Of a stretch of 64,000 nucleotides of DNA, positions 1 through 64,000 are shown in pieces. Both the position numbers and the translations under genes were made by a program. Origin of the DNA: Balneolaceae bacterium (GTDB lineage Bacteria > Bacteroidota > Rhodothermia > Balneolales > Balneolaceae); the NCBI GenBank assembly GCA_017640665.1, contig JAEPQE010000001.1, positions 124,001 through 188,000 on the forward strand. Reading direction: 5' to 3'. How positions within the stretch are numbered: the stretch's first letter is position 1; the number at the start of each line of letters is the position of its first letter. Below the pieces are notes generated by a model. The model saw nothing but the letters and a program-made list of their open reading frames with translations, had not been told where the DNA came from and did not search any database.

Positions 1-448
1 GGAGTCTTTTCTGGCGGATTTTGGAGGCTGTTTAATTATCGTATCTCACGATCGATATTTTATGGATAATCTGGTTGACCATTATTTTGTGTTTGAAGGA
101 AATGGTGTAATCAAAGACTTCAACGGAACTTACCAAGAGTATAAAGATCAACTGGAAGCTACCGTAGCTGAATCAAAGAAACCTGTAGTGAAAAAAGAGG
201 ACAGGAAAACTACAGAACCTTCTTCCAGTAAGAAGAAGCTGAGCTTTAATGAAAAAAAGGAATATCAGAAGCTTGAAAAAGAAATCGAGCAGCTTGAAAC
301 GAAAAAATCTGATATTGAAGATCAAATGAATGCCGGGCAGGATTATGAAAAGCTTCAGGAACTATCGCAATCTTATGCCAATATAAAAGACGAAATCGAA
401 GAGAAAGAACTCAGGTGGTTGGAGCTTGCTGAGAAAACGGATAACTAG
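1..448 (+). CDS. ABC-F family ATPase, C-terminal part (gene starts before the window)
   Basis: The reading frame is open from base 2 and runs into the window edge, so only the last ~149 residues are present. The visible part begins near the end of the second nucleotide-binding domain: the H-loop IIVSHDRYFMD is followed by the typical ABC-F stretch ending in the GTYQEY-like segment. After a lysine-rich linker comes a charged coiled coil (about the last 70 residues, heptad-like KKEYQKLEKEIEQLETKK), as in the C-terminal domain of Uup/ABC-F proteins. ABC-F proteins are soluble and act on the ribosome (translation factor or antibiotic protection) or, for Uup, in DNA and ribosome processes. Which subfamily this is cannot be decided without the N-terminal part. 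Confidence 0.85.
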   Translation, partial: ESFLADFGGCLIIVSHDRYFMDNLVDHYFVFEGNGVIKDFNGTYQEYKDQLEATVAESKKPVVKKEDRKTTEPSSSKKKLSFNEKKEYQKLEKEIEQLETKKSDIEDQMNAGQDYEKLQELSQSYANIKDEIEEKELRWLELAEKTDN

Positions 449-643
449 TTAACCCAGATTCCGCACCTGCTGAGTTACTTATTAGAAAGTTACCCCGAAA
501 AAAGGCCTTCATCGTATTACTTAAAATACACAAACCCGGCCAGGCTCACTGCAATTCATTAGCTGTATACTGCAAAATAGAATAGAATCTTTATCAGGCT
601 AATTACTTTGTGTTTGAGATTGCAACCTCAAGAAACTCACAAA

Positions 644-1954
644 ATGATGATCCTCAGACTTTTTCTATTTTTCATTCTTTTTTTAGTCCACTGTTCTCTA
701 TTCGATTCTAATGCTCAAAACTCTCCAAGAGACCCATTCGTACCTGATGATATTGTTTTGAACCCTGAAGCTAATTTCCCCGCAACGGTTCAGAATATTC
801 AAACCGTTATTGATCAGGAAAATAAACGCCTGATTATCGAGTATGAACTTCTTGATTCGGAAGACGATGACATTGAAATTGGCATCATCCTGGTGAGTTC
901 AGAAGGAAATGAGCTTCCCATTTCCGAGAATTTTCTCAGCGGTGATATTGGTTTTCCTTTAAAACAAGGGATGAAGAAAAAGGCAATCTGGAGTTTTGAA
1001 AATGACCCTGTGTACTCTTCGATACAAAATAAACCGATACATCTTAAAATTATAGCTGATGATAAATATTCGGATCAATTGACTGACCTTGTTGATTTAG
1101 TAAGCGCTGAAAGAATCAGTAAGGATATCCTGGAAATACAGGGAGTTCGGCATCATAATTCAAACCCAGAGAGGTTGGAGAGCACAAGAACTTATATTAA
1201 GGCTAGCTTCTCAGCCTATGGCGTCCCCTATTTTGAACAAAAATTTTCCAATACACGCGGTACGGGAATAAATATTATTGGCTCTAAACCAGGTATGCTT
1301 AGTGAACGCTTTTACATTATTGATGGGCATTATGATACTGTTAGCTCAACTCCGGGCGCGGATGATAACGCAACCGGAACTGTTGGAATGCTCGAAGCTA
1401 TGCGGGTACTTTCGCAGTTTAATTTTGATTATGGAATAGAGTTTATCGGTTTTGATATGGAAGAACTGGGACTTCTTGGTAGCAGGAATTATGCTCAGTC
1501 AATTACCCACCCGGAAAATGTAAATGGAGTTTTTAACTTTGAGATGATTGGATTCACATGTAAGGGAGAGCCTAACTGTAGAGACTTTCCAAATGCTGAC
1601 TCCTCTATCTATAACATATACAGCAGCTTCTCCGACTCTCTAAGCAATGCTTTTGTTAGAAATGGAAACAACTATGTTCCGGGTCTTAAAATTACTCCTG
1701 TAAAAGATAATGGGGATCCGAATTTCAGGCGTAGTGACCACGCTCCCTTTTGGGATAAAGGGATAGACGCCCTTTTTCTAACCGATGGAGCAAACTTCAG
1801 AACACCACATTATCATCGTTCTACCGACCTATATGAAACTCTTGATATTGAGTTCATGACAAAAATTGTTCAAACAACGGTTGCAACTATAGCTGACTTA
1901 GCGAATGTTACTCATACCTCAGCAACAATAAGCAACTCATTAATTATCGAATGA
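644..1954 (+). CDS. Secreted M28-family zinc metallopeptidase
   Basis: Exported peptidase of the M28 (aminopeptidase Y / glutaminyl cyclase-like) family. The ATG at 644 (or 647) begins directly with a signal peptide (MMILRLFLFFILFLVHC...SNAQ); an in-frame TTG 36 bases upstream would put charged residues in front of it and is unlikely. About 120 residues of beta-type sequence precede the catalytic domain. Metal ligands and catalytic residues are visible in order: GHYDT (His/Asp, near residue 230), ADDN (bridging Asp near 240), DMEELG (Glu-Glu near 273) and a late SDHAPFW His. No C-terminal sorting domain is present. It probably releases amino acids from peptides in the periplasm or outside; substrate unknown. 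Converges with the next gene, 8 bases away. Confidence 0.88.
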   Translation: MMILRLFLFFILFLVHCSLFDSNAQNSPRDPFVPDDIVLNPEANFPATVQNIQTVIDQENKRLIIEYELLDSEDDDIEIGIILVSSEGNELPISENFLSGDIGFPLKQGMKKKAIWSFENDPVYSSIQNKPIHLKIIADDKYSDQLTDLVDLVSAERISKDILEIQGVRHHNSNPERLESTRTYIKASFSAYGVPYFEQKFSNTRGTGINIIGSKPGMLSERFYIIDGHYDTVSSTPGADDNATGTVGMLEAMRVLSQFNFDYGIEFIGFDMEELGLLGSRNYAQSITHPENVNGVFNFEMIGFTCKGEPNCRDFPNADSSIYNIYSSFSDSLSNAFVRNGNNYVPGLKITPVKDNGDPNFRRSDHAPFWDKGIDALFLTDGANFRTPHYHRSTDLYETLDIEFMTKIVQTTVATIADLANVTHTSATISNSLIIE

Positions 1955-1962
1955 TTTATTAA

Positions 1963-4900
1963 TCAATCCAAATCAATAATCCTGCCGGGTGTCCATGGAG
2001 CACCAAGCCGGTTTAACTCCGCATCAACAGCAGGAACTGAATTATTTAATAAGTTTTTCAGGGAATCGATAACAGGTTTGAGTTGCGACTCTGCAATTTC
2101 TTTAACCATCTTTGAAGTTCCTGTAGGATCTGATTGCGATGACATGCCCGCATTAATCGCTACATTGATTCTGTTATTTAGTGAAGGGGCCTGATCAATT
2201 TCCAGTCTGGATTTATTACGATCGCCAAACATCACTTTTCTAATTTCTTCAAGTTCTTCTTCCATACCTGAAATCATAGAATTCAAACTCTCACTGGTCG
2301 TAATTCTGGAAGCAGCTTTGTAATACTCTAACCGATCATTAAGCTCATTATACACACTCATAGCGCTATTGGCGGTTTTTGAAAGCTGAGTGAGTTGTTT
2401 ATGATATTCCAACATCTCTTCAGGATCTGAAGGAGGTAGTGTCCGGTTATTCAGTGATTTCACTTCAAACTCTACTCGCTCTGAAAGTATAATCACCTCT
2501 CCGTTTATACTTTTTGAAAGCTGTACAGAATAGGTTCCCGGAAGCACCATAATTCCGGAATTCAGATTCGTTTTAGGATTAGCAGTATTCGTTTGAACCT
2601 GATCTACTTCGGGATAGGTTAAATCCCAATAAGCCCGATTTATTCCTTTGCTTGCAGAAGCTCTTAACTCGTTAATAATCTCTCCATTTGCATCACGAAT
2701 AGTAAATATCAGATAAGGTACTTCTTCATCTTCTTCAGCTGCCAGTTGTTCGTAACTTGGGTAATAAACAGTCTCTCCGTCCTTCCGTCTTTCCTTCTCT
2801 TCTTCTTCTCGCGTCTGTTCCAATGTTTTGTATCCATCTTTCACATAAAAGGTGAACGCAGCTCCAAATTTAGGATTTTCTCCCATATAATAATCCTCCC
2901 CTTGAAAACCTTTTGGACCAAGCCAGAATATGTCATCACTTGCAGCAATGGCACTGTATTCCATGTACTGGAATGGGTCACGTACAGAGAATAAATGTGC
3001 TTCTTTCTCCTGTACCTCAACAGTAAATTCCCGGAGGGCTGAGAAATCATCCATGATATAAAATCCTCTTCCAAACGTACCCAGTACTAAATCGCTTTCT
3101 CTTTGCTGAATGTTGATATCACGGACGGCAATTGTTGGTAAACCGTTGTTTAGTTCTTTCCAGTAGTTACCACCATCTAGTGTGGCAAATAAGCTAAATT
3201 CGGTACCTACAAAAAGTAATTCAGGTTTAATGTGATCTTCTTCAATAGCATACACAGAACCTCTTTCGGGAAGATTATTTGTTATCGACCTCCAGGAACG
3301 CCCCAGATTTGTACTTTTCAGAACATAGGGTTTGAAATCTCCTCTTTTATGATTGTTAAATGCAGCATATACAGTATTCACATCATGTGCAGAAGCAACA
3401 ATTTCATTCACATAAGTCATATCTGGCACCCCGGGAAATTCATCCAGCTTTCGCCAGTTTTCGCCACCATCTTCACTTATATGAATCAAACCATCATCCG
3501 TACCTGCAAACAAGATATCTTCATTAATCGGAGACTCCGCCAGAGCAACGATATTTCCATACGGAGTAGTAGAAGCATTTTTTGCAACCGCATCCATCGG
3601 CCAGACTTTGCCCATTACTTCCAGTGTATTTCTATCTATTTGCCGAGTGAGATCGCTGCTAATTTCTGTCCAGCTTTGCCCCATATCATCGCTTCTTAGC
3701 ACTCTGTCTGATGCGTAATACAACCGCTTATTATCGTGTACACTCACAAAGAAGGGAGAATCCCAGTTCCAGGTATATGAATAATCTCCTGATGGAGGTT
3801 GCGGGATGATGTTCTGTGCTTCTCCACTTTGTTTATCAAAACGATACAGAACACCATACTGGGCCTGACTGTACACTATATTTGGATCCTTGGGATCTAC
3901 ATGCGGTTCGAAACCATCACCTAGCAAAGTTATTTTCCAATCATTGAAAGTAAGTCCTGTAGGCTCAATTGATCTGGAAGGTCCTCCAAACGTGAAGTTA
4001 TCCTGAGTTCCACCATAGACATTGTAGAAAGGATAATCGTTATCTACCGCAACTTTATAAAACTGGGTGACTGGTAAATTGGTGTAGAAACGCCATGTCT
4101 TACCTCTGTCATAAGATTCATATACCCCACCATCATTCCCGTTGAGCAGATAATCAGGATTTTCCGGATCAATCCATAAAGCGTGGTTATCAATATGCTT
4201 GTTAAGTTCACCAACATTGTCAAAGGTTTTTCCTCCGTCCTCAGACACTCCTGAAAACGTGTTCATCACATAAACCAGATCAACATCCACCGGATCTGCT
4301 ACTACTTCCTGATAATAATTTCCGCTTGATGAATAATCACTCCTTCTTTCCCAGGACTCTCCTAAATCGGTAGAACGGTAAAAACCTCCTTTATCTTCCT
4401 GAGCTTCAACAACAGCGTAAACGGTATTAGGATCAGCATCTGAAATATCCATCCCAATTCTTCCGATATCACCGCTGGGCATGCCTTTCATTATTTTTCT
4501 GAAGTTAGACCCGCCATCCGTTGATTTATAAACCGCCGATTCCGGCCCACCACTGATGTAAGTAAACACATGCCTTCTTCGTTGATGAGCTGTTGCATAA
4601 ATCACATCCGGATTTCTTGGATCAAGGTGCACTTCATTAATTCCTGTGTGCTCACTTATTTCAAGGATATTCTCCCAGGTTTCTCCACCGTCTGTGGTTT
4701 TGAAAAGCCCCCGATCCCCTCCTTCGCTCCATAGCGGACCTACTGCAGCAACATAAACTACATCTGAGTTTCTGGGATCGATTTCAATCATTCCAATATG
4801 CTCGGAGTTTTTCAACCCCATGTGCTTCCAGCTTTTGCCTCCATCCAGCGATTTATAGACCCCATCTCCATAAGCAACACTTCGCTGATTATTATTCTCT

Positions 4901-5247
4901 CCGGTTCCAACCCAAACCACATTAGGGTTATTTGGATCCAACGCTACAAAACCAATGGAATAAGAACCTTCTTTATCAAAAACCGGGGTAAAAGTGATAC
5001 CTCGATTTGTAGTTTTCCATACCCCGCCTGAAGCTACCGCCACGTAGAATTCGCTTGTATTATTCGGGTTTACAGCAAAATCAGCGATTCTTCCAGAAGT
5101 AAAGGCCGGTCCTATATTCCTGAACTTCAAGCTGTTCCATGCCGTTTCGTATCTTGGATCTTCTGGTGTATCCTGAGCATTGGATGCTATTGAAAAAAGT
5201 CCAATGCACAAAAATGCTGTTAAAAAGACGAGTAATCGATTCCCCAT
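1963..5247 (-). CDS. Secreted BNR/sortilin-type beta-propeller protein
   Basis: A 1094-aa exported protein with an N-terminal signal peptide (MGNRLLVFLTAFLCIGLFSIASNAQ). The body carries many repeats of the BNR/Asp-box type (S-x-D-x-G-x-[ST]-W), for example SLDGGKSWKHMG, TTDGGETWEN, STDLGESWERR, SDDMGQSWTE, SEDGGENWRK and TLDGGNYWKE, covering roughly residues 60-720, the pattern of VPS10/sortilin-like and sialidase-like propellers. The last ~350 residues hold a beta-rich part and a helical segment. Such proteins are frequent in this group and are often annotated loosely as glycosyl hydrolases, but no catalytic residue set is recognisable. It lacks the sorting domain seen on neighbouring secreted proteins. 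Function unknown; a binding or peptidase-associated role is possible. Confidence 0.8.
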   Translation of the reverse strand: MGNRLLVFLTAFLCIGLFSIASNAQDTPEDPRYETAWNSLKFRNIGPAFTSGRIADFAVNPNNTSEFYVAVASGGVWKTTNRGITFTPVFDKEGSYSIGFVALDPNNPNVVWVGTGENNNQRSVAYGDGVYKSLDGGKSWKHMGLKNSEHIGMIEIDPRNSDVVYVAAVGPLWSEGGDRGLFKTTDGGETWENILEISEHTGINEVHLDPRNPDVIYATAHQRRRHVFTYISGGPESAVYKSTDGGSNFRKIMKGMPSGDIGRIGMDISDADPNTVYAVVEAQEDKGGFYRSTDLGESWERRSDYSSSGNYYQEVVADPVDVDLVYVMNTFSGVSEDGGKTFDNVGELNKHIDNHALWIDPENPDYLLNGNDGGVYESYDRGKTWRFYTNLPVTQFYKVAVDNDYPFYNVYGGTQDNFTFGGPSRSIEPTGLTFNDWKITLLGDGFEPHVDPKDPNIVYSQAQYGVLYRFDKQSGEAQNIIPQPPSGDYSYTWNWDSPFFVSVHDNKRLYYASDRVLRSDDMGQSWTEISSDLTRQIDRNTLEVMGKVWPMDAVAKNASTTPYGNIVALAESPINEDILFAGTDDGLIHISEDGGENWRKLDEFPGVPDMTYVNEIVASAHDVNTVYAAFNNHKRGDFKPYVLKSTNLGRSWRSITNNLPERGSVYAIEEDHIKPELLFVGTEFSLFATLDGGNYWKELNNGLPTIAVRDINIQQRESDLVLGTFGRGFYIMDDFSALREFTVEVQEKEAHLFSVRDPFQYMEYSAIAASDDIFWLGPKGFQGEDYYMGENPKFGAAFTFYVKDGYKTLEQTREEEEKERRKDGETVYYPSYEQLAAEEDEEVPYLIFTIRDANGEIINELRASASKGINRAYWDLTYPEVDQVQTNTANPKTNLNSGIMVLPGTYSVQLSKSINGEVIILSERVEFEVKSLNNRTLPPSDPEEMLEYHKQLTQLSKTANSAMSVYNELNDRLEYYKAASRITTSESLNSMISGMEEELEEIRKVMFGDRNKSRLEIDQAPSLNNRINVAINAGMSSQSDPTGTSKMVKEIAESQLKPVIDSLKNLLNNSVPAVDAELNRLGAPWTPGRIIDLD

Positions 5248-5338
5248 TGTAGTAGTATTTAGTTTTATAAGCGTAGTAATTATCCGCTAACAATAACTAA
5301 AACTAATTGGAGAATCTGTAAAAAAATACCCTGATAAG

Positions 5339-5848
5339 TTAGTTGCGGAGATAGGTTTCCGGTATTGGATATTCCTCATTCTCTGAAGACCAGAAAACAG
5401 ATACTACCCACCAACGATTTCCATCATTAAACAACTGAATGCTATTTATTCCCCGGGCAAACACTTCACCATCTTTTGTTCTCTTGGATTGATAAGTACT
5501 GAATACCTGAGTTACATATCGATAGGTATCTACTTCTCTGTGTATTTCATCTTCATGAAAACCATCTCGTTCCAGACTTGCTCCTGCTCGTTCGATGTAT
5601 TCATCCGGGCTCCATTGTATGAAACCAATCTCACCTGCCTGATTCTGAAAAGTTGGGGTAAGCTTTGCACCTTCAATAAATAAGTTCCTGAACCGATCCC
5701 AATCCCTTTCTACTCCTGCATCTCCGGAAATTGAAGCATATAACGCTTCAATAATAGAATCGATTGATTCTGTATCTGATTCATACTGCGCATGAGCAAA
5801 TGGAGTAACTAACATCCCGAAAAGAAAGACAAAAAATAATTGTTTCAT
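5339..5848 (-). CDS. Exported NTF2-like (SnoaL-type) hypothetical protein
   Basis: 169 aa with a clear signal peptide (MKQLFFVFLFGMLVTPFAHAQ). The mature part starts with a helix containing IIEALYASISGDAG and continues with WDRFRNLFIEGAKLTP, then beta strands ending in QLFNDGNRWWVVSVFW, the usual layout of a cone-shaped NTF2-like fold. In such small exported proteins the fold usually binds a small ligand. No catalytic residues can be assigned. It lies 4 bases downstream of the GH16 gene, so the two may be co-transcribed. Confidence 0.65.
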   Translation of the reverse strand: MKQLFFVFLFGMLVTPFAHAQYESDTESIDSIIEALYASISGDAGVERDWDRFRNLFIEGAKLTPTFQNQAGEIGFIQWSPDEYIERAGASLERDGFHEDEIHREVDTYRYVTQVFSTYQSKRTKDGEVFARGINSIQLFNDGNRWWVVSVFWSSENEEYPIPETYLRN

Positions 5849-5852
5849 GGTT

Positions 5853-7091
5853 CTATTTTATTAAGATCATTTTTTTAGTGGTTGAAAATCCGTCGGCTTC
5901 CATAGTATAGTAATATAATCCCGTTGGCAAATCTGAGGCATCAAAGCGAATAGAATATGACCCCAAAGAGTAGAAACTATTGGTAAGATCTGATACTTTT
6001 CTACCGGTAATATCAAAGACTGAAATTTTAACCCGAGAGGCTTTCGAAAGCTCAAAATCAATGGTTGTAGATGGATTGAAAGGGTTGGGATAGTTCTGCT
6101 TCAGTTTGAAATTTTCAGGTAGTTCTTTCTCGCCTTCATTTGGAACGACCATACCATCAACTGTAACTTCCCCATAGCTACCATATTTACTGACTTTTAT
6201 ATAATCGATATACATTTTAGCAGGTAAATCAGCCGATACACTTTGGGGAGTTGAGGCATCGGTAAAATTACCGCCCACAGCTAAATTCATAATCAGGTAA
6301 AATGGTTTTGTGAATGTACTCTTTATCTCACCCGGTTCTGTAAAACTAAAAGGAGCTGTATATAAGCCTATTTCTTCTTCACCATCAATAACAGTAAATC
6401 TCAATTCGTTAGAGTTCCAGTATAAACGATACGTCACAAATCTATCATTCATAGGCTCTTCCGGAACATAGGGGGCATAATAATTTTCAGTTCCTGCGAT
6501 TGCAGCTGCACAGGTAGGATTGTTTGCGTTACACGCCCCTTCCGCATACCAAATAACATTAGCACCAACAAAATTATTAACAGTTGAATTTGTTTGACCT
6601 TGCCCTGTCCTGTAGGATTCTTTGTGCCCCATTTCCATCATATCAATTTCACCACTTTGGGGCCAGCCAACATCCGGATTGTTGGCGCCCAATAACCAAA
6701 AGGCCGGCCATAAACCTGTTTCCAAATCAGGGACTCTCATTCTTACATCAATTACACCATATCTTATTTCGAGTTTCTCTTTCGTATTTAATCTTCCTGA
6801 GGTAAACTGCATCCCTCCTTTACTTTCCCTTTTAGCTTCAATAACTAAACCGCGATTTTCAGGTTCACCCGGTATAGTATCGGTATACACATTAGCCTCA
6901 TCATAGTATTGGTGCTCAAAATTGCCCCAATAACATAGTTCAGGGCATCCATTTCCTGTAACCACATTCCAATGATTTGTATTCAAAGAGTCAAAACCTT
7001 CAAACCAGATAGTTGAACCAACCTGCGCTTGTGCTGTGGGTATGGATAGGATAATAGTGGTAATAAAGGCTAGGCGAGTCATAGTGTGCAT
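5853..7091 (-). CDS. Secreted GH16 endo-beta-glucanase (laminarinase-like) with sorting domain
   Basis: Glycoside hydrolase family 16, retaining, acting outside the cell on beta-1,3 (or mixed beta-1,3/1,4) glucans such as laminarin. The family motif E-[IV]-D-x-x-E is visible as GEIDMMEMG near residue 150, preceded by a GLWPAFWLLG strand. The ATG at 7091 or 7082 gives a signal peptide (MTRLAFITTIILSIPTAQAQ); an upstream TTG is less likely. After the ~280-residue catalytic domain a short linker leads to a C-terminal sorting domain starting NYPNPFNPSTTIDFEL and ending KKMILIK, typical of type IX secretion cargo. The exact glucan cannot be read from sequence. Downstream 4 bases away is the NTF2-like exported protein. 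Confidence 0.87.
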   Translation of the reverse strand: MHTMTRLAFITTIILSIPTAQAQVGSTIWFEGFDSLNTNHWNVVTGNGCPELCYWGNFEHQYYDEANVYTDTIPGEPENRGLVIEAKRESKGGMQFTSGRLNTKEKLEIRYGVIDVRMRVPDLETGLWPAFWLLGANNPDVGWPQSGEIDMMEMGHKESYRTGQGQTNSTVNNFVGANVIWYAEGACNANNPTCAAAIAGTENYYAPYVPEEPMNDRFVTYRLYWNSNELRFTVIDGEEEIGLYTAPFSFTEPGEIKSTFTKPFYLIMNLAVGGNFTDASTPQSVSADLPAKMYIDYIKVSKYGSYGEVTVDGMVVPNEGEKELPENFKLKQNYPNPFNPSTTIDFELSKASRVKISVFDITGRKVSDLTNSFYSLGSYSIRFDASDLPTGLYYYTMEADGFSTTKKMILIK

Positions 7092-7141
7092 ATAATTTAT
7101 TCTAAACAATCTATTTAATATAGTTTACCGAACAAACACAA

Positions 7142-8125
7142 TTACTCAGATAAAATGGATTCTATTTCTGATAGTTCCTCTTCGGTTAGTTCCAGATTAT
7201 CCAGCGCCTCCAGGTTATCTTCTAACTGCTTCACGCTGCTTATCCCGATTAAGGCCGTAGTAACTGCTTTCTGTCTAAGCACCCATACTAAAGCAAGCTG
7301 GGCAAGTGACTGCCCTCTGGATTCAGCAAGGGTATTTAACCTTTTGATTTGCTCCAGTCTGTTTTCCGTTAAATCTTCTGGCTGAAGGAAGCCTTGTGGA
7401 TCAGCAAGTCTGGAACCATCAGGAATACCGTGAATATATTTATTGGTCAATAGTCCTTGAGCAAGTGGCGAAAACGGAATACTGCCTATGCCTTCTTCTT
7501 CTAATACATCGAACAATCCTTCCTCAGGCTCACGAACAAACATATTGTATTTTGGCTGATGGATAACAACAGGTACTCCCCAGGATTTAAGCATTTGAAT
7601 TGCCTCTTTGGCTAACTCAGCAGGGTAATTAGAAATCCCGGCGTACAAAGCTTTTCCTGACCTTATAATTTGTTCTAAAGCTCGCATACTTTCTTCAAGG
7701 GGGGTATCAGGATCTGGCCTGTGGTGATAGAAAATATCTACATACTCTAAGCCCATTCTCTTGAGGCTCTGATTACAGCTGGCAATCAGAAACTTACGAG
7801 AGCCTCCATCTCCATAAGGACCCGGCCACATTCCAAATCCCGCTTTGCTGGAGATTATAAGTTCATCTCTTCTTCCTTGAAATACTGTTTTTAGTGCCCG
7901 TCCGAATTGCTCCTCTGCACTGCCTGGTGGTGGTCCATAATTGTTGGCCAGATCAAAATGAGTGATACCTCGTTCAAATGCCCAGCTTAACATCTCATCA
8001 ACTTTTTCGGGGGTTTGAAGCCCTCCGAAATTATGCCAGAGTCCCAGGGATAAGATCGGGAGGTAAAGTCCGCTGTTTCCGCACTTTCGATAAGGGATTT
8101 GTTCGTATTGCGGTGTGGTAATCAT
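7142..8125 (-). CDS. yghZ: Aldo/keto reductase, L-glyceraldehyde-3-phosphate reductase type
   Basis: 327 aa, full length for the AKR14/YghZ group. NADPH-dependent TIM-barrel reductase; the E. coli homologue reduces L-glyceraldehyde 3-phosphate and methylglyoxal. Visible: the N-terminal YRKCGNSGLYLPILSLGLWHNFG, the catalytic region ITHFDLANNYGPPPGSAEE (Asp-Tyr of the AKR tetrad), the DIFYHHRPD strand with the catalytic His, and the C-terminal cofactor segment TALIGISSVKQLEDNLEAL. ATG start with no overlap to the gene behind it. The family call is strong; the specific substrate is from family knowledge only. Confidence 0.85.
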   Translation of the reverse strand: MITTPQYEQIPYRKCGNSGLYLPILSLGLWHNFGGLQTPEKVDEMLSWAFERGITHFDLANNYGPPPGSAEEQFGRALKTVFQGRRDELIISSKAGFGMWPGPYGDGGSRKFLIASCNQSLKRMGLEYVDIFYHHRPDPDTPLEESMRALEQIIRSGKALYAGISNYPAELAKEAIQMLKSWGVPVVIHQPKYNMFVREPEEGLFDVLEEEGIGSIPFSPLAQGLLTNKYIHGIPDGSRLADPQGFLQPEDLTENRLEQIKRLNTLAESRGQSLAQLALVWVLRQKAVTTALIGISSVKQLEDNLEALDNLELTEEELSEIESILSE

Positions 8126-8166
8126 GGTTTAAAATCAATATTCAGGTTTTTAAAAATAAAGCATCT

Positions 8167-10398
8167 TTAAGATGTGGTCATAGTATCCTGTGGAATGAGG
8201 ACTTCTCCAAATGATATTTCCTGCCCCGCCAGTACAAATACGGTGGTTGGCATTTCTTCTGTAAGATGAAGCATATTCTCGTAATAGCCTGTAAAATCAT
8301 CTCCCGGAGTAGCCATACCCAAAAGAATCAGGTCAGCATCTTTTGACGTTTTTTTAAAGACCTGTTCAAAGGGTTCTGACTTGGATACAATCACATCAAT
8401 CTCAGCTTCGAAACGGATTTGGTTTACAATTTCTCTCATATTCGCACGAATCTCATCCACTGCGTCTTCCATTTCTACAATAATCTTCAAGTGTATTTCT
8501 GCTCCTTTCCATGAAATGCTATTTTGAAGCATGTATACCAGAATCATCATTAAGCCACCATTACCTTTAAAACCACCCCACCAAAGATCAATTCTCTTTT
8601 TCTTTCTTGATGGCTTTTCTTCTTCGGTTTCACCTCCATGAATCAGAATCACATTTCGCTGCATTTCATAGAAACTTTGAATCATCCCACAGTATTTTTC
8701 TCTAATCTCGGGGGTTTCACTTCCCCCTAAAATGATGGTATTGGGCACCAATTTCCCAATACCGTACGCCTCAACTAATTTTACTGAACCCATAAAAGGG
8801 TCATCAGAGGCAATTACTCTTACCAGTGCTTCAACCGCTCTTTTCTTTAGAAAACTGCCTATTTCGTCTTCCATCCGCTCCAGCCGCTGCCGTCCTATAC
8901 TTTCATCCGGGAAAACCGTTGCCACTGTAAGTATACCTCTGTTGTGCGTAAGCGAATTCGCAAAATCGATTAAATGCCATCTTCTTCTTGGTGACCCTGA
9001 CAAAACCAATGGACGCGGACGCCAGTTTTTAGGTTCGTAATCATCACTCATTTTCAATAAAGCTTCTCGAATCACCGCCATCAACAAGCCATTCTTCACA
9101 TTTCCCCAAACAGAGGTTAGTTCACGCCTTTCCAGCCAAGTGAAAATAATCCCAACAAATACTAACGCGATAAGCGTTGCGGTAATATTGATCAAAAACA
9201 TCACCGAAAAACAGCCAAGTGCACCAAGCAGAGAAATACTCCAGTGCACTTTGAATGTTGGGCGATAAGAAGGGCTATCTAATAGTTTCTCAATACCGGC
9301 GGCGAGGTTAATCACCCCATAAGTGGTCAAAAAAAACATCGAAAGTATAGGGGCAATAAGGTTCAAATCTCCAAACCAAACAGCAACCAGTGCAATCATC
9401 ATGGTAAATAGGGTGCCGTAACGTGGTTCTTCCTCTTCCCCACTACCTGTTCCCAACCAGGAAAGCCAGCTGGGTAGAATTTTATCTTTAGCGAGCGCCT
9501 GAAGCACTCTTGGTCCTCCAAGAATACTCCCTACCGCACTGGAAAGAGTCGCTCCCCATACTCCGAGTAAAATCGCATCCCCCCAAAAAGCCATTTTCCG
9601 CATAATTAGCGGGTCTTCAATCAACTGATCCGGGGTTGCTCTGAATGCCAGAATAAGTACCAATCCGATATAAATAACATATCCGGTACCTATTGCTGCA
9701 AAAGTTCCTCTGGGAATTGAATGCGTAGGATTTTTCAGATCGCCGGACATATTTACCCCTGCCATAATCCCGGTTACAGCAGGGAAAAAAACAGCAAAAA
9801 CCACCCAAAAAGGTTCTCGTGATGCAGAAACTGTTTCACTTGCAGTTGATGCCTCAACTGGAGTCCCGAATATGAGAGAGAGCAACGAAAGTGCGATTGC
9901 CAGCATAATGATATACTGAGCCCGAATAGCAGCTTTTGCAGATACAAGTGCTAATCCAGTTACGGCAAGGGTTGTAATCAATCCTACCCATTGAATACTT
10001 AAACCCGGGAATACTCCCACCACACTTTCTGCAAAACCCACTACATAAAGAGCAACCGAAAGTGCAAGTGCAATATAAAGCGGAATACCGATAGCCCCCC
10101 CGGATTCAATCCCCAAGGAACGGCTGATCATATAATAAGCGCCACCAATTCTCACCCGTTGATCAGTGGCTATTGCAGCTACTGAAAGGCTCGTCAGAAA
10201 AGTGATGGTAGTGGCAAGAGTTACAATTAATAAACTACCCCAGAGACCCACATTTCCCACTACCCAGCCAAAGCGTAGATACATAATTACACCGAGAATG
10301 GTTAGAATAGATGGAGTATACACTCCACCGAAGGTTCCCAGACCACCTTCTTTAGCTTCTATAGTTTTCTCGATTTTCAGGGAGGAGTTTTTGCTCAA
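8167..10398 (-). CDS. APC-superfamily cation-chloride cotransporter (SLC12-like)
   Basis: 743-aa inner-membrane transporter. The N-terminus has the SLC12 signature GTFGGVYTPSILTILGVIMYLRFGW at residues ~20-45, followed by about 12 hydrophobic segments to residue ~430, including FFPAVTGIMAGVNMSGDLKNP (ion-binding region of TM6) and GVWGATLSSAVGSILGGPRVLQA. The last ~300 residues form a soluble domain like the SLC12 C-terminal/universal-stress-like fold, with PLVLSGSPRRRWHLIDFAN and LILLGMATPGDDF. Likely moves K+ and/or Na+ with Cl-; ion set not readable from sequence. The start is a TTG at 10398: the conserved N-terminal motif needs a start this far upstream and no in-frame ATG is available before a stop. 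Confidence 0.85.
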   Translation of the reverse strand: MSKNSSLKIEKTIEAKEGGLGTFGGVYTPSILTILGVIMYLRFGWVVGNVGLWGSLLIVTLATTITFLTSLSVAAIATDQRVRIGGAYYMISRSLGIESGGAIGIPLYIALALSVALYVVGFAESVVGVFPGLSIQWVGLITTLAVTGLALVSAKAAIRAQYIIMLAIALSLLSLIFGTPVEASTASETVSASREPFWVVFAVFFPAVTGIMAGVNMSGDLKNPTHSIPRGTFAAIGTGYVIYIGLVLILAFRATPDQLIEDPLIMRKMAFWGDAILLGVWGATLSSAVGSILGGPRVLQALAKDKILPSWLSWLGTGSGEEEEPRYGTLFTMMIALVAVWFGDLNLIAPILSMFFLTTYGVINLAAGIEKLLDSPSYRPTFKVHWSISLLGALGCFSVMFLINITATLIALVFVGIIFTWLERRELTSVWGNVKNGLLMAVIREALLKMSDDYEPKNWRPRPLVLSGSPRRRWHLIDFANSLTHNRGILTVATVFPDESIGRQRLERMEDEIGSFLKKRAVEALVRVIASDDPFMGSVKLVEAYGIGKLVPNTIILGGSETPEIREKYCGMIQSFYEMQRNVILIHGGETEEEKPSRKKKRIDLWWGGFKGNGGLMMILVYMLQNSISWKGAEIHLKIIVEMEDAVDEIRANMREIVNQIRFEAEIDVIVSKSEPFEQVFKKTSKDADLILLGMATPGDDFTGYYENMLHLTEEMPTTVFVLAGQEISFGEVLIPQDTMTTS

Positions 10399-10537
10399 AA
10401 AAGATTGCTTTGATTAAAAGAGTGCCAATGATACTAAGGGTACTGCTAAGCAACAAGGTGAGAATTTTTATCTTTTTAAAACTACTGCAAAAACAGTATC
10501 TATAGTTTTTGAAAAGCCCTTTTAAAATTACATCAAG

Positions 10538-13500
10538 ATGTTTAAAAAAATCACCACTCTTCTGCTTCTTTCACTTATAACCGGATTTGGCTTTGCTGCT
10601 GAATTTCATGAGTTCAAGGTTCTTGTATTTTCAAAAACCGTTGGATTCCGACACAGCTCTATTGACGAAGGCATTGCTGCTATTCAGCAATTGGCAACAG
10701 ATAATGGATTTATTGTGGATGCTACCGAAGACGCTTCTGCATTTACAGCAGAAAACCTCGCCCAATATGAGGCTGTAATTTTTCTAAGTACTACAGGTGA
10801 TATTCTTAATGCTAGTCAACAAGCGGCATTTGAGGGCTATATAAGATCAGGTGGAGGATTTGTAGGGATTCATTCTGCATCTGATACCGAATACGACTGG
10901 CCGTGGTACGGAGGACTAGTCGGAGCTTATTTTGATAACCACCCTCCCGGAACCACTCAGGCTACGATCGAAGTAGCTGATAAACTGCATCCTTCTACAG
11001 AACACCTACCCGACTACTGGGTGCGTACGGATGAATGGTATAATTTCAGGGAAAATCCTCGCGGTGATGTTCATGTACTTGCCACCTTAGACGAAGGAAC
11101 ATTTTCCGGTGGAACGATGGGCTACGATCATCCTATCGCATGGATGCACGACTACGATGGCGGTAGAGCCTGGTATACTGCTGGAGGACATACTGAGGCT
11201 AGTTATTCAGAGCCACTTTTCCTGGATCACATTTTGGGTGGGATTTTTTATGCCAGCGGAGATATCTCAGGAACGTTCGATGCATCCTCAGATGATAAAT
11301 ATCAGGTTACTGTGATTGATAACAATCCCATCAATCCTATGGCTTTAGCCGTTCTTCCAAATTATGATGTACTGTATATTGAAAGAGGAGGAACATTAAA
11401 GCTTCGTGAAAAAGCAACCGGAGTAGTTAAAGTAGCTGGAAACCTTAGCGTGGACTCGGGTCGCGAAGATGGCTTGATTGGAATTGTTCTCGATCCCGAT
11501 TTTGAAAATAATTCATGGGTCTATTTGTTCTATTCACCCTCTGCTGTTGTTGAGCAAAGAGTTTCCAGGTTCGATTTTGTAGATGGAGAAATAGATATAG
11601 ACTCCGAAAAGATACTCATGAATATTCCAATCCAAAGAGATGAGTGCTGTCATTCTGGGGGTGATTTAGAATTCGACAAAGATGGGAATCTGTTTATAGC
11701 CACCGGAGATAATACAAACCCATTTCAATCTGATGGATTCAATCCAATTGATGAGCGAACCGGCCGAGAGCCTTTTGATGCTCAGCGTACCTCAGCAAAT
11801 ACAAACGATTTAAGAGGAAAGATTCTACGCATTCACCCCGAAGATGATGGAACTTACACCATCCCCAATGGCAACCTGTTCGCTACTCCGGAAGAAGGTC
11901 TTCCCGAAATTTTTGTAATGGGAACACGAAACCCCTTCAGAATGGCGGTTAGTAAATATACCAATGAGTTAGTTTGGGGAGATGTAGGCCCCGATGCCAG
12001 AAATGTAGTTGGAAATCGTGGCCCGGTTGGCTACGATGAATTCAACCGAACCACTACCGGAGGCAACTTCGGATGGCCTTATTGCATCGCGAACAATCTG
12101 GCTTATAATGACTATAATGTTGAGACCTCAACATCAGGAGCAAAATTCGACTGTTCAAACCCGGTAAACGATTCCCCAAATAATACAGGAGCAACTAATC
12201 TTCCTCCTGCTCAGGAGGCCTGGCTGTACTACCCTTATGGGTTTTTTAATGAACGCCCGGAATTTGAATCAGATGGAGGAAGAACCGCTATTGGTGGAGC
12301 TTATTTCACTTATGATGCTTCACTTACCGAAACCGGAAACTTCCCTCAATATTATGATAGTACACTATTCATAATGGAGTGGGCAAGAAACTGGATTAGA
12401 GAGGTTCGTTACGATAAGGATGGAAACCTCCTTCAAATCAATCCTTTTTTGGATGACTTAGAACTGAAACGACCAATTGATATGGATTTCGGACCTGATG
12501 GAGCGATGTATATTATTGAATGGGGAACAGGATTTGGTGGAGGGAATGAAGATGCCAGAATCATCAAGATTGAGTATGTAGAAAATCTGGCAAACAGAAC
12601 CCCTACCGCTATTGCTAAGGCATCTATCACCAGTGGAAATGCCCCATTAGAAGTCGATTTCTTTGGAGATGAATCCTCAGACCCAGACAATGATGAACTA
12701 ACCTTCTCCTGGGATTTTGACGATGATGATATAGAAGATGCAAATACAGCAAATGCATCTTTCACGTATACAGAGAATGGAGCCTATATCGCAAAGTTAA
12801 CGGTCTCCGACCCGGATGGTGAAGTCTCTGTTGCTCAGGTTAATATTGTTGTGGGAAATACAGCTCCTGAAGTTACCATTGACCTGCCTTTGGAAGGTGG
12901 GTTTTATGAAGATGGAGACATCGTTGAATATTCCATTTCAGTAACTGATGCTGAAGAAGGAACTATTGGTGATGGAATCGATTGTGCAGATGTTGTCGCA
13001 GAACCGTCTATAGGTCATGATGATCATGCGCACGGTGCCGGCCCAACCAATGGATGCACGGGAGAATTTCTTACCGAACCTCATGGCGATGGACCTGATA
13101 ACGTATTTTATGTACTCAATGCCGAATACACAGATGATGGCGGCGGAGTTGGAGCATCCTTGAAGGGAAATGCGACCATCATATTAAATCAAAAGTTGAA
13201 GCAGGCAGAGCATGCTTTAGAAATAATTGATGCACAAACAGAGTCTACCGGGGATGCCTTAGGTGGAGGCTTAAACGTTGGGTTTATAAACCATAATTCA
13301 GCTCTAAGGTTTGGACCTATGAATTTTGAAGGCATTGATTTCTTAACTGTTCGATTCGCAACTCAACAAAACCCGGCGCTTGTTGAGATCCGGATTGGTA
13401 GTCCAACAGGTACACTTATTGGCAGTGTGCAAACAGAAATAACCGGGGCTTGGCAAACGTATGAATATTATACTGCTCCAATTGAAAACCCTGGTGGAAC

Positions 13501-14320
13501 ACATGACGTATTTCTCGTTTTTAAAACGTCACCTGGTCAACAAGGCTTAGGGAATATCAATTGGTTTGAAGTACATGGAAAAGGAATAGCTAAAGAAAAT
13601 GCAGATTCTCTTAAAGGCCTTGCTGCTACTTATTTCCCTAATAATGATTTCACTGGTACCCCGGTAGTTCGCCAGGATCCCATGATTGCCTGGAACTGGG
13701 CAAATACAAGTCCTGTGGAGAGTATCCCGGCAGATGGCTTTAGTGTTCGATGGGAAGGAGAAATTGTAGTGCCATCCACTACGAGATACACGCTATACTC
13801 TGCTCCAAAAAATGGAACGGCTAAAGTGTGGTTAAACGATGAACTTATACTAGAAGACACTGATTCAGCTCCTTTCGAATTACTGAAAAGTGATGAAAAA
13901 AATATTCTAAAGGTAGAATATGTGCATACAACCGGAGAAGCGGGAATGTTTTTACGATGGTCCGCTACTTCCCCTGAAAGTGCTATTCATGCAGACTACT
14001 TAGCTCCTGATACCGATGCACTTCTTATCCCGAACGAATTTGAAGAAGATATTCCTGCCGAATTTGAGCTGAAACAAAACTACCCGAATCCATTCAACCC
14101 AAGTACAGAAATAGCATTTAGTTTACCTAAATCAGGAAACGTGATGCTTAAAGTATTTAATGTTCTTGGCCAAACCGTGAACACTCTGGTTGATGGAAAC
14201 CTGAATCAAGGGACTCACAATGTGACATTTGATGCGAGTGGACTTTCCAGCGGAGTATATTTCTACCAGCTCGAATTTAATGGAGCCGTACTTTCCAGAA
14301 AGATGTTATTGATGAAATAG
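10538..14320 (+). CDS. Secreted ThuA / sugar-dehydrogenase propeller / PKD / CBM / PA14 fusion protein
   Basis: 1260 aa, exported. Order of parts: signal peptide (1-21); ThuA-like glutamine-amidotransferase-fold domain (~24-245, with KVLVFSKTVGFRHSSI and GGGFVGIHSASD); PQQ-type glucose/sorbosone-dehydrogenase beta-propeller (~260-680, with DGLIGIVLDPDF and HSGGDLEFDKDGNLF); PKD domain (~690-780, FSWDFDDDDIEDANTANASF); a His/Gly-rich segment (~835-860); a CBM6-like beta sandwich (~885-1025); a PA14-like domain (~1030-1160); and a type IX sorting domain starting NYPNPFNPSTEI (~1185-1260). Probably binds and oxidises or processes carbohydrate at the cell surface. ThuA-propeller fusions are common in this phylum; catalytic activity is not proven. 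A hairpin follows 1 base after the stop. Confidence 0.85.
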   Translation: MFKKITTLLLLSLITGFGFAAEFHEFKVLVFSKTVGFRHSSIDEGIAAIQQLATDNGFIVDATEDASAFTAENLAQYEAVIFLSTTGDILNASQQAAFEGYIRSGGGFVGIHSASDTEYDWPWYGGLVGAYFDNHPPGTTQATIEVADKLHPSTEHLPDYWVRTDEWYNFRENPRGDVHVLATLDEGTFSGGTMGYDHPIAWMHDYDGGRAWYTAGGHTEASYSEPLFLDHILGGIFYASGDISGTFDASSDDKYQVTVIDNNPINPMALAVLPNYDVLYIERGGTLKLREKATGVVKVAGNLSVDSGREDGLIGIVLDPDFENNSWVYLFYSPSAVVEQRVSRFDFVDGEIDIDSEKILMNIPIQRDECCHSGGDLEFDKDGNLFIATGDNTNPFQSDGFNPIDERTGREPFDAQRTSANTNDLRGKILRIHPEDDGTYTIPNGNLFATPEEGLPEIFVMGTRNPFRMAVSKYTNELVWGDVGPDARNVVGNRGPVGYDEFNRTTTGGNFGWPYCIANNLAYNDYNVETSTSGAKFDCSNPVNDSPNNTGATNLPPAQEAWLYYPYGFFNERPEFESDGGRTAIGGAYFTYDASLTETGNFPQYYDSTLFIMEWARNWIREVRYDKDGNLLQINPFLDDLELKRPIDMDFGPDGAMYIIEWGTGFGGGNEDARIIKIEYVENLANRTPTAIAKASITSGNAPLEVDFFGDESSDPDNDELTFSWDFDDDDIEDANTANASFTYTENGAYIAKLTVSDPDGEVSVAQVNIVVGNTAPEVTIDLPLEGGFYEDGDIVEYSISVTDAEEGTIGDGIDCADVVAEPSIGHDDHAHGAGPTNGCTGEFLTEPHGDGPDNVFYVLNAEYTDDGGGVGASLKGNATIILNQKLKQAEHALEIIDAQTESTGDALGGGLNVGFINHNSALRFGPMNFEGIDFLTVRFATQQNPALVEIRIGSPTGTLIGSVQTEITGAWQTYEYYTAPIENPGGTHDVFLVFKTSPGQQGLGNINWFEVHGKGIAKENADSLKGLAATYFPNNDFTGTPVVRQDPMIAWNWANTSPVESIPADGFSVRWEGEIVVPSTTRYTLYSAPKNGTAKVWLNDELILEDTDSAPFELLKSDEKNILKVEYVHTTGEAGMFLRWSATSPESAIHADYLAPDTDALLIPNEFEEDIPAEFELKQNYPNPFNPSTEIAFSLPKSGNVMLKVFNVLGQTVNTLVDGNLNQGTHNVTFDASGLSSGVYFYQLEFNGAVLSRKMLLMK

Positions 14321-14321
14321 A

Positions 14322-14353
14322 AAAAGCCTCAGGATTAAAGTCCTGAGGCTTTT
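14322..14353. terminator. Intrinsic terminator after the ThuA fusion gene
   Basis: Perfect 13-bp stem AAAAGCCTCAGGA / TCCTGAGGCTTTT with a six-base loop, directly after the stop codon. T-runs occur on both sides (TTTT on plus, TTTTT on minus), so it can work in both directions. Before the island was inserted it would also have faced transcription leaving tRNA-Ile. Confidence 0.8.
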
Positions 14354-14388
14354 GAAATTTGTAATTTGCTGTTTAAGATTCAACAAAA

Positions 14389-14410
14389 GTGGGCCCAGAG
14401 GGACTTGAAC
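14389..14410 (-). repeat. att-like site: 3' fragment of tRNA-Ile (distal end of island)
   Basis: 22 bases identical to 21194-21215, which are the 3' end of the intact tRNA-Ile(CAU) gene (discriminator base, 3' acceptor strand and half of the T arm). The identity stops at 14410, inside the T arm, so this copy is not a tRNA gene. A direct repeat of a tRNA 3' end 6.8 kb from the intact tRNA is the standard footprint of tyrosine-recombinase integration. Confidence 0.85.
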
Positions 14411-14442
14411 ATAATTATCTATCGATATCAAAACAACAAGAA

Positions 14443-15333
14443 TTATTTATTAACATAATTGTCTAAACACCCAGGTTTTACCACTTTTTGTATTTTTGTA
14501 TCTTTGCCAAAAATTGCAAAACTTATTATATCCTCTTTTTTGATTACAACTTCACAGCCAATGGTTTTCTTTTCGATTTCTTTGATCAACCATTTTCTCA
14601 TTATTTCTTGTAAGTAAGTTATTTCTGGGTCGAACCCTTGAATTGTTGCAATCAAAGAAAGCTTGTTATTATCACTTTTTTCCTTTTTGAATGCAGTATA
14701 AAATCCATATTTGAAAATTCTTGACCAAATCAAAGGATGTACAAGTTTCATATTTTCGAAACTTATGTGTATTTCGGTTGTTCGAAAGTGCCTGTCTAAC
14801 TCTGATAATTCAATCATATCTATGGATTCAAGGTTTAATTTATTTGGCGCTTCGTTTAGTTTTATTGAATCTCCCTTTGGTCTCAGAGCTATTCTGTTAT
14901 AAACATCCTCTAACTCTAAATAACCATCAATCGCTCTTTCCTCAATCCATTCAACACCTTCCTCATAAAGTTTAATTAATTTCTCAAATCTTTTATCCGT
15001 AAAGTTTCCAGAATACTTACAAGTTGCATGTGCTGTTGGGGCTCCAAATTTTTTTGGATTCAGCAGTATGCTTATAATCTGATCAACTTCGTTATCAGGT
15101 AAACTTATTTTCGGGAGGTTTCCTTCAATTTGTTCCTTAGAAGGAAGTATAAAGTTCTCCCATGTAAGTCGTAAGTCTTGTGATTTAATAAAAGGATTAA
15201 ATAAATCAGTTAGCTCATCAAAATTTCCGTTAAGATCGAAATGGAGATGTACATATTTTGTATGATCCCCCTTAATAACAGATTTATACTTAGGATCGAT
15301 TTGAGCTTTGGGAATTAAATTGTGTTGTGTCAT
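14443..15333 (-). CDS. Island protein of unknown function, 296 aa
   Basis: Not recognised. Soluble, mixed charged and aromatic sequence with no signal peptide or membrane segment. Distinct stretches are YVHLHFDLNGNFDELTDLF near the N-terminus, FGAPTAHATCKYSGNFTDKRFEKLIKLYEEGVEWIEERAIDGYLELEDVY in the middle and a Lys/Glu-rich C-terminal half. It is the only island gene on the minus strand and is divergent from the seven-gene operon across a 96-bp shared promoter region; its stop lies 33 bases from the island end. Divergent placement would fit a regulator or partner of the operon, but no DNA-binding motif is visible. The start is the ATG at 15333. Confidence 0.7.
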   Translation of the reverse strand: MTQHNLIPKAQIDPKYKSVIKGDHTKYVHLHFDLNGNFDELTDLFNPFIKSQDLRLTWENFILPSKEQIEGNLPKISLPDNEVDQIISILLNPKKFGAPTAHATCKYSGNFTDKRFEKLIKLYEEGVEWIEERAIDGYLELEDVYNRIALRPKGDSIKLNEAPNKLNLESIDMIELSELDRHFRTTEIHISFENMKLVHPLIWSRIFKYGFYTAFKKEKSDNNKLSLIATIQGFDPEITYLQEIMRKWLIKEIEKKTIGCEVVIKKEDIISFAIFGKDTKIQKVVKPGCLDNYVNK

Positions 15334-15352
15334 ATCAGGTATAAAATAGAGA

Positions 15353-15366
15353 TAAACTGTAGTTTA
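15353..15366. promoter_or_regulatory. Inverted repeat in the divergent island promoter region
   Basis: TAAACT-GT-AGTTTA, a 6-bp inverted repeat with a two-base spacer, between the divergent island genes. It could be an operator shared by both directions. The shortness and AT-richness make chance plausible. Confidence 0.3.
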
Positions 15367-15429
15367 CATTAGCTATTCTTTGCTAGATTTATTTTTTTCA
15401 ATTAATTAATAGCCAAAAAATTTTATCTA

Positions 15430-16686
15430 ATGAGTAAATTACGTTTTGAAGAACTGGAAATATACTTCATATATGGATATGTAAATTATAATCCCAATAA
15501 TGATAAAGAATATATAGATGAGGCACCTTACACATGGGCCCCTTTATATAGCTCAATAACAGGCGAGAATAAATTTTATAGAAGAAAGATAGATAAAAGA
15601 ACAGTTTCACTACAAAGAATAGAGGAAGGTATAGAATGGAGTTTAGGAGAAGTTGATATTACGACTACAGACATTCATCAAAAAAAAGGAGGGGCGGGAG
15701 TACTTACATTTAAAATTAACGTGGGAGTGAGAGATAAAGAATATAATTTGAATGATTTGTTTAACATTTTAAATCTTTTACCAAGAACATCCTTTGCTTC
15801 TGAAAATAATTACACAAGGATTTTAGAAGCTGATAATCAAGGTGATTTAGATGTACTCGAAAAGTTGTCCAAAGTTGAAGGTTGGGAAGATTACAGCGAC
15901 ATATTCAAATTATTTGCAACGGTTTTATTGTCAAATCATGAGTCATGGAACGAATTGATTTGCCCAGACAAAAAAAACTTATACAGATACAGAGAGAATG
16001 GAATTGACCCACAAGTACCGCATGTACTGGTTTATGCAAAAATAGAAAGAGATAGATATGAACAAAATTTTCTAAAAAAAAATAATACCCATGAGTTTAA
16101 TAAAGAAATAGCTGGAATTTTAGGGAGATGGATGAAGGTGCAAAATATAGACCAAGTTAATACCGATTACTATAAATATTACCCCGAAAATGATGAAGTC
16201 ATCACCCGAGATGGTAAGTTTATCAGCCGATATCGGGATAGCAAAAGCTTCATTCTACTTTCTTCACTCCTAACACTCGATATAACCAGTACTTATAATT
16301 ATGAGGTTCCTGCTCAGCTTGTCACTAAGAACTCGATCCTGACCTACCTCCAATATTCAAGATTAAGAATACATCATGCATTATGGCTTAATAAGGCTTT
16401 GGATTCGATTGTAAATACCCTGAAGGAAAATAAATCTGAGGACATCAAAACAATAACATTGAAGGAGGAGATAAATACGTTAAAAATTTACTTTGCCAAT
16501 CATCAAAATAATCCGTTGGCTTACATGTGGGATACTGTTCTAGGTCAGGAAATTCCTCGTTTAAATTTTCACCAAAGGATTGAAGACCTTGAGAATACTA
16601 TAAAGAGCAAGATGAATTTAATTGATGGTATAATCAGTAATGTGATGACCATTCAATCTTCAAGAAGATATTTTGGAGATGAATGA
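15430..16686 (+). CDS. Island operon gene 1: unknown 418-aa soluble protein
   Basis: Not recognised with confidence. No signal peptide or membrane span. The N-terminal half contains GGAGVLTFKINVGV followed by NLNDLFNILNLLPR, and the C-terminal ~100 residues form a helical region ending in RLNFHQRIEDLENTIKSKMN and IISNVMTIQSSRRYFG. This combination (a G-x-G-x-L-T-F strand early, long helices with an IxSxR-like end late) loosely recalls soluble CorA-like domains, but the CorA membrane helices and GMN motif are absent, so this is only a hint. First gene of the operon, ATG start 96 bp from the divergent gene. Its stop overlaps the next start (ATGAATGA). Confidence 0.75.
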   Translation: MSKLRFEELEIYFIYGYVNYNPNNDKEYIDEAPYTWAPLYSSITGENKFYRRKIDKRTVSLQRIEEGIEWSLGEVDITTTDIHQKKGGAGVLTFKINVGVRDKEYNLNDLFNILNLLPRTSFASENNYTRILEADNQGDLDVLEKLSKVEGWEDYSDIFKLFATVLLSNHESWNELICPDKKNLYRYRENGIDPQVPHVLVYAKIERDRYEQNFLKKNNTHEFNKEIAGILGRWMKVQNIDQVNTDYYKYYPENDEVITRDGKFISRYRDSKSFILLSSLLTLDITSTYNYEVPAQLVTKNSILTYLQYSRLRIHHALWLNKALDSIVNTLKENKSEDIKTITLKEEINTLKIYFANHQNNPLAYMWDTVLGQEIPRLNFHQRIEDLENTIKSKMNLIDGIISNVMTIQSSRRYFGDE

Positions 16687-17494
16687 ATTTAGATTTGAGT
16701 TTATAAATGACATTTTACAGAAGTGTGATATTCAGGATAAGCTTAAAAATAACATAAAACAGTTTATACCATTAGTTCATAGAAGAAGGAACTTGGTGAG
16801 AGATACTAGAAATTATTTTCTTGGCCAAAAAACCCAACTAGATCAAAATACAAAAAATCAAAACGATGGCCAGCCATTGGGACCACATCCACTCTTTTAC
16901 AAACATTCCGTTTATTTTACGCAAGAAGTTCAAAAAATAGATCCTTTAATAGAGCTAAAAAAAGAACTAGATCAATTTAACGTAATTATCAACTGTTGGA
17001 ACAAAATATGTGAGAACATTGAGAAGGGGACTGACAATAGTAATAATTTTAATGATCTTGAAGTTTTTTTAGATATTGCTTTTGTAGATAATGATGAAGA
17101 GAAAATTTTTAAGAAAAAAGAAGGGTATATAAAAAACCACCATTACGATAGGATATATTCAAAAAACCTTAATGATGAAACCCTTACACTCTTAAATAAG
17201 CATTTCAATGCAAAGAAATTTGATTTATTAAGAAATTGGTATCAATACACTGATAATACTTATCTAGATTTAGAGAAAAGAATTTTATGTATCTGCAGAG
17301 ATTATAATGATGTAAAGGTCAACCATTTTTATTTTAGAAGACTAAAAAGATTTCTTAAAAGATTAGAATATATACCTGATAATAAAAAGCTCAATAAGTG
17401 GAAAAATGAATTTTTAGGTGATTTCGAATTTCAATGGGTAATTAAAGATATTTCATCAGCGTTTGGTTATGAAAACACTTACGAATCGAATTAA
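16679..17494 (+). CDS. Island operon gene 2: unknown 271-aa protein
   Basis: Not recognised. Soluble, rich in Lys, Asn, Asp and aromatic residues, with no signal or membrane segment. Notable stretches: FIPLVHRRRNLVRDTRNYFLG near the N-terminus, LGPHPLFYKHSVYFTQEV in the first third, and a basic helical part FYFRRLKRFLKRLEYIP near the C-terminus. The ATG at 16679 overlaps the previous stop by 8 bases (ATGAATGA), which fits translational coupling; an in-frame TTG 6 bases upstream is also possible. Its tight coupling to gene 1 suggests the two products act together. Confidence 0.7.
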   Translation: MNEFRFEFINDILQKCDIQDKLKNNIKQFIPLVHRRRNLVRDTRNYFLGQKTQLDQNTKNQNDGQPLGPHPLFYKHSVYFTQEVQKIDPLIELKKELDQFNVIINCWNKICENIEKGTDNSNNFNDLEVFLDIAFVDNDEEKIFKKKEGYIKNHHYDRIYSKNLNDETLTLLNKHFNAKKFDLLRNWYQYTDNTYLDLEKRILCICRDYNDVKVNHFYFRRLKRFLKRLEYIPDNKKLNKWKNEFLGDFEFQWVIKDISSAFGYENTYESN

Positions 17495-17855
17495 GTATCA
17501 TAAATTAGATAGTGAAAAGTGTATTTATACTTGGGAAAGTATTTGGGTCATACCTACATCACTAGCTCCAAACTTATGTATACTTTTTTTAGATAATAAA
17601 CTTAATTTAGGTTTCTCTATTGCTATTCTTATTATGATAATATGGTTACTTATAAGTGCTATAAGAATTCATAATTTATCACGAGCATTAGTAGACCTTA
17701 AATCAAAAGGTAATTCTATGAGTGAAATTAGGGGGGTGTATCAAAAAAAGGCCCATCTTACTCATATTTTTTTTGTTTTGCTTCCTTCAATTGTTTTTTT
17801 TTCAATACTAATCGGCAATTATTTATATCAAAACTATGAATTCCCCAGCTTTTAA
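17469..17855 (+). CDS. Island operon gene 3: small multi-span membrane protein, 128 aa
   Basis: Not recognised. Two strong hydrophobic segments (LGFSIAILIMIIWLLISAI and THIFFVLLPSIVFFSILIGNYLY) and a weaker one near residue 25-40, separated by a basic loop with SRALVDLKSKGNSMSEIRGVYQKK. Likely an inner-membrane protein with two or three spans. The ATG at 17469 lies inside the end of gene 2 (26-base overlap); a TTG 6 bases upstream is the alternative. It sits between the soluble unknown proteins and the ABC importer, so it may connect them at the membrane. Confidence 0.65.
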   Translation: MKTLTNRIKYHKLDSEKCIYTWESIWVIPTSLAPNLCILFLDNKLNLGFSIAILIMIIWLLISAIRIHNLSRALVDLKSKGNSMSEIRGVYQKKAHLTHIFFVLLPSIVFFSILIGNYLYQNYEFPSF

Positions 17856-18816
17856 TTATTTAAGACAGCATATAATTTTATTAGCCTCCATTATATCAGT
17901 TTTTCTAGTTTTTTTTTCATCATGTGATAAATCAGAAGAACGAATTAGAATCGGTTACTTGCCCTCACTTGCAGCGAGCCAAATGTATGTGGGAATTGCA
18001 GAAGGGTATTTTGAGGAGGCTGGCATTGAAACTGAAATTACAGAGATTTACAGCGGGCCTGAGTTAATCAATGCCTTACAGTCGAATTCTATTGATATCG
18101 CGTTTGGCATTACACCACCTCTTATCTCTGCAAGGAGCACAGGAATAAATGTAAAGAGTATCATTGGTGCAACTTATGACAGTAAAGAAATAAGCGAACA
18201 CAGATTAATGTTGCCACCGGACTCAGAAATTACTAAAGGTGAAGATTTGAGAGGTAAAACAATTGCTGTGGTAGCTGAAGGGACATCAGATTATTTTGGG
18301 CTACTACAATATTTAAGTGCATACAATATTTCAGAGAGTGAAGTAGAAATAATTCAAACCCCTCACCCTGAAATGATCTTTGCTATTTCAAGTAATTCTG
18401 TGGATGCTGCTGCTGGGATAGAGCCCTTTATCACTACGGGAGAACTATCAGGTCAAACAAGAACTTTCGAATATTATTATCCTGAATTTCAAACCGAAGT
18501 TGGCACATATTTAGCCATGAATGAATTTATTCAAAATAACCCGGAGCTGGTGAAAAAATTTCAGGGAGTTATAATTAAGGCAACCGAATTTATTAATAAC
18601 AATGAAGAGGAATTCAGGGGGTTATTGCCAAAGCTCGAAAATTACGGCGTCAAATTTAAAATTAGTGAGAGCGTAGCTGATTCAGTTACAATAATGGGTT
18701 TTAAGGAACATATTACTTCCGAAGGGTTGAGCAGAATTCAAGAGCAGTTATTAGCCGGAGGGTATTTAACTCAAGAAATTGATTTGTCAGCATGTATATT
18801 GCCTTATAATGAGTAA
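17836..18816 (+). CDS. Island operon gene 4: NitT/TauT-type substrate-binding lipoprotein
   Basis: Periplasmic binding protein of the SsuA/THI5/NMT1-like class, anchored as a lipoprotein: signal ...IISVFLVFFSSC with the lipobox Cys near residue 30, followed by DKSEERIRIGYLPSLAASQMYVGIAEGYFEEAGIETEI, the classic N-terminal pattern of the class. Further landmarks are INALQSNSIDIAFGI, DLRGKTIAVVAEGTSDYFGLLQYL and NSVDAAAGIEPFI. Relatives bind sulfonates, taurine, nitrate, thiamine precursors or riboflavin; the ligand here cannot be told. It overlaps gene 3 by 20 bases and gene 5 by 8 (ATGAGTAA). Confidence 0.85.
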   Translation: MNSPAFNYLRQHIILLASIISVFLVFFSSCDKSEERIRIGYLPSLAASQMYVGIAEGYFEEAGIETEITEIYSGPELINALQSNSIDIAFGITPPLISARSTGINVKSIIGATYDSKEISEHRLMLPPDSEITKGEDLRGKTIAVVAEGTSDYFGLLQYLSAYNISESEVEIIQTPHPEMIFAISSNSVDAAAGIEPFITTGELSGQTRTFEYYYPEFQTEVGTYLAMNEFIQNNPELVKKFQGVIIKATEFINNNEEEFRGLLPKLENYGVKFKISESVADSVTIMGFKEHITSEGLSRIQEQLLAGGYLTQEIDLSACILPYNE

Positions 18817-19582
18817 AAAACAAATTAAAGTTGAATCTCTTTCGAAATCTTTTAACGTAAGTGGCTCAGATTTCCAGGTATTTAGTAATCTCAATTTTCA
18901 GCTTCCACCAGGTAAAATTACAAGCATAATAGGTCCAAGTGGTTGTGGAAAAACAACGTTACTCGAAATTATTGCAAATTTGAAAGCCCCTACCACTGGT
19001 AAGATTTTTTTTGATGGGTTCGAAAACCACCCGGAAATCAACCCTTTATTAATTTTTCAGGAATATTCTAAATCACTATATGAATTTTACAATGTAGAGG
19101 AAAATATTCTGATTGCACTTGAAAGTCTTAACATCAGCCAAGCAAACAAAGAATTTAGAACGAATAAAGCGCTAAATGCTATTAATCTCCAAGATTTCAA
19201 GGACTTATATCCCTGGCAACTATCTGGTGGGATGCAACAGAGGGTGTCATTTGCAAGGGCGATTGCAATGCGACCACCAGTTATTTTACTTGATGAACCA
19301 TTTGGTTCCGTAGATGCTTATACTAGATATCAGTTAGAGGATACCTTACTAGAAATCAAAGAGAAATTTGAATTAACATGCGTATTTGTAACCCATGATA
19401 TAGAATCTGCTATATATTGTGCTGACCAATTAATTATTCTTTCAAAGAGGCCTGCCTCAATATTAAGTGTAATGGGTATCACATTTAATGAAAGCAGGTC
19501 TCAATCCGTTACAAAATCGAGCGACCAATTTATGAAGTACCGTCGTGACATCTATGAAATACTTTTTGAAGATGCTGGATAA
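18809..19582 (+). CDS. Island operon gene 5: ABC transporter ATPase (TauB/SsuB-like)
   Basis: Cytoplasmic ATPase of the importer. Walker A GPSGCGKTT, Q-loop LLIFQEYSKSLYEF, signature LSGGMQQRVSFARAIAMRPPVILLDEPF with Walker B, D-loop GSVDAYTR and H-loop VTHDIESAIYCADQ are all intact. The ATG at 18809 (MSKKQIKVES) overlaps the lipoprotein stop as ATGAGTAA; upstream starts would add an unrelated leader. Length (257 aa) is normal for the NitT/TauT family. Confidence 0.92.
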   Translation: MSKKQIKVESLSKSFNVSGSDFQVFSNLNFQLPPGKITSIIGPSGCGKTTLLEIIANLKAPTTGKIFFDGFENHPEINPLLIFQEYSKSLYEFYNVEENILIALESLNISQANKEFRTNKALNAINLQDFKDLYPWQLSGGMQQRVSFARAIAMRPPVILLDEPFGSVDAYTRYQLEDTLLEIKEKFELTCVFVTHDIESAIYCADQLIILSKRPASILSVMGITFNESRSQSVTKSSDQFMKYRRDIYEILFEDAG

Positions 19583-20342
19583 AATTTTTAAAAAATTAAG
19601 ACCTTTTTTATTTCCCTTAATACTAATCTTGTTATGGGAAATTTCTTCTTTTTTAGTTGGGAATTATTCAAATAGATATAATTTTATATCTCCAACAAAA
19701 GAGATAATTGAGGCAATTTATCATTTATTCTCCAGCACTGTGATACTGCCTTACCTATTTGACACCTTATGGAGAACAATTTTTTCTTTTTCCATCTCTG
19801 GAGTCTTTGGTTTGCTTCTTGGGATGTATTTAGGATTACAGAAAAGAGCAGAAATTATATTCTACTCAACTTTTGATGCTATTAGGTCAATCCCTCCAAT
19901 TGCTTTACTTCCTTTCTTAATCTTACTATTTGGAATTGATGACAATTTGAAAATTGTATTTATATCATTCGGTGCTATTTGGCCAATATATATAAATACA
20001 TACACAGCAGTGAAGAATATCGAACCAATTTATTTAAAAGTTGCTGATAATTTGAATCTTAGTAGTACCATAAGGCTTAGAAAAGTAATATTCCCCTCCA
20101 TATTACCTGGTTTTTTTTCCGGTTTAAAAATTAGCCTTTCATTGGCTTTAATATTATCCATTGTAGTTGAAATGCTTACAGGGAATACAGGATTAGGTTG
20201 GTATCTGAATTACTCCAAACGGAACTTTAACTATGCAGAGATGTATTCTATGATAATAATTATTGGTTTACTAGGTTGGATTATAAATTATTTATTTAAA
20301 AAAATTGAAAGGAAAATCATTTTTTGGAATTATGAAAGTTGA
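19572..20342 (+). CDS. Island operon gene 6: ABC transporter permease (TauC/SsuC-like)
   Basis: Membrane permease of the importer, about 256 aa with six hydrophobic segments. The EAA-type coupling loop is visible as NIEPIYLKVADNLNLSSTIRLRKVIFPSILPGFFSGLKISLSLA, the usual site of contact with the ATPase. The segment DAIRSIPPIALLPFLILLFGI is characteristic of TauC/SsuC permeases. The ATG at 19572 overlaps the ATPase stop by 11 bases; ATG 19554 and GTG 19545 are alternatives with longer overlaps. Confidence 0.88.
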   Translation: MLDKIFKKLRPFLFPLILILLWEISSFLVGNYSNRYNFISPTKEIIEAIYHLFSSTVILPYLFDTLWRTIFSFSISGVFGLLLGMYLGLQKRAEIIFYSTFDAIRSIPPIALLPFLILLFGIDDNLKIVFISFGAIWPIYINTYTAVKNIEPIYLKVADNLNLSSTIRLRKVIFPSILPGFFSGLKISLSLALILSIVVEMLTGNTGLGWYLNYSKRNFNYAEMYSMIIIIGLLGWIINYLFKKIERKIIFWNYES

Positions 20343-21084
20343 CACGTTTAGAACTACTTTAGAAAAAAATAAATATAGATTAGAATCTGGGACAGAAATC
20401 TTTATTGAAGAGCATATTAATGTTTTTAATCCACACCCTATCAGTTTACTACTAGCAGATAGTGTAGCGGTAAATCAAAATATGAAGATACTTGATTTAT
20501 GCACTGGTTCTGGAATTATCGCTCTTGCGATTGCAAAAAAATTCAATACACGAAATATTACAGCAACTGACATATCTAAAGAAGCAATAAGAAATGCCAT
20601 GAGAAACTCAAAAATCAATAAAGTAAATGACAACATTGATTTTAGAATTGGAAATCTTTTTGAACCAGTAGATAATCTTAAGTTTGATCTTATTGTTTCA
20701 AACCCTCCATGTATGCCGTTTCCTAAATATGGGCATTATCGTAGCAAAGAATTTAGACTTGCAGTAGATGGCGGAGAAATCGGTGATATCTATTACAAAA
20801 ATATTATTAAGTCTGCTAAAACTTACTTAAAAAAAAATGGGAGATTAATTTTACCAATTCCCAAATGGACTGATTGGAAATCAATAATTAAGATTTTTAA
20901 AAATGAATTTGACGAGATCAAATTAATTTCAAGAGGTGCAGTTAGGTTCTTTTTGGAAGATAATTTAGGTCATTTTAAGAGAAACTTAGAATCATTGAAT
21001 GATAGAGGCATTGTAGACTACCAAAGAATTGACTCTGATTTCTATTTTGAAGTACCTATCTATGAAGGTAAAGTGAACTTTTAA
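20332..21084 (+). CDS. Island operon gene 7: HemK/PrmC-like class I methyltransferase
   Basis: SAM-dependent methyltransferase, 250 aa. Motif I is MKILDLCTGSGIIALAIAKKF, the acidic end of strand 2 is ITATDISKEAIRNA, and motif IV is FDLIVSNPPCMPFP, the NPP[YFC] pattern of enzymes that methylate amino or amide nitrogens (PrmC, HemK, N6-adenine and some rRNA enzymes). Cys replaces the usual Tyr after NPP. The N-terminus RLESGTEIFIEEHINVFNPHPIS resembles the substrate-recognition segment of small-molecule or protein Gln methylases. The target is unknown; a partner in the same operon or the imported compound are both possible. The ATG at 20332 overlaps the permease stop by 11 bases. Confidence 0.82.
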   Translation: MKVDTFRTTLEKNKYRLESGTEIFIEEHINVFNPHPISLLLADSVAVNQNMKILDLCTGSGIIALAIAKKFNTRNITATDISKEAIRNAMRNSKINKVNDNIDFRIGNLFEPVDNLKFDLIVSNPPCMPFPKYGHYRSKEFRLAVDGGEIGDIYYKNIIKSAKTYLKKNGRLILPIPKWTDWKSIIKIFKNEFDEIKLISRGAVRFFLEDNLGHFKRNLESLNDRGIVDYQRIDSDFYFEVPIYEGKVNF

Positions 21085-21133
21085 TCTATAATATTTGGCG
21101 ATAATAAAATAGAAAGGAATTCTAATCAATGAA

Positions 21134-21163
21134 AAAACCCAATACGCAAATGTATTGGGTTTT
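21134..21163. terminator. Bidirectional terminator between island operon and tRNA-Ile
   Basis: Perfect 12-bp stem AAAACCCAATAC / GTATTGGGTTTT with loop GCAAAT. On the minus strand it is followed by six Ts and lies ~30 bases past the tRNA-Ile 3' end, so it best serves the tRNA; on the plus strand it can end the seven-gene operon. Confidence 0.75.
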
Positions 21164-21193
21164 GAATGTAGCTATTCGTGATTTCACAAATAT

Positions 21194-21215
21194 GTGGGCC
21201 CAGAGGGACTTGAAC
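21194..21215 (-). repeat. att-like site inside tRNA-Ile 3' end (proximal end of island)
   Basis: Second copy of the 22-bp direct repeat (other copy 14389-14410). It covers the 3' acceptor strand, discriminator and part of the T arm, so integration restored the tRNA. Confidence 0.85.
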
Positions 21216-21268
21216 CCCCGACCAATCGATTATGAGTCGACTGCTCTAACCAACTGAGCTATGGGCCC
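21195..21268 (-). tRNA. tRNA-Ile (CAU anticodon, lysidine-type), island attachment site
   Basis: Full cloverleaf: acceptor GGGCCCA/TGGGCCC, D arm GCTCAGTTGGTTAGAGC, anticodon arm GTCGA-CTCATAA-TCGAT with anticodon CAT, T arm GGGGG-TTCAAGT-CCCTC, discriminator A, CCA not encoded. The anticodon stem-loop and variable region (GACTCATAATCG then TTGGTCG) match the tRNA-Ile2 pattern, whose C34 is converted to lysidine to read AUA, rather than tRNA-Met or initiator tRNA. The 3' 22 bases are repeated at 14389-14410. A TAACTTTG box lies ~36 bases upstream (21304-21311). Confidence 0.9.
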
Positions 21269-21364
21269 TTTGTTTCGCTACGCCAGCCGCATAACAAAGG
21301 CTGCAAAGTTAAGACCTTTGACATCTATTTGAAAGCTTTTTTCACCGGAAAATTCTAATGATAA

Positions 21365-22222
21365 TTAATTACCCAAAAGTTCTTTCCTGCCTGCCTCCCG
21401 ACCACCCGGTAAATCATTCGTTCTTCCGACTACATAGATATTCCCTTCTTCATCCTTAAAACCAACATCTCCGGAATTATAGATGTTCTGAGTATAAGCT
21501 GTTTCGGAAGTGATGAGGATTGGCTCAGGTTTTTCCCGGCTTCCAATGCAGGTCATCTCCACTCCTTCAATGGCTTTTCCGTTACAGAAATTTTCCATAC
21601 CCGAAGGCAGAAGTGTGCTTTTTCTTTTATAGGATGAAATCAATCCGCCTGCTTCGGTTTGCCCATATCCCTGATGCATGAAGCTGCAGTGGGGAGAAAG
21701 TCTCTTATACTCTTCGAACTTGATCGGATACCCACCATAAACCACATTCGGTACAAACCAGTCTTCATCATACAACGCTCTCAGTACAGCCGGAACGGTT
21801 AATAAATAATCAGGTTGAACATCCCGAAGGGCTTTAATCCATGAACCCTCTCCTCCTTTTTGAGTGGTAACGAAGAAAAAATCACTACCCAATTGTTCTG
21901 CCGTCAACATCCACGAGAAACCAGCTACATGCCAGGGCAACGCCATCATCAGTAGTGAATCATCAGATTCTATTTCAAATGCTCTGGCTGATCGTTGAGC
22001 ATTTAGTTCCAGTCGATCAAACCGATTCCATATACATTTAGGATTACTTGTAGTTCCACTGGAAAACAGTCCGATATATTTCCCATCTCTTGGGGGATCA
22101 GGAATGGTAACATCCAACCCTTCGAGCTTTGGAGGAATGAGCAGTTGAGATTCTGATGCAAGCATAACTCTTCGGATGATATCCTTTCCGGAACCTTCCA
22201 GTGATGTAATTTTATAATTCAT
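21365..22222 (-). CDS. Shortened AMP-binding (acyl-CoA ligase/MenE-like) enzyme
   Basis: 285 aa of the ANL adenylate-forming superfamily. The phosphate-binding loop IGLFSSGTTSNPK, the LPWHVAGFSWML helix, and the adenylate-binding GYGQTEAGG motif are intact, and NSGDVGFKDEEGNIYVVGRTND marks the A8 hinge. The protein then ends within ~15 residues, so the C-terminal lid domain with the catalytic lysine is missing, and the N-terminal subdomain is short. MenE-like (o-succinylbenzoate-CoA ligase) enzymes are the closest compact relatives. Either a compact variant helped by another protein or a gene decaying at its 3' end. It lies next to the 5' side of tRNA-Ile. Confidence 0.65.
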   Translation of the reverse strand: MNYKITSLEGSGKDIIRRVMLASESQLLIPPKLEGLDVTIPDPPRDGKYIGLFSSGTTSNPKCIWNRFDRLELNAQRSARAFEIESDDSLLMMALPWHVAGFSWMLTAEQLGSDFFFVTTQKGGEGSWIKALRDVQPDYLLTVPAVLRALYDEDWFVPNVVYGGYPIKFEEYKRLSPHCSFMHQGYGQTEAGGLISSYKRKSTLLPSGMENFCNGKAIEGVEMTCIGSREKPEPILITSETAYTQNIYNSGDVGFKDEEGNIYVVGRTNDLPGGREAGRKELLGN

Positions 22223-22265
22223 TTTTCAACTTTATTACTTAAAATAATCTGAGTCTGATATAAAA

Positions 22266-22362
22266 GTCATTCCGCAGCCAATGCCGGAATCTGAATTGTT
22301 GTTAGTAGCGCAAATATATTTTTTAAAACAAATCTGGATTCCCGTCTGCACGGGAATGACAT
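22266..22362. repeat. Inverted pair of palindromic GGATTCCCG-type repeats
   Basis: Two hairpin units, 22266-22293 (GTCATTCCG...CGGAATCTG) and 22334-22362 (CTGGATTCCCGTCTGC then ACGGGAATGAC), in opposite orientation. The second has a perfect 8-bp stem ATTCCCGT/ACGGGAAT. These look like dispersed intergenic palindromes; both lie in the 274-bp gap before hisF. Confidence 0.55.
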
Positions 22363-22450
22363 GAAAATAGTTCCGCTAAATATCTTACCTCATATCTCGA
22401 ATTCACCTTGACAATACAATCCTTTCTTCAAAACAATGTAAAAGAAGTGT

Positions 22451-22458
22451 TAACTTTG
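22451..22458 (+). promoter_or_regulatory. Probable -7 promoter box of hisF
   Basis: TAACTTTG matches the TAnnTTTG box of Bacteroidota-type housekeeping promoters and lies 38 bases before the hisF ATG. No convincing TTG at the -33 position. Confidence 0.4.
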
Positions 22459-22496
22459 CGTCGTTAATTCAAATACTCATTTACTCTAATCAAACG

Positions 22497-23252
22497 ATGC
22501 TCACAAAAAGAATCATTCCCTGTCTGGATATTAAAGATGGGCGGACTGTAAAAGGAGTAAATTTTTTAGAGCTAAGAGATGCCGGCGATCCGGTAGAGCT
22601 AGCCCAGCGTTATTCTGAAGAAGGCGCCGATGAACTTGTTTTTTTGGACATAACAGCCACGCTTGAAAAAAGAAAGACACTGGTTGAGTTAGTTACACGA
22701 ATAGCGAAGCATATTAATATTCCGTTTACCGTCGGCGGTGGAATTAAAACCGTGGATGAAATCGAAGAGCTACTTAAAGCCGGGGCTGATAAAGTCTCTT
22801 TGAATAGTAGCATTGTCCGGGACCCTGATTTAATTAACAGGGCTTCTGATGCATTTGGGGCTCAGGCCATTGTAGCTGCTGTCGATGCCAAAAAGATGAA
22901 TGGCTCCTGGAATGTATTCGTAAAAGGAGGAACCGAGGGCACCGGATTGGACGCCCTCAAGTGGATGAAAGAGGTGGAGAATCGGGGAGCCGGTGAAATC
23001 CTCCTTACCAGTATGGATCGCGATGGCACAAAAAGTGGCTTTGATCTGGAACTCCTCAAAAAAGTAAATAGTATGGTCAGCATTCCTGTCATTGCCAGTG
23101 GAGGAGCTGGCACCATTCAGCATTGTATTGATGCCGTACAATTAGCCAATTCTGATGCCGTTTTAGCCGCGAGTATCTTCCATTTTAAAGAGATTGAAAT
23201 TTCTGATTTGAAGTCTGAAATGGCCAATAACCAGATTTCGGTTCGAATTTGA
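22497..23252 (+). CDS. hisF: Imidazole glycerol phosphate synthase, cyclase subunit HisF
   Basis: Cytoplasmic (beta/alpha)8-barrel enzyme that joins ammonia from the HisH glutaminase with PRFAR to make imidazole glycerol phosphate and AICAR in histidine synthesis. 251 aa, full length. The two catalytic aspartates are present: Asp-11 in [12 protein letters not shown] and Asp-130 in AAVDAKK. Phosphate-binding loops FTVGGGIKT and VIASGGAG are intact. It stands alone: hisH is not in this window and hisE lies 5.8 kb downstream, so the pathway genes are scattered. Confidence 0.97.
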
Positions 23253-23356
23253 CCCTTTTCACTTCGTTCGTTCAATTTTTCAAAATTATTTTCAATTTTA
23301 TTTATTTAGGTTTATTTAAAGCAAATCCTAAATAAATTATGATTCCAATTTTTCAC

Positions 23357-23371
23357 GGAAAGCGCTTTTCC
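23357..23371. promoter_or_regulatory. AGCGCTTTTC motif upstream of gltB
   Basis: GGAAAGCGCTTTTCC, a near-palindrome centred on AAGCGCTT, 175 bases before gltB. The core AGCGCTTTTC recurs in two other intergenic regions of the window (36842, 57505). The shape resembles LacI-family operators. Confidence 0.4.
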
Positions 23372-23545
23372 AAAAACGATTCTGAATTTCCTCTCTGAAA
23401 ACACTTTCTGCTTTAACTAACAGAGTGATGAAAATACTTATTTATTTAGTTTAAAGAGTGATTTTTGAATTCTTCGAAAGTTTGACAAGCCCATATTTTT
23501 TGCGCTTTTTACTGTTTCTCACTCATTTTATCTAATCAGCAAAAG

Positions 23546-26500
23546 ATGGACAGTCAAAAAAAATTTAGGTATACAGGCCCGGAGAGTTCAGCATGCGGAG
23601 TCGGATTTGTTGTAAGCAGACATCAGGAGTACAGTAACAAACATTTACTGGATGGACTTTATGCATTGCGATGCGTGGAACATCGCGGCGCTTGTGCTGC
23701 AGATGGATTAACCGGCGATGGCGCCGGGATTATGACCGATATCCCTTTTGATATGTTGGGATATGAACAAGACACTGTTGCTGTAGCCACTCTGTTTCTA
23801 TCGCGGGATAAATCCAAACAACTGAAAGCGCTCAAAATTTTTGAAAGTACTTTCGCCCTGTTCGGTCTCGATATTTTAGAGTACAGGGATGTTCCTTTAA
23901 ACAAAGAAGTTCTTGGAGAAAGTGCGGCAAAAAGTGTCCCCATAATTATACATGCTGTTATCAAAAGACCACCAAGAGCTAAAACGATGCTTTCTTTTGA
24001 TAAGCGGTTATATACTGCAAAACAACTCACCAAATCGAAGTTGTTCAATAATGAACTGGAAGACAGCCTGTTTTTTACTTCTCTCTCGGCCAAGACCATT
24101 GTCTATAAAGCACTCACGCAGTCTTATGCTTTAGAGGAATTTTACCTTGATTTAAAAAACCCTGAGTACACCACCCGTTTTTGTTTATTCCACAGAAGAT
24201 TCAGTACTAATACAACGACTTCATGGGATAAAGCACAACCTTTCCGTTTGATTGGTCACAATGGAGAAATCAATACAATCGCCGGGAATCGGTCGTGGGC
24301 TAAATCCCGTGAAAAAATGATTGGTGCAGAAAAGAACGAGATTCTCACTCGCGAAAAGATCAGCGATTCCGGTAGTTTGAATGAAATGGTGGAAGCCCTC
24401 AGATATCGAAGCAGTATCCCAAATGTTGAGGATATTCTTGCTATTTGTATGCCTCCTGCATCTGAAGGAAATAAATTCTACAAATTCTGGAGTCGGGCGA
24501 TGGAACCCTGGGACGGCCCTGCTCTCATCACTTATGCAAATGGATACACCATTGGAGCCCGGTTAGACCGAAACGGATTCCGCCCTTGTCGCTGGGCACG
24601 AACCGAAGATCACTTCTACCTTTCTTCTGAAGCAGGGACTTTCAGTTTGGATGAAAGTATTATTGAAGCAAAAGGAACACTATACGCAGGACGCGGGGTA
24701 ACGGTAGATCTCGCCAGCGGAGATGTACTCTTCCGTGATCCCAGCCATTCCCGGGAAAATCACGACGCCCCTTTCGATGCACGTGTTGAGCTCATCCCGG
24801 AAAAAGTAGCAGATGTAGAAGAGCGATTTGGTAATAAAAAACCCTTTTTCTCTTATACCGATGAAGATCTTGCAAAGATTATCTATCCAATGGCTGAAAC
24901 CGGAAAAGAACCGATTGGATCGATGGGTGATACTGCACGGCTTGCGGTACTTTCTAATGAACCCAGACCATTTTTTGATTTCTTCTTTCAGAATTTTTCA
25001 CAGGTAACCAACCCTCCTCTTGATTATATCAGAGAGAAAGTAGTTACCGACCTGACCGTTTACCTTGGCAAAAAACCAAATATTTTCGAACCTAAAGAAC
25101 TGATCCCTCCAGCTCCCGCTTATGAGCTAAAAAGTCCGTTTCTGAGTCTTGCTCAAATGGATTTTTTGTATTCTTGTATAGAGAATCGAACGGAGTTGGA
25201 TCGCGTGATCCCTTATGTGATTGATACGACTTTTAAGAGAACACATGGTGTAGTTGGATTCAAAGCTCGTTTAGCGCACATCGGCGAGGAAGCCATTAAA
25301 GCAGTAAAAGAAGGTCATACTATTCTGATTTTATCTGACCGATCTGCTAACCATGAGCAGATTCCGTTACCAAGCCTGCTTACTCTTCGCAAAGTCGTTA
25401 ACTCGCTTAACGATGATGGCCTTAAACTAAACGCCGCCGTTGTGGCTGATACCGGAGAGGTTAAAAGCACTCATCAGGCTTCTGCACTAATTGGATTCGG
25501 TGCCCAGGCAGTTTGCCCGTATTTAGCGCTCGACATCGTGAGAAATGATGAGAGCAGAAGCTTGAAAAATCTGGATGCCAATACCAAAGAGCGAAATTTT
25601 CTCAAAGCTATGGAAAACGGGCTATTGAAGATTATGGCAAAATCCGGAATATCTGTTGTTCGAAGTTATCAGAGTGCAAAATTGTATTCTGCACTTGGAC
25701 TAGGCCGGGGTATAATCAAGGAATATTTCCCTGGAATCCAAAGTCCGATTGGCGGTTTAGAAATTGATCAGATTGCAGAAATGGTGCTTAAGCGAACGGC
25801 GCATCTTAATAAAGAAGAGCTGGGCGAATTTACGCCCATAAAGAGTTACCAGTATAAAGAGCACGCCCGAGGAAAGATGGGCGAAAAGCATTCCATGACC
25901 AGCTCGCGTACTAAAATTATTCATGATCTGGTTCAGGAAAAGGAACTTGATCTGAACGATATGGAGTTGTTTGATGAATACCTGAAGCTTGGCCTGGAAG
26001 ATGAGCCTGTGGCCTTACGTCACCTGTTTGATGTGAAAAAATCTGATTCACCGACAGAACTGAAAGATGTAAAACCAGCTGAACACATCCTCAAAACTTT
26101 TGGATCTGGGGCGATGTCTTTTGGGGCAATTAGCGCTGAATCTCAGCGGGATATTTTCCTCGCGATGAGAGAAATCAGCGGACGTTGTAACAGCGGTGAA
26201 GGAGGTGAAAACCCTTACTATTTTAAAGAAGGAATCGGAGCAACCGTCAAACAAATTGCCTCCGGAAGGTTCGGTGTAACTGCTGAGTATCTTGTTTCGG
26301 GTGAGGAAATCCAGATTAAAGTTTGTCAGGGTGCCAAGCCGGGCGAGGGCGGACAGTTGATGGGACTCAAAGTTGACGCTGATATCGCCAAAGCCCGTTT
26401 TGCAAATCCAGGCTTCGACCTCATCTCCCCTCCTCCCCTGCACGATATTTACAGCATCGAGGATTTAAAGCAACTGATCAATGACCTCAAGCAAATTCAT

Positions 26501-27985
26501 CCTGATGGAAGAGTGAGCGTAAAGCTGGTTGCCGGTGTTAACATCGGAACGATTGCTGTTGGTGTAGCAAAAGCCGGGGCCGACTCTATCCAGGTTTCAG
26601 GAGGCGAAGGCGGTACGGGAGCTGCATCGTTAAGCTCAATGAAACATGCCGGACTCCCATGGGAAATCGGCTTGCTCGAAGTTCATCAGGCGCTGGTAGA
26701 AAATAACCTTCGGGATCATGTGGTACTCAGAACAGATGGTGGACTCTCAACCGGAAAGGATATTGTACTTGCTTCCATACTCGGAGCCGAAGAATTCGAT
26801 TTCGGAAAATTCCTGCTTATTGCAGAAGGGTGCATCATGGCAAGAATTTGCGAGAAAAATACGTGTCCGCGAGGAATTGCAACCCATGATCCGAAATTCA
26901 AAGCTAAATACGTGGGGCATAAAGATCATATCGTAAAAGGTCTTACTTACATCGCTGAGGATGTACGCAGAATCCTGGCGCGTATTGGTGAAACTTCACT
27001 TCAGAATATTTGCGGAAATACAAACCTGCTTTCCATAAACGGAACTCATCTTGAACTAATAAACGAGTTAAATCTTGATCTCGGATTCTTCCTCAACGCT
27101 CCGGCGTACAAAAAAGAAATCAACTTGGAAAGTTTATCGGAGCCAATCAGCTCGTTGAATTCTGAGTTAGTTGAAGACTTAAAGGAGAGCATCGAAAAAA
27201 ATGAAGATGCGAAGCGGGAATATAAAATCGTTAATACCGATCGCTCAGCATTGGCTACTTTGTTTGGCTATCTGGCCTCCCGACAAAGTGTAGCAAGGCT
27301 TGCCGGTATCCGTGGAGAGACAACGAATGTTACCCCTTACACCAGTAAAATTAATCTGACATTCACTGGAAGCGCAGGACAAAGCTTCGGGGTTTTCCAA
27401 ACCAAAGATGCAGACATTCGTTTGATTGGTGAGGCGAACGACTCCGTTTGCAAGTCGATGAGTGGGGGCAAAACGGTTATTGTTCCACCTCAGAACGCTT
27501 CTTACAAACCTGAGGATAACGCGATTATTGGGAATTGTGCTCTTTATGGAGCTACAGGAGGAACCCTGTATATTCATGGGCAGGCAGGAGATCGTTTTGC
27601 TGTTCGTAATAGTGGGGCTACTGCCGTGGTTGAGGGAACCGGACTCCATGCATGTGAATATATGACCAACGGAACCGTTGTGATACTTGGAGCCACTTCA
27701 GGGAACATTGGCGCCGGAATGACCGGAGGGGTGCTCTACCTGTTCGAAAACCCGGGCACCAGAATTAATAAAGATTATATCGGAGAAGATGCAATCTCTG
27801 AGGCTGACCTGTTCAGGCTCAAGTCTATTCTGGAAAATTACGCTTCAGAAACCGGCTCAACCAAAGCAAAATACATGCTTTCTGACTGGGAAAATGCTTC
27901 TTCAGAGATTACAAAATTTGTTCCGCTTTCGATGATTGGGGAAACCGAAACAGTAACAGATGCTGCTGAAGGTAATCCTTTATAA
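23546..27985 (+). CDS. gltB: Glutamate synthase large subunit (GOGAT)
   Basis: Converts 2-oxoglutarate and glutamine into two glutamates. 1479 aa, complete. After a short propeptide, SSACGVGFV gives Cys-17 as the N-terminal nucleophile of the class II amidotransferase domain (~17-420, with LRCVEHRGAC and GHNGEINT). The central and FMN-binding synthase domains follow (GRCNSGEGGE, VSGGEGGTGA), then the 3Fe-4S cysteines in CIMARICEKNTCPRG, and a GXGXG right-handed helix domain at the end (GATGGTLYIHGQAG). No small subunit gltD is adjacent, so the electron donor (NADPH via a distant GltD, or ferredoxin) is not decided by context. Confidence 0.97.
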   Translation: MDSQKKFRYTGPESSACGVGFVVSRHQEYSNKHLLDGLYALRCVEHRGACAADGLTGDGAGIMTDIPFDMLGYEQDTVAVATLFLSRDKSKQLKALKIFESTFALFGLDILEYRDVPLNKEVLGESAAKSVPIIIHAVIKRPPRAKTMLSFDKRLYTAKQLTKSKLFNNELEDSLFFTSLSAKTIVYKALTQSYALEEFYLDLKNPEYTTRFCLFHRRFSTNTTTSWDKAQPFRLIGHNGEINTIAGNRSWAKSREKMIGAEKNEILTREKISDSGSLNEMVEALRYRSSIPNVEDILAICMPPASEGNKFYKFWSRAMEPWDGPALITYANGYTIGARLDRNGFRPCRWARTEDHFYLSSEAGTFSLDESIIEAKGTLYAGRGVTVDLASGDVLFRDPSHSRENHDAPFDARVELIPEKVADVEERFGNKKPFFSYTDEDLAKIIYPMAETGKEPIGSMGDTARLAVLSNEPRPFFDFFFQNFSQVTNPPLDYIREKVVTDLTVYLGKKPNIFEPKELIPPAPAYELKSPFLSLAQMDFLYSCIENRTELDRVIPYVIDTTFKRTHGVVGFKARLAHIGEEAIKAVKEGHTILILSDRSANHEQIPLPSLLTLRKVVNSLNDDGLKLNAAVVADTGEVKSTHQASALIGFGAQAVCPYLALDIVRNDESRSLKNLDANTKERNFLKAMENGLLKIMAKSGISVVRSYQSAKLYSALGLGRGIIKEYFPGIQSPIGGLEIDQIAEMVLKRTAHLNKEELGEFTPIKSYQYKEHARGKMGEKHSMTSSRTKIIHDLVQEKELDLNDMELFDEYLKLGLEDEPVALRHLFDVKKSDSPTELKDVKPAEHILKTFGSGAMSFGAISAESQRDIFLAMREISGRCNSGEGGENPYYFKEGIGATVKQIASGRFGVTAEYLVSGEEIQIKVCQGAKPGEGGQLMGLKVDADIAKARFANPGFDLISPPPLHDIYSIEDLKQLINDLKQIHPDGRVSVKLVAGVNIGTIAVGVAKAGADSIQVSGGEGGTGAASLSSMKHAGLPWEIGLLEVHQALVENNLRDHVVLRTDGGLSTGKDIVLASILGAEEFDFGKFLLIAEGCIMARICEKNTCPRGIATHDPKFKAKYVGHKDHIVKGLTYIAEDVRRILARIGETSLQNICGNTNLLSINGTHLELINELNLDLGFFLNAPAYKKEINLESLSEPISSLNSELVEDLKESIEKNEDAKREYKIVNTDRSALATLFGYLASRQSVARLAGIRGETTNVTPYTSKINLTFTGSAGQSFGVFQTKDADIRLIGEANDSVCKSMSGGKTVIVPPQNASYKPEDNAIIGNCALYGATGGTLYIHGQAGDRFAVRNSGATAVVEGTGLHACEYMTNGTVVILGATSGNIGAGMTGGVLYLFENPGTRINKDYIGEDAISEADLFRLKSILENYASETGSTKAKYMLSDWENASSEITKFVPLSMIGETETVTDAAEGNPL

Positions 27986-28089
27986 AAACGTTCGATAGAT
28001 GACCACGCCCATAGCAGAGTTTTCGTTGCGATTGTACAGCGATTACTTTGCATGGGTTAACCATCTTAATATTCGTTCCGAATTTAATG

Positions 28090-28203
28090 CTGTCACCCTG
28101 AGCGCCCGAAGCTATCTCGAGATTCAGCATCTCGTCGCGAAGGGTATCAAGCTAATAAAAGTATCTGAACTACCCTGATAATTTTTTTTGTAAGGCGAAG
28201 ATC
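28090..28203 (+). repeat. Intergenic repeat unit, copy 1
   Basis: 114-base unit starting CTGTCACCCTGAGCGCCCGA and ending GGCGAAGATC. Nearly the same sequence recurs at 28244-28358 (last ~36 bases identical), and the first and middle parts recur inverted at 28687-28750. CCCTGAGCG/CGCTCAGGG-type palindromes are dispersed repeats in many genomes of this group. Confidence 0.8.
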
Positions 28204-28243
28204 ATTGGTGGATCATGCTGAATTCATTTCACACTCAGATTTA

Positions 28244-28358
28244 CTGTCACCCTGAGCGCCCGAAGCTATCTTGAGGTTCAACATTTCCTCGCGAAGGGTA
28301 TCAAGCTAAATAAAGGTCTCTGAACTACCCTGATAATTTTTTTTGTAAGGCGAAGATC
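28244..28358 (+). repeat. Intergenic repeat unit, copy 2 (upstream of GIY-YIG gene)
   Basis: 115-base near-copy of 28090-28203, differing by about ten substitutions and one inserted A. It ends 19 bases before the GIY-YIG start codon, so any promoter of that gene lies in or next to the repeat. Confidence 0.8.
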
Positions 28359-28377
28359 TTTAACAGGTCTTACAAAT

Positions 28378-28659
28378 ATGTCCAACACCTATTATGTATA
28401 TATGCTCAGCAACTCTTCCAAAATGCTCTATGTAGGAGTCACCAATAATCTGGAAAGACGAGTATATGAACACAAAAAGAAGCTATGCAAAGGATATACC
28501 AGAAAATACAATTTGCATCAATTGGTGTATTATGAGGACACTGACGACATTGGAAGAGCCATAGAACGGGAGAAACAATTAAAAGGCTGGAGAAGAGCAA
28601 AGAAAACCGCGCTGATTGAAACTATAAATCCTGGCTGGAAAGACCTGGCTGAGGGGTGA
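28378..28659 (+). CDS. GIY-YIG nuclease-domain protein (UPF0213-like)
   Basis: 93-aa single-domain protein. The family signature is complete: YYVYMLSNSSKMLYVGVTNNLERRVYEHK (GIY and YIG elements as YVYML...YVGVT, catalytic Arg in ERR), then RKYNLHQLVYYED, the catalytic Glu in AIEREKQLKGWRRAKK, and a C-terminal NPGWKDL. Members cut or nick DNA; the role of the small free-standing kind is poorly known. The gene sits between direct and inverted copies of an intergenic repeat, unlike its neighbours. Confidence 0.88.
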   Translation: MSNTYYVYMLSNSSKMLYVGVTNNLERRVYEHKKKLCKGYTRKYNLHQLVYYEDTDDIGRAIEREKQLKGWRRAKKTALIETINPGWKDLAEG

Positions 28660-28686
28660 TACTCATAAGGCTGGCCTTTTCCACAT

Positions 28687-28750
28687 TTGATACCCTTCGC
28701 GACATCTTTACCCACTTTAGTTCATAAATCGAAGCGCTCAGGGTGACAGC
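28687..28750 (-). repeat. Inverted partial copy of the intergenic repeat, downstream of GIY-YIG gene
   Basis: Read on the minus strand it gives GCTGTCACCCTGAGCGCTTCG followed ~25 bases later by GTCGCGAAGGGTATCAA, matching the two conserved blocks of copies 1 and 2. With copy 2 it brackets the GIY-YIG gene as inverted repeats. Confidence 0.7.
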
Positions 28751-29015
28751 TTTGAGTGTTTATTATTTCCTGAATTATTTTCAATTAGCATTAAACCAAC
28801 TTTAATGACCTCTGAAATACTGGTGCGCTTGCCTTGCATTCGCTAGATAATTAAACAAAACCGTAACTAATAAGTAGCTCGGTCATGCTGAATAATGAAA
28901 TAGATTTTCTAGTCTGAATTAAATAACCCAATATTAAATTTCACTGATTTTTTGATTCGCATCCTTAAATTGGTGAACTTTGCACCGCATAAAAATCACA
29001 GCCTAAAAAAGCTTC
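28751..29015. other. Gap before hisE: no gene seen
   Basis: 265 bases without a supported gene or RNA. A GAACTTTG sequence at 28976-28983 resembles the -7 promoter box of this group (first base differs) and lies 32 bases before hisE. Confidence 0.4.
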
Positions 29016-29354
29016 ATGGGCGTAAAAAAACAACTCACTGAAAAAGACATCGATTTCATCAAAGAGCTTGAAGATCTTCTTTATGATCGTAAGGATGAGA
29101 TGCCTAAAGGCTCCTACACTACTTCAATGTTCAAAAAAGGAGTAGACAAGATTGCCCAAAAGGTCGGCGAAGAAGCTGTTGAAACAGTTATTGCCTCTAA
29201 AAATAAAGGCAAAAAAGAAACCATTGCAGAAGCGGCTGACCTGCTATTCCATTTGATGCTTCTCCTCGCAGAGAAAGAAATTCCATTGCACAAAGTGGTT
29301 AAAACCCTCCGAAAACGCCACGATAAGGGAAATCATAAGCACATTGGGGAATAA
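29016..29354 (+). CDS. hisE: Phosphoribosyl-ATP pyrophosphatase HisE
   Basis: Second step of histidine synthesis: hydrolyses phosphoribosyl-ATP to phosphoribosyl-AMP. 112 aa, all-alpha MazG-like fold. Family landmarks: SYTTSMFKKGVDKIAQKVGEEAVETVIASK (metal-binding Glu residues in GEEAVE) and EAADLLFHLMLLL. It is HisE alone; the HisI domain is not fused, unlike the bifunctional HisIE of many bacteria. Stands alone, separated from hisF by gltB and the repeat region. Confidence 0.95.
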   Translation: MGVKKQLTEKDIDFIKELEDLLYDRKDEMPKGSYTTSMFKKGVDKIAQKVGEEAVETVIASKNKGKKETIAEAADLLFHLMLLLAEKEIPLHKVVKTLRKRHDKGNHKHIGE

Positions 29355-29477
29355 TTTTGAATTTTTAAATTCAATCATATTCCATCAAAGCTTCTTCTCT
29401 TGAGAGGATGGCAACTTTATTAAATTAAAAGACCTAAAATCCCTACTTTCGGCAGGTTAATTAAAAGGGATTTAATT

Positions 29478-30536
29478 TTGCGATCTGTTACCAAAGAAAT
29501 CTACGGGGTTATCCCTGACGGAACTGTAGTTACCCAATTCACACTTACCAATGCTAGCGGCATGATGATGAAGGTAATAGAATACGGAGGAATCATCACC
29601 CATCTCACTGCTCCGGACAAAAATGGCAATTTTGAAGATGTGGTTCTGGGTCATGATTCTCTGGAAGAGTATCTGAACTCAGAATATTACCTTGGTGCTT
29701 TAATAGGACGTTATGGCAACAGAATAGCGAACGCTTCTTTTTCTTTACATGGCATCGAGTACGAGCTGGAACCGAATGATGGGGTTAATAACCTCCACGG
29801 AGGTAGCGGATTCCATTCCGTTCTATGGCAAGGAGAAGAGTATCCTTCTGAAAAAGGGCCTGCTATTAAACTGATTTATACCAGTAAAGATGGTGAGTGC
29901 GGATTCCCCGGAACGCTTGAAGTTGAAGCCACCTACACCCTCTCTGATCAGAATGAATTGATTATCGAGTATAAAGCTACCACAGATAAATCCACCGTGG
30001 TAAATTTAACCCAGCACAGTTATTTCAACCTTTCGGGTATGAAAGAAGATATTCTGAGTCATCAACTTCAAATTGATGCAGACACCTTTCTCGCAGTGGA
30101 TGATCATAAAATCCCTTCCGGTGGATTAAGCCCCGTTGCAGGAACTCCTTTTGACTTCACCTCCATGAAGACCATTGGGGATAACATCGCTTCCGAACAT
30201 AACCAAATTCAACATGCCTCAGGTTTTGATCATAATTGGGTACTGAATAAAGAGGGAAAAGAACTGAAACTCGCCGCTGTGTTAGCACACCCTGAATCAG
30301 GACGGAAAATGGAAGTCCTGACTACCGAACCCGGTATCCAGTTCTACTCGGGCAACTTTTTAAAGAATGAACCCAAAGGAAAATCAGGAACCGAAAACAA
30401 CCTCCGCTACGGACTTTGCCTCGAAACCCAGCACTACCCCAACTCCCCCAATCGACCCGATTTCCCGTCTACCATGTTAGAACCTGGTGAGGAGTATAGA
30501 ACTACTACTATTTATAGGTTTGATGTGATTAGTTAA
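29478..30536 (+). CDS. galM: Aldose 1-epimerase (mutarotase)
   Basis: Interconverts alpha and beta anomers of galactose/glucose. 352 aa. Active-site landmarks: NNLHGGSGFHSVLW (first His), VNLTQHSYFNLSG (second His), DHNWVLN (Asp) and the catalytic Glu in LCLETQHYPNSPN. No signal peptide, so cytoplasmic. The start is uncertain: the conserved N-terminus (IPDGTVVTQFTLTNASG) lies before any ATG, so TTG at 29478 is the likely start. A promoter-like TAATTTTG overlaps that TTG, which would not leave room for a leader; I treat the box as coincidence. Confidence 0.93.
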   Translation: MRSVTKEIYGVIPDGTVVTQFTLTNASGMMMKVIEYGGIITHLTAPDKNGNFEDVVLGHDSLEEYLNSEYYLGALIGRYGNRIANASFSLHGIEYELEPNDGVNNLHGGSGFHSVLWQGEEYPSEKGPAIKLIYTSKDGECGFPGTLEVEATYTLSDQNELIIEYKATTDKSTVVNLTQHSYFNLSGMKEDILSHQLQIDADTFLAVDDHKIPSGGLSPVAGTPFDFTSMKTIGDNIASEHNQIQHASGFDHNWVLNKEGKELKLAAVLAHPESGRKMEVLTTEPGIQFYSGNFLKNEPKGKSGTENNLRYGLCLETQHYPNSPNRPDFPSTMLEPGEEYRTTTIYRFDVIS

Positions 30537-30660
30537 TTTTTTATGCGTTATTTAAGCTTAAAAGAAATGGCTTGAGTTGTATAAAATACACACTAAAAAC
30601 TGTCCCCACCTAGACCCTCCACTTGTCATACTGATGAACTGTAATTAAACAAAGAATCGT

Positions 30661-31137
30661 ATGACTAAATTAATGGTAGCACTCTTCCTGTTGTTGGGAG
30701 TGTCTTTTTCTCCTGTTTCGGAAACCGAAACGAATGAAACCCTTCGTTTCGATATCAAGGATTATGAGTGGCTGGTTGGCTCATGGATCGGAGATGGATT
30801 TGGCGGGATTTCTGAAGAAAGCTGGTCCCCACCTGTGGACGGAACTATGATGGGCATGTACCGGCATCACAAAGACGGAAAGATTACCTTCTATGAATTC
30901 CTGCTGCTGGATGATACCGGAATGCGCCTCAAACATTTTCATCCTGACTTAACAGCATGGGAAGATAAAGAGGATATGGTTCACTTCGAGATGATCAACT
31001 TTTCTGAAACCAAACTGGAGATGAAGGGTTTGGTGTTTGAGCTGAAATCCCCCAATGAGATGGAGATTCGTCTTCAGCTCACTCAAAATGGAGAGACCCG
31101 TACCGAGGTTTTCAGTATGAAGCGGGTGGATGTATAG
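30661..31137 (+). CDS. Exported DUF6265-like protein
   Basis: 158 aa with an N-terminal hydrophobic signal (MTKLMVALFLLLGVSFSPVS). The mature part starts with YEWLVGSWIGDGFGG and ESWSPPVDGTMMGMYRHHKDGK, the pattern of DUF6265 lipocalin-like proteins found in Bacteroidota and relatives. These are predicted small beta-barrels of unknown ligand. ATG start; free-standing. Confidence 0.75.
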   Translation: MTKLMVALFLLLGVSFSPVSETETNETLRFDIKDYEWLVGSWIGDGFGGISEESWSPPVDGTMMGMYRHHKDGKITFYEFLLLDDTGMRLKHFHPDLTAWEDKEDMVHFEMINFSETKLEMKGLVFELKSPNEMEIRLQLTQNGETRTEVFSMKRVDV

Positions 31138-31150
31138 CCTACATTCCTCT

Positions 31151-31226
31151 CTTTCAAACCTCCCCTCTATACCCTGCTTAGCTAAGGAGAGGAAGCACTA
31201 TATCAAAACTGGGTATGATTCAGAAT
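31151..31226 (+). repeat. Diverged intergenic repeat, copy 1
   Basis: About 76 bases (CTTTCAAACCTCCCCTCTAT...) that align with 32761-32840 (CTCTTCAAACCTCACCTCTA...), sharing GCTAAGGA and a common 3' part with small indels. The two copies bracket the 319-aa gene, tRNA-Tyr and its leader. Confidence 0.55.
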
Positions 31227-31242
31227 TAATCACAACCTTAAT

Positions 31243-32202
31243 CTATAAAAGAAGAGTAAACCATTTAAGCGATTTACGACGAAGTTTTTTTTTCAGGTAA
31301 GGCTCCTTCCTGATGAAACCAGGAGCTTCTTCAGTTTCAATAAACCCAAAACGCTTGGGCAAACGGGTATATAGCGATCTTGGCGGAAGACTGTATTCCC
31401 AGTATCCTTTTAGATGTTTACCACTTTCAAACGTGTGATACCAAACCCGTTCCACGCCCAATTCTTCTTTACAAAACTGGAGAACCAGACATAGCATAGC
31501 CTCGTCCCATAATTTGAAATAGGGTTTCAAAAACAGGGTGTAGTAATCTCTTAATTTTTTAAGGGTAGTTCGCTCCATCAACCAGTAATCACTATAATCC
31601 CGACCGGATTCCTCCCACTGCTCAATCAATTCAAGCATTCTTCGGGTTTCTCTGAGCCAGTCGTTCTGGATTTCTTCTACAAGAACTTCACCGGTATCCA
31701 ATGAGATATCCAGACGTGCCCAGCTCATAGTATATTCTCTTTTTACCAGTACCGGATGAAAAGTAGATGCAAATGGATGATCACCTTCCTCCGGATTAAT
31801 TAACTGGTTGTAAAAACGGTTATGGAGTTCATCAAAGTTAAGCTGTAGAACCAGGTTAACACCCGGGCGGGATGTCTGGAAATAGCTGTCGTTTCTGTGG
31901 CGCTTATACTCTCCCCATTCGGAAATCGTGAAGCTGAAACATTTCCCGTTCAGGTCCATGACTTCATCAAAATCTTCCAAAGTCAGTGTATCGCGACCGA
32001 TTTTTGAGATCACTTTTTTAATGGGATCTTTTTGTAGCAGGAAGGAGAAACGGGACTTTTTAAGAGCTCCTATTTTAACTTCGCTATTTCGTTCGCAAAG
32101 CATTCGAATGATCTCCAGTGCGTACTTATCTTTGTAGTAGTAAAATGTATTCCTACGAATGCCTAAGCATTCTTTTATGAATGAATATTCTTCGGGTGTC
32201 AA
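31243..32202 (-). CDS. Hypothetical protein, 319 aa
   Basis: Not recognised. Soluble, no signal peptide. The N-terminus (FIKECLGIRRNTFYYYKDKYALEIIRML) could form a helix-turn-helix, and the middle carries MSWARLDISLDTGEVLVEEIQNDWLRE, a strand-strand-helix pattern (VEEIQ-D/N-DW) met in large phage-associated proteins. The C-terminus is strongly basic (KKKLRRKSLKWF). The start appears to be a TTG at 32202: an in-frame stop lies upstream and no ATG is near. An inverted repeat at 32277-32299 lies 75 bases upstream. It may share a transcript with tRNA-Tyr, 215 bases upstream. Confidence 0.65.
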   Translation of the reverse strand: MTPEEYSFIKECLGIRRNTFYYYKDKYALEIIRMLCERNSEVKIGALKKSRFSFLLQKDPIKKVISKIGRDTLTLEDFDEVMDLNGKCFSFTISEWGEYKRHRNDSYFQTSRPGVNLVLQLNFDELHNRFYNQLINPEEGDHPFASTFHPVLVKREYTMSWARLDISLDTGEVLVEEIQNDWLRETRRMLELIEQWEESGRDYSDYWLMERTTLKKLRDYYTLFLKPYFKLWDEAMLCLVLQFCKEELGVERVWYHTFESGKHLKGYWEYSLPPRSLYTRLPKRFGFIETEEAPGFIRKEPYLKKKLRRKSLKWFTLLL

Positions 32203-32276
32203 AACAGTCTTTCGTTTTAGTTAAAGTGTTTGGTTTTTGGTCAGATGAGAAACCGTTCCCTTTAACCCGGACTGTT

Positions 32277-32299
32277 TTTACTGAGTACTATTCAGTAAA
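32277..32299. promoter_or_regulatory. Inverted repeat upstream of the 319-aa gene
   Basis: TTTACTGA-GTACTAT-TCAGTAAA, an 8-bp inverted repeat with a 7-base spacer, a spacing common for TetR-type operators. It lies between tRNA-Tyr and the 319-aa gene. No regulator gene is adjacent. Confidence 0.35.
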
Positions 32300-32416
32300 C
32301 CGTTCAGGTGCCAGACAAGTGTCCCATCCTGATAATGTTGTTTTCATGTTTTGTATATCTTCTGGTCGAATTCTGATGGCTTAAAAACATACGCATTGAG
32401 TTTAGGTAATTTATGA

Positions 32417-32503
32417 TGGTGGGAGTGGCAGGATTCGAACCTGCTAAACCTTTCGGCCCCGGATTTACAGTCCGGTCCAACTCTCCAGCTTTGGCGCACT
32501 CCC
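32417..32503 (-). tRNA. tRNA-Tyr (GUA anticodon)
   Basis: Class II tRNA with acceptor GGGAGTG/CACTCCC, discriminator A and encoded CCA, anticodon arm CCGGA-CTGTAAA-TCCGG (anticodon GTA), long variable arm GGCCGAAAGG and T arm GCAGG-TTCGAAT-CCTGC. 87 nt including CCA. Its first base follows directly after the T-run of a terminator (32510-32536). Confidence 0.95.
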
Positions 32504-32536
32504 AAAAAAAAAGCCCGAACAGAATGTCCGGGCTTT
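32504..32536 (-). terminator. Intrinsic terminator abutting tRNA-Tyr (possible attenuator)
   Basis: On the minus strand: stem AAAGCCCG / CGGGCTTT with an 11-base loop, then uninterrupted Ts up to the first base of tRNA-Tyr. The orientation is clear, since the plus-strand side has no T-run. It lies between the 28-codon leader ORF and the tRNA, so tRNA transcription from the upstream promoter needs read-through. Confidence 0.75.
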
Positions 32537-32560
32537 GAAAAAAATCGTTACAACTTTTCT

Positions 32561-32647
32561 TTACCAGTCAGACAGTCTGTTCCCCATTAGCTTTGCATAA
32601 TAGCGGCTTCCATAATCGAGGGTTATATGTTTGCTGAACTGTCTCAT
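32561..32647 (-). CDS. 28-codon leader ORF with three Tyr codons upstream of tRNA-Tyr
   Basis: ATG at 32647, TAA at 32561; the product starts MRQFSKHITLDYGSRYY and ends in GNRLSDW. Tyr codons (TAT) are at positions 12, 16 and 17, the last two adjacent. A promoter-like TTG-N20-TACAATTG lies upstream and a terminator plus tRNA-Tyr downstream. Codons 23-24 supply GAACAGA, which can pair with TCTGTTC in the terminator loop and first base of its 3' arm. This is the arrangement of a translated attenuation leader, but a small functional peptide or a chance ORF are alternatives. Confidence 0.45.
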   Translation of the reverse strand: MRQFSKHITLDYGSRYYAKLMGNRLSDW

Positions 32648-32667
32648 CGTTGTTGTTTTAAGGGGCA

Positions 32668-32698
32668 CAATTGTAAGAGCTTTTTTCCTGATTTGCAA
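32668..32698 (-). promoter_or_regulatory. Probable promoter of the tRNA-Tyr leader transcript
   Basis: On the minus strand TTGCAA at 32698-32693, then TACAATTG at 32675-32668; the TTG and TA elements are 20 bases apart. This fits the TTG-N(17-23)-TAnnTTTG promoter of Bacteroidota-like bacteria with one mismatch. Confidence 0.5.
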
Positions 32699-32699
32699 T

Positions 32700-33170
32700 A
32701 ACTCAAACTATTTTAGAACTGATCTTGATAATATTAACCTGATTCTCCTCTCTCTAGTCACTCTTCAAACCTCACCTCTATCCCCTGTATAGCTAAGGAA
32801 GGTAGGCGCTGGTATCGAAACTTAGAATTTGATTCGAAATCAGGGTAGGTCAGAACGAAGAAGTAGTTCAAGAATAGGAAACCATTCCTTATGATCGAGA
32901 TTCGTCAGTTGATGGATAGGATGATATTAATTGATTTTATTAGGGTCGATATCCGCCATGATCCTTCGGAGGTATCCTCAGGATGACTATAGAAAACAAA
33001 GCGGCCTTAGAATTGTTGGCGGAAATAGTGAGCCTATGCCTGAAGTGTATCCGCAAGGATGAAGAATTTCACACTGGCTCCTATTCATCAAAATTCACGG
33101 AAAGAACGAAGACCGTTGGAATTATTCAGCAAAAGCATTGGGAACCCGTCAAGAATTCGCAGCGTTGATC
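32700..33170. other. Intergenic region without supported genes
   Basis: About 470 bases between the tRNA-Tyr leader promoter and a palindromic repeat. It contains the second copy of a diverged repeat (32761-32840) and short fragments of CAGGATGAC-type dispersed repeats (near 32950-32985). A 61-codon open frame at 32983-33168 has no plausible protein features and lies across these fragments. It looks like accumulated repeat debris. Confidence 0.5.
32761..32840 (+). repeat. Diverged intergenic repeat, copy 2
   Basis: Aligns with 31151-31226: CTCTTCAAACCTCACCTCTA then GTATAGCTAAGGAAGG and ATTTGATTCGAAAT. Same orientation as copy 1, 1.6 kb apart. Confidence 0.55.
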
Positions 33171-33206
33171 TTTTGTTACTTTTGCATCAAGGCAAAAATA
33201 AGAAGA
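33171..33206. repeat. TTTTGTTACTTTTGC-type imperfect palindrome
   Basis: Arms TTTTGTTACTTTTGC (33171-33185) and GCAAAAATAAGAAGA (33192-33206), 12 of 15 positions complementary around ATCAAG. This resembles a palindromic intergenic repeat family I know from Bacteroidota genomes. TACTTTTG within it also looks like a -7 promoter box, about 150 bases before the OsmC gene. Confidence 0.4.
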
Positions 33207-33332
33207 GATAGTTTAATGACTCAGAAACATTTCATAAGATTCTGAAATATGCCTGTGGTGAACTCGATTCAGTATTCAGGATGACCCTTAAAAAGCGTAT
33301 TTTAAGTCGAAATTAAAACGAAGGAGAACTCA

Positions 33333-33752
33333 ATGAAAGTAGATGTAAACTGGCTCGGAAAAGACTTCCACATGGAAGCGGGAAATGAAGAAGGTGGAAT
33401 AATTCGAATCGACGGCAAAACAAATATAGGCGGACTTGAAGGCGGGATGAGTCCTATGCAACTATTACTTGCAGGAATTGGTGGGTGCAGCGCTATTGAT
33501 GTTATCTCCATTTTGGAGAAGCAAAAGCAGGATTTGAAGTCCCTGAAGGTTGAAGTAGATGGAGACAAACAAAAAAACGATGTAGGGTTTTCTGAGTACA
33601 AATCGATTCATATGCATTTTACCCTTTCCGGAAATTTGGATGAGAAAAAAGTGAAGCGGGCATTGGATTTATCCATCACAAAATACTGCTCGGTTTCTAA
33701 AGCTCTTGAAAAAGGCTCTGAGATTAGCTATGACTTTTCAATTAAAAATTAA
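33333..33752 (+). CDS. OsmC/YhfA-family thiol-peroxidase-like protein
   Basis: 139-aa cytoplasmic protein of the OsmC superfamily. The two conserved cysteines are present: Cys-52 in AGIGGCSAIDV and Cys-119 in ITKYCSVSKAL. The N-terminal GGMSPMQLLLAGIGG segment is typical. OsmC/Ohr members reduce organic hydroperoxides; the YhfA-like branch, which this resembles most, has unknown substrate. ATG start preceded by GGAGAAC. Confidence 0.88.
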   Translation: MKVDVNWLGKDFHMEAGNEEGGIIRIDGKTNIGGLEGGMSPMQLLLAGIGGCSAIDVISILEKQKQDLKSLKVEVDGDKQKNDVGFSEYKSIHMHFTLSGNLDEKKVKRALDLSITKYCSVSKALEKGSEISYDFSIKN

Positions 33753-33888
33753 GAATGATTCAATGACCAATTGCTTATTTCTTCATTCTTAATTGGTCCA
33801 TTTTTAATTGAAAATTGCGCTTTTGACCTCGCCTCTTTCATTTTGTATGTTATAGCCTCATAAGATTCAGAAAAATAAATATTTATAT

Positions 33889-34062
33889 ATGGCTAAGTGC
33901 GAATTATACCAGGATGTTAAAGAAGAATGGAGATGGAGACGAGTAAACAAGGATGGTGATATTGAAGCGCACTCAACCCAGGGATTTGAAACAGAAGAAG
34001 AAGCCCGAAAAGACGGTAAAGATTGCAAAGAGTGCACCAGCTACCTTAAAAAATTCTATTAG
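33889..34062 (+). CDS. Small YegP/DUF1508-like protein, 57 aa
   Basis: ATG at 33889, TAG at 34060-34062. The product starts MAKCELYQDVKEEWRWRRVN and continues with DGDIEAHSTQGFETEEEARKDG, close to the single DUF1508 repeat pattern (W-x-W-R ... N-G-x-I-x-A-x-S-x-x-G-Y/F-x-x-x-x-x-A). Three cysteines occur, two near the C-terminus (DCKECTSY), which is unusual for YegP-like proteins. Short but with gene-like codon use and an AT-rich leader; it lies 136 bases after the OsmC gene. Confidence 0.7.
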   Translation: MAKCELYQDVKEEWRWRRVNKDGDIEAHSTQGFETEEEARKDGKDCKECTSYLKKFY

Positions 34063-34071
34063 ATCATACTG

Positions 34072-34650
34072 CTAATTGCTATCTCCTGGAGTTATCATAA
34101 TATGAGCTCTATGTGTACCGGGGTTCATTAGCCAAGGATGTCCCGGAGCGTTAGGACGAGCTGGTATTCCAGTAGTTGCTTCTGTAGCAAAAGGGATATA
34201 GACAACATATCGGTATTTAGCCCCTTCCATTATGTTGGTTTCGGAATTATAACTTACCTCATCGCCATAATACACATGAAGTGCCGCCGGTTTTTCGGGC
34301 ATTTGCAGTGTTCCACTTTTAGCCTCTTCTTCACGGATATCAAAAATTTCCTGAGGATTTTTTCCTTCTTTTCTCAACTCACGCCCTCTGTTCATAAAGG
34401 GTTCTAAACTATTGTGATAGCAAGACACCTGAAATCTAGTTCCCGGATTATCCGCTACACAAACGAACTCATTGCTACCTTCTCTTAAAACAATTGGGTC
34501 GCCTTCTTCATCAACACCATATACTTTAGCCCCTTCACGGTACTCTTCCGGAGCTGCAAGAATGGCTATTTTAATTTGATCCTCAACGGTAGTCTGAGCA
34601 CTCACTATTGTTGAACAAGCAAGCAATAGGATTATTAATGAATATTTCAT
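34072..34650 (-). CDS. Exported hypothetical protein, 192 aa
   Basis: Signal peptide MKYSLIILLLACSTIVSAQ; the mature part begins TTVEDQIKIAILAAPEEYREGAKVYG. Other landmarks are NEFVCVADNPGTRFQVSCYHNSLEPFMNRGRELRKEG (two cysteines that could pair in the periplasm) and a His-containing end HPWLMNPGTHRAHIMITPG. No family assigned. It lies 10 bases downstream of the M28 peptidase gene, so likely co-transcribed with it. Confidence 0.65.
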   Translation of the reverse strand: MKYSLIILLLACSTIVSAQTTVEDQIKIAILAAPEEYREGAKVYGVDEEGDPIVLREGSNEFVCVADNPGTRFQVSCYHNSLEPFMNRGRELRKEGKNPQEIFDIREEEAKSGTLQMPEKPAALHVYYGDEVSYNSETNIMEGAKYRYVVYIPFATEATTGIPARPNAPGHPWLMNPGTHRAHIMITPGDSN

Positions 34651-34660
34651 GGTACTTTAA

Positions 34661-35551
34661 TTAGTGATTATCGAGGGCAAAAACTGCATTTAAAATAAGC
34701 TGAACCGATTTTTTGTAGAAATCCTGAGGTACCGTTTCAAAAGTATCAGTTGGTCGGTGATAGTGTTCATGATCTTCTACCCCAAAATAGATGAATGGAA
34801 TTCCAATCTGATGAAATGGACCATGATCGGAAGAGAACGTCCAATCCTGATTGCCATCTTCCGGTCGGTCATGTCCAAACAGTAAACTTAATTCACCTGT
34901 ATCTATAGTTTCCAGAATGGGTTTCAATTCCGGATAATGATACGTTCCTACTGCATATAACTCGTTCTTATCATTTTGAGAAATCATATCCATATTGATG
35001 TTGAGCACTACTTTCTCCATCAATGAGGAATCTCTTACAAATGCCCGGGCTCCGTTCAAACCTCCTTCTTCCGCATCTAAAGCCGCGAAAACCAGTGTAT
35101 GGTTTGGTGTGATTTGAGTGAAATAATCAGCCATTGCCAATAATCCTGAAGTCCCGGAGGCGTTATCGTCGGCTCCGTTAAAAATTAAACTGTCCCGAAC
35201 TCCAAGGTGATCGTAATGTGCTGTAATCACAATCATAGAATCAGACTTTCCTTCTACTATTCCAATCACATTAGTTCCTTCCACCAAATCTCCATTGTTA
35301 CGCTCAATCGAAAACTCATGCGCATAACTTTCCCTAAAGGCAGGCAGTCCCATTCCTTCAAATCGGTTGATAATGTACGCTCTGGCCATTGCATTTCCCT
35401 CGGTACCAACCAGTCGACCCTGCATTTCATCAGAAGAGAGAATTCTGATGTCTTCAATAAGTTGATCGGTATCAAGGGTTGGGGGAGTTTCAGGAGAGGC
35501 ACAAGAAATAAGAACGCCTAGGAAGAGAGAGAGAATAGTTAGCTTTTTCAT
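34661..35551 (-). CDS. M28-family zinc aminopeptidase lipoprotein
   Basis: 296 aa; lipobox GVLISC with Cys-17 predicts membrane anchoring. Catalytic and zinc residues follow the M28 order: His-112 and Asp-114 in TAHYDHLG, Asp-128 in GADDNASG, Glu-161/162 in DAEEGG, an Asp in NMDMIS and a late His in SSDHGPFH. Probably trims peptides in the periplasm. Shorter than the secreted M28 enzyme at 644-1954 and lacking its N-terminal beta domain. Confidence 0.9.
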   Translation of the reverse strand: MKKLTILSLFLGVLISCASPETPPTLDTDQLIEDIRILSSDEMQGRLVGTEGNAMARAYIINRFEGMGLPAFRESYAHEFSIERNNGDLVEGTNVIGIVEGKSDSMIVITAHYDHLGVRDSLIFNGADDNASGTSGLLAMADYFTQITPNHTLVFAALDAEEGGLNGARAFVRDSSLMEKVVLNINMDMISQNDKNELYAVGTYHYPELKPILETIDTGELSLLFGHDRPEDGNQDWTFSSDHGPFHQIGIPFIYFGVEDHEHYHRPTDTFETVPQDFYKKSVQLILNAVFALDNH

Positions 35552-35628
35552 AGTTGATTTAGATGTTTCTCAAAAAGTACAAATGCCTTCAGCCTAGCTC
35601 AAGAACGGAATTTTCTTTTTACAATAAA

Positions 35629-35660
35629 AAAGCCTCTCCGAAATCGAAGAGGCTTTGAAA
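35629..35660 (-). terminator. Terminator downstream of gapA
   Basis: Minus strand: AAAGCCTCTTCGATTTCGGAGAGGCTTTTTTATT; stem AAAGCCTCT/AGAGGCTTT followed by six Ts, 18 bases past the gapA stop. Confidence 0.8.
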
Positions 35661-35677
35661 TTTTAATCTGATTTTGA

Positions 35678-36703
<1,026 letters not shown>

Positions 36704-36838
36704 TTATGATTTAGTTCTCATTGAGGAACCTATCATAGTCAAATGAAGTTCTTATAAAGAGCTTAAAGCTACCACTACTAAGTCCCATTTTCAATGGCTT
36801 TACCTTAACTTAAACTTACTTTACAAGCCCTTTGAATT

Positions 36839-36851
36839 GGGAGCGCTTTTC
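36839..36851. promoter_or_regulatory. AGCGCTTTTC motif between gapA and pruA
   Basis: GGGAGCGCTTTTC in the 248-bp divergent region, second of three intergenic copies of AGCGCTTTTC (others at 23361 and 57505). Confidence 0.35.
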
Positions 36852-36924
36852 TGGCTATATTTAAGCCTTAATTAATTCGGTGAAACGAAATAAATTTTAA
36901 CTACTGAAACCCAATAAGCATACA

Positions 36925-38541
36925 ATGTCTGACATTACACTGGAAAAATTTAAAAACGAAGAATATCTCGACTTCTCTGACCCAACTATTGATTCGGCAC
37001 AGAAGAAGGCTTTAGAGGAAGCCCGTTCGGGTTTTGGAAGAGAATATGATTTATATATCAATGGTGAATGGGTAAAAGGAGACTCAGGTACGTTCGAAAG
37101 TACAAACCCATCAAACACAAATGAAGTGATTGGCACCTTCCAGATGGCAAGCACAGAACAGGCGCTTGGTGCTTTGGATGCCGCCTGGGATGCCTTCGAA
37201 ACCTGGCAATATACTCCGGCTAAAGAACGAGCTGAATATCTGCTTAAGGCGGCCGATGTTGTAAAGCGTCGTAGAATGGAAATTAATGCCTGGATGATCA
37301 GCGAAGCAGGAAAAAACTATCTTGAAGCAGATGCCGATACCGCAGAAGGTATCGACTTCCTGATTTATTATGCGTATGAAGCCATTCGCCTCGACAAGGG
37401 AATGCCAGTGAAAGATTCCTGGGGTGATGCAAATAAAACCATTTATATGCCGATTGGTGCCGGAGTTTCGATCTCTCCCTGGAATTTCCCGTTTGCAATC
37501 TACCTGGGAATGGCGGCCGCTCCTATCGCTGCCGGGAATACCGTAGTTGCCAAACCTGCGCCTGACACTCCAAAAATGGGGCATATTGTCGCTGAGATTT
37601 TCGAAGAAGTTGGATTGCCAAAAGGTGTTTTCAATTTTGTAACTGGTGATAACATGGAAGTGGGCGAAGCTCTAACTACCAGTCCTAAAACGCGATTTAT
37701 CAGCTTTACCGGATCGAAAGCCGTAGGACTTCACATGGCAGAGATTGCCGGTAAAGTAGTTGAAGGCCAGCATTTCTTAAAACGACTCGTTTGTGAACTT
37801 GGTGGAAAAAATGCCACTGTTGTAGACGAAGATGCTGATCTGGATTACGCGGCTGACCAAATCGTGAGAGGAGCTTTCGGTTTTCAAGGACAGAAATGTT
37901 CAGCAGGATCCAGAACCATTGTGGTTGAATCTGTTTATGATGAAGTACTGGAAAAAGTAGTTGAAAAAACAAAAGCACTTAAAGTAGGTGATGCCAAAGA
38001 TAACTATCCATCAGGACCGGTTGTAAACCAAAAAGCCGTGGATAAAATTATGAGTTATATCGAGATTGGGAAATCCGAAGCTAAGCTTATGGTTGGTGGA
38101 AAATTAGCTGAAACAGAAAATCCGGGTCATTATATCGAACCAACTGTGTTTGCAGATGTGGCTGAGGATGCTCGTATCGCTCAGGAAGAAATTTTCGGAC
38201 CTGTTACCGCTTTCATCAAAGCAAAAGACACTGATGACGCCCTGCGTATTGCAAACAGCACTCAATATGGATTGACGGGAGCATATTTTTCTCAGGATCC
38301 AAAGAAAATTGAGAAAGCGTTAAGAACCTACAAGGTTGGCAATCTGTACATCAACAGAAAATGTACTGGTGCATTGGTTGGAGCACAACCATTCGGAGGT
38401 TTCAATATGAGCGGAACGGATGCTAAAGCAGGTGGGCGTGATTACTTGCTTTATTTCTTACAGCCAAAATCTATGACTGTTCGCCCAAGCGATGGTGTGG
38501 AAATGGATGTACACAAATTTGAATACGCTGCCAAAAAGTAG
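36925..38541 (+). CDS. pruA: L-glutamate gamma-semialdehyde (1-pyrroline-5-carboxylate) dehydrogenase
   Basis: Last step of proline breakdown: oxidises glutamate semialdehyde to glutamate with NAD+. 538 aa, aldehyde-dehydrogenase fold of the RocA/PruA type (stand-alone, not fused to proline dehydrogenase). Catalytic Glu-291 in VCELGGKN and Cys-325 in GFQGQKCSAGSR; cofactor region SPWNFPFAIYLG and FTGSKAVG. The C-terminal QPFGGFNMSGTDAKAGG is typical of this subfamily. It feeds glutamate, complementing gltB. ATG start; a strong terminator follows. Confidence 0.93.
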   Translation: MSDITLEKFKNEEYLDFSDPTIDSAQKKALEEARSGFGREYDLYINGEWVKGDSGTFESTNPSNTNEVIGTFQMASTEQALGALDAAWDAFETWQYTPAKERAEYLLKAADVVKRRRMEINAWMISEAGKNYLEADADTAEGIDFLIYYAYEAIRLDKGMPVKDSWGDANKTIYMPIGAGVSISPWNFPFAIYLGMAAAPIAAGNTVVAKPAPDTPKMGHIVAEIFEEVGLPKGVFNFVTGDNMEVGEALTTSPKTRFISFTGSKAVGLHMAEIAGKVVEGQHFLKRLVCELGGKNATVVDEDADLDYAADQIVRGAFGFQGQKCSAGSRTIVVESVYDEVLEKVVEKTKALKVGDAKDNYPSGPVVNQKAVDKIMSYIEIGKSEAKLMVGGKLAETENPGHYIEPTVFADVAEDARIAQEEIFGPVTAFIKAKDTDDALRIANSTQYGLTGAYFSQDPKKIEKALRTYKVGNLYINRKCTGALVGAQPFGGFNMSGTDAKAGGRDYLLYFLQPKSMTVRPSDGVEMDVHKFEYAAKK

Positions 38542-38566
38542 TTTTCAAATTCTGAATGTTTATTTT

Positions 38567-38598
38567 AAAGCCTCGGTTATTTGACCGGGGCTTTTTTT
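38567..38598 (+). terminator. Terminator of pruA
   Basis: AAAGCCTCGGT / ACCGGGGCTTT stem (one G-T pair) with loop TATTTG, then seven Ts. Confidence 0.85.
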
Positions 38599-38616
38599 AT
38601 ATCAGAAATCAACATC

Positions 38617-39420
38617 ATGCCAGACAAAATTTTTTCGGAAGACGAAATTCAACTCATCATTAAGCGTGCGGCTGAACTCCAAAAGACTGAACAGGAGAAT
38701 TCATCCAAAAAAGAAAGTGGACTTACTATGGATGAACTACTGCAGATTGGAGATGAGGCAGGCCTGGATACGGATTACATCAAAACTGCTGCCCTCGAGT
38801 ATCGGGAAAAGAATATCACCCGACGATCGGGATTTACAGACACTCATATCTTTGAAGAAAGGGAAGTTAATACGCAGGCTTTTATCGATGATATCTGGAA
38901 TGAGGTAACCACCGATCTGAAACATCACGTAGGTGGTGAAACCTTTGGTAAAACAAAAGAGGATTACTCGAAGAAGGAATGGGTCAACACCTCTATGTCG
39001 GGTATAGAAACTGTAGCGAGTATCTCTAAAAGAGAGGAAGGTGTCAGGCTTAGAGTTTCTCAAAGAGTTGGATTAGCAAGTTCACTAACGGAAGGTGTGA
39101 TGTATGGTGGTATACTTGCTGCTATAATTTTTGGGATTGGCTTGGTCGCGTTCAAACCAACTTTATTTGAAGGCGCCGGATTATTCGCTTCCTTATTTAC
39201 TGTAAGCTCAATTCTTGTCTACACACTTGATGTAGCATGGCGCAAAAAGAAACTTAGAACATTGAAAGAACTGGTCGATAAAATTGTGGATCAAATTCCC
39301 ACTAAAGCCAGTGTTTCTAAAGTGAAGAAAGATTCCGGCGAAATAGAAATCGAATCCAAAGATGTTTATATCAACGAAGAAAGAAAGAATTCCGGACTTA
39401 AAAATGATCTCAAGGAATAG
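38617..39420 (+). CDS. Two-span membrane protein of unknown function, 267 aa
   Basis: The ATG at 38617 (MPDKIFSEDE) is chosen because the upstream TTG at 38581 lies inside the pruA terminator. N-terminal ~80 residues are charged and helical with LTMDELLQIGDEAGLDTDYIKTAALEYRE, a motif found at the N-terminus of many membrane-bound regulatory proteins of unknown role. Two hydrophobic segments (YGGILAAIIFGIGLVAF and GLFASLFTVSSILVYTL) form a hairpin around residues 165-210. The C-terminus is cytoplasmic and Lys/Glu-rich. Ends 1 base before the convergent ankyrin gene. Confidence 0.7.
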   Translation: MPDKIFSEDEIQLIIKRAAELQKTEQENSSKKESGLTMDELLQIGDEAGLDTDYIKTAALEYREKNITRRSGFTDTHIFEEREVNTQAFIDDIWNEVTTDLKHHVGGETFGKTKEDYSKKEWVNTSMSGIETVASISKREEGVRLRVSQRVGLASSLTEGVMYGGILAAIIFGIGLVAFKPTLFEGAGLFASLFTVSSILVYTLDVAWRKKKLRTLKELVDKIVDQIPTKASVSKVKKDSGEIEIESKDVYINEERKNSGLKNDLKE

Positions 39421-39421
39421 A

Positions 39422-40123
39422 CTAATCGTCTAAATCAATTTCATCCGGTGCATCGTCATCAGACACTAAATCATCTACATCCGGGGTATCCTCGATTGGA
39501 TTTTCATCGTCTTCATCATCATCGATCGGGGCAGTTGGTTTCTCTTTTTTAGGTTTTGTTTCAGCAATCGCGCCCGCCCTTTTGAGTAGTAAAACTACAT
39601 CATCTTGATCATTTTCATTAGCAATCATCATCGCGGTATCACCATTTCGGTCTCTCAGATAAACATTTGCCCCTTCGGTTAGCAAGTACTTTACCACATC
39701 TGCATGACCGCTTTTTGCAGCAACCATAAGCGCGGTATGCCCCCATCGTTGTTGGAAGTCAACATCAGCGCCTTTTTCAACTAGCAGCGTAACGGCATCA
39801 AGGTGTCCATTTCTTGCAGCTACTATTAAAGCCAAAGAACCGATATTTGCGCCTTTCTCAAGAAGGAAAGTCATCATTTCCATGTTTCCATTTTCAGCCG
39901 CACGATTTAAAGCTGTACCTCCCATCTTGGTTTCCATATTTAGATCTGCACCGGCTCCGGCGAGGTACTTTACAATTTCGAAATGATTTTTCTCAGCTGC
40001 AGCAATTAATGCTGTTGCTCCACTACTATTTGCTTCATTCAAATCAGCATTGGCTTTATCTAGCTTTTTTACCTGATCCAAATCACCACTTTTTGCGGCT
40101 TCGATAAGTTCTATTGGGTCCAT
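39422..40123 (-). CDS. Ankyrin-repeat protein with acidic tail
   Basis: 233 aa, cytoplasmic. About six ankyrin repeats from residue 1 to ~180 with the G-x-TAL-x-x-AA-x-x-G-H/N pattern (GATALIAAAEKNH, GGTALNRAAENGN, GHTALMVAAKSGH, GDTAMMIANENDQ), a shortened one at LALIVAARNGH, then a linker and a highly acidic C-terminus (DDDEDDENPIED...DEIDLDD). Likely a protein-binding adaptor. It follows fmt by 73 bases on the same strand and could be its own unit. Confidence 0.88.
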   Translation of the reverse strand: MDPIELIEAAKSGDLDQVKKLDKANADLNEANSSGATALIAAAEKNHFEIVKYLAGAGADLNMETKMGGTALNRAAENGNMEMMTFLLEKGANIGSLALIVAARNGHLDAVTLLVEKGADVDFQQRWGHTALMVAAKSGHADVVKYLLTEGANVYLRDRNGDTAMMIANENDQDDVVLLLKRAGAIAETKPKKEKPTAPIDDDEDDENPIEDTPDVDDLVSDDDAPDEIDLDD

Positions 40124-40196
40124 AGCATTTAATTCCTTTTTATTTTGCGGGATGATAAAAAACGGATTCCCTATCTCAAACTAAATTATCATTAAT

Positions 40197-41111
40197 TTAT
40201 TGGAGCGTTCCTTCAAGACTGTTTCCCTGTAAAAAAGTTTCCGTATCCATCCTTTTTTTTCCTGGCAGTTGAATCTCCAACAATTCTACCGTTCCGTCGG
40301 AACAACCTGCTAAAAGTTTCTGCTCTCTAACCAGTAATTCCCCTGGACCAATATTCGCGTAAGGACCTAATCTTGACCTATAGATATTAAATTTATTTCC
40401 ATCCAAATATGCCCATGCCGTGGGAAAAGGACTCAATCCCCTGATTTTGTCATGTACTTTTTTGGCTGGTTGATTGAAGTCGATATGGCAATCTTCTCTG
40501 AAAATTTTAGGTGCGGGGCTCGCAACTGTATCATCCTGCTCAAGAGTTGAATATGAGTTCTCAGCAATTTTATTAATAGCATCTAAGAGAACTTCACTTC
40601 CTTGTTTCATTAATCGCGAGTACACCTCTCCGGTGGTTTCATTGTCTCCAATTGAGAGTTCTTTTTGCAGTATGATTTTGCCTGTATCTACTTTTTCATC
40701 CAAAAAGAAAATGGTGCAGCCTGTCCTTTCTTCTCCATTCATTACCGCCCAATGGATTGGTGCTGCTCCCCGATATTTGGGCAACAAAGAGGCATGTAAA
40801 TTTACTGACCCAATTTTTGGGATCTCCAGTACATGTTTTGGCAGAATCCGAAAGGCAACTACCACAAATAAGTCGGCTTGAATTACCTCAAGCTGCTTTG
40901 CAAATTCATCAGATTTCAGATCCTCAACCTCTATTACCGGCAACCCTAGTTCCAGGGCTTTGGCTTTTACCGGTGTTGGGGCAGTTTCTGAGCCTCTTCC
41001 CCTTCTTTTATCCACATTACTGACAACCGCTTTTATTGTATGCGATGAATTATGAATAACTTCCAGACTTGGAATTGCGAAGTCCGGTGATCCCATGAAT
41101 ACAATGTTCAT
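40197..41111 (-). CDS. fmt: Methionyl-tRNA formyltransferase
   Basis: Formylates initiator Met-tRNA using 10-formyl-THF. 304 aa. N-terminal catalytic domain with the folate/catalytic motif NLHASLLPKYRGAAPIHWAVMNG and the Asp in DEKVDTGKI; C-terminal tRNA-binding beta domain from ~205. Fourth gene of the HU-ruvX-def-fmt cluster, 24 bases after def; def-fmt pairing is the common bacterial arrangement. Confidence 0.96.
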   Translation of the reverse strand: MNIVFMGSPDFAIPSLEVIHNSSHTIKAVVSNVDKRRGRGSETAPTPVKAKALELGLPVIEVEDLKSDEFAKQLEVIQADLFVVVAFRILPKHVLEIPKIGSVNLHASLLPKYRGAAPIHWAVMNGEERTGCTIFFLDEKVDTGKIILQKELSIGDNETTGEVYSRLMKQGSEVLLDAINKIAENSYSTLEQDDTVASPAPKIFREDCHIDFNQPAKKVHDKIRGLSPFPTAWAYLDGNKFNIYRSRLGPYANIGPGELLVREQKLLAGCSDGTVELLEIQLPGKKRMDTETFLQGNSLEGTLQ

Positions 41112-41135
41112 TGTGTCTCTATTTAAGATTAAGAA

Positions 41136-41690
41136 TTAATCTTTTGGCTTAATTGGATATCTCGTTTCCCTTTCTCCGTTTTCAATCTCCTTGAGGTCTG
41201 CTTTATGCATCCGTTTTCTGAATACACTCAGGTAATCAATAAATAAAACCCCATCCAAATGATCATATTCGTGTTGAATCACCCTTGCCAGCCAACCTGA
41301 AGCTTCAATTTCCTGATCTTCGAAGTTTTCATCTTTGTATTTAACCACTACTGTTTCTGGCCGTACTACTTTATCTGTTACCTCAGGAATACTAAGACAT
41401 CCTTCATCCATAGGAATTTTCATGCCCTTCTTTTCTATAATCTCCGGATTGACAAATGCCATTGGACCGGGCTTTTCGTCTTCTTCATCCATCATGTTAT
41501 CTGCATCTAACACAAAAATTCTCAGCGAAACTCCAACCTGGGGCGCAGCCAATCCAACTCCTTCTGAGTTGTACATCGTCTCGAACATATCAGCTACGAA
41601 TTGTCGGGTTTCATCTGTAAACTCTTCAACGTGTTCTCCTTTTTTTCTAAGTACAGGATCGTTATAAGTAACAATTGGTAGAATGGCCAT
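41136..41690 (-). CDS. def: Peptide deformylase
   Basis: Removes the formyl group from new N-termini. 184 aa. Three family motifs are intact: GVGLAAPQVG, EGCLSIP (metal-binding Cys) and QHEYDHLDG (metal-binding His residues and catalytic Glu). Starts 5 bases after the ruvX stop, so part of one operon with ruvX and fmt. Confidence 0.97.
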   Translation of the reverse strand: MAILPIVTYNDPVLRKKGEHVEEFTDETRQFVADMFETMYNSEGVGLAAPQVGVSLRIFVLDADNMMDEEDEKPGPMAFVNPEIIEKKGMKIPMDEGCLSIPEVTDKVVRPETVVVKYKDENFEDQEIEASGWLARVIQHEYDHLDGVLFIDYLSVFRKRMHKADLKEIENGERETRYPIKPKD

Positions 41691-41695
41691 GTGTG

Positions 41696-42118
41696 CTAAA
41701 AATTTTCGTCTAAATAGTTCTGTAAGATAACGGCTGCAGCAATTCTATCCACACGTTCTTTTTCTCTTCTTTTCTTTTTTGAAATACCGGCATCTATCAT
41801 CAACTGTTTTGCTTTTGTAGATGTATTTCGTTCATCGATTTTAATAACGGGGATATCAGGAAACCTTTTGTTAAGCTCGGCGATGAATTTCTTCACCATG
41901 TCAATGGCATCACCTTCTGAACCATCGGGCATAAGAGGCCAGCCTACAATAAATTTATCTACTGCAGATTCTTTGGTGATTTTATTAAGATGAGTAAAAA
42001 CTTCTTCCGGCGAATAGGTTCCTACCGGAGAAGCAATTGTTTTAAGGAGATCCGTCTGGGCGATACCTGTTCGTTTCTTACCAACATCAATACCAACCAG
42101 ACGTGAATACTCCTGCAC
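41696..42118 (-). CDS. ruvX: Putative pre-16S rRNA nuclease / Holliday junction resolvase YqgF
   Basis: 140-aa RNase H-fold enzyme of the YqgF/RuvX family. Landmarks: VGIDVGKKRTGIAQTD (first catalytic Asp), FIVGWPLMPDGSEG and KIDERNTSTKAKQLM with Asp/Glu, and DRIAAAVILQNYL (last Asp). The family matures the 16S rRNA 5' end and may process recombination intermediates. Start is GTG at 42118, 10 bases after the HU stop. Confidence 0.93.
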   Translation of the reverse strand: MQEYSRLVGIDVGKKRTGIAQTDLLKTIASPVGTYSPEEVFTHLNKITKESAVDKFIVGWPLMPDGSEGDAIDMVKKFIAELNKRFPDIPVIKIDERNTSTKAKQLMIDAGISKKKRREKERVDRIAAAVILQNYLDENF

Positions 42119-42128
42119 TGTAACTTTA

Positions 42129-42446
42129 TTACTTCTTAACGTCCTCCAAAGGCTGACGTAAGAATGATTTCAACAGTTTGCTCGGCTTGAAATGAGTTTT
42201 ACGATGTGCTGGAACATAAATCACTTCATTAGTTTTTGGGTTACGAGCCTTCGGCTTAGCCTTAGTCTCTTTAACCTCAAACACACCAAAATCGCGTATT
42301 TCGATACGGCACTCGGTATCTGCAGACATCATAATCTCGCGCATAGCTACGATTACTGAGTCTACCCAGGGTTCTACTTTAATCATCGGCTCGCCTTTTG
42401 CCTCAGCTACACGGCGAACTATATCACGTTTAGTGTAAGTCATCAT
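42129..42446 (-). CDS. HU/IHF-family DNA-binding protein
   Basis: 105 aa nucleoid protein. The HU core is clear: N-terminal helices (TKRDIVRRVAEAKGE), the RIEIRDFGVFEVKETKAKPKARNPKTNE arm with the conserved G-x-F and the RNP(K) tip, and VPAHRKTHFKPSKLLK at the end. It bends and compacts DNA as a dimer. Likely first gene of the ruvX-def-fmt operon. Start is one of two adjacent ATGs (42446 or 42443). Confidence 0.93.
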   Translation of the reverse strand: MMTYTKRDIVRRVAEAKGEPMIKVEPWVDSVIVAMREIMMSADTECRIEIRDFGVFEVKETKAKPKARNPKTNEVIYVPAHRKTHFKPSKLLKSFLRQPLEDVKK

Positions 42447-42605
42447 AACTTCTAGTCTTTAAATATTAACAGCACTTTTTTGTGCTGGATTGTTGTCCTT
42501 CCTTTAATTCGCTGCTTATTTTTTTGCTATTTTAACCTAAAGCGAATACGATATAGAGTTTAAAGATACTTTGGGCTAAAATCTACTTAAATGTTGTTAA
42601 GTACC

Positions 42606-44849
42606 TTATTCGTAACGAAGTACGTTCTTTGCTCCTTCTACCTTCTCCAGCCTTTTCATAATTTTGTTAAGATGTGAAATACCATCTACATAAACGGTGA
42701 TAATTCCTTCAAACATCCCTTCATTGCTTGATACATTTATACTTTTCATATTTGTAGAAAGGGATTTCGATAAAACATCTGTCAAATCATTAATCATCCC
42801 CACCCTATCCTCTCCAATTACCCGAACTGCCACAAGAAACTTATTGTCGATATTTCGCGCCCACTTCACATCTACAATTCGATCACTTTCGGTTTTCAGC
42901 AAATGCTGAGCGTTATTACACATTGTACGGTGAATTTTCACATCACCATTTCTACTGATAAACCCGATTACATTATCTCCGGGAATTGGATTGCAGCAAT
43001 TCGCATAGCTATATTTAACATCACTAATCTCTCCATTTAAAATCAGGGATTTAGCATCACCTAACGCTCGTGCTGCCGAAATATAGGTCTCCTGAATCTC
43101 TTCTTCAGTTTTTGCAGAGACATCCTCAGATTCAGTTTCAATTCTTCCCGTACTCTTGAACTTCTTAACTTCCCTATACAACACATTCACATCCAACGAG
43201 CCAAGCCCTAAATCAAAAAACATCCCTTGAGTAGATTCATATTTAAACTGCTTGGCTATCTTGGTTAATTCCTGATCAGTAATTTCTACTTTGCCGCGAG
43301 CTGCTCTTTTTTCCCATATTTCCCGCCCATCATCGGCGACTTTTCTTCTTTTTTGCTTGATGAACTGACGGATTCTGGATTTGGCTTTATGAGTTACCAC
43401 ATCATCCATCCAATCCGGATTCAGGTTTATTTTATTGCCGGTTATAATGTCAACCTGATCACCATTTCTGAGTTTTTGACGAAGAGGTGCCATCTTTCCA
43501 TTTACTTTAGCCGCCATAGCGCGTTCACCTATCTCGCTATGAATTTCAAATGCGAAATCAATCGGGGTTGCTCCTTTTGGAAGTGTTCTCAATTCTCCTT
43601 TAGGCGTGAACACATAAATCTCGTCCTGATACAGGTTCAACTGAAAGTCTTTAACAAAATCAGCGGTCGAATCGGGACGAGGGTTATCCAGTACATCCCT
43701 CACCCAATTCACAAATTTATCAAGGGTTTCACTTCCTTCTTCTTCACCTTCTTTATACTTCCAATGTGCGGCTAATCCTTTTTCTGCGATATCATCCATT
43801 CTCCGTGTACGGATCTGAACTTCAACTTTCTTTCCTTTTTTTGTGATTACCGTAGTGTGTAACGATTGGTATCCATTTGCCTTCGGAACAGAAATGAAGT
43901 CACGAAATCGTTCAGGAATCGGAGTGTACCAATCAGTAATAATCGAGTACACACTCCAGCAATCCTGTTTCGTATGTGGATTCTCCAAAATAATCCGAAT
44001 CGCAAACAGATCGTAAATCTCCTCAAACGGTTTCTGCTGGCGCTGCATCTTTTTGTATATAGAGTAGATATGCTTTGGGCGGCCTTTAATTTCAAACTTG
44101 AAATCCTGTTCCAATAGTTGACGTCCCACCGGCATCATAAACTCATCAATAAATTGCTCACGGGCTTCTTTTTTCTCTCTGAGTTTTCTGGCAACGAATT
44201 TAAAAGAGGTAGGATCGATTGCTTTAAAGCAGAGATCTTCAAGCTCATTTTTGATATTGAATAATCCGAAACGATGTGCCAATGGAGCATAAAGATCCAT
44301 TGTTTCGGAAGCGATTTTGATCTGCTTCTCTCTCCTCAAATGCTGGATCGTCCTCATATTATGAAGACGATCTGCGAACTTGATGAGTATCACCCGAATA
44401 TCTTCGGCCATAGAGAGTAACAGCTTCATAAAAGCCTCTGCCTGTTTACTATCCCTGCTTTTAAACACACCGGCAATTTTTGTAACCCCATCAATAATTA
44501 CAGCGACTTCATCTCCAAACCAGAATTTAATATCCTCCAGTTCTACTTCAGTATCTTCTACCGTATCGTGGAGCAGCGCCGCTACCACTGACACGTCATC
44601 AATATTAATTTCCTGTGCTACAATTTTGGCTACTTCAACCGGATGGTAGTAATAAGGCTCTCCTGAAGCTCTTTTCCCTTCTTTATGGGAAAGATAACAG
44701 AGCTTAAATGCTCTTGTTATCATTTGCTCGTCCACAGAGTCCATGTGAATTGTACATACTTTCAGTAGCTGATCCAGATCTTGCTGCTGAGCCTTTTCAA
44801 GGATGTACTCATCCAGATTATACTTTTCTATGGCAGTTACTTTATCCAT
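42606..44849 (-). CDS. Bifunctional (p)ppGpp synthetase/hydrolase (RelA/SpoT homologue)
   Basis: 747 aa, the long RSH type. HD hydrolase domain with SHKEGKRASGEPYYYHPVEVA and LLHDTVEDTEV; synthetase domain with FRDFISVPKANGYQSLHTTVI; TGS domain (~400-465, VFTPKGELRTLPKGATPIDFAFEIH); a Cys-containing region CCNPIPGDNVIGFISRNGDVKIHRTMC; and an ACT domain at the end. Because the HD motif is intact it probably both makes and degrades the alarmone. Free-standing; 159 bases upstream of the HU operon. Confidence 0.95.
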   Translation of the reverse strand: MDKVTAIEKYNLDEYILEKAQQQDLDQLLKVCTIHMDSVDEQMITRAFKLCYLSHKEGKRASGEPYYYHPVEVAKIVAQEINIDDVSVVAALLHDTVEDTEVELEDIKFWFGDEVAVIIDGVTKIAGVFKSRDSKQAEAFMKLLLSMAEDIRVILIKFADRLHNMRTIQHLRREKQIKIASETMDLYAPLAHRFGLFNIKNELEDLCFKAIDPTSFKFVARKLREKKEAREQFIDEFMMPVGRQLLEQDFKFEIKGRPKHIYSIYKKMQRQQKPFEEIYDLFAIRIILENPHTKQDCWSVYSIITDWYTPIPERFRDFISVPKANGYQSLHTTVITKKGKKVEVQIRTRRMDDIAEKGLAAHWKYKEGEEEGSETLDKFVNWVRDVLDNPRPDSTADFVKDFQLNLYQDEIYVFTPKGELRTLPKGATPIDFAFEIHSEIGERAMAAKVNGKMAPLRQKLRNGDQVDIITGNKINLNPDWMDDVVTHKAKSRIRQFIKQKRRKVADDGREIWEKRAARGKVEITDQELTKIAKQFKYESTQGMFFDLGLGSLDVNVLYREVKKFKSTGRIETESEDVSAKTEEEIQETYISAARALGDAKSLILNGEISDVKYSYANCCNPIPGDNVIGFISRNGDVKIHRTMCNNAQHLLKTESDRIVDVKWARNIDNKFLVAVRVIGEDRVGMINDLTDVLSKSLSTNMKSINVSSNEGMFEGIITVYVDGISHLNKIMKRLEKVEGAKNVLRYE

Positions 44850-44930
44850 CTATTGCCTTAATGGGGGAACGCATTACAACATATAGAATGTACTTAAAAC
44901 CTATTAAATAAGCTGTTCAGCATGCATTTT

Positions 44931-45497
44931 TTAAAAACTTAACATAACCCCAAAAATGATCCTCCCGGTTCGTACTTCAGCAACCTCAGGCTCGCTCAGA
45001 GATGTATCAGAATATCTGTATTCTACAAAAGGTTTAATCATAGGGATTATGCTCACCTTAGCACCGAGAAAGCCATTCCAGTAGATATTAGATTCATTTT
45101 GATCTTCCATTGGACCCACACCTGGAAGTGAACTCGAAAAATCATTCTTTACCTCCAATGTAGTTGAACCTAAACCCAAACCAACGTAAGGCTCGATCAA
45201 ACCTACAGAAATACCGGCTATAAACGCTAACCCAAAATCATAGTTTGTAAGATCCTGAGAATAAGTGAGCCCTCCTTCATCTACCTGGTTTTCATCGTTA
45301 AAAAAACTAAAATGTGCTCTCATACTAATCTTAACTAAAGGCAGTTGCTCCAGAAATCCTTTTTCTATTCTAACTCCAAAACCACTTTGGGGATCTTCGT
45401 CTCTGAGTTCATAAGAAGCGCCAATCTCTAACTGGGCATAAGTTGTTGCAGAAAATAGTGTACTTACAACAATTATAAGGGTAACTATCCTTTTCAT
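44931..45497 (-). CDS. Outer-membrane beta-barrel protein, 188 aa
   Basis: The ATG at 45497 begins a normal signal peptide (MKRIVTLIIVVSTLFSATTYAQ); the open frame continues upstream but there it lies across the tRNA-Leu region and is not real. The mature part is short amphipathic strands (LVKISMRAHFSFF, YDFGLAFIAGISVGLIEPYVGLGLGS, IKPFVEYRYSDTSLS) ending in aromatic FGVMLSF, the C-terminal Phe of outer-membrane barrels. An eight-strand OmpX/OmpW-like barrel is likely; function unknown. Confidence 0.75.
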   Translation of the reverse strand: MKRIVTLIIVVSTLFSATTYAQLEIGASYELRDEDPQSGFGVRIEKGFLEQLPLVKISMRAHFSFFNDENQVDEGGLTYSQDLTNYDFGLAFIAGISVGLIEPYVGLGLGSTTLEVKNDFSSSLPGVGPMEDQNESNIYWNGFLGAKVSIIPMIKPFVEYRYSDTSLSEPEVAEVRTGRIIFGVMLSF

Positions 45498-45572
45498 CGA
45501 TATAGGTTTTTTTCGCTTTAATGGAAGGTACAAAACCAACGAAATAATCGATAACTTTTTAGAAGAAACTGA

Positions 45573-45604
45573 TTGAAGTAGTAGTAAATTAAGTCTTATA
45601 TTTA
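45573..45604 (+). promoter_or_regulatory. Promoter of tRNA-Leu
   Basis: TTG at 45573-45575, 21-base spacer, TATATTTA at 45597-45604; tRNA starts 27 bases later. Fits the TTG-N(17-23)-TAnnTTTG form with one mismatch. Confidence 0.5.
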
Positions 45605-45630
45605 CTTTTCTAAAAGCCAATGTAAAGGAA

Positions 45631-45718
45631 GCCGCAGTGGTGGAATTGGTAGACACGTTGGACTTAAAATCCAATGGATATTTAAATGTCCGTGCCGGTT
45701 CGAGTCCGGCCTGCGGTA
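45631..45718 (+). tRNA. tRNA-Leu (UAA anticodon)
   Basis: Class II tRNA: acceptor GCCGCAG/CTGCGGT (last pair G-T), anticodon arm TTGGA-CTTAAAA-TCCAA with anticodon TAA, long variable arm (TGGATATTTAAATGTCC), T arm GCCGG-TTCGAGT-CCGGC, discriminator A. CCA is not encoded (ACCG follows). Confidence 0.95.
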
Positions 45719-45721
45719 CCG

Positions 45722-45756
45722 AAAGCCCTAAGTATAATTATACTTGGGGCTTTTTT
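45722..45756 (+). terminator. Terminator of tRNA-Leu
   Basis: Long stem AAAGCCC-T-AAGTATAA / TTATACTT-G-GGGCTTT followed by a T-run, four bases after the tRNA. Confidence 0.88.
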
Positions 45757-45883
45757 GTTTAAGAATATAATCTGAGTTTAAAGAGTCTAAGCCGATTTCC
45801 GTGATACTTGCTTTCAGTACTATAGAAAAAAATTGATCTATATTGATGGGAGCTTAAATCAGAGGTATAAAACTGTATGAAAT

Positions 45884-46252
45884 TCAGTTCGCTTTTTCCA
45901 GAATATGCTTAAGGGTTTCACATATTTTAAGCCTTTCTCTATTGCTGAGGGTAACTTCGAAATCTCCCTGATCATTCGCACCTATTTTAATTACATAATC
46001 AATATTCACAATTATTGATTTATGAATTTGGTAAAAAATAGAATCATCAAGCTTAGGTAAAAGTGATTTTAATGTAATTCTGTAGATATACTTTTTTTTA
46101 TGCTGAGTAAAAATATGAACATTATTTCCTGAATCCTCTATGTATACTATATCTTTGAAGTTAACAATGTAGAACTGCTTATCTATTCTAATAACCAGTC
46201 TGTCTTTAAGAGTATAATCATTAAGTGGAGTACCTGATTCTCCTGAAGTCAT
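45884..46252 (-). CDS. Stand-alone LytTR DNA-binding protein
   Basis: 122 aa. A single LytTR domain: FKDIVYIEDSGNNVHIFTQHKKKYIYRITLKSLLPKLDDSIFYQIHKSIIVNIDYVIKI shows the typical beta strands and the F-x-Q-I-H-K-S-x-I-V-N motif. No receiver domain is fused, so control comes from elsewhere or from another gene of the operon. It is the last gene of a four-gene leftward operon (48734 to 45884) and begins 11 bases after the phosphatase gene. Confidence 0.88.
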   Translation of the reverse strand: MTSGESGTPLNDYTLKDRLVIRIDKQFYIVNFKDIVYIEDSGNNVHIFTQHKKKYIYRITLKSLLPKLDDSIFYQIHKSIIVNIDYVIKIGANDQGDFEVTLSNRERLKICETLKHILEKAN

Positions 46253-46263
46253 ATTAACTTCAA

Positions 46264-46899
46264 CTAGTAATTGATATGAATCAGATTGCCTTTACCCAGT
46301 TCAGTACCAGTAATTATAAATATGTCGTTGTAATCATCTTCATCAAGCTGTGGCGGAAATTTTCGCTCTCCAATCAAACTGTTTACAACAAATGGCGTGG
46401 TATTTGAGTGCCCACTCATAACTATAGTTTTTCCGGCATATTTATCGTAAAAATCGAAGGGTAATTGCCTTAAATCTTTGGGTTCATAATTTTCAATCTC
46501 CAAATCATTCATCCTGGCTAGTTCTTCAACGGTTTGCGACGTGCGCTTAAAAGGAGTCGAAAAAATATGATCAATCGTTAAATTAGACAGTAGCAAAGCT
46601 AGTCTTTGAGCTCGCTCAATTCCTTCATCAGAAAGCGGAGGATCCTGACTTCTATCATCCAGTTTTTCTGCATGCCTTATCAGGATAACTGTTGTGGGTT
46701 GACTTTCCTTTTTAATTACTATAGGAACGGGGGATTCTTTACTTCCACTTTCTATCTTACCTTCCTGAGGAAGCAGAACTATCTTTGTGGGTGGGGTCTC
46801 TTTTGCTTTTTCTTGTGCGATAGAAAACTCAATGTTTAGTAACACTATAAGTGAAACTATGAACAAACTTTTTGATACTTTTTTCATATTGGAACTCAT
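46264..46899 (-). CDS. Exported histidine-phosphatase (phosphoglycerate-mutase-like) protein
   Basis: 211 aa. A signal peptide (KKVSKSLFIVSLIVLLNIEFSIAQ) sends it to the periplasm. Branch-1 histidine phosphatase motif TVILIRHAEKLDD supplies the phosphoaccepting His; LSDEGIERAQRLALLL, IFSTPFKRTSQTVEEL (Arg) and the second His in VMSGHSNTTP complete the active site. Substrate unknown; SixA-like or general phosphomonoesterase activity is possible. Start ATG 46899; ATG 46887 would also fit. Confidence 0.85.
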   Translation of the reverse strand: MSSNMKKVSKSLFIVSLIVLLNIEFSIAQEKAKETPPTKIVLLPQEGKIESGSKESPVPIVIKKESQPTTVILIRHAEKLDDRSQDPPLSDEGIERAQRLALLLSNLTIDHIFSTPFKRTSQTVEELARMNDLEIENYEPKDLRQLPFDFYDKYAGKTIVMSGHSNTTPFVVNSLIGERKFPPQLDEDDYNDIFIITGTELGKGNLIHINY

Positions 46900-46923
46900 A
46901 ATTAATCTAATTCTATTTGATTG

Positions 46924-47847
46924 TTATAGTTTGATAACCCTTAACCTTCTTCTCGTACTTTGACCACCATCTAATACATAAAGTCTTTTACCATCTTCAG
47001 ACACTGCTATCCCATTTGGAACATTAAATTGAGCTACTTCTTTGTCACCATCTTTGAACCCTGCCACTCCAGTGCCTGCCAAAGTGCTTACAACTCCATC
47101 AGCATCTACCACGAAAACCTTATTATGGTGATTTCCTGACGCATAGATCTTTCCAGAGTAATAAGCTAAATGACCCGTTGCATAGTAACCGTCTGAGGAC
47201 CCCAGAGTAGCAAAAAGGGTAATTTCTTTCTCTTTGCTTACTTTATAAATTCGCCCTGACGTTGTATTAGCTATAAAGAGATTATCATTTTCATCTATGG
47301 CTAAACCAATGGGTGCGAAAATCCCATTTCCCTCGATATATACTTCTGACTCTCCAGAAGAAGTGATTTTATAAATCTTGTTATTTTCATTTTGATAAGG
47401 ACCATAAATTGAAACAAAAAAATTCCCTTCACTGTCTTGAACTAGTCCTGCTGAACCATCTGTGATAGAACCAAATCTAGATACATCTCCATTATCAGGA
47501 TTTGTAACATAAAGCTGTTCTTCCTGAGTGTAGGTTGTACTGTAAAGTTTACCATCCGCTGCTTTAATAGTTGTAATGGGCGCCGGAATTGAGCTTACAA
47601 TCTCAGATACTTCTCCGTTTTCAGGATCAATTGAGTAGACTGCAGATCCTGAAAATCCACTTGAAGCGTAAATCACCCCATCTTTTAATGTGATCCCGTC
47701 TATAGGAATTGCTCTACTCAACTCAATAGAATACACTTCCTGTTCGGTGACATCCGTGACAGGTTCTTCAATAACAGTATCCATTTCATTATCTGAAGCA
47801 GTATTGCATGAGGTAGCTATAACTATGATAAATAAGAGCTGTTTCAT
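46924..47847 (-). CDS. NHL/SMP-30-like propeller lipoprotein
   Basis: 307 aa; lipobox VIATSC at residues ~9-14 then an acidic linker. The body is a six-bladed NHL/SMP-30-like propeller (repeats around DGITLKDGVIYASSGF, GLVQDSEGNFFVSIYGP, GLAIDENDNLFIANTTSGRIYKV, GIAVSEDGKRLYVLDGG). It is a close paralogue of the next gene upstream, with blade-by-blade matching wording (IYGPFQNE versus IYGPYQNE, YATGHLAYYSGKIYASGNHHNK versus its counterpart). Its ATG overlaps that gene's stop by 4 bases. Confidence 0.85.
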   Translation of the reverse strand: MKQLLFIIVIATSCNTASDNEMDTVIEEPVTDVTEQEVYSIELSRAIPIDGITLKDGVIYASSGFSGSAVYSIDPENGEVSEIVSSIPAPITTIKAADGKLYSTTYTQEEQLYVTNPDNGDVSRFGSITDGSAGLVQDSEGNFFVSIYGPYQNENNKIYKITSSGESEVYIEGNGIFAPIGLAIDENDNLFIANTTSGRIYKVSKEKEITLFATLGSSDGYYATGHLAYYSGKIYASGNHHNKVFVVDADGVVSTLAGTGVAGFKDGDKEVAQFNVPNGIAVSEDGKRLYVLDGGQSTRRRLRVIKL

Positions 47848-48734
47848 TTTTTTATACTTTTAAGATTAATTATTCTCACGGAAGAGTTTCCCCCACCGCC
47901 CCCATTTACCACATAGAGTATTGTTCCATCATCATTAATTGCCATTCCATTGGGCACATTAAATGTGGCTTCTTCTAAATCACCGTCTTTATTTCCAGGT
48001 ATACCAGCTCCGACCAATACCGAAACCTCTCCCGTCTTTGAAATTTTAAAAATTTTGTGATGATGATTACCAGAAGCGTAAAAAACTCCATTTTTATATA
48101 CGATGTGACCTGTAGCAAAGTACCCTTCAGCAGCTCCCAGTTCTGCAAACGAACTTACTTTTCCGTTCTTATCAATTTTAAGGATGTTTCCATTTTTTGA
48201 ATTGGCAACAAACAATTCTCCTTTTTCATTGAAAACCAGCCCTATCGGAGCATCAATACCATTACCTTTAGCAAAGAGCTCAACCTTCCCGTCAGGAGAT
48301 ATTTTGTAGATCTCATCTGACTCGTTTTGAAAAGGACCATAGATCGAAGTATAAACATTACCTTCGTCATCCATGGCAATCCCCGCGGCTCCACCTTTAG
48401 TATTTGCTACTCTTGATACTATTGTGTCTGCAGAAATTTTAAAAACAGCTCCTTCAGCTGTATATGTTGATACATATAAATTGTTCTCTTCGTCAAACAC
48501 CCCGGCAATACCTGCAAGTATGTTATCAGCTACTAGATGTACCTGACCATTCTTAAGATCAATCTGGTTTACTTGTTTTCCCCCATATCCGCTAAAAGTG
48601 TATAGCTTACCTTCTTTAAACGTAATTCCATCTATCGGTAAGCTTTTTTCCAGATGAAGTGTCGTTACTTCCTGAGCTATACCTACAGAAGCTAAAATGA
48701 GAATGAGTAAAACTGAACGTATTAACTTTATCAT
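47844..48734 (-). CDS. Exported NHL-repeat propeller protein (paralogue of neighbour)
   Basis: 296 aa with a signal peptide (MIKLIRSVLLILILASVGIAQ) rather than a lipobox. NHL repeats such as GIAMDDEGNVYTSIYGP, GLVFNEKGELFVANSKNGNILKI and GMAINDDGTILYVVNGG build a propeller. It arose with the downstream gene by tandem duplication, one copy now soluble and one lipidated. First gene of the operon ending with the LytTR protein. Ligand unknown. Confidence 0.85.
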   Translation of the reverse strand: MIKLIRSVLLILILASVGIAQEVTTLHLEKSLPIDGITFKEGKLYTFSGYGGKQVNQIDLKNGQVHLVADNILAGIAGVFDEENNLYVSTYTAEGAVFKISADTIVSRVANTKGGAAGIAMDDEGNVYTSIYGPFQNESDEIYKISPDGKVELFAKGNGIDAPIGLVFNEKGELFVANSKNGNILKIDKNGKVSSFAELGAAEGYFATGHIVYKNGVFYASGNHHHKIFKISKTGEVSVLVGAGIPGNKDGDLEEATFNVPNGMAINDDGTILYVVNGGGGGNSSVRIINLKSIKK

Positions 48735-48938
48735 AGTCGTTGACTTTTTGAAACTATGATAAGATTTAGCAGCTCTTATTCTTAATTATATAGAGTTATT
48801 AATCTCAAAGAAATGTTAATGAGCCCATTAATGAATAATAGAGTTTAGCGGCCTTTGTTAAGCTTTGATATTAAACGATAACACTTCTTAAGACTAGTTA
48901 ATTATAAGTTCTTTCAAAACATAATTAACATCGTTTCT

Positions 48939-50834
48939 GTGAGGCCTACCAACCTGTTTTATATTCTTATTGCAACCAGTTTTGTTATCTCGTCTTGTGT
49001 AAATAACCAGACTGTACCTGAAATACCTGCTGAACTTTTCTTTAAGAAACCTAAAGCAGCTAATATCCAGATTTCACCAGATGGAAATCATATCGCTTTC
49101 CTGTCTCCCTGGAAAAACAGGTTAAACTTATTTGTTACCGATGTTGAACGAAGAGATACCACACAACTATCATTTCAGACCGGAAGAGATATTTCGACTT
49201 ACTTTTGGATTAATAAGGATGAATTGATTTATGTAAGAGATAATAATGGAGATGAAAACTTCTATCTCACAGTTGTTGACAAAGAGACCAACAACGAACG
49301 TGAATTACTAAAAGAAGAAGGTGTAAAAACGGGAATTATCGACATCTTACGTAAAGACCCGAACAATTTGATAATAGGTCAAAATAAAAGAGACCCACAA
49401 ATATTCGATCCTTATCTATTAAATATTAAAACAGGGAATGTAAAGTTATTAGCTGATAATCCCGGATTTATAACCGGTTGGCTGGCCAATCATTTGGGTT
49501 CAATAAAGCTTGCTATTGCCAACAATGGTGTAGATAAAACGCTCTTCTACCGAGAAACCGATAGTTCATCTTTCACCCCAATTTTTGAAACATCGTATGA
49601 TCAAAACCTGGTGCCACTACTTTTCACTGGAGATAATGATCGTATTTATGCAAAAAGCAATATTGGAAGGGATACTGAAGCCATTGTGATCTATAATCTA
49701 AGTACAAATAAAGAAGAGAAAGTATTATTTGAACACTCTAAATATGATACAGACGATATAACCTACAGCTTTTCCCGAAATACGATTACCGGAATAGTAT
49801 ATAAAGACCATAAACTAAACGTTGAAATTCTGGATGATCAAACCGAAGAACTTTTTGAAGAGTTGCGATCTCTGATCCCGGAAGAAAATTTCTTTATTAT
49901 TTCGCAATCCCTTGATGAACAAAAAATGATTATCCAGACTCACAGTGATGTTAATCCCGGGGTATACTATTACTTCAATAACTTAACAGGTGAATTGGTT
50001 CTGCTTTCAGAAAGCGCTCCATGGCTAAATCAGGAATTATTATCTTCCATGAAGCCAATCACATATAAGGCTAAAGATGGTCTTGAAATAGATGGATATC
50101 TTACACTCCCAAAAAATAGAAAACGGAATCTCCCGGCAATTATAATTCCTCACGGCGGCCCCTGGGATAGAGATGAATGGGGATTTAACTCCGAAGTTCA
50201 GTTTTTTGCAAACAGGGGCTATGCTGTCCTCCAAATGAACTTCCGTGGCTCAACAGGATATGGCACCAGATTTTTAGAAGCTTCCTTCAAACAATGGGGA
50301 CAGTCGATGCAGGAAGATATTGATGCCGGTGCAGAATGGTTAGTCGAAAAAGGCATAGCAAACGAAAACCAAATTGCCATCCATGGAGCCAGTTATGGTG
50401 GCTATGCAGCTTTAATGGGAGTTATTAATTCGCCTCAACTATATCAGTGTGCAGTAAGTATGTCTGGAATCACGGATATTAATTCGTGGATTGCTTCATT
50501 CCCTCCTTACTGGAAGCCATACCTGGAATTTGTCCACAAATCAGTTGGAAATCCCAGTTTGCCGGCAGACTCAGTCATGTTGGCTAGGAACTCTCCAATA
50601 AATAATATCACTTGGATTGAGCGTCCGGTTATGTTAGCTCATGGCACAAAAGACCCAAGAGTAGCCAAAACTGAGACCGACCGATTTGTTAACTCACTTA
50701 GAAATGCCGGGGTTCAGGTAGAATATTTAATCAAAGAAAATGAAGGGCATGGCTTTCAGAATGAAGAAAATGTGATAGAGTTCTATCAGGAAGCGGCACA
50801 GTTTTTACAATCGTGTACGGATAGTGGCAAGTGA
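48939..50834 (+). CDS. S9-family prolyl-oligopeptidase-like peptidase lipoprotein
   Basis: 631 aa. Start GTG at 48939 gives MRPTNLFYILIATSFVISSC, a lipobox with Cys-20. N-terminal ~350 residues form a beta-propeller (IQISPDGNHIAFLSPW); the C-terminal alpha/beta hydrolase carries the nucleophile in HGASYGGYAALMG, an oxyanion HGGPWDRDEW, the Asp in HGTKDPRV and the His in ENEGHGFQNEEN. Acylaminoacyl/dipeptidyl peptidase activity in the periplasm is expected. It is divergent from the NHL operon and converges on the response regulator with a 2-base gap. Confidence 0.92.
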   Translation: MRPTNLFYILIATSFVISSCVNNQTVPEIPAELFFKKPKAANIQISPDGNHIAFLSPWKNRLNLFVTDVERRDTTQLSFQTGRDISTYFWINKDELIYVRDNNGDENFYLTVVDKETNNERELLKEEGVKTGIIDILRKDPNNLIIGQNKRDPQIFDPYLLNIKTGNVKLLADNPGFITGWLANHLGSIKLAIANNGVDKTLFYRETDSSSFTPIFETSYDQNLVPLLFTGDNDRIYAKSNIGRDTEAIVIYNLSTNKEEKVLFEHSKYDTDDITYSFSRNTITGIVYKDHKLNVEILDDQTEELFEELRSLIPEENFFIISQSLDEQKMIIQTHSDVNPGVYYYFNNLTGELVLLSESAPWLNQELLSSMKPITYKAKDGLEIDGYLTLPKNRKRNLPAIIIPHGGPWDRDEWGFNSEVQFFANRGYAVLQMNFRGSTGYGTRFLEASFKQWGQSMQEDIDAGAEWLVEKGIANENQIAIHGASYGGYAALMGVINSPQLYQCAVSMSGITDINSWIASFPPYWKPYLEFVHKSVGNPSLPADSVMLARNSPINNITWIERPVMLAHGTKDPRVAKTETDRFVNSLRNAGVQVEYLIKENEGHGFQNEENVIEFYQEAAQFLQSCTDSGK

Positions 50835-50836
50835 TC

Positions 50837-51529
50837 CTATTTTAGTACCAACAATTTGAATCCATAACCTCTAATACTTTCAATTTTTATGGAATCATCA
50901 TGTGATAAATATTTCCTTAATTTTGATATAAAAACATCCAGGCTTCTACTAGTATATATATCTGATCTTTCCCAGAATTGAATTAGAATATCTTCCCGGC
51001 TAACTCTTTCATTTAAATTTCTACAAAGATATTGTAATACATCGGTTTCTCTTGTTGTAAGTTCAAATGCTTCCTTAGGGTGTGTCAACGCTCTTCTGTT
51101 TACCAAAAACTTATACTCTCCTATACTGTAATCATTATTTTCTGAATTATTGAGTTGATTCTTTACCCTTCTAAGAACCGCTACAATTCGTAGATAGAGT
51201 TCTTCCAACGAAAACGGTTTCAAAACGTAATCATCACATCCTATTTTAAAACCTTCAACTATATCCTTCTTTTGTTCTTTTGCAGTCAGAAATATTATCG
51301 GGGTAGATTTATCGCTTATTCTGATTTTTCTGGCCAAAGAAAACCCATCCAACTTTGGAAGCATGATATCCAAAATGATCAAATCTGGTTTGCCTGAATA
51401 ATAAGCATCGTAACCTTCCATTCCGTCTGCAACTGAAACTAAACTATACCCCTCAGACTCTAAACTTTCTTCTATTAAATAGTTCAGCGATTTATCATCC
51501 TCAACAAGCAGTATTTTTGTGTCTTTCAT
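50837..51529 (-). CDS. OmpR-family response regulator
   Basis: 230 aa. Receiver domain with acidic pocket LLVEDD, phosphoacceptor Asp in LIILDIMLPKLDGF, Thr/Lys in FLTAKEQ and VLKPFSLEEL; C-terminal winged helix with FELTTRETDVLQYLCRNLNERVSREDIL and SRSLDVFISKLRKYLS. Forms a pair with the kinase immediately upstream on the same strand (7-base gap). Targets unknown. Confidence 0.93.
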   Translation of the reverse strand: MKDTKILLVEDDKSLNYLIEESLESEGYSLVSVADGMEGYDAYYSGKPDLIILDIMLPKLDGFSLARKIRISDKSTPIIFLTAKEQKKDIVEGFKIGCDDYVLKPFSLEELYLRIVAVLRRVKNQLNNSENNDYSIGEYKFLVNRRALTHPKEAFELTTRETDVLQYLCRNLNERVSREDILIQFWERSDIYTSRSLDVFISKLRKYLSHDDSIKIESIRGYGFKLLVLK

Positions 51530-51536
51530 ATACCGT

Positions 51537-52859
51537 TTATTTAATTACATCTCTGTTGGGAATAGAGATACAAACTGTTGTGCCTTCATTTTCTTTGCTT
51601 ATTAAATCTATTTCCCACCCATGCTTTTCGACAATGTTCTTAACATAGAACAAGCCCAATCCATGTCCCTTTACATCGTGCACTTCTTTATTTGGGATGC
51701 GGAAAAATTTATCGAATACAACCCCCACATACTCTTCAGAAATTCCTTGTCCACTATCTTTGAAAAAGATATTCAAACCTGAGTTTCCATGTTCTAAAGC
51801 AATATCAATATTAACCTTTTTAACTGAATATTTAATAGAGTTATCGATAATACTTGATGTCAAAATTTTGAAAAGCTTTAAATCAGCCTTGATTTCTGGT
51901 CTGGATTTATAATGTAAGCGGATAGCAATTTCTTTATCAAAAGCTCTCCTTTCATAGTCTTTAACAATCTCTTCTAGCTGTACAATAAGTTGGAAACCTA
52001 CCGGATTTAGTTCGAATTGGTTCTCCCGAATTCCAGATGAATCCAAAATTCTCTCTATCAAAGAATTGAGTTTCTTGCTCTCTGAATAAATGATCTCAAT
52101 GAATTTTCTTCGTTTCTTTTCAGTAAATGACTCTCCCTCTTTTCTCAACCTCTCCAGCGCAAGTAGCGATGATGATAGAGGCGTCTTCAGTTCATGCGTA
52201 ATGTTAGCGACAAAATCTTCCTTAAGTACCGATAGTTTTCTTTGGTATAGTATTTCCTTGTAAAGAAAAATGTAAAGAACAACTATCGCTAACAGCGTAA
52301 GAAAGATAGATAAGTACCAAAAAAGGTTATCCACTAAAATGCGGTTGATTATCCCTTTTACATAAATAGTTAAAAACACTCTGTTGTTTGTTTCTGCTAT
52401 AAAAATGGGAGCTGTGAATGTAGAATTCTTAAGTTCTTGTATGTAGACCAGATTACTTGAAATTAATAAAGAATCTAACGCAGGATAATAAACACCATAC
52501 TCGTATTTCAGGTTGTAGTTGAGTGGTTCCAGGTGTTCTCCTAATGCACTTTTTACTAGCCTTTCGTTTACAGATGGGAATTCTTCAACAAAAGCATTGT
52601 TTTCTGAAAATAATTCTTCTTCAGGTAATCTATAATACCTGTATAGCTCTATATTCAGGCTTCCTTCTTCTCTGTTACCTAAGCTGGAGGTAGATTTATT
52701 TATCTCATAAGAAGCTTCAAATAGAGCCTGGTAAATTTCATCTTCAAGGTTTTCATAATCCTCATTAAACAAAGAAATCAACAGATAAAACTGAATCACT
52801 GTAAGCATGGTAACAGTGATAAACACCAGTACTATTAACCAGGTCAGTCTTTGTTCCAT
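51537..52859 (-). CDS. Sensor histidine kinase
   Basis: 440 aa inner-membrane kinase. Membrane spans at ~7-29 and ~180-200 flank a periplasmic sensor domain of about 150 residues. The H-box NITHELKTPLSSSLLAL contains the phosphorylated His, followed by the dimerisation helix pair; the catalytic domain shows the N-box IIDNSIKYS, G1 DSGQGISEE, F-box FFRIPNKEV and G2 GHGLGLFYVKNIVEKH. Partner of the adjacent OmpR-type regulator. The following divergent gene (52924) encodes an outer-envelope lipoprotein that could be a target. Confidence 0.92.
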   Translation of the reverse strand: MEQRLTWLIVLVFITVTMLTVIQFYLLISLFNEDYENLEDEIYQALFEASYEINKSTSSLGNREEGSLNIELYRYYRLPEEELFSENNAFVEEFPSVNERLVKSALGEHLEPLNYNLKYEYGVYYPALDSLLISSNLVYIQELKNSTFTAPIFIAETNNRVFLTIYVKGIINRILVDNLFWYLSIFLTLLAIVVLYIFLYKEILYQRKLSVLKEDFVANITHELKTPLSSSLLALERLRKEGESFTEKKRRKFIEIIYSESKKLNSLIERILDSSGIRENQFELNPVGFQLIVQLEEIVKDYERRAFDKEIAIRLHYKSRPEIKADLKLFKILTSSIIDNSIKYSVKKVNIDIALEHGNSGLNIFFKDSGQGISEEYVGVVFDKFFRIPNKEVHDVKGHGLGLFYVKNIVEKHGWEIDLISKENEGTTVCISIPNRDVIK

Positions 52860-52923
52860 ATTCTGTTGCGTTTATTTAGATAAACTTTATCATTTTTAAC
52901 GTTCATGATCACTAACTTTAAGA

Positions 52924-53667
52924 ATGCGGATTTTTTTAACACTTATATGCCTGGGCCTGGTTCTTAATTCCTGTAATAAAGACTCTTCAATTAGTTCTGC
53001 CCGCGATATTTTAACCAGAGTATGGCTCAATTCAAAAGATGTTCATTCTACATCCTTTAGTTATGATGCCATATCTACTATATATCATAATGGCAAAGTA
53101 TATGGCTCTGAGGAACACTTTTATGCACAACAATATCCCAACGGGTTAATTGTAAAATTTGATTCTCTGAATAGCTCTAATGGCATCATTTTTCATTATG
53201 ATTCCAGTTATGCTTACCAAAATAACAAGATTGAATTTTCAAATTTCCGTCCCTTACGTTTATGGAAACAAGCCTTTTCGATTAAATTTGAATCGCCTGA
53301 TGAAACTCTTGAGAAAGTCTTTAACCTTGGGATTGATACTACATTGATATCTGAAGACACTTTTAATAATCAGAATGTGTACATAATCGGAGCAACACCA
53401 GGTTCGCTCAAAAAAAACCAGTTTTGGATTGATAAAGAAAAACTGGTAACCGTAAGAGTTATCACCTATTTGGAGGAACGGGATTTCCTTTGGGATGTAC
53501 ACTTTGAAGATTATTTAAGTTTAAATAATAGTTGGTATGCAGGTACAGTAAAGTTTTATGAGAATAATATTTTAACGCTCGTTGAGGAGCATATAAATCA
53601 TCAGATTATCCCTACTCTTCCTGATACATTCTTTACTCCTTCTAACTTTGGAAGTTTAAGGTGGTAA
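52924..53667 (+). CDS. LolA-like/DUF4292-type outer-envelope lipoprotein
   Basis: 247 aa. Signal MRIFLTLICLGLVLNSC with the lipobox Cys-17. The mature protein is beta-rich with repeated long strands (YDAISTIYHNGKVYGSEEHFYAQQ, IIGATPGSLKKNQFWIDKEKLVTVRVITY), similar to the curved-sheet lipid-binding fold of LolA/LolB-like proteins. Ligand unknown. Divergent from the kinase with a 64-base gap, so it may be controlled by that system. Confidence 0.7.
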   Translation: MRIFLTLICLGLVLNSCNKDSSISSARDILTRVWLNSKDVHSTSFSYDAISTIYHNGKVYGSEEHFYAQQYPNGLIVKFDSLNSSNGIIFHYDSSYAYQNNKIEFSNFRPLRLWKQAFSIKFESPDETLEKVFNLGIDTTLISEDTFNNQNVYIIGATPGSLKKNQFWIDKEKLVTVRVITYLEERDFLWDVHFEDYLSLNNSWYAGTVKFYENNILTLVEEHINHQIIPTLPDTFFTPSNFGSLRW

Positions 53668-53982
53668 AATCCTAACAAAACTGATTTTTTCTTAACAATT
53701 GTTAAGTGCGGAAAAGAGGATCTACCCGTTCGATTCTCGAAAAACTCATCTTTTAGTTCTGATGAAAATAACATACGATTGTTTTTACCGAACTTAAATT
53801 TCTAACATGGAGCCCTGCAATACTAAACGTAGAATATTCCAAACAAGCTGTATCTTAAAAGGTGATAAACTTGGTCTTAGCACAAATCATTTTTCTTTGT
53901 AGTGAAAATTTCGTTTTGTCAATATTCATGGTATTATTAAGGGTTGAGGGGCAATGTATAAAGGAATGACTAACGATTAGAA
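53668..53982. other. 315-bp intergenic region with a 16-bp palindrome
   Basis: No gene supported. It contains the perfect palindrome CTTAACAATTGTTAAG at 53691-53706, 24 bases past the lipoprotein stop; no T-run follows, so it is not a terminator and may be a binding site. A 31-codon ATG frame at about 53807 has no supporting features. Confidence 0.5.
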
Positions 53983-54360
53983 ATGGAAAAATCTCAAAAT
54001 AAAACAGTAATGATCGTTGAAGACGATCTGATACTTAATCTTTTATATGAGAGTTATCTTGAAAAACTCGGGTACGATGCCGAAGGTGAGCTGGTCTATG
54101 GCAAAACAGCGATAGAAGTAGCCAAAAGAATCAATCCTGATCTTATCTTAATGGATATTTCTCTGGAAGGAGAAATGGACGGGATTGACGCAATGACTGA
54201 AATCCGGAAATTTTCGAATGTCCCGGTAATTTACATCACTGGAAATTCTGATCCCTATCACGTTCAAAGAGCTAAAGAAACAAGCTATGTAGATTACCTT
54301 GTGAAGCCCATTGAGTTTAATGATCTCAAAGAATCACTCGAAAGAAATTTTGGTAGATAG
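53983..54360 (+). CDS. Single-domain response regulator (CheY-like)
   Basis: 125 aa receiver domain only: acidic residues in IVEDDLILN, phosphoacceptor in LILMDISLEGEMDGIDAM, Thr in IYITGNSDP and Lys in LVKPIEF. The DIxLxGExDGIDA pattern marks the group of receivers often linked to hybrid kinases. No output domain, so it probably works in a phosphorelay or by protein contact. It stands 118 bases before the next kinase. Confidence 0.88.
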   Translation: MEKSQNKTVMIVEDDLILNLLYESYLEKLGYDAEGELVYGKTAIEVAKRINPDLILMDISLEGEMDGIDAMTEIRKFSNVPVIYITGNSDPYHVQRAKETSYVDYLVKPIEFNDLKESLERNFGR

Positions 54361-54478
54361 TTCTCCTTCTTACCGTTCTAATTATTCCAGACAATAATTC
54401 ACGAACTTTTACCATTTTCTGATTGATGTAATCTCACCATCTGGTATTTTACACCTTAATTTACAGCAACAGTAACTC

Positions 54479-56182
54479 ATGTTCAGAAGCAAAGCATTTA
54501 GGTGGGCATTGTTAGGCATTGGATTGATTTCTATCATTGCTCTGACGGGAATGAATGTGTATTCATTGTATGACATACGCGACCGAATGGTTGTTGGAGA
54601 AGAAGAGCGGCAGCTTGCCTTACTTGAAGACCTTGTTAGTGAAATACGGTACGAAATTTATGACCCTTTCACTGGTTTGGGTAGTCTCGAACTTGAACCT
54701 ACAGAAAATACCATTTCATCTTCGGGGAAATTTCCTCCCCAGGTTCAGGAAAAAATAGTTAGCGCAGCTAAAAGCTCTCTTTTTGATGGAATCTATTACA
54801 CTCCTGCTGAAACTGATCCATGTACCAATAATACTAAGGTATACTCTTATAACTACGATACACAGTTAATGGATTATACCGACTCCTATCCGTCTAAACT
54901 GTGTGACGGGGTAGGATTGGCACGAACTAAAGCTCAGATTGAGTTGAATAGTTTTGAATATCGCTGGAATACCAATACAGAGTTCGATGCGCACAGAACC
55001 ATGAACATCAGCTTTGTAAACCTGAAGGAAAACCGAATTATTGGTTATCTCACTGCCTCTCTGAACAAGGAGTATATAGTAAATGACCTGATAGCTCCGA
55101 AACTCGTCGAGTATTTTGACCCGAAAGTAAATCCCGGCACAGTATTGTGGTTGCACGATTGGGCAAATAATGAAGTTCTTGCTACAAATAACCCATCAAT
55201 TAATTATGACAGAGAGATAGTGGACGCAAGGCGAGGGTTTATTTGGGGGAATATGTTTGAGAATTGGAACATTAAAATTGCCTACCTCGACAACCCTGTT
55301 GGTGCTCTTTATGATGACACACTGTTTAAAAACCTTTTTGTTTTGGGAGTCGCGGTACTGTTTGTAATTGGAGCTTTGTTATTTATGTTCTTTACCGCTC
55401 AAAAAGAGAGAAATTTATCTCAAAGGCAGGCAGGTTTTTTGGCAAATGTTACTCACGAGCTTAAAACTCCTTTAGCGGTAATGCAGGCCGCCGGAGAAAA
55501 TATTTCTGACGGACGCGTAACAGAATCGGCGCGTTTAAAAGAATACGGAACTCACATTTATAACGAGTCAATCCGTCTTCGTGGAATGATCGAAAAATTG
55601 CTGGATGTAGCAAAAACGGATTCCGGTCAAACGTTAATTAAGGCGATCCCAATTAACCTGAACCAATGGATTAAGGAGTATTTAAAGGAGAACCGAACAT
55701 ACATTGAAGAAAAAGGATTCAATGTTACTCTAAAATACAGCATGGATCAGGCGCTGGTAATGGTTGATACCTCTCACCTCGAAACGGTTTTGAGTAATCT
55801 TATAGAGAATGCAATTAAGTATTCGGGAGAAGGAAAAAAAGAAATCAGGTTCCGGGTTCAATCAGAGCAAAAAAATATGGTACTGATTGTATCTGATACC
55901 GGAATCGGCATTCCGAAAAAACATCAAAAAAATATTTTCAAGAAGTTCTATCGTGTTGAAGATTCTCTGAATGCAAAAACCAAGGGACATGGATTAGGTT
56001 TGAGTATTGTTAAAAACCTAATTGAATTAAACGGTGGAACTATAAGTGTAATGAGTGAAGTTGGAAAAGGGACTACTTTCACCCTAAGATTTTCTATTTT
56101 TGTGCGCGAAGATGAAAAACTGAAATCCCGAAAGGAAAACAGCCCAACCAAAACCGTGATCAAGACCTCTGAGTATGCCTAA
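54479..56182 (+). CDS. Sensor histidine kinase with large periplasmic domain
   Basis: 567 aa. TM1 at ~10-30 and TM2 at ~288-310 enclose a periplasmic sensor of ~250 residues with two cysteines (DPCTNNTK and SKLCDGVG) that could form a disulfide. H-box FLANVTHELKTPLAVMQAAGE, N-box LIENAIKYS, G1 DTGIGIPKKH and G2 GHGLGLSIVKNLIELNGG are intact. It resembles RprX-type kinases of Bacteroidota and overlaps its regulator gene by 8 bases. Confidence 0.93.
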   Translation: MFRSKAFRWALLGIGLISIIALTGMNVYSLYDIRDRMVVGEEERQLALLEDLVSEIRYEIYDPFTGLGSLELEPTENTISSSGKFPPQVQEKIVSAAKSSLFDGIYYTPAETDPCTNNTKVYSYNYDTQLMDYTDSYPSKLCDGVGLARTKAQIELNSFEYRWNTNTEFDAHRTMNISFVNLKENRIIGYLTASLNKEYIVNDLIAPKLVEYFDPKVNPGTVLWLHDWANNEVLATNNPSINYDREIVDARRGFIWGNMFENWNIKIAYLDNPVGALYDDTLFKNLFVLGVAVLFVIGALLFMFFTAQKERNLSQRQAGFLANVTHELKTPLAVMQAAGENISDGRVTESARLKEYGTHIYNESIRLRGMIEKLLDVAKTDSGQTLIKAIPINLNQWIKEYLKENRTYIEEKGFNVTLKYSMDQALVMVDTSHLETVLSNLIENAIKYSGEGKKEIRFRVQSEQKNMVLIVSDTGIGIPKKHQKNIFKKFYRVEDSLNAKTKGHGLGLSIVKNLIELNGGTISVMSEVGKGTTFTLRFSIFVREDEKLKSRKENSPTKTVIKTSEYA

Positions 56183-56879
56183 TAAGACCATCAAAATTCT
56201 TGTAGTAGAAGACGAGCCCAGTTTAATATTTACCCTCCGTGACACTTTAGAAAGCGAAGGATATCAGGTTATTGTAAGTGAAGATGGCGAACATGCTGTT
56301 GAATTAGTTCAGGAACACTCTCCGGATTTGATGATCCTTGATATTATGCTTCCCGGCAAAAGTGGTTATGATATTTGTAAGGAAGTACGTGAGCTTAAGT
56401 ACACCTTCCCGATCATCATGCTTACGGCTAAGGACCAGGAAATTGATAAAGTGAAAGGATTAAACCTTGGAGCTGACGATTACCTTACAAAACCTTTTGG
56501 TGTAAAAGAATTATTGGCTAGAATCCAGGCACGACTTCGAAGAGCAGGTACCTATTCCTCGTCCAGCGAAGTAGAAATACTAAAGCTTGGAGGGGTTAAA
56601 ATTGACTTACTCGAATCTGAAGTTGAATTCCCTGATGGAAAAGTAAATGAACTTACAGCTCGTGAAGTTGAATTGATTCGCTATCTCTTAAGCGCCGGTG
56701 GTGAGCCTGTGTCCCGGGACGAGTTGCTCGAAAAAGTGTGGCGCTATGAATACAGTACCAACACCAGAACGGTGGATGTACATATTTCAAAACTACGTGC
56801 CAAGATTGAGATACATCCTGATGACCCACGCTACCTTATAACGCTACACGGGGTTGGCTATCTTCTGAAAACTAGTTGA
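56175..56879 (+). CDS. OmpR-family response regulator (RprY-like)
   Basis: 234 aa. Receiver with VVEDEPSLI, DLMILDIMLPGKSGYD, MLTAKDQE and LTKPFGVKELL; winged-helix output with ELTAREVELIRYLLSAGGEPVSRDELLEKVWRY and TRTVDVHISKLRAKIE. Translationally coupled to the upstream kinase (ATG inside its last codons), so they form one system. Its 3' end overlaps the convergent flavin reductase gene by 8 bases. Confidence 0.94.
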   Translation: MPNKTIKILVVEDEPSLIFTLRDTLESEGYQVIVSEDGEHAVELVQEHSPDLMILDIMLPGKSGYDICKEVRELKYTFPIIMLTAKDQEIDKVKGLNLGADDYLTKPFGVKELLARIQARLRRAGTYSSSSEVEILKLGGVKIDLLESEVEFPDGKVNELTAREVELIRYLLSAGGEPVSRDELLEKVWRYEYSTNTRTVDVHISKLRAKIEIHPDDPRYLITLHGVGYLLKTS

Positions 56880-57414
56880 TCAAAGCTTCAACGAATTTCA
56901 CGAACCCTTCGGTTTGAGCCTCAAGTAGTTTCTGTTGGAATTCATCCTTAATCCCTGTTTTCGGATCAAACATGTTTTGTACTCTACTAATAAATACTCT
57001 CTCAGGGTATTGATGTGCATTTAAATAATTAGCCACCATTTGAAATTGCTCTACAGGTCGCAGACCTCCAAAAGCTCCTCCGGCTATTCCAACATAGGCA
57101 ATTGGTTTTTCAGCTAAAGCGCTCGGATAAGGCAGGTAATCGATAAATATTTTAAGAATACCCGGGAAACTTCCGTTGTATTCTGGTATCACAAACAAAA
57201 GAGCATCCGCCTCGATCACCGGCTTCCTGAATTTGATGATAGAAGGTATTTCGTCCATATACTTTCCACCTACTACATCCGCCAAGGGGAAATCTGTCAT
57301 ATCAATTATATCAGCTTTCACTCCTACCTTTTGGTAAAGTCCGCTTAAATAATTAGCCACTTCCAAACATTTGGAGCCAGGCATATCCGTACCACTGATA
57401 ATCTTCAAATTCAT
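56872..57414 (-). CDS. NADPH-dependent FMN reductase family protein
   Basis: 180-aa flavodoxin-fold protein. N-terminal phosphate-binding stretch KIISGTDMPGSKCLEVANYL and the signature LFVIPEYNGSFPGILKIFIDYLP (P-x-Y-N-x-S-x-P-G) followed by YVGIAGGAFGGLRP identify the family. Members reduce quinones, azo dyes or chromate. ATG start; a copy of the AGCGCTTTTC motif lies ~90 bases upstream. Confidence 0.88.
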   Translation of the reverse strand: MNLKIISGTDMPGSKCLEVANYLSGLYQKVGVKADIIDMTDFPLADVVGGKYMDEIPSIIKFRKPVIEADALLFVIPEYNGSFPGILKIFIDYLPYPSALAEKPIAYVGIAGGAFGGLRPVEQFQMVANYLNAHQYPERVFISRVQNMFDPKTGIKDEFQQKLLEAQTEGFVKFVEALIN

Positions 57415-57504
57415 ATGAATCCCTGATTTTATTCTGAATTGATGACTTTTATTCTTAAAAAATCATTCCTGAAAATATAAATATTTATCCTTCTTAATTT
57501 TGTA

Positions 57505-57515
57505 AGCGCTTTTCC
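57505..57515. promoter_or_regulatory. AGCGCTTTTC motif upstream of flavin reductase gene
   Basis: TAAGCGCTTTTCC, third intergenic copy of the ten-base core AGCGCTTTTC (others at 23361 and 36842). Confidence 0.35.
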
Positions 57516-57627
57516 TTTAAGTATTGAATTTTATTTAAACAAAAAGATATTTTTACCTAAATTTGTTTTTCTTTCATCCAATTAGTCCGTATCATTTTAT
57601 GTGTTATTAACAAATACATTAAACTAT

Positions 57628-57656
57628 TTGCTCATGTTTTATTCCGCCTAATACAT
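57628..57656 (+). promoter_or_regulatory. Probable promoter of the 57.66-kb small RNA
   Basis: TTG at 57628-57630, 18-base spacer, TAATACAT at 57649-57656, just before a GC-rich segment that starts the proposed RNA. Confidence 0.4.
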
Positions 57657-57658
57657 AG

Positions 57659-57758
57659 CCGGGGGGGATCAGGTTGGTTAGGCTGCGATTCACCTTCCGG
57701 TAGTATTAGTGACTCCAACAACAACAGGCGAAGTGCTGATCCTCTTCGCCTGTTTTTT
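57659..57758 (+). ncRNA. Candidate small RNA of about 100 nt
   Basis: A GC-rich block between two leftward genes, with a promoter-like sequence on its left and a strong rightward terminator on its right, and no open frame. Predicted pairings: GGATCAG (57666-57672) with CTGATCC (57736-57742), extendable with G-T pairs; GTTGG with CCAAC inside that; ACC-TTCC-GGT at the tip. The CTGATCC partner lies in the terminator loop, so the 5' end could form a pseudoknot with the terminator. No known RNA family is recognised. Confidence 0.5.
57724..57758 (+). terminator. Terminator of the candidate small RNA
   Basis: Perfect 10-bp stem ACAGGCGAAG / CTTCGCCTGT with loop TGCTGATCCT and six Ts on the plus strand; the minus strand lacks a T-run. 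It overlaps the rarA stop codon region by two bases. Confidence 0.85.
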
Positions 57759-59127
57759 ATTCTTCAGATTTATTCTTTCCCTTGATCGAGTCAAGACGTT
57801 TTTTAAGTAACCCTTCTCTTCCTTCAGCTCCAGCTTCATAAAAAGAGATATTCTTTAATGAATCCGGTAAGTATTGCTGATCTACCCAGTTCCCTGGATG
57901 GCTATGAGGGTATTTATAATCTTTAGAAGCATTCTCGATATCCTGATAGCGGGCAGAAAGTTTATTCGCGGTTTTATCCTTCAGATATGGAGGAACATTC
58001 CCCACTCCTTTTTCTTTGATTTCGCTACTCGCCTTAAAAATACCAAGTGTACTGTTGCTCTTGGGACACATCGCCAGATAAAGTGCAGCGTGTGACAAGA
58101 AAAACATCCCTTCCGGCATTCCACATTTCATAAATGCCTCGTGGCATGAATTCACAATAGTGATGGCATTTGGTTCCGCGAGCCCAATATCTTCGCTGGC
58201 AAGAATAAACATACGCCGGAAAAGGAAGTTCGGATCATCTCCTCCTTCCAGCATAGCATTCATCCAGTATAATGCCCCATCCGGATCCGAACCTCTAACC
58301 GATTTTATAAAAGCGGATATATAATGATAATGCTCATCTCCTGTTCGATCATATCTAACCGTTCTGCGCTGGATGCTTTCTTTAGCGATATCAAGATGAA
58401 TATGAATGACTCCACCCTCGTCAGGCTTACTTGATAGCACTGCTACTTCCAAAGCGTTAAGTGCGTTCCGTACATCTCCCCCGGCATAGTCGGCAAAATG
58501 ATCAATCGCATCCTGATTTACTTTGATTTCTTTATTCCCCAAGCCCTTTTCTTCATCTTTTAAAGCACGTTGAATCATATGCTCAACATCCCCTTTCAGA
58601 AGAGGTTTTAGCTCAAATAACTGGCACCTGGAAAGCAATGGATTTACCAGAGAATAAAATGGGTTTTCGGTTGTGGCTCCTACCAAAGTAATGATTCCAC
58701 TTTCCAGATGGGGAAGCAATGCATCTTGTTGTGCTTTATTCCAGCGATGAATTTCATCTACAAAAAGGATGGTTTTTCTGCCATTGAGTTTTCGAAGCTT
58801 TTCAGCTTTTTCTACCACTGTTCGGAGCTCTTTTATTCCATCAAGAACGGCATTGATTACTTCAAAAGCCGCTTTAATTTCTTTTGAGATTACATGCGCC
58901 AGTGTAGTTTTACCTGAACTTGGTGGACCGTAAAAAATGAGCGATCCAATCACTCCGCTCTCGATCATCCGGCGAAGCATTTTTCCTTCCCCAACCAAAT
59001 GCTCCTGACCTACAAATTCTTCCAGCGAATTAGGTCGCATTCGTGTGGCAAGTGGTTGATGATAATCAAAAGCATCAGGTTCGTTTACCCGAAATCCTTG
59101 CTGACTTTTATCCTGAAACAGATCCAT
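57757..59127 (-). CDS. rarA: Replication-associated recombination protein A (AAA+ ATPase)
   Basis: 456 aa, full-length RarA/MgsA/WRNIP1 family. Acts at stalled forks, loading on single-strand/duplex junctions. Visible: PLATRMRPNSLEEFVGQEHLVG, Walker A YGPPSSGKTTLA, Walker B LFVDEIHRWNKAQQDALLPHLE, sensor 1 LVGATTENPFYSLV, arginine finger LLSRCQLFEL, and the C-terminal GSDPDGALYWMNAMLEGGDDPNFLFRRM tetramerisation part. It lies beside two photolyase genes, forming a small repair neighbourhood. Confidence 0.96.
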   Translation of the reverse strand: MDLFQDKSQQGFRVNEPDAFDYHQPLATRMRPNSLEEFVGQEHLVGEGKMLRRMIESGVIGSLIFYGPPSSGKTTLAHVISKEIKAAFEVINAVLDGIKELRTVVEKAEKLRKLNGRKTILFVDEIHRWNKAQQDALLPHLESGIITLVGATTENPFYSLVNPLLSRCQLFELKPLLKGDVEHMIQRALKDEEKGLGNKEIKVNQDAIDHFADYAGGDVRNALNALEVAVLSSKPDEGGVIHIHLDIAKESIQRRTVRYDRTGDEHYHYISAFIKSVRGSDPDGALYWMNAMLEGGDDPNFLFRRMFILASEDIGLAEPNAITIVNSCHEAFMKCGMPEGMFFLSHAALYLAMCPKSNSTLGIFKASSEIKEKGVGNVPPYLKDKTANKLSARYQDIENASKDYKYPHSHPGNWVDQQYLPDSLKNISFYEAGAEGREGLLKKRLDSIKGKNKSEE

Positions 59128-59177
59128 AGAATGGATTAATTAAAATATGTGCAATATATGTTATTGGTACTCAAAAG

Positions 59178-60668
59178 TCATAATAGACTTTTCTGGCTAC
59201 TATATTTATCCAGATATTGCTTGAGCTTCACTTTTTTTCGAGTGCTGTCACTGGTCATATAACGAAGTTTTCCAAACACATCCCGCTCCTGCCAGGCACG
59301 ATCAAAACGTCCTAATACCCAGAAAATGCCTGAGTAGCTATTCGGATCTCGTCCGTCGATTGCGAATTTGTTGTTCAGTTCGATGAGATAATCCAGCGCT
59401 GTACGATAATCCGGAGTCCACTCTATTACTTTCTTTCCCCAAAGCATGCGTAAATAATTATGAATTATCCCTTCTTCTCTAAGCTGAGTTTGAGCGGCAT
59501 TCCAGAGCTCGTCATGTGTTTTAGATTGCTCAAATTCTTCCAAGGAATAGATGTATTCTCGTTCATCATCTCTGTGTTCATTCATGGTTTTTTGAACCCA
59601 ATCCGGGAGGCTTTCAAACTGATCATAATCCGGTCGGTGATGTGCATAATGGAATCCCACTTCCCTCCATGTAATTACTTCATCCAGAAAGCTTTCAATA
59701 TTCGGATCACCATTAAAAAAACCTGAATTTTTTCCTCCATTTGGTGTGATGCTATCCAAATCCCAACCCTCAGGTTGATGATCTAATACAGCTTTTACAA
59801 TTTCATATTCACTGATTTTCCCAAAATGGAGCCATGGGCTTAGTCCACTTGTTTTCTTTTCGTCAGGGTGATTTCGTTTCTCATCGTACTCCATCAATCC
59901 ATTCCTAATAAACTGACCAAGCTTTCCTAAGGCTGCTTGTCGACTTCCATCCATATCAATCACCCCAACTGAATGGTCAATATCTAAACCTGAAACAGTT
60001 TTGTCTATATCTTCGAGGGCTTCATCTCCACGGAGATATTTTTCTAAAAATTCATCCGGCAGGGAAACCTTATCAGCATTCTCCAGATTATCTAGAGGGT
60101 TTTGTTTGGGAGGATTGGTGTAAGCTTCAATAAAATGCTTCTGCATGATCTTTCTGAAGAGATAGGCTGAGTACGGATCTTTATCTGTGACTCCGAGAGG
60201 AATTAATCCGTTTGAGTCTATTGTGATGTACGGTATATCTAGTTTTTTACTAACCGAATCATTGTGCTTTCGAATAATGAACACCGGGTATTCATCCGAA
60301 ATCACAATGCAAGCCTTTTCAGCCAAAGTGTATAAAAGACCTTTACCAGCCCCGGACTCCGGCTCAACATAACTAAACATGTTCAAACCTTTAGATTTCG
60401 CTATCTCCAGGTTTTCCTTCATTCCCTGCATAATGAAGGTATGAAAGCGATCGCTAGCCCAGGGATAATCAACATTTAAACCTTCATAAATAAGGAGAGG
60501 CTTATTTAACTTATTCGCCCAGGCTACGGCGTATTCAAGTGCATAATTGTACTGAAAACGCCGGTTGATTTGCATCCAATAAAGAACATAATCTCCTTCG
60601 CTATTAGGTTCTTCGTTGTTTCGGTTAAATCTTCGGTAACTGTTGATGTTTTTTATATCGGTCTGCAT
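59178..60668 (-). CDS. phrB: Class II CPD photolyase
   Basis: 496 aa. Uses light and FAD to split cyclobutane pyrimidine dimers. The class II pattern is clear: N-terminal YVLYWMQINRRFQYNYALEYAVAWANKLNKPLLI, central FIRNGLMEYDEKRNHPDEKKTSGLSPWLHFGKIS, and the FAD/DNA-binding NYLRMLWGKKVIEWTPDY followed by NNKFAIDGRDPNSYSGIFWVLGRFDRAW. Class II enzymes are found in eukaryotes, archaea and some bacteria. ATG start; separated by 50 bases from rarA, so possibly one transcript. Confidence 0.93.
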   Translation of the reverse strand: MQTDIKNINSYRRFNRNNEEPNSEGDYVLYWMQINRRFQYNYALEYAVAWANKLNKPLLIYEGLNVDYPWASDRFHTFIMQGMKENLEIAKSKGLNMFSYVEPESGAGKGLLYTLAEKACIVISDEYPVFIIRKHNDSVSKKLDIPYITIDSNGLIPLGVTDKDPYSAYLFRKIMQKHFIEAYTNPPKQNPLDNLENADKVSLPDEFLEKYLRGDEALEDIDKTVSGLDIDHSVGVIDMDGSRQAALGKLGQFIRNGLMEYDEKRNHPDEKKTSGLSPWLHFGKISEYEIVKAVLDHQPEGWDLDSITPNGGKNSGFFNGDPNIESFLDEVITWREVGFHYAHHRPDYDQFESLPDWVQKTMNEHRDDEREYIYSLEEFEQSKTHDELWNAAQTQLREEGIIHNYLRMLWGKKVIEWTPDYRTALDYLIELNNKFAIDGRDPNSYSGIFWVLGRFDRAWQERDVFGKLRYMTSDSTRKKVKLKQYLDKYSSQKSLL

Positions 60669-60709
60669 ATCAGGAATTCAAACCGATATTCACTCTGTTA
60701 CATTCCGTT

Positions 60710-61402
60710 TTAAAAATTGAATACAAAACCAACGTTAAAGGTAGTAAGATCTGTTCTGGATCTTGAAAGGTTATAATCCAGTCCTCGTCGGGTTCTGATT
60801 AAATCTCCTTCTTTCAGATAATCTGCTTCTCCACCAAGCATATATTTAGCTTTAACAATTATGGAAAATCCAATAAAATCTCCATCCTCATCGTATCCTT
60901 CATAAAGCCTGAACTTCATCCCCCCACCAATTCCATAGCTGGGTGTGTAATAATCGTGATTAACCGTACTCGCTAACTCGTCATCATCCCAGCCATCAAC
61001 CACACTGCTTTGTGTATACAGATAGTTGAAACCAACCAAACCTTCCACAAAGGGTTTAATCATCCCGTATTCAGGCTCAAAACGCATAATAAAATGTGGA
61101 GTAAACATATTATTTGTGGTTCTCACTTTTACTCTTACTTCCTGAATATCAGGACTAAAAAATTCCGTACGCTCGTCCCAGCCGAAATTTTGATAGATTC
61201 CACCTATTCCAAAATGGATTGGAGACCTTGGAATCTGGTATGTCGCTGACATATCCAACCCGTAAGCATTTCTTTCCAGTGATTGATGGAAGCTCCCTTG
61301 TGGTGTTCCTAGCGCAAACCCGATATCAAAATTAAATCCCTGTGCTGCTATTAATCCAGGGAAGAGTGTAATTGCGAACACAAGGAATTTTACTTTTTTC
61401 AT
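60710..61402 (-). CDS. Outer-membrane beta-barrel protein, 230 aa
   Basis: Signal peptide MKKVKFLVFAITLFPGLIAAQ; then alternating amphipathic strands (FNFDIGFALGTPQGSF, IHFGIGGIYQNFGW, YGIGGGMKFRLYEGYDEDGD, FSIIVKAKYMLGGEADYL) ending TFNVGFVFNF with the terminal Phe needed for barrel assembly. Probable eight-strand barrel; no function assigned. It sits between the two photolyase genes on the same strand, with no evident functional link. Confidence 0.75.
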   Translation of the reverse strand: MKKVKFLVFAITLFPGLIAAQGFNFDIGFALGTPQGSFHQSLERNAYGLDMSATYQIPRSPIHFGIGGIYQNFGWDERTEFFSPDIQEVRVKVRTTNNMFTPHFIMRFEPEYGMIKPFVEGLVGFNYLYTQSSVVDGWDDDELASTVNHDYYTPSYGIGGGMKFRLYEGYDEDGDFIGFSIIVKAKYMLGGEADYLKEGDLIRTRRGLDYNLSRSRTDLTTFNVGFVFNF

Positions 61403-61492
61403 GACCCGCTCCGATAACTTTAAAGATTTGTTCGAATCTAACCTGTTATCCCGCAGGTGGATATTGCATAAAAATGCGAGTTGGATTCTTGG

Positions 61493-63064
61493 CTAGCTTC
61501 TTCTCTCTAACCCTTCTATAAATCTAATACTACTTGACTTAATAGCTTCTTTCTCCTCATCTGATTTCTTATCAAACATATTCACCATAAAATTTGCTCT
61601 ACCATTTTCCATAAAAGTCTCCCGTTGCTCATCCACAAAATTCCAATACAGATAATTAAACGGGCAGGCATCTTCACCAGTTTTCTTGCTGATTTTATAG
61701 GAACAGCCTTTACAGTAGTTACTCATCTTATTGATGTAGTTTCCTCCTGCTGCATAAGGTTTCGATGCCAGCACCCCTCCATCTGCAAAGGTAGACATAC
61801 CCAGCACATTTGGCAGAACTACCCATTCGTAGGCATCGGTATAGGCAAACCAAAACCACTCGTTAAGTTGTTGAGGGTTCGTTTCCGTAAGATTACTAAA
61901 ATTACTAAGCACCATCAGCCTTGGAATGTGATGAGAATACCCGAATTTAATTACTGGTTTCAGACACTCGCTCATACAATGCATCTTAGTATCTCCGGTC
62001 CAGTACATCTGTGGTAAATTTCGCTCAAATTTAAAGTAATTTACTTCCCGAACTTTCGGCATCATCGCTTCATAGTATATCCGGACAAACTCTCTCCAAC
62101 CAATAACCTGCCGGATAAACCCTTCTACTGAGTTGAGCCTTGCCTTTCCCGCGTCATAAGCTTCTTGTGCTCTATCGCATACTTCCTTTGGGATCAGCAG
62201 CCCATTATTTAAATACATAGACAGATGAGAATGAAAGATTACATGCTCTCCGGTAGCCATGGCGTCTTCGTACGGACCAAATTGATCAAGGCCGTGTTCA
62301 ATGAAATCGTTTAGCCGATATAAAGCTTGTCGACGAGTAACTGCATAATCAAATCCATCTAGCTCTCCGAAATGATCGCTGAATGAATGCTCTACCAAAT
62401 CAATTACTTCCTGAGTTATTGAGTCAACTTCAGTAGAGGCCCATTCTGGAGTTTTGATATTCTTAGGTAGCTTCTTCCGGTTCTCCTCATCATAATTCCA
62501 TTCCCCTCCTTCAGGATTTGTTCCATCCATCAAATAACCAGTCATTCGACGCATGTCCCGGTAGAAGTATTCCATCCTGTAGCCCGGTCCAATTTTGTCT
62601 TTGTATTCTTCCTCGTCAGCCAAAAAAAATGTATTTGGAATTTCTTCCATACGATTATTGAATTCCTCTTTCACTGATCGAAGTCGTTCGCGTGAATTCC
62701 ATTCTGAAGGTGTCATATACGTAAGCACCAAATCCTTCGATTCTTCAAGTATCTCTTTTACACCTTCATCATAATGACCTTTTGAAGAATGATAGAGTAC
62801 TGGGAATCCGACTTCGGAACATTCCAGAGCAAAATGCCGCATAGCACTCAACAGATAAATCAATTTCTTTTTATGATATGGAAGCGACTTCCCTTTCTCT
62901 TTCGATTCGATGAAAACAAGTAGTGGCTTCTCTTCTTTCACCCATTCTGGCCATGCATCCAGGTTTAATTGATCGTGAAGAATAAATACTGCTTTTGGAT
63001 GCTTATCAATTTCGGACTTATCAATTCTACTATCAATCTCTGATAAAAAAGGTCTTGTTTTCAT
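61493..63064 (-). CDS. FeS-type bacterial cryptochrome/photolyase (CryPro, (6-4) photolyase-like)
   Basis: 523 aa from ATG 63064 (a TTG at 63085 would add seven residues). FAD-binding photolyase of the FeS-BCP/CryPro group, whose studied members repair (6-4) photoproducts. Four cysteines for the [4Fe-4S] cluster are present: one in MHCMSECLKP, two in SNYCKGCSYK and one in EDACPFNYLYWNF. Other landmarks are the N-terminal LHDQLNLDAWPEW, RRQALYRLNDFIEHGLDQFGPYEDAM, and FSHLSMYLNNGLL-like region with VEGFIRQVIGWREFVR. Together with the class II enzyme it would cover both main UV lesions. Confidence 0.92.
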   Translation of the reverse strand: MKTRPFLSEIDSRIDKSEIDKHPKAVFILHDQLNLDAWPEWVKEEKPLLVFIESKEKGKSLPYHKKKLIYLLSAMRHFALECSEVGFPVLYHSSKGHYDEGVKEILEESKDLVLTYMTPSEWNSRERLRSVKEEFNNRMEEIPNTFFLADEEEYKDKIGPGYRMEYFYRDMRRMTGYLMDGTNPEGGEWNYDEENRKKLPKNIKTPEWASTEVDSITQEVIDLVEHSFSDHFGELDGFDYAVTRRQALYRLNDFIEHGLDQFGPYEDAMATGEHVIFHSHLSMYLNNGLLIPKEVCDRAQEAYDAGKARLNSVEGFIRQVIGWREFVRIYYEAMMPKVREVNYFKFERNLPQMYWTGDTKMHCMSECLKPVIKFGYSHHIPRLMVLSNFSNLTETNPQQLNEWFWFAYTDAYEWVVLPNVLGMSTFADGGVLASKPYAAGGNYINKMSNYCKGCSYKISKKTGEDACPFNYLYWNFVDEQRETFMENGRANFMVNMFDKKSDEEKEAIKSSSIRFIEGLERRS

Positions 63065-63112
63065 GCCTTTCAAATTGATTTCCAATGGAATTTAGTTCCT
63101 CAGTTTAAATTT

Positions 63113-63120
63113 TAATTTTG
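63113..63120 (+). promoter_or_regulatory. -7 promoter box of the blaI-like gene
   Basis: TAATTTTG matches the TAnnTTTG box; transcription would start around 63126, just before the palindrome at 63132. Confidence 0.45.
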
Positions 63121-63131
63121 CATCTCAAGGA

Positions 63132-63151
63132 AATACTATTATAATAGTATT
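63132..63151. promoter_or_regulatory. 20-bp perfect palindrome, probable BlaI-type operator
   Basis: AATACTATTATAATAGTATT, a perfect 20-base palindrome 16 bases before the blaI-like start codon. BlaI/MecI/CopY repressors bind dyads of the TACTA/TAGTA or TACA/TGTA type as dimers and commonly repress their own operon; TACTATTATAATAGTA fits that form. Confidence 0.6.
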
Positions 63152-63167
63152 AACTAATTCGTTTCCT

Positions 63168-63554
63168 ATGTCGAATAAAAGATTTCTACCCATCGGTAAA
63201 ACTGAACTTGAAGTACTTCACATTGTTTGGGAGCTGAAAGAAGCAACTGTAAATGATGTGCTGGAACAAATCCTGAAAAAGAGAAAAGTAGCATACACTA
63301 CAATTATGACCGTAATGAAAAACCTGAGCGGCAAAGGTGTTCTGAAATATCGAAAAGAAGGAACAACCTATGTATACAGTGCTAAACAAAGCCAACAGCC
63401 GGAAGAAGTTCAAGGTAAACTGTTGAGCGAAATCCTTGACAAAGTGTTTAAAGGATCCCCCTCTGCGCTCATACAAACACTTGTTAAACATGAAAACCTA
63501 AGCAAAGAAGATCGAGAAGAGATCAAAAAACTAATTGACGGCATGGAGGATTGA
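63168..63554 (+). CDS. blaI: BlaI/MecI/CopY-family transcriptional repressor
   Basis: 128 aa winged-helix repressor. LPIGKTELEVLHIVWELKEATVNDVLEQILKKRKVAYTTIMTVMKNLSGKGVLKYRKEGTTYVYSA is the classic N-terminal DNA-binding domain; the C-terminal part dimerises and in BlaI/MecI carries the cleavage site released by BlaR1. A 20-bp palindrome lies just upstream and a BlaR1/M56-like gene follows 2 bases downstream, as in bla/mec-type sensor systems. The regulated function need not be a beta-lactamase. Confidence 0.92.
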   Translation: MSNKRFLPIGKTELEVLHIVWELKEATVNDVLEQILKKRKVAYTTIMTVMKNLSGKGVLKYRKEGTTYVYSAKQSQQPEEVQGKLLSEILDKVFKGSPSALIQTLVKHENLSKEDREEIKKLIDGMED

Positions 63555-63556
63555 TC

Positions 63557-64000
63557 ATGCAACCCATGTATGAATTTTTTCAACTTCTTGGCTCCCTCAG
63601 TATTGATCTTTTTTGTTTCCACTGCTGATTTGGTCTGTTGTAGCGTTTATTGCTTTTGTTGCATTAAAACATGCTTCCTTTTTAAATCCGTTGTATCAGT
63701 ATCATTTACGGTTCGCTACACTAGCTGCAGTTCTTTTTGGGGTTTTTGCAAGCTATGCCATTCATCAAGTAAGGCAAAGTACCATTAGTAATGTCAATTT
63801 TGAAGGGGCTATTTTTGTAGTTCAAAGTCCTATTGAGCTTACCGTTAGTGCCCAACCAGCTACTTCTGTTTTTCAACCCGACTTCCTTAACCCTAATTTT
63901 TTGATCGGGGCAATTACTTGCTTGTTAGCTTTAGTAAGTCTCTTCTTTTTAATCCGCCTTCTGACTTCTTACATCAGCTTAAAGCGACTATACCAAACTT
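63557..64000 (+). pseudogene. BlaR1/M56-family membrane sensor-peptidase, N-terminal part, apparent frameshift
   Basis: The ATG at 63557 opens MQPMYEFFQLLGSLSIDLF and then stops at 63626-63628. From 63607 another frame (shifted by -1) continues to the window end as hydrophobic sequence SFLFPLLIWSVVAFIAFVAL, then a periplasmic-type loop and a second span AITCLLALVSLFFLIRLL, the layout of BlaR1/MecR1 N-termini. The switch point is a run of six Ts (63609-63614); one more T would restore a single frame. The zinc peptidase motif (HExxH) would lie beyond the window. A real mutation, a sequence error or recoding are all possible. Confidence 0.65.

Follow-up and report, generated by a model that had tools for sequence, protein, structure and literature searches.

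Binding-protein-dependent importers of the SsuABC/TauABC/NrtABC (NitT/TauT) group, which combine an NMT1-type binding protein, an ABC ATPase and a BPD_transp_1 permease, are the closest described counterparts of the transport genes considered here. On a plasmid of Synechococcus elongatus UTEX 3055, a sulfonate cluster brings importer genes together with a 243-aa methyltransferase that is related to, and similar in length to, the one encoded at our locus, and two Nostoc plasmids, pNsp_i and p057_D, carry the importer genes in the same order (binding protein, ATPase, permease) with unknown proteins on either side. The setting of the locus resembles that of tRNA-integrated islands and helper-dependent "hitcher" elements, with which it shares a tRNA 3'-end direct repeat, low GC content and the lack of a match in relatives (PMC11389934). 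The locus lies in the window, a 64-kb stretch of DNA, and its features are as follows.

14389-14410, + strand: attL-like repeat at the left boundary, 22 nt identical to the tRNA-Met 3' end
14443-15333, - strand: D296m, a 296-aa orphan encoded divergently to the operon; no recognized family, no convincing relative
15430-16686, + strand: A418, an orphan of 418 aa in which no hydrophobic segment was detected
16679-17494, + strand: B271, an orphan of 271 aa, likewise without a detected hydrophobic segment
17469-17855, + strand: C128, a small protein; two hydrophobic segments
17836-18816, + strand: SBP, NMT1/SsuA-like substrate-binding protein (predicted); nearest relatives on Nostoc plasmids, 38%
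18809-19582, + strand: ATP, NitT/TauT-type ABC ATPase (predicted from profile matches)
19572-20342, + strand: PERM, SsuC-like permease (predicted from profile matches), in which a simple scan shows five hydrophobic segments
20332-21084, + strand: MT, HemK-like SAM methyltransferase (predicted from profile matches), SNPPC motif
21134-21163, + strand: possible terminator, a 12-bp hairpin located between the operon and the tRNA gene whose 3' arm ends in UUUU
21194-21268, - strand: intact tRNA-Met(CAT), whose 3' end forms the attR-like repeat of the right boundary (21194-21215)

The divergent 296-aa gene, the 22-nt tRNA-Met direct repeats and the hairpin 3' of the last gene are additions to the preliminary description; the hairpin has a folding energy of -16 kcal/mol and a z score of -4.28 and is absent from the consensus scan list. 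All seven genes were confirmed at 15430-21084 on the + strand, each with an ATG start and with overlaps, in operon order, of 8 (ATGAATGA), 26, 20, 8 (ATGAGTAA), 11 and 11 nt; the permease overlap becomes 29 nt rather than 11 if its first possible ATG is taken. All six junctions therefore overlap, as expected of the single, tightly packed unit that had been proposed, compared with 2 of 28 same-strand junctions elsewhere in the window, the same crude ORF caller having been used inside and outside the operon. The hypergeometric chance of this excess, calculated by hand, is approximately 2e-5, a figure that is descriptive only because the operon was chosen for its overlaps. Six successive overlaps so far above the local background favor coupled expression of the seven products.

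Together with the divergent D296m gene, the operon makes up an element of 6.8 kb, low in GC and flanked by two exact 22-nt repeats, the only two copies of this sequence in the whole 3.8-Mb assembly (at most one mismatch allowed; a reversed control pattern gave none). GC content per 1-kb interval is 27 to 37% at 15 to 21 kb, against 38 to 48% at 8 to 14 and 21 to 28 kb. Among 92 genomes of the family, A418 matched its own genome alone (E 0.001), as did SBP at E 1e-20, with a weaker SBP match in one further genome (G013, 8e-16). Two genomes of the same genus are collinear with both flanks and hold different DNA between the collinear blocks, and in a related genome (G036) an island with a tyrosine-recombinase gene is bounded by the same tRNA end. 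The acquired setting suggested earlier is thus borne out by the tRNA-Met repeats, the low GC content and the failure to find a counterpart in related genomes at the search thresholds applied. The marks of a tRNA island that we looked for, namely, tRNA 3'-end repeats at both ends with an intact tRNA, no match in relatives and foreign composition, are present; its own integrase is the exception. None of the eight products of the element matched an integrase family (Pfam, NCBIfam, E 1), and the five PF00589 matches of the genome all lie outside it, so the island was probably moved by a recombinase acting in trans or since lost. With boundary repeats as clean as these, excision is directly measurable.

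The proposal of a NitT/TauT-like importer held up, all three proteins scoring above the Pfam gathering cut-offs: PF09084 (NMT1), 84.4 bits against 20.5; PF00005 (ABC_tran), 100.9 against 25; and PF00528 (BPD_transp_1), 84.7 against 26.4. SBP, ATP and PERM are accordingly predicted to form an importer of the NitT/TauT/SsuABC type, with SBP bearing what we take, from its N-terminal motif, to be a lipoprotein-type N terminus. No named substrate subfamily (sulfonate, taurine, nitrate or SaoXAP) reached its cut-off among the NCBIfam families listed for the three proteins, those for the ATPase being the best 25 of 202 (TIGR01728, 126.1 against 163.5; taurine SBP, 55.7 against 304.25; SsuC, 132.8 against 347; ntrCD, 174.5 against 291.8; SaoA, 184 against 360), and for this reason no ligand can be named. 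The operon contains no catabolic gene beside the importer; by eye, such a gene lies nearby in approximately seven of nine annotated plasmid importer loci. A scan of IMG/VR gave one match with the ATPase, and at the two IMG/VR loci recovered, one through the ATPase (L018) and one through an SBP fragment (L132), the remaining partners were unmatched.

The description of the last gene product as a HemK-like NPPC methyltransferase also stood. MT scored 72.5 bits against a gathering cut-off of 23 for Pfam MTS and contains SNPPC, presumably the NPPx motif of HemK/PrmC-type methyltransferases; we predict a HemK-like enzyme that falls under every listed NCBIfam cut-off (PrmC, 108.1 against 199.1; hemK_fam, 105.8 against 115.5; HemK2/MTQ2, 83.4 against 87). 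At least 576 relatives were confirmed in the genome-contig collection, and none of the 80 loci kept from these had an SBP or permease match near the methyltransferase gene; the ATPase query matched 6 of 81 MT-related loci, L014 being counted in the 81. In a tree of 37 rows, which included 29 of the 80 kept loci, MT occupies a long branch that groups neither with the PrmC-length rows nor with the Synechococcus methyltransferase. IMG/VR yielded no match to MT. Its best plasmid match lies in the sulfonate-import/arylsulfatase cluster of the Synechococcus elongatus plasmid, at approximately 30% identity, a link to which the tree gives no support and which PrmC-length proteins equal or better in bits; blastp found no relatives of the orphan proteins in that cluster.

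No Pfam family was reached at gathering score by A418, B271 or C128, in agreement with the view that these products are unrecognized, and searches of Pfam, NCBIfam, PADLOC and PHROGs gave nothing convincing for any of the orphans; a clear known-family match for all three would have spoken against a new gene set, and none was found. Profile and structure checks of A418 and B271, which had been proposed earlier, gave no family by the former and little by the latter, single-sequence AlphaFold2 models having mean pLDDT values of just 33.0 and 36.4, respectively; the models were left unused. Against the PDB, A418 and B271 had no match at E 5 and D296m had two, at E 0.43 and 0.9. No plasmid or phage relative of A418, B271 or D296m was detected, and a pattern scan of IMG/VR found none for the four orphans. 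Three sets of weak phylum matches were read as chance: one for A418 (E 9e-4) across five stop codons, four for B271 (E 0.004 to 0.009) over 43 to 85 residues and two for D296m (E 0.007 to 0.009). On these comparisons, A418, B271, D296m and C128 appear to have no convincing relative among the sequences covered, C128 having been searched least (Pfam, NCBIfam, PADLOC, PHROGs and IMG/VR) and the genome-contig scan having left out B271 and D296m.

The nearest binding proteins found, at 38% identity, belong to the SBP-ATP-PERM cassettes of the two Nostoc plasmids, both typed as mobilizable, with which SBP forms a clade with support of 100/98. Relatives of A418, B271, C127 (C128 minus its first residue, the form used for PHROGs and locus comparisons), MT and D296m were absent from all 10 phylum loci with SBP relatives (tblastn, E 1e-3) and from both Nostoc loci. 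Seven of the 10 phylum loci also match the ATPase and permease, and a single genus accounts for four, which reduces the number of independent cases. The idea of a recurring system was consequently not sustained, the unknown proteins having been seen nowhere else. Wide separate occurrence of importer and unknown genes, which the preliminary description had held to indicate a chance neighborhood, was observed on one side only: importer relatives occur without the unknowns, but the unknowns were not found without the importer. An alternative is that one transcript simply joins an importer operon of the ordinary kind to orphans and an unrelated methyltransferase without common function, as the missing partners, the orphans' solitary occurrence and the lack of a methyltransferase in the importer operon of any of nine separate annotated plasmid loci would suggest; we nevertheless consider this somewhat unlikely, given the run of six overlaps and the methyltransferases that accompany importers in the Synechococcus cluster and, in another class, at a distant locus, L141.

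The SBP-ATP-PERM set of L141 precedes a gene for a 604-aa membrane protein whose C-terminal domain is a SAM methyltransferase, and the neighbors include HsdR, AbiE, a PD-Lambda-2-like protein, a retron-type RT and a weak match of HigB type. Each Nostoc cassette has a NACHT NTPase or a COR-domain protein at a distance of approximately 5 kb and toxin-antitoxin or PIN genes in its vicinity. These neighborhoods, and the presence of orphan genes on a tRNA-site element, are what might be expected if the binding protein and ABC components detected or pulled in a signal while MT, A418, B271 and C128, the last as effector, acted in defense or competition. We regard such a sensing role as unlikely, since the L141 SBP falls outside the clade of the window and Nostoc proteins, its methyltransferase domain is of a different class from MT and the orphans lack a convincing defense family in PADLOC (best, A418 to PDC-M11B, E 0.0089, 14.5 bits). 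Plasmids, moreover, are generally rich in defense-type neighbors. Single-sequence hhalign of the orphans against Nostoc hypA/hypC, the 604-aa protein and each other gave probabilities of 1.2% or less; for MT against the 604-aa protein the value was 11%.

PADLOC matches of MT to mad2 (1e-27) and of ATP to mad3 (1.6e-30) raise the question of membership in the methylation-associated defense system (MADS), an assignment that we rejected as so improbable as to be negligible. Two ATPases of Synechococcus sulfonate-transport clusters equal the mad3 match (5.8e-30 and 1.3e-30), the Nostoc ATPase gives 1.5e-24 and the Synechococcus methyltransferase matches mad2 at 2.6e-18; the MT match spans only positions 270 to 424 of 492, and the one further mad match among the eight products is mad8, to the same ATPase, so that the gene set is missing. 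The mad2 and mad3 matches are generic, which further weakens the sensing role. The earlier suggestion of a defense or competition module is weakened, the PADLOC matches being common to genes of sulfonate clusters, but retains some standing through the L141 importer-methyltransferase set within a defense island. Quite unlikely, in our estimation, is a broader variant in which mobile elements have recruited NMT1/SsuA-type cassettes into a sensing or conflict family that would pair SBP and ABC proteins with a SAM methyltransferase or with fast-changing cytoplasmic partners; the methyltransferase would be separate here and membrane fused in L141, Nostoc would have other cytoplasmic partners and the window operon with A418, B271 and C128 would be one lineage-specific version.

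We favor, at a probability of roughly 0.5 for the reading as a whole, a horizontally acquired island that entered at the tRNA-Met 3' end, probably through a recombinase acting in trans or since lost, and that carries an uptake-and-modification module. Its main cargo would be one operon, with products made as a block: SBP, probably lipid anchored, would catch a periplasmic small molecule, the PERM/ATP pair would bring it in, and MT may methylate the imported molecule or a product of it. A418, B271 and C128, the last a small membrane protein, would be lineage-specific partners that help to use, detoxify or sense it. We counted for the uptake island the repeats, low GC content, own-genome-only matches, collinear flanks, G036 island, Pfam scores, Synechococcus cluster, Nostoc cassettes and six overlaps, and against it the operon's want of a catabolic gene, the NCBIfam scores, the approximately 30% identity between MT and its Synechococcus relative, the 0/80 MT loci, the Nostoc cassettes without MT and the G013 match. 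If this reading is correct, a small-molecule pathway travels on a 6.8-kb island without a recognizable mobility enzyme; if the importer instead serves as the sensor of a conflict system, periplasmic binding proteins join the parts list of mobile defense. Under either reading, one locus makes four orphan proteins testable.

Among the titles listed in literature searches on importers combined with defense, on the cluster of Synechococcus and on sulfonate islands at tRNA-Met, there was no paper on such a gene set. From the tRNA-integrated islands and helper-dependent hitcher elements, the element differs in its 6.8-kb size and in matching no integrase family (PMC11389934). The Nostoc cassettes have no detectable relative of A418, B271, D296m or MT, and their ATPase shares just 23% identity with ATP, in an alignment whose two sides differ greatly in length. 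The Synechococcus cluster differs in possessing ssuD, an arylsulfatase and a sulfatase maturase, and its methyltransferase has HPPA where MT has NPPC. Compared with SsuABC, TauABC and NrtABC, the window operon falls below the listed NCBIfam cut-offs and has no catabolic gene, and its importer is set apart by the orphan genes upstream and the methyltransferase gene downstream.

The seven-gene, fully overlapping operon proposed in the preliminary description is real and is part of an acquired island; the repeats that bound this island provide a frame that lay beyond the view of that description. The features concerned are the following.

14389-14410, left copy of a 22-nt exact direct repeat found by a repeat search
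14443-15333, minus strand, gene for the 296-aa orphan product D296m, divergent from the operon and between the repeat copies
15430-21084, plus strand, operon of seven gapless ORFs, all starting with ATG
21134-21163, 12-bp hairpin with a 3' arm ending in UUUU, 3' of the last operon gene, MT (folding: -16 kcal/mol, z -4.28)
21194-21215, right repeat copy; the tRNA-Met whose 3' end it forms is intact

With up to one mismatch, the 22-mer has two sites in the 3.8-Mb assembly, both of them the island boundaries, and the reversed 22-mer, a control pattern, had no match there. GC content per 1-kb window is 27-37% at 15 to 21 kb versus 38-48% at 8-14 and 21-28 kb. Two same-genus genomes, G039 and G040, are collinear with the window on both flanks of the island; ~14 kb occupies the place of window 13770-21193 in G039 and ~3.2 kb that of 10464-21193 in G040, and in the regions read the 22-mer is present in each of the two as the tRNA copy only. 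The related genome G036 has ~30 kb bounded by the same tRNA end, with boundary copies identical across at least 42 nt and a tyrosine recombinase gene adjoining the tRNA. From the repeats at a tRNA end, the low GC, the other DNA in relatives, and the G036 island, we conclude that the window contains an integrated element and that such elements use this site. No integrase family was matched among the eight island products in Pfam and NCBIfam searches; the genome's five PF00589 matches all lie outside the island, and the G036 recombinase has one match in the genome at E 1e-5 (30% identity over ~160 residues). The island may be mobilised in trans, or its integrase may have been lost; helper-dependent elements are treated in PMC11389934.

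Beside the same tRNA-Met, G039 (L031:1603-11412) carries other genes and low-GC ORFs where the window has the island, including P450-like and ferredoxin-like genes, named by eye, and a sugar-kinase-like gene, from weak NCBIfam matches. The G036 stretch (L033:754-775 to L034:15197-15218, between two tRNA-Met end copies) also encodes a phage O-type replication protein and, at its opposite end, consecutive genes that by eye, from their ORF starts, look type II secretion/pilus-like. Elsewhere in the window, tRNA-Leu (45631-45720, plus strand) is followed by a lower-GC stretch (~33-40%), and 45631-54000 is possibly a second island.

Both the ORFs of the operon and all six overlap sizes (8, 26, 20, 8, 11, and 11 nt) were reproduced. 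With one crude ORF caller applied to the whole window, overlapping same-strand junctions numbered 6/6 in the operon versus 2/28 in the rest. None of 200 shuffles folded as well as the hairpin, which was not in the output of a consensus scan for transcription signals; promoter-like matches in that scan (30, against a shuffle mean of 34.9) were not in excess.

Searches of Pfam, NCBIfam, PADLOC, and PHROGs matched the orphan proteins A418 (418 aa), B271 (271 aa), and D296m to nothing convincing; the first two remain unrecognised, as originally described. Among 92 family genomes, A418 was found in its own genome only; 394 phylum genomes added one match (E 9e-4) spanning five stops. B271 had four short weak matches in 385 genomes and D296m two weak ones in 228. 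No relatives of these three were found in plasmids and phages or, by pattern scan, in IMG/VR; a pattern scan of genome contigs, reaching close relatives only, found none of A418. The small C128, with two hydrophobic segments, likewise had no relative in an IMG/VR pattern scan, and single-sequence structure prediction gave no usable model of A418 or B271.

The assignment of a NitT/TauT-like importer stands: the binding protein (SBP), ATPase, and permease exceed the Pfam cut-offs for NMT1, ABC_tran, and BPD_transp_1, respectively. Every NCBIfam family listed for them scores under its cut-off, the likeness being to SsuA for SBP, SaoA/NtrD/TauB for the ATPase, and SsuC for the permease. The best solved relatives of SBP are taurine-binding, putative exported, nitrate transport, and aliphatic-sulfonate-binding proteins. 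A cysteine following its hydrophobic N terminus, which we take to be a lipoprotein-type motif, suggests that SBP is a putative lipoprotein. MT contains SNPPC and is HemK-like, as had been claimed, with scores under the NCBIfam cut-offs (hemK_fam, 105.8 versus 115.5; HemK2/MTQ2, 83.4 versus 87).

In PADLOC, the ATPase of the operon is labelled mad3 (PDLC04135) and MT mad2 (PDLC04134). Single matches to these models mislead, because the models also match ABC importer ATPases and HemK-like methyltransferases from sulfonate clusters. Two ATPases of Synechococcus plasmid sulfonate clusters match mad3 with equal strength and a methyltransferase of such a cluster matches mad2 more weakly, and we therefore rejected the labels as evidence for the methylation-associated defence system, MADS.

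At E 1e-15, SBP matched 11 of 394 phylum genomes, its own included. The ten other loci, four from one genus, were read for up to ~8 kb per side, shorter at contig ends; seven also have ATPase and permease matches, judged by eye, and three look like lone SBPs. Co-occurrence of the partners with the importer was not seen: none of the ten encodes a relative of A418, B271, C127 (C128 without its first residue), MT, or D296m at E 1e-3. For MT relatives, 80 loci in genomes were retained, and an SBP or permease match lay near none of them. The best plasmid match of MT, at ~30% identity and without tree support, lies inside a sulfonate/arylsulfatase cluster of Synechococcus elongatus; four further plasmid matches were opened, of which two were unannotated and the two with annotation had no importer nearby. 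In the phylum, the gene order SBP-ATP-PERM-methyltransferase was seen at one locus, L141, where the methyltransferase domain belongs to another class and is part of a 604-aa protein that has three hydrophobic segments. For a rough base rate, ten annotated plasmid regions (nine separate loci, one seen twice) were hand-picked, nonrandomly, among the listed importer matches, and none had a methyltransferase inside the importer operon; one had such a gene at the stretch edge on the opposite strand. Importer and methyltransferase occur together in three unlike places, a lead rather than a result, because the search set out from the window itself and used window proteins as queries to reach the remaining two within a handful of loci. 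The L141 cassette, with the C-terminal methyltransferase domain of its membrane protein, is enclosed in a defence island (L141:489-16901, G163) with HsdR, AbiEi/AbiEii, a retron-type RT, and a PD-Lambda-2-like protein partnering a weak HigB-like match.

The simplest reading of the operon is small-molecule uptake followed by methylation: the importer would take up a small molecule, which MT would methylate, and lineage-specific helper proteins would assist. Chance assembly of the genes stays a serious rival, because only the importer and, loosely, a methyltransferase recur, no other partner having been seen twice. A defence function is possible, its sole basis being neighbourhood. The nearest SBPs found (38% identity) are encoded in an SBP-ATP-PERM cassette on two Nostoc plasmids and form one clade with that of the window (support, 100/98). 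The Nostoc permeases (L130:3357-4231 and L131:14174-14764) are annotated as shorter hypothetical proteins, the match to the window permease starting upstream of the annotated start. These cassettes differ from the window in their unknown neighbour genes.
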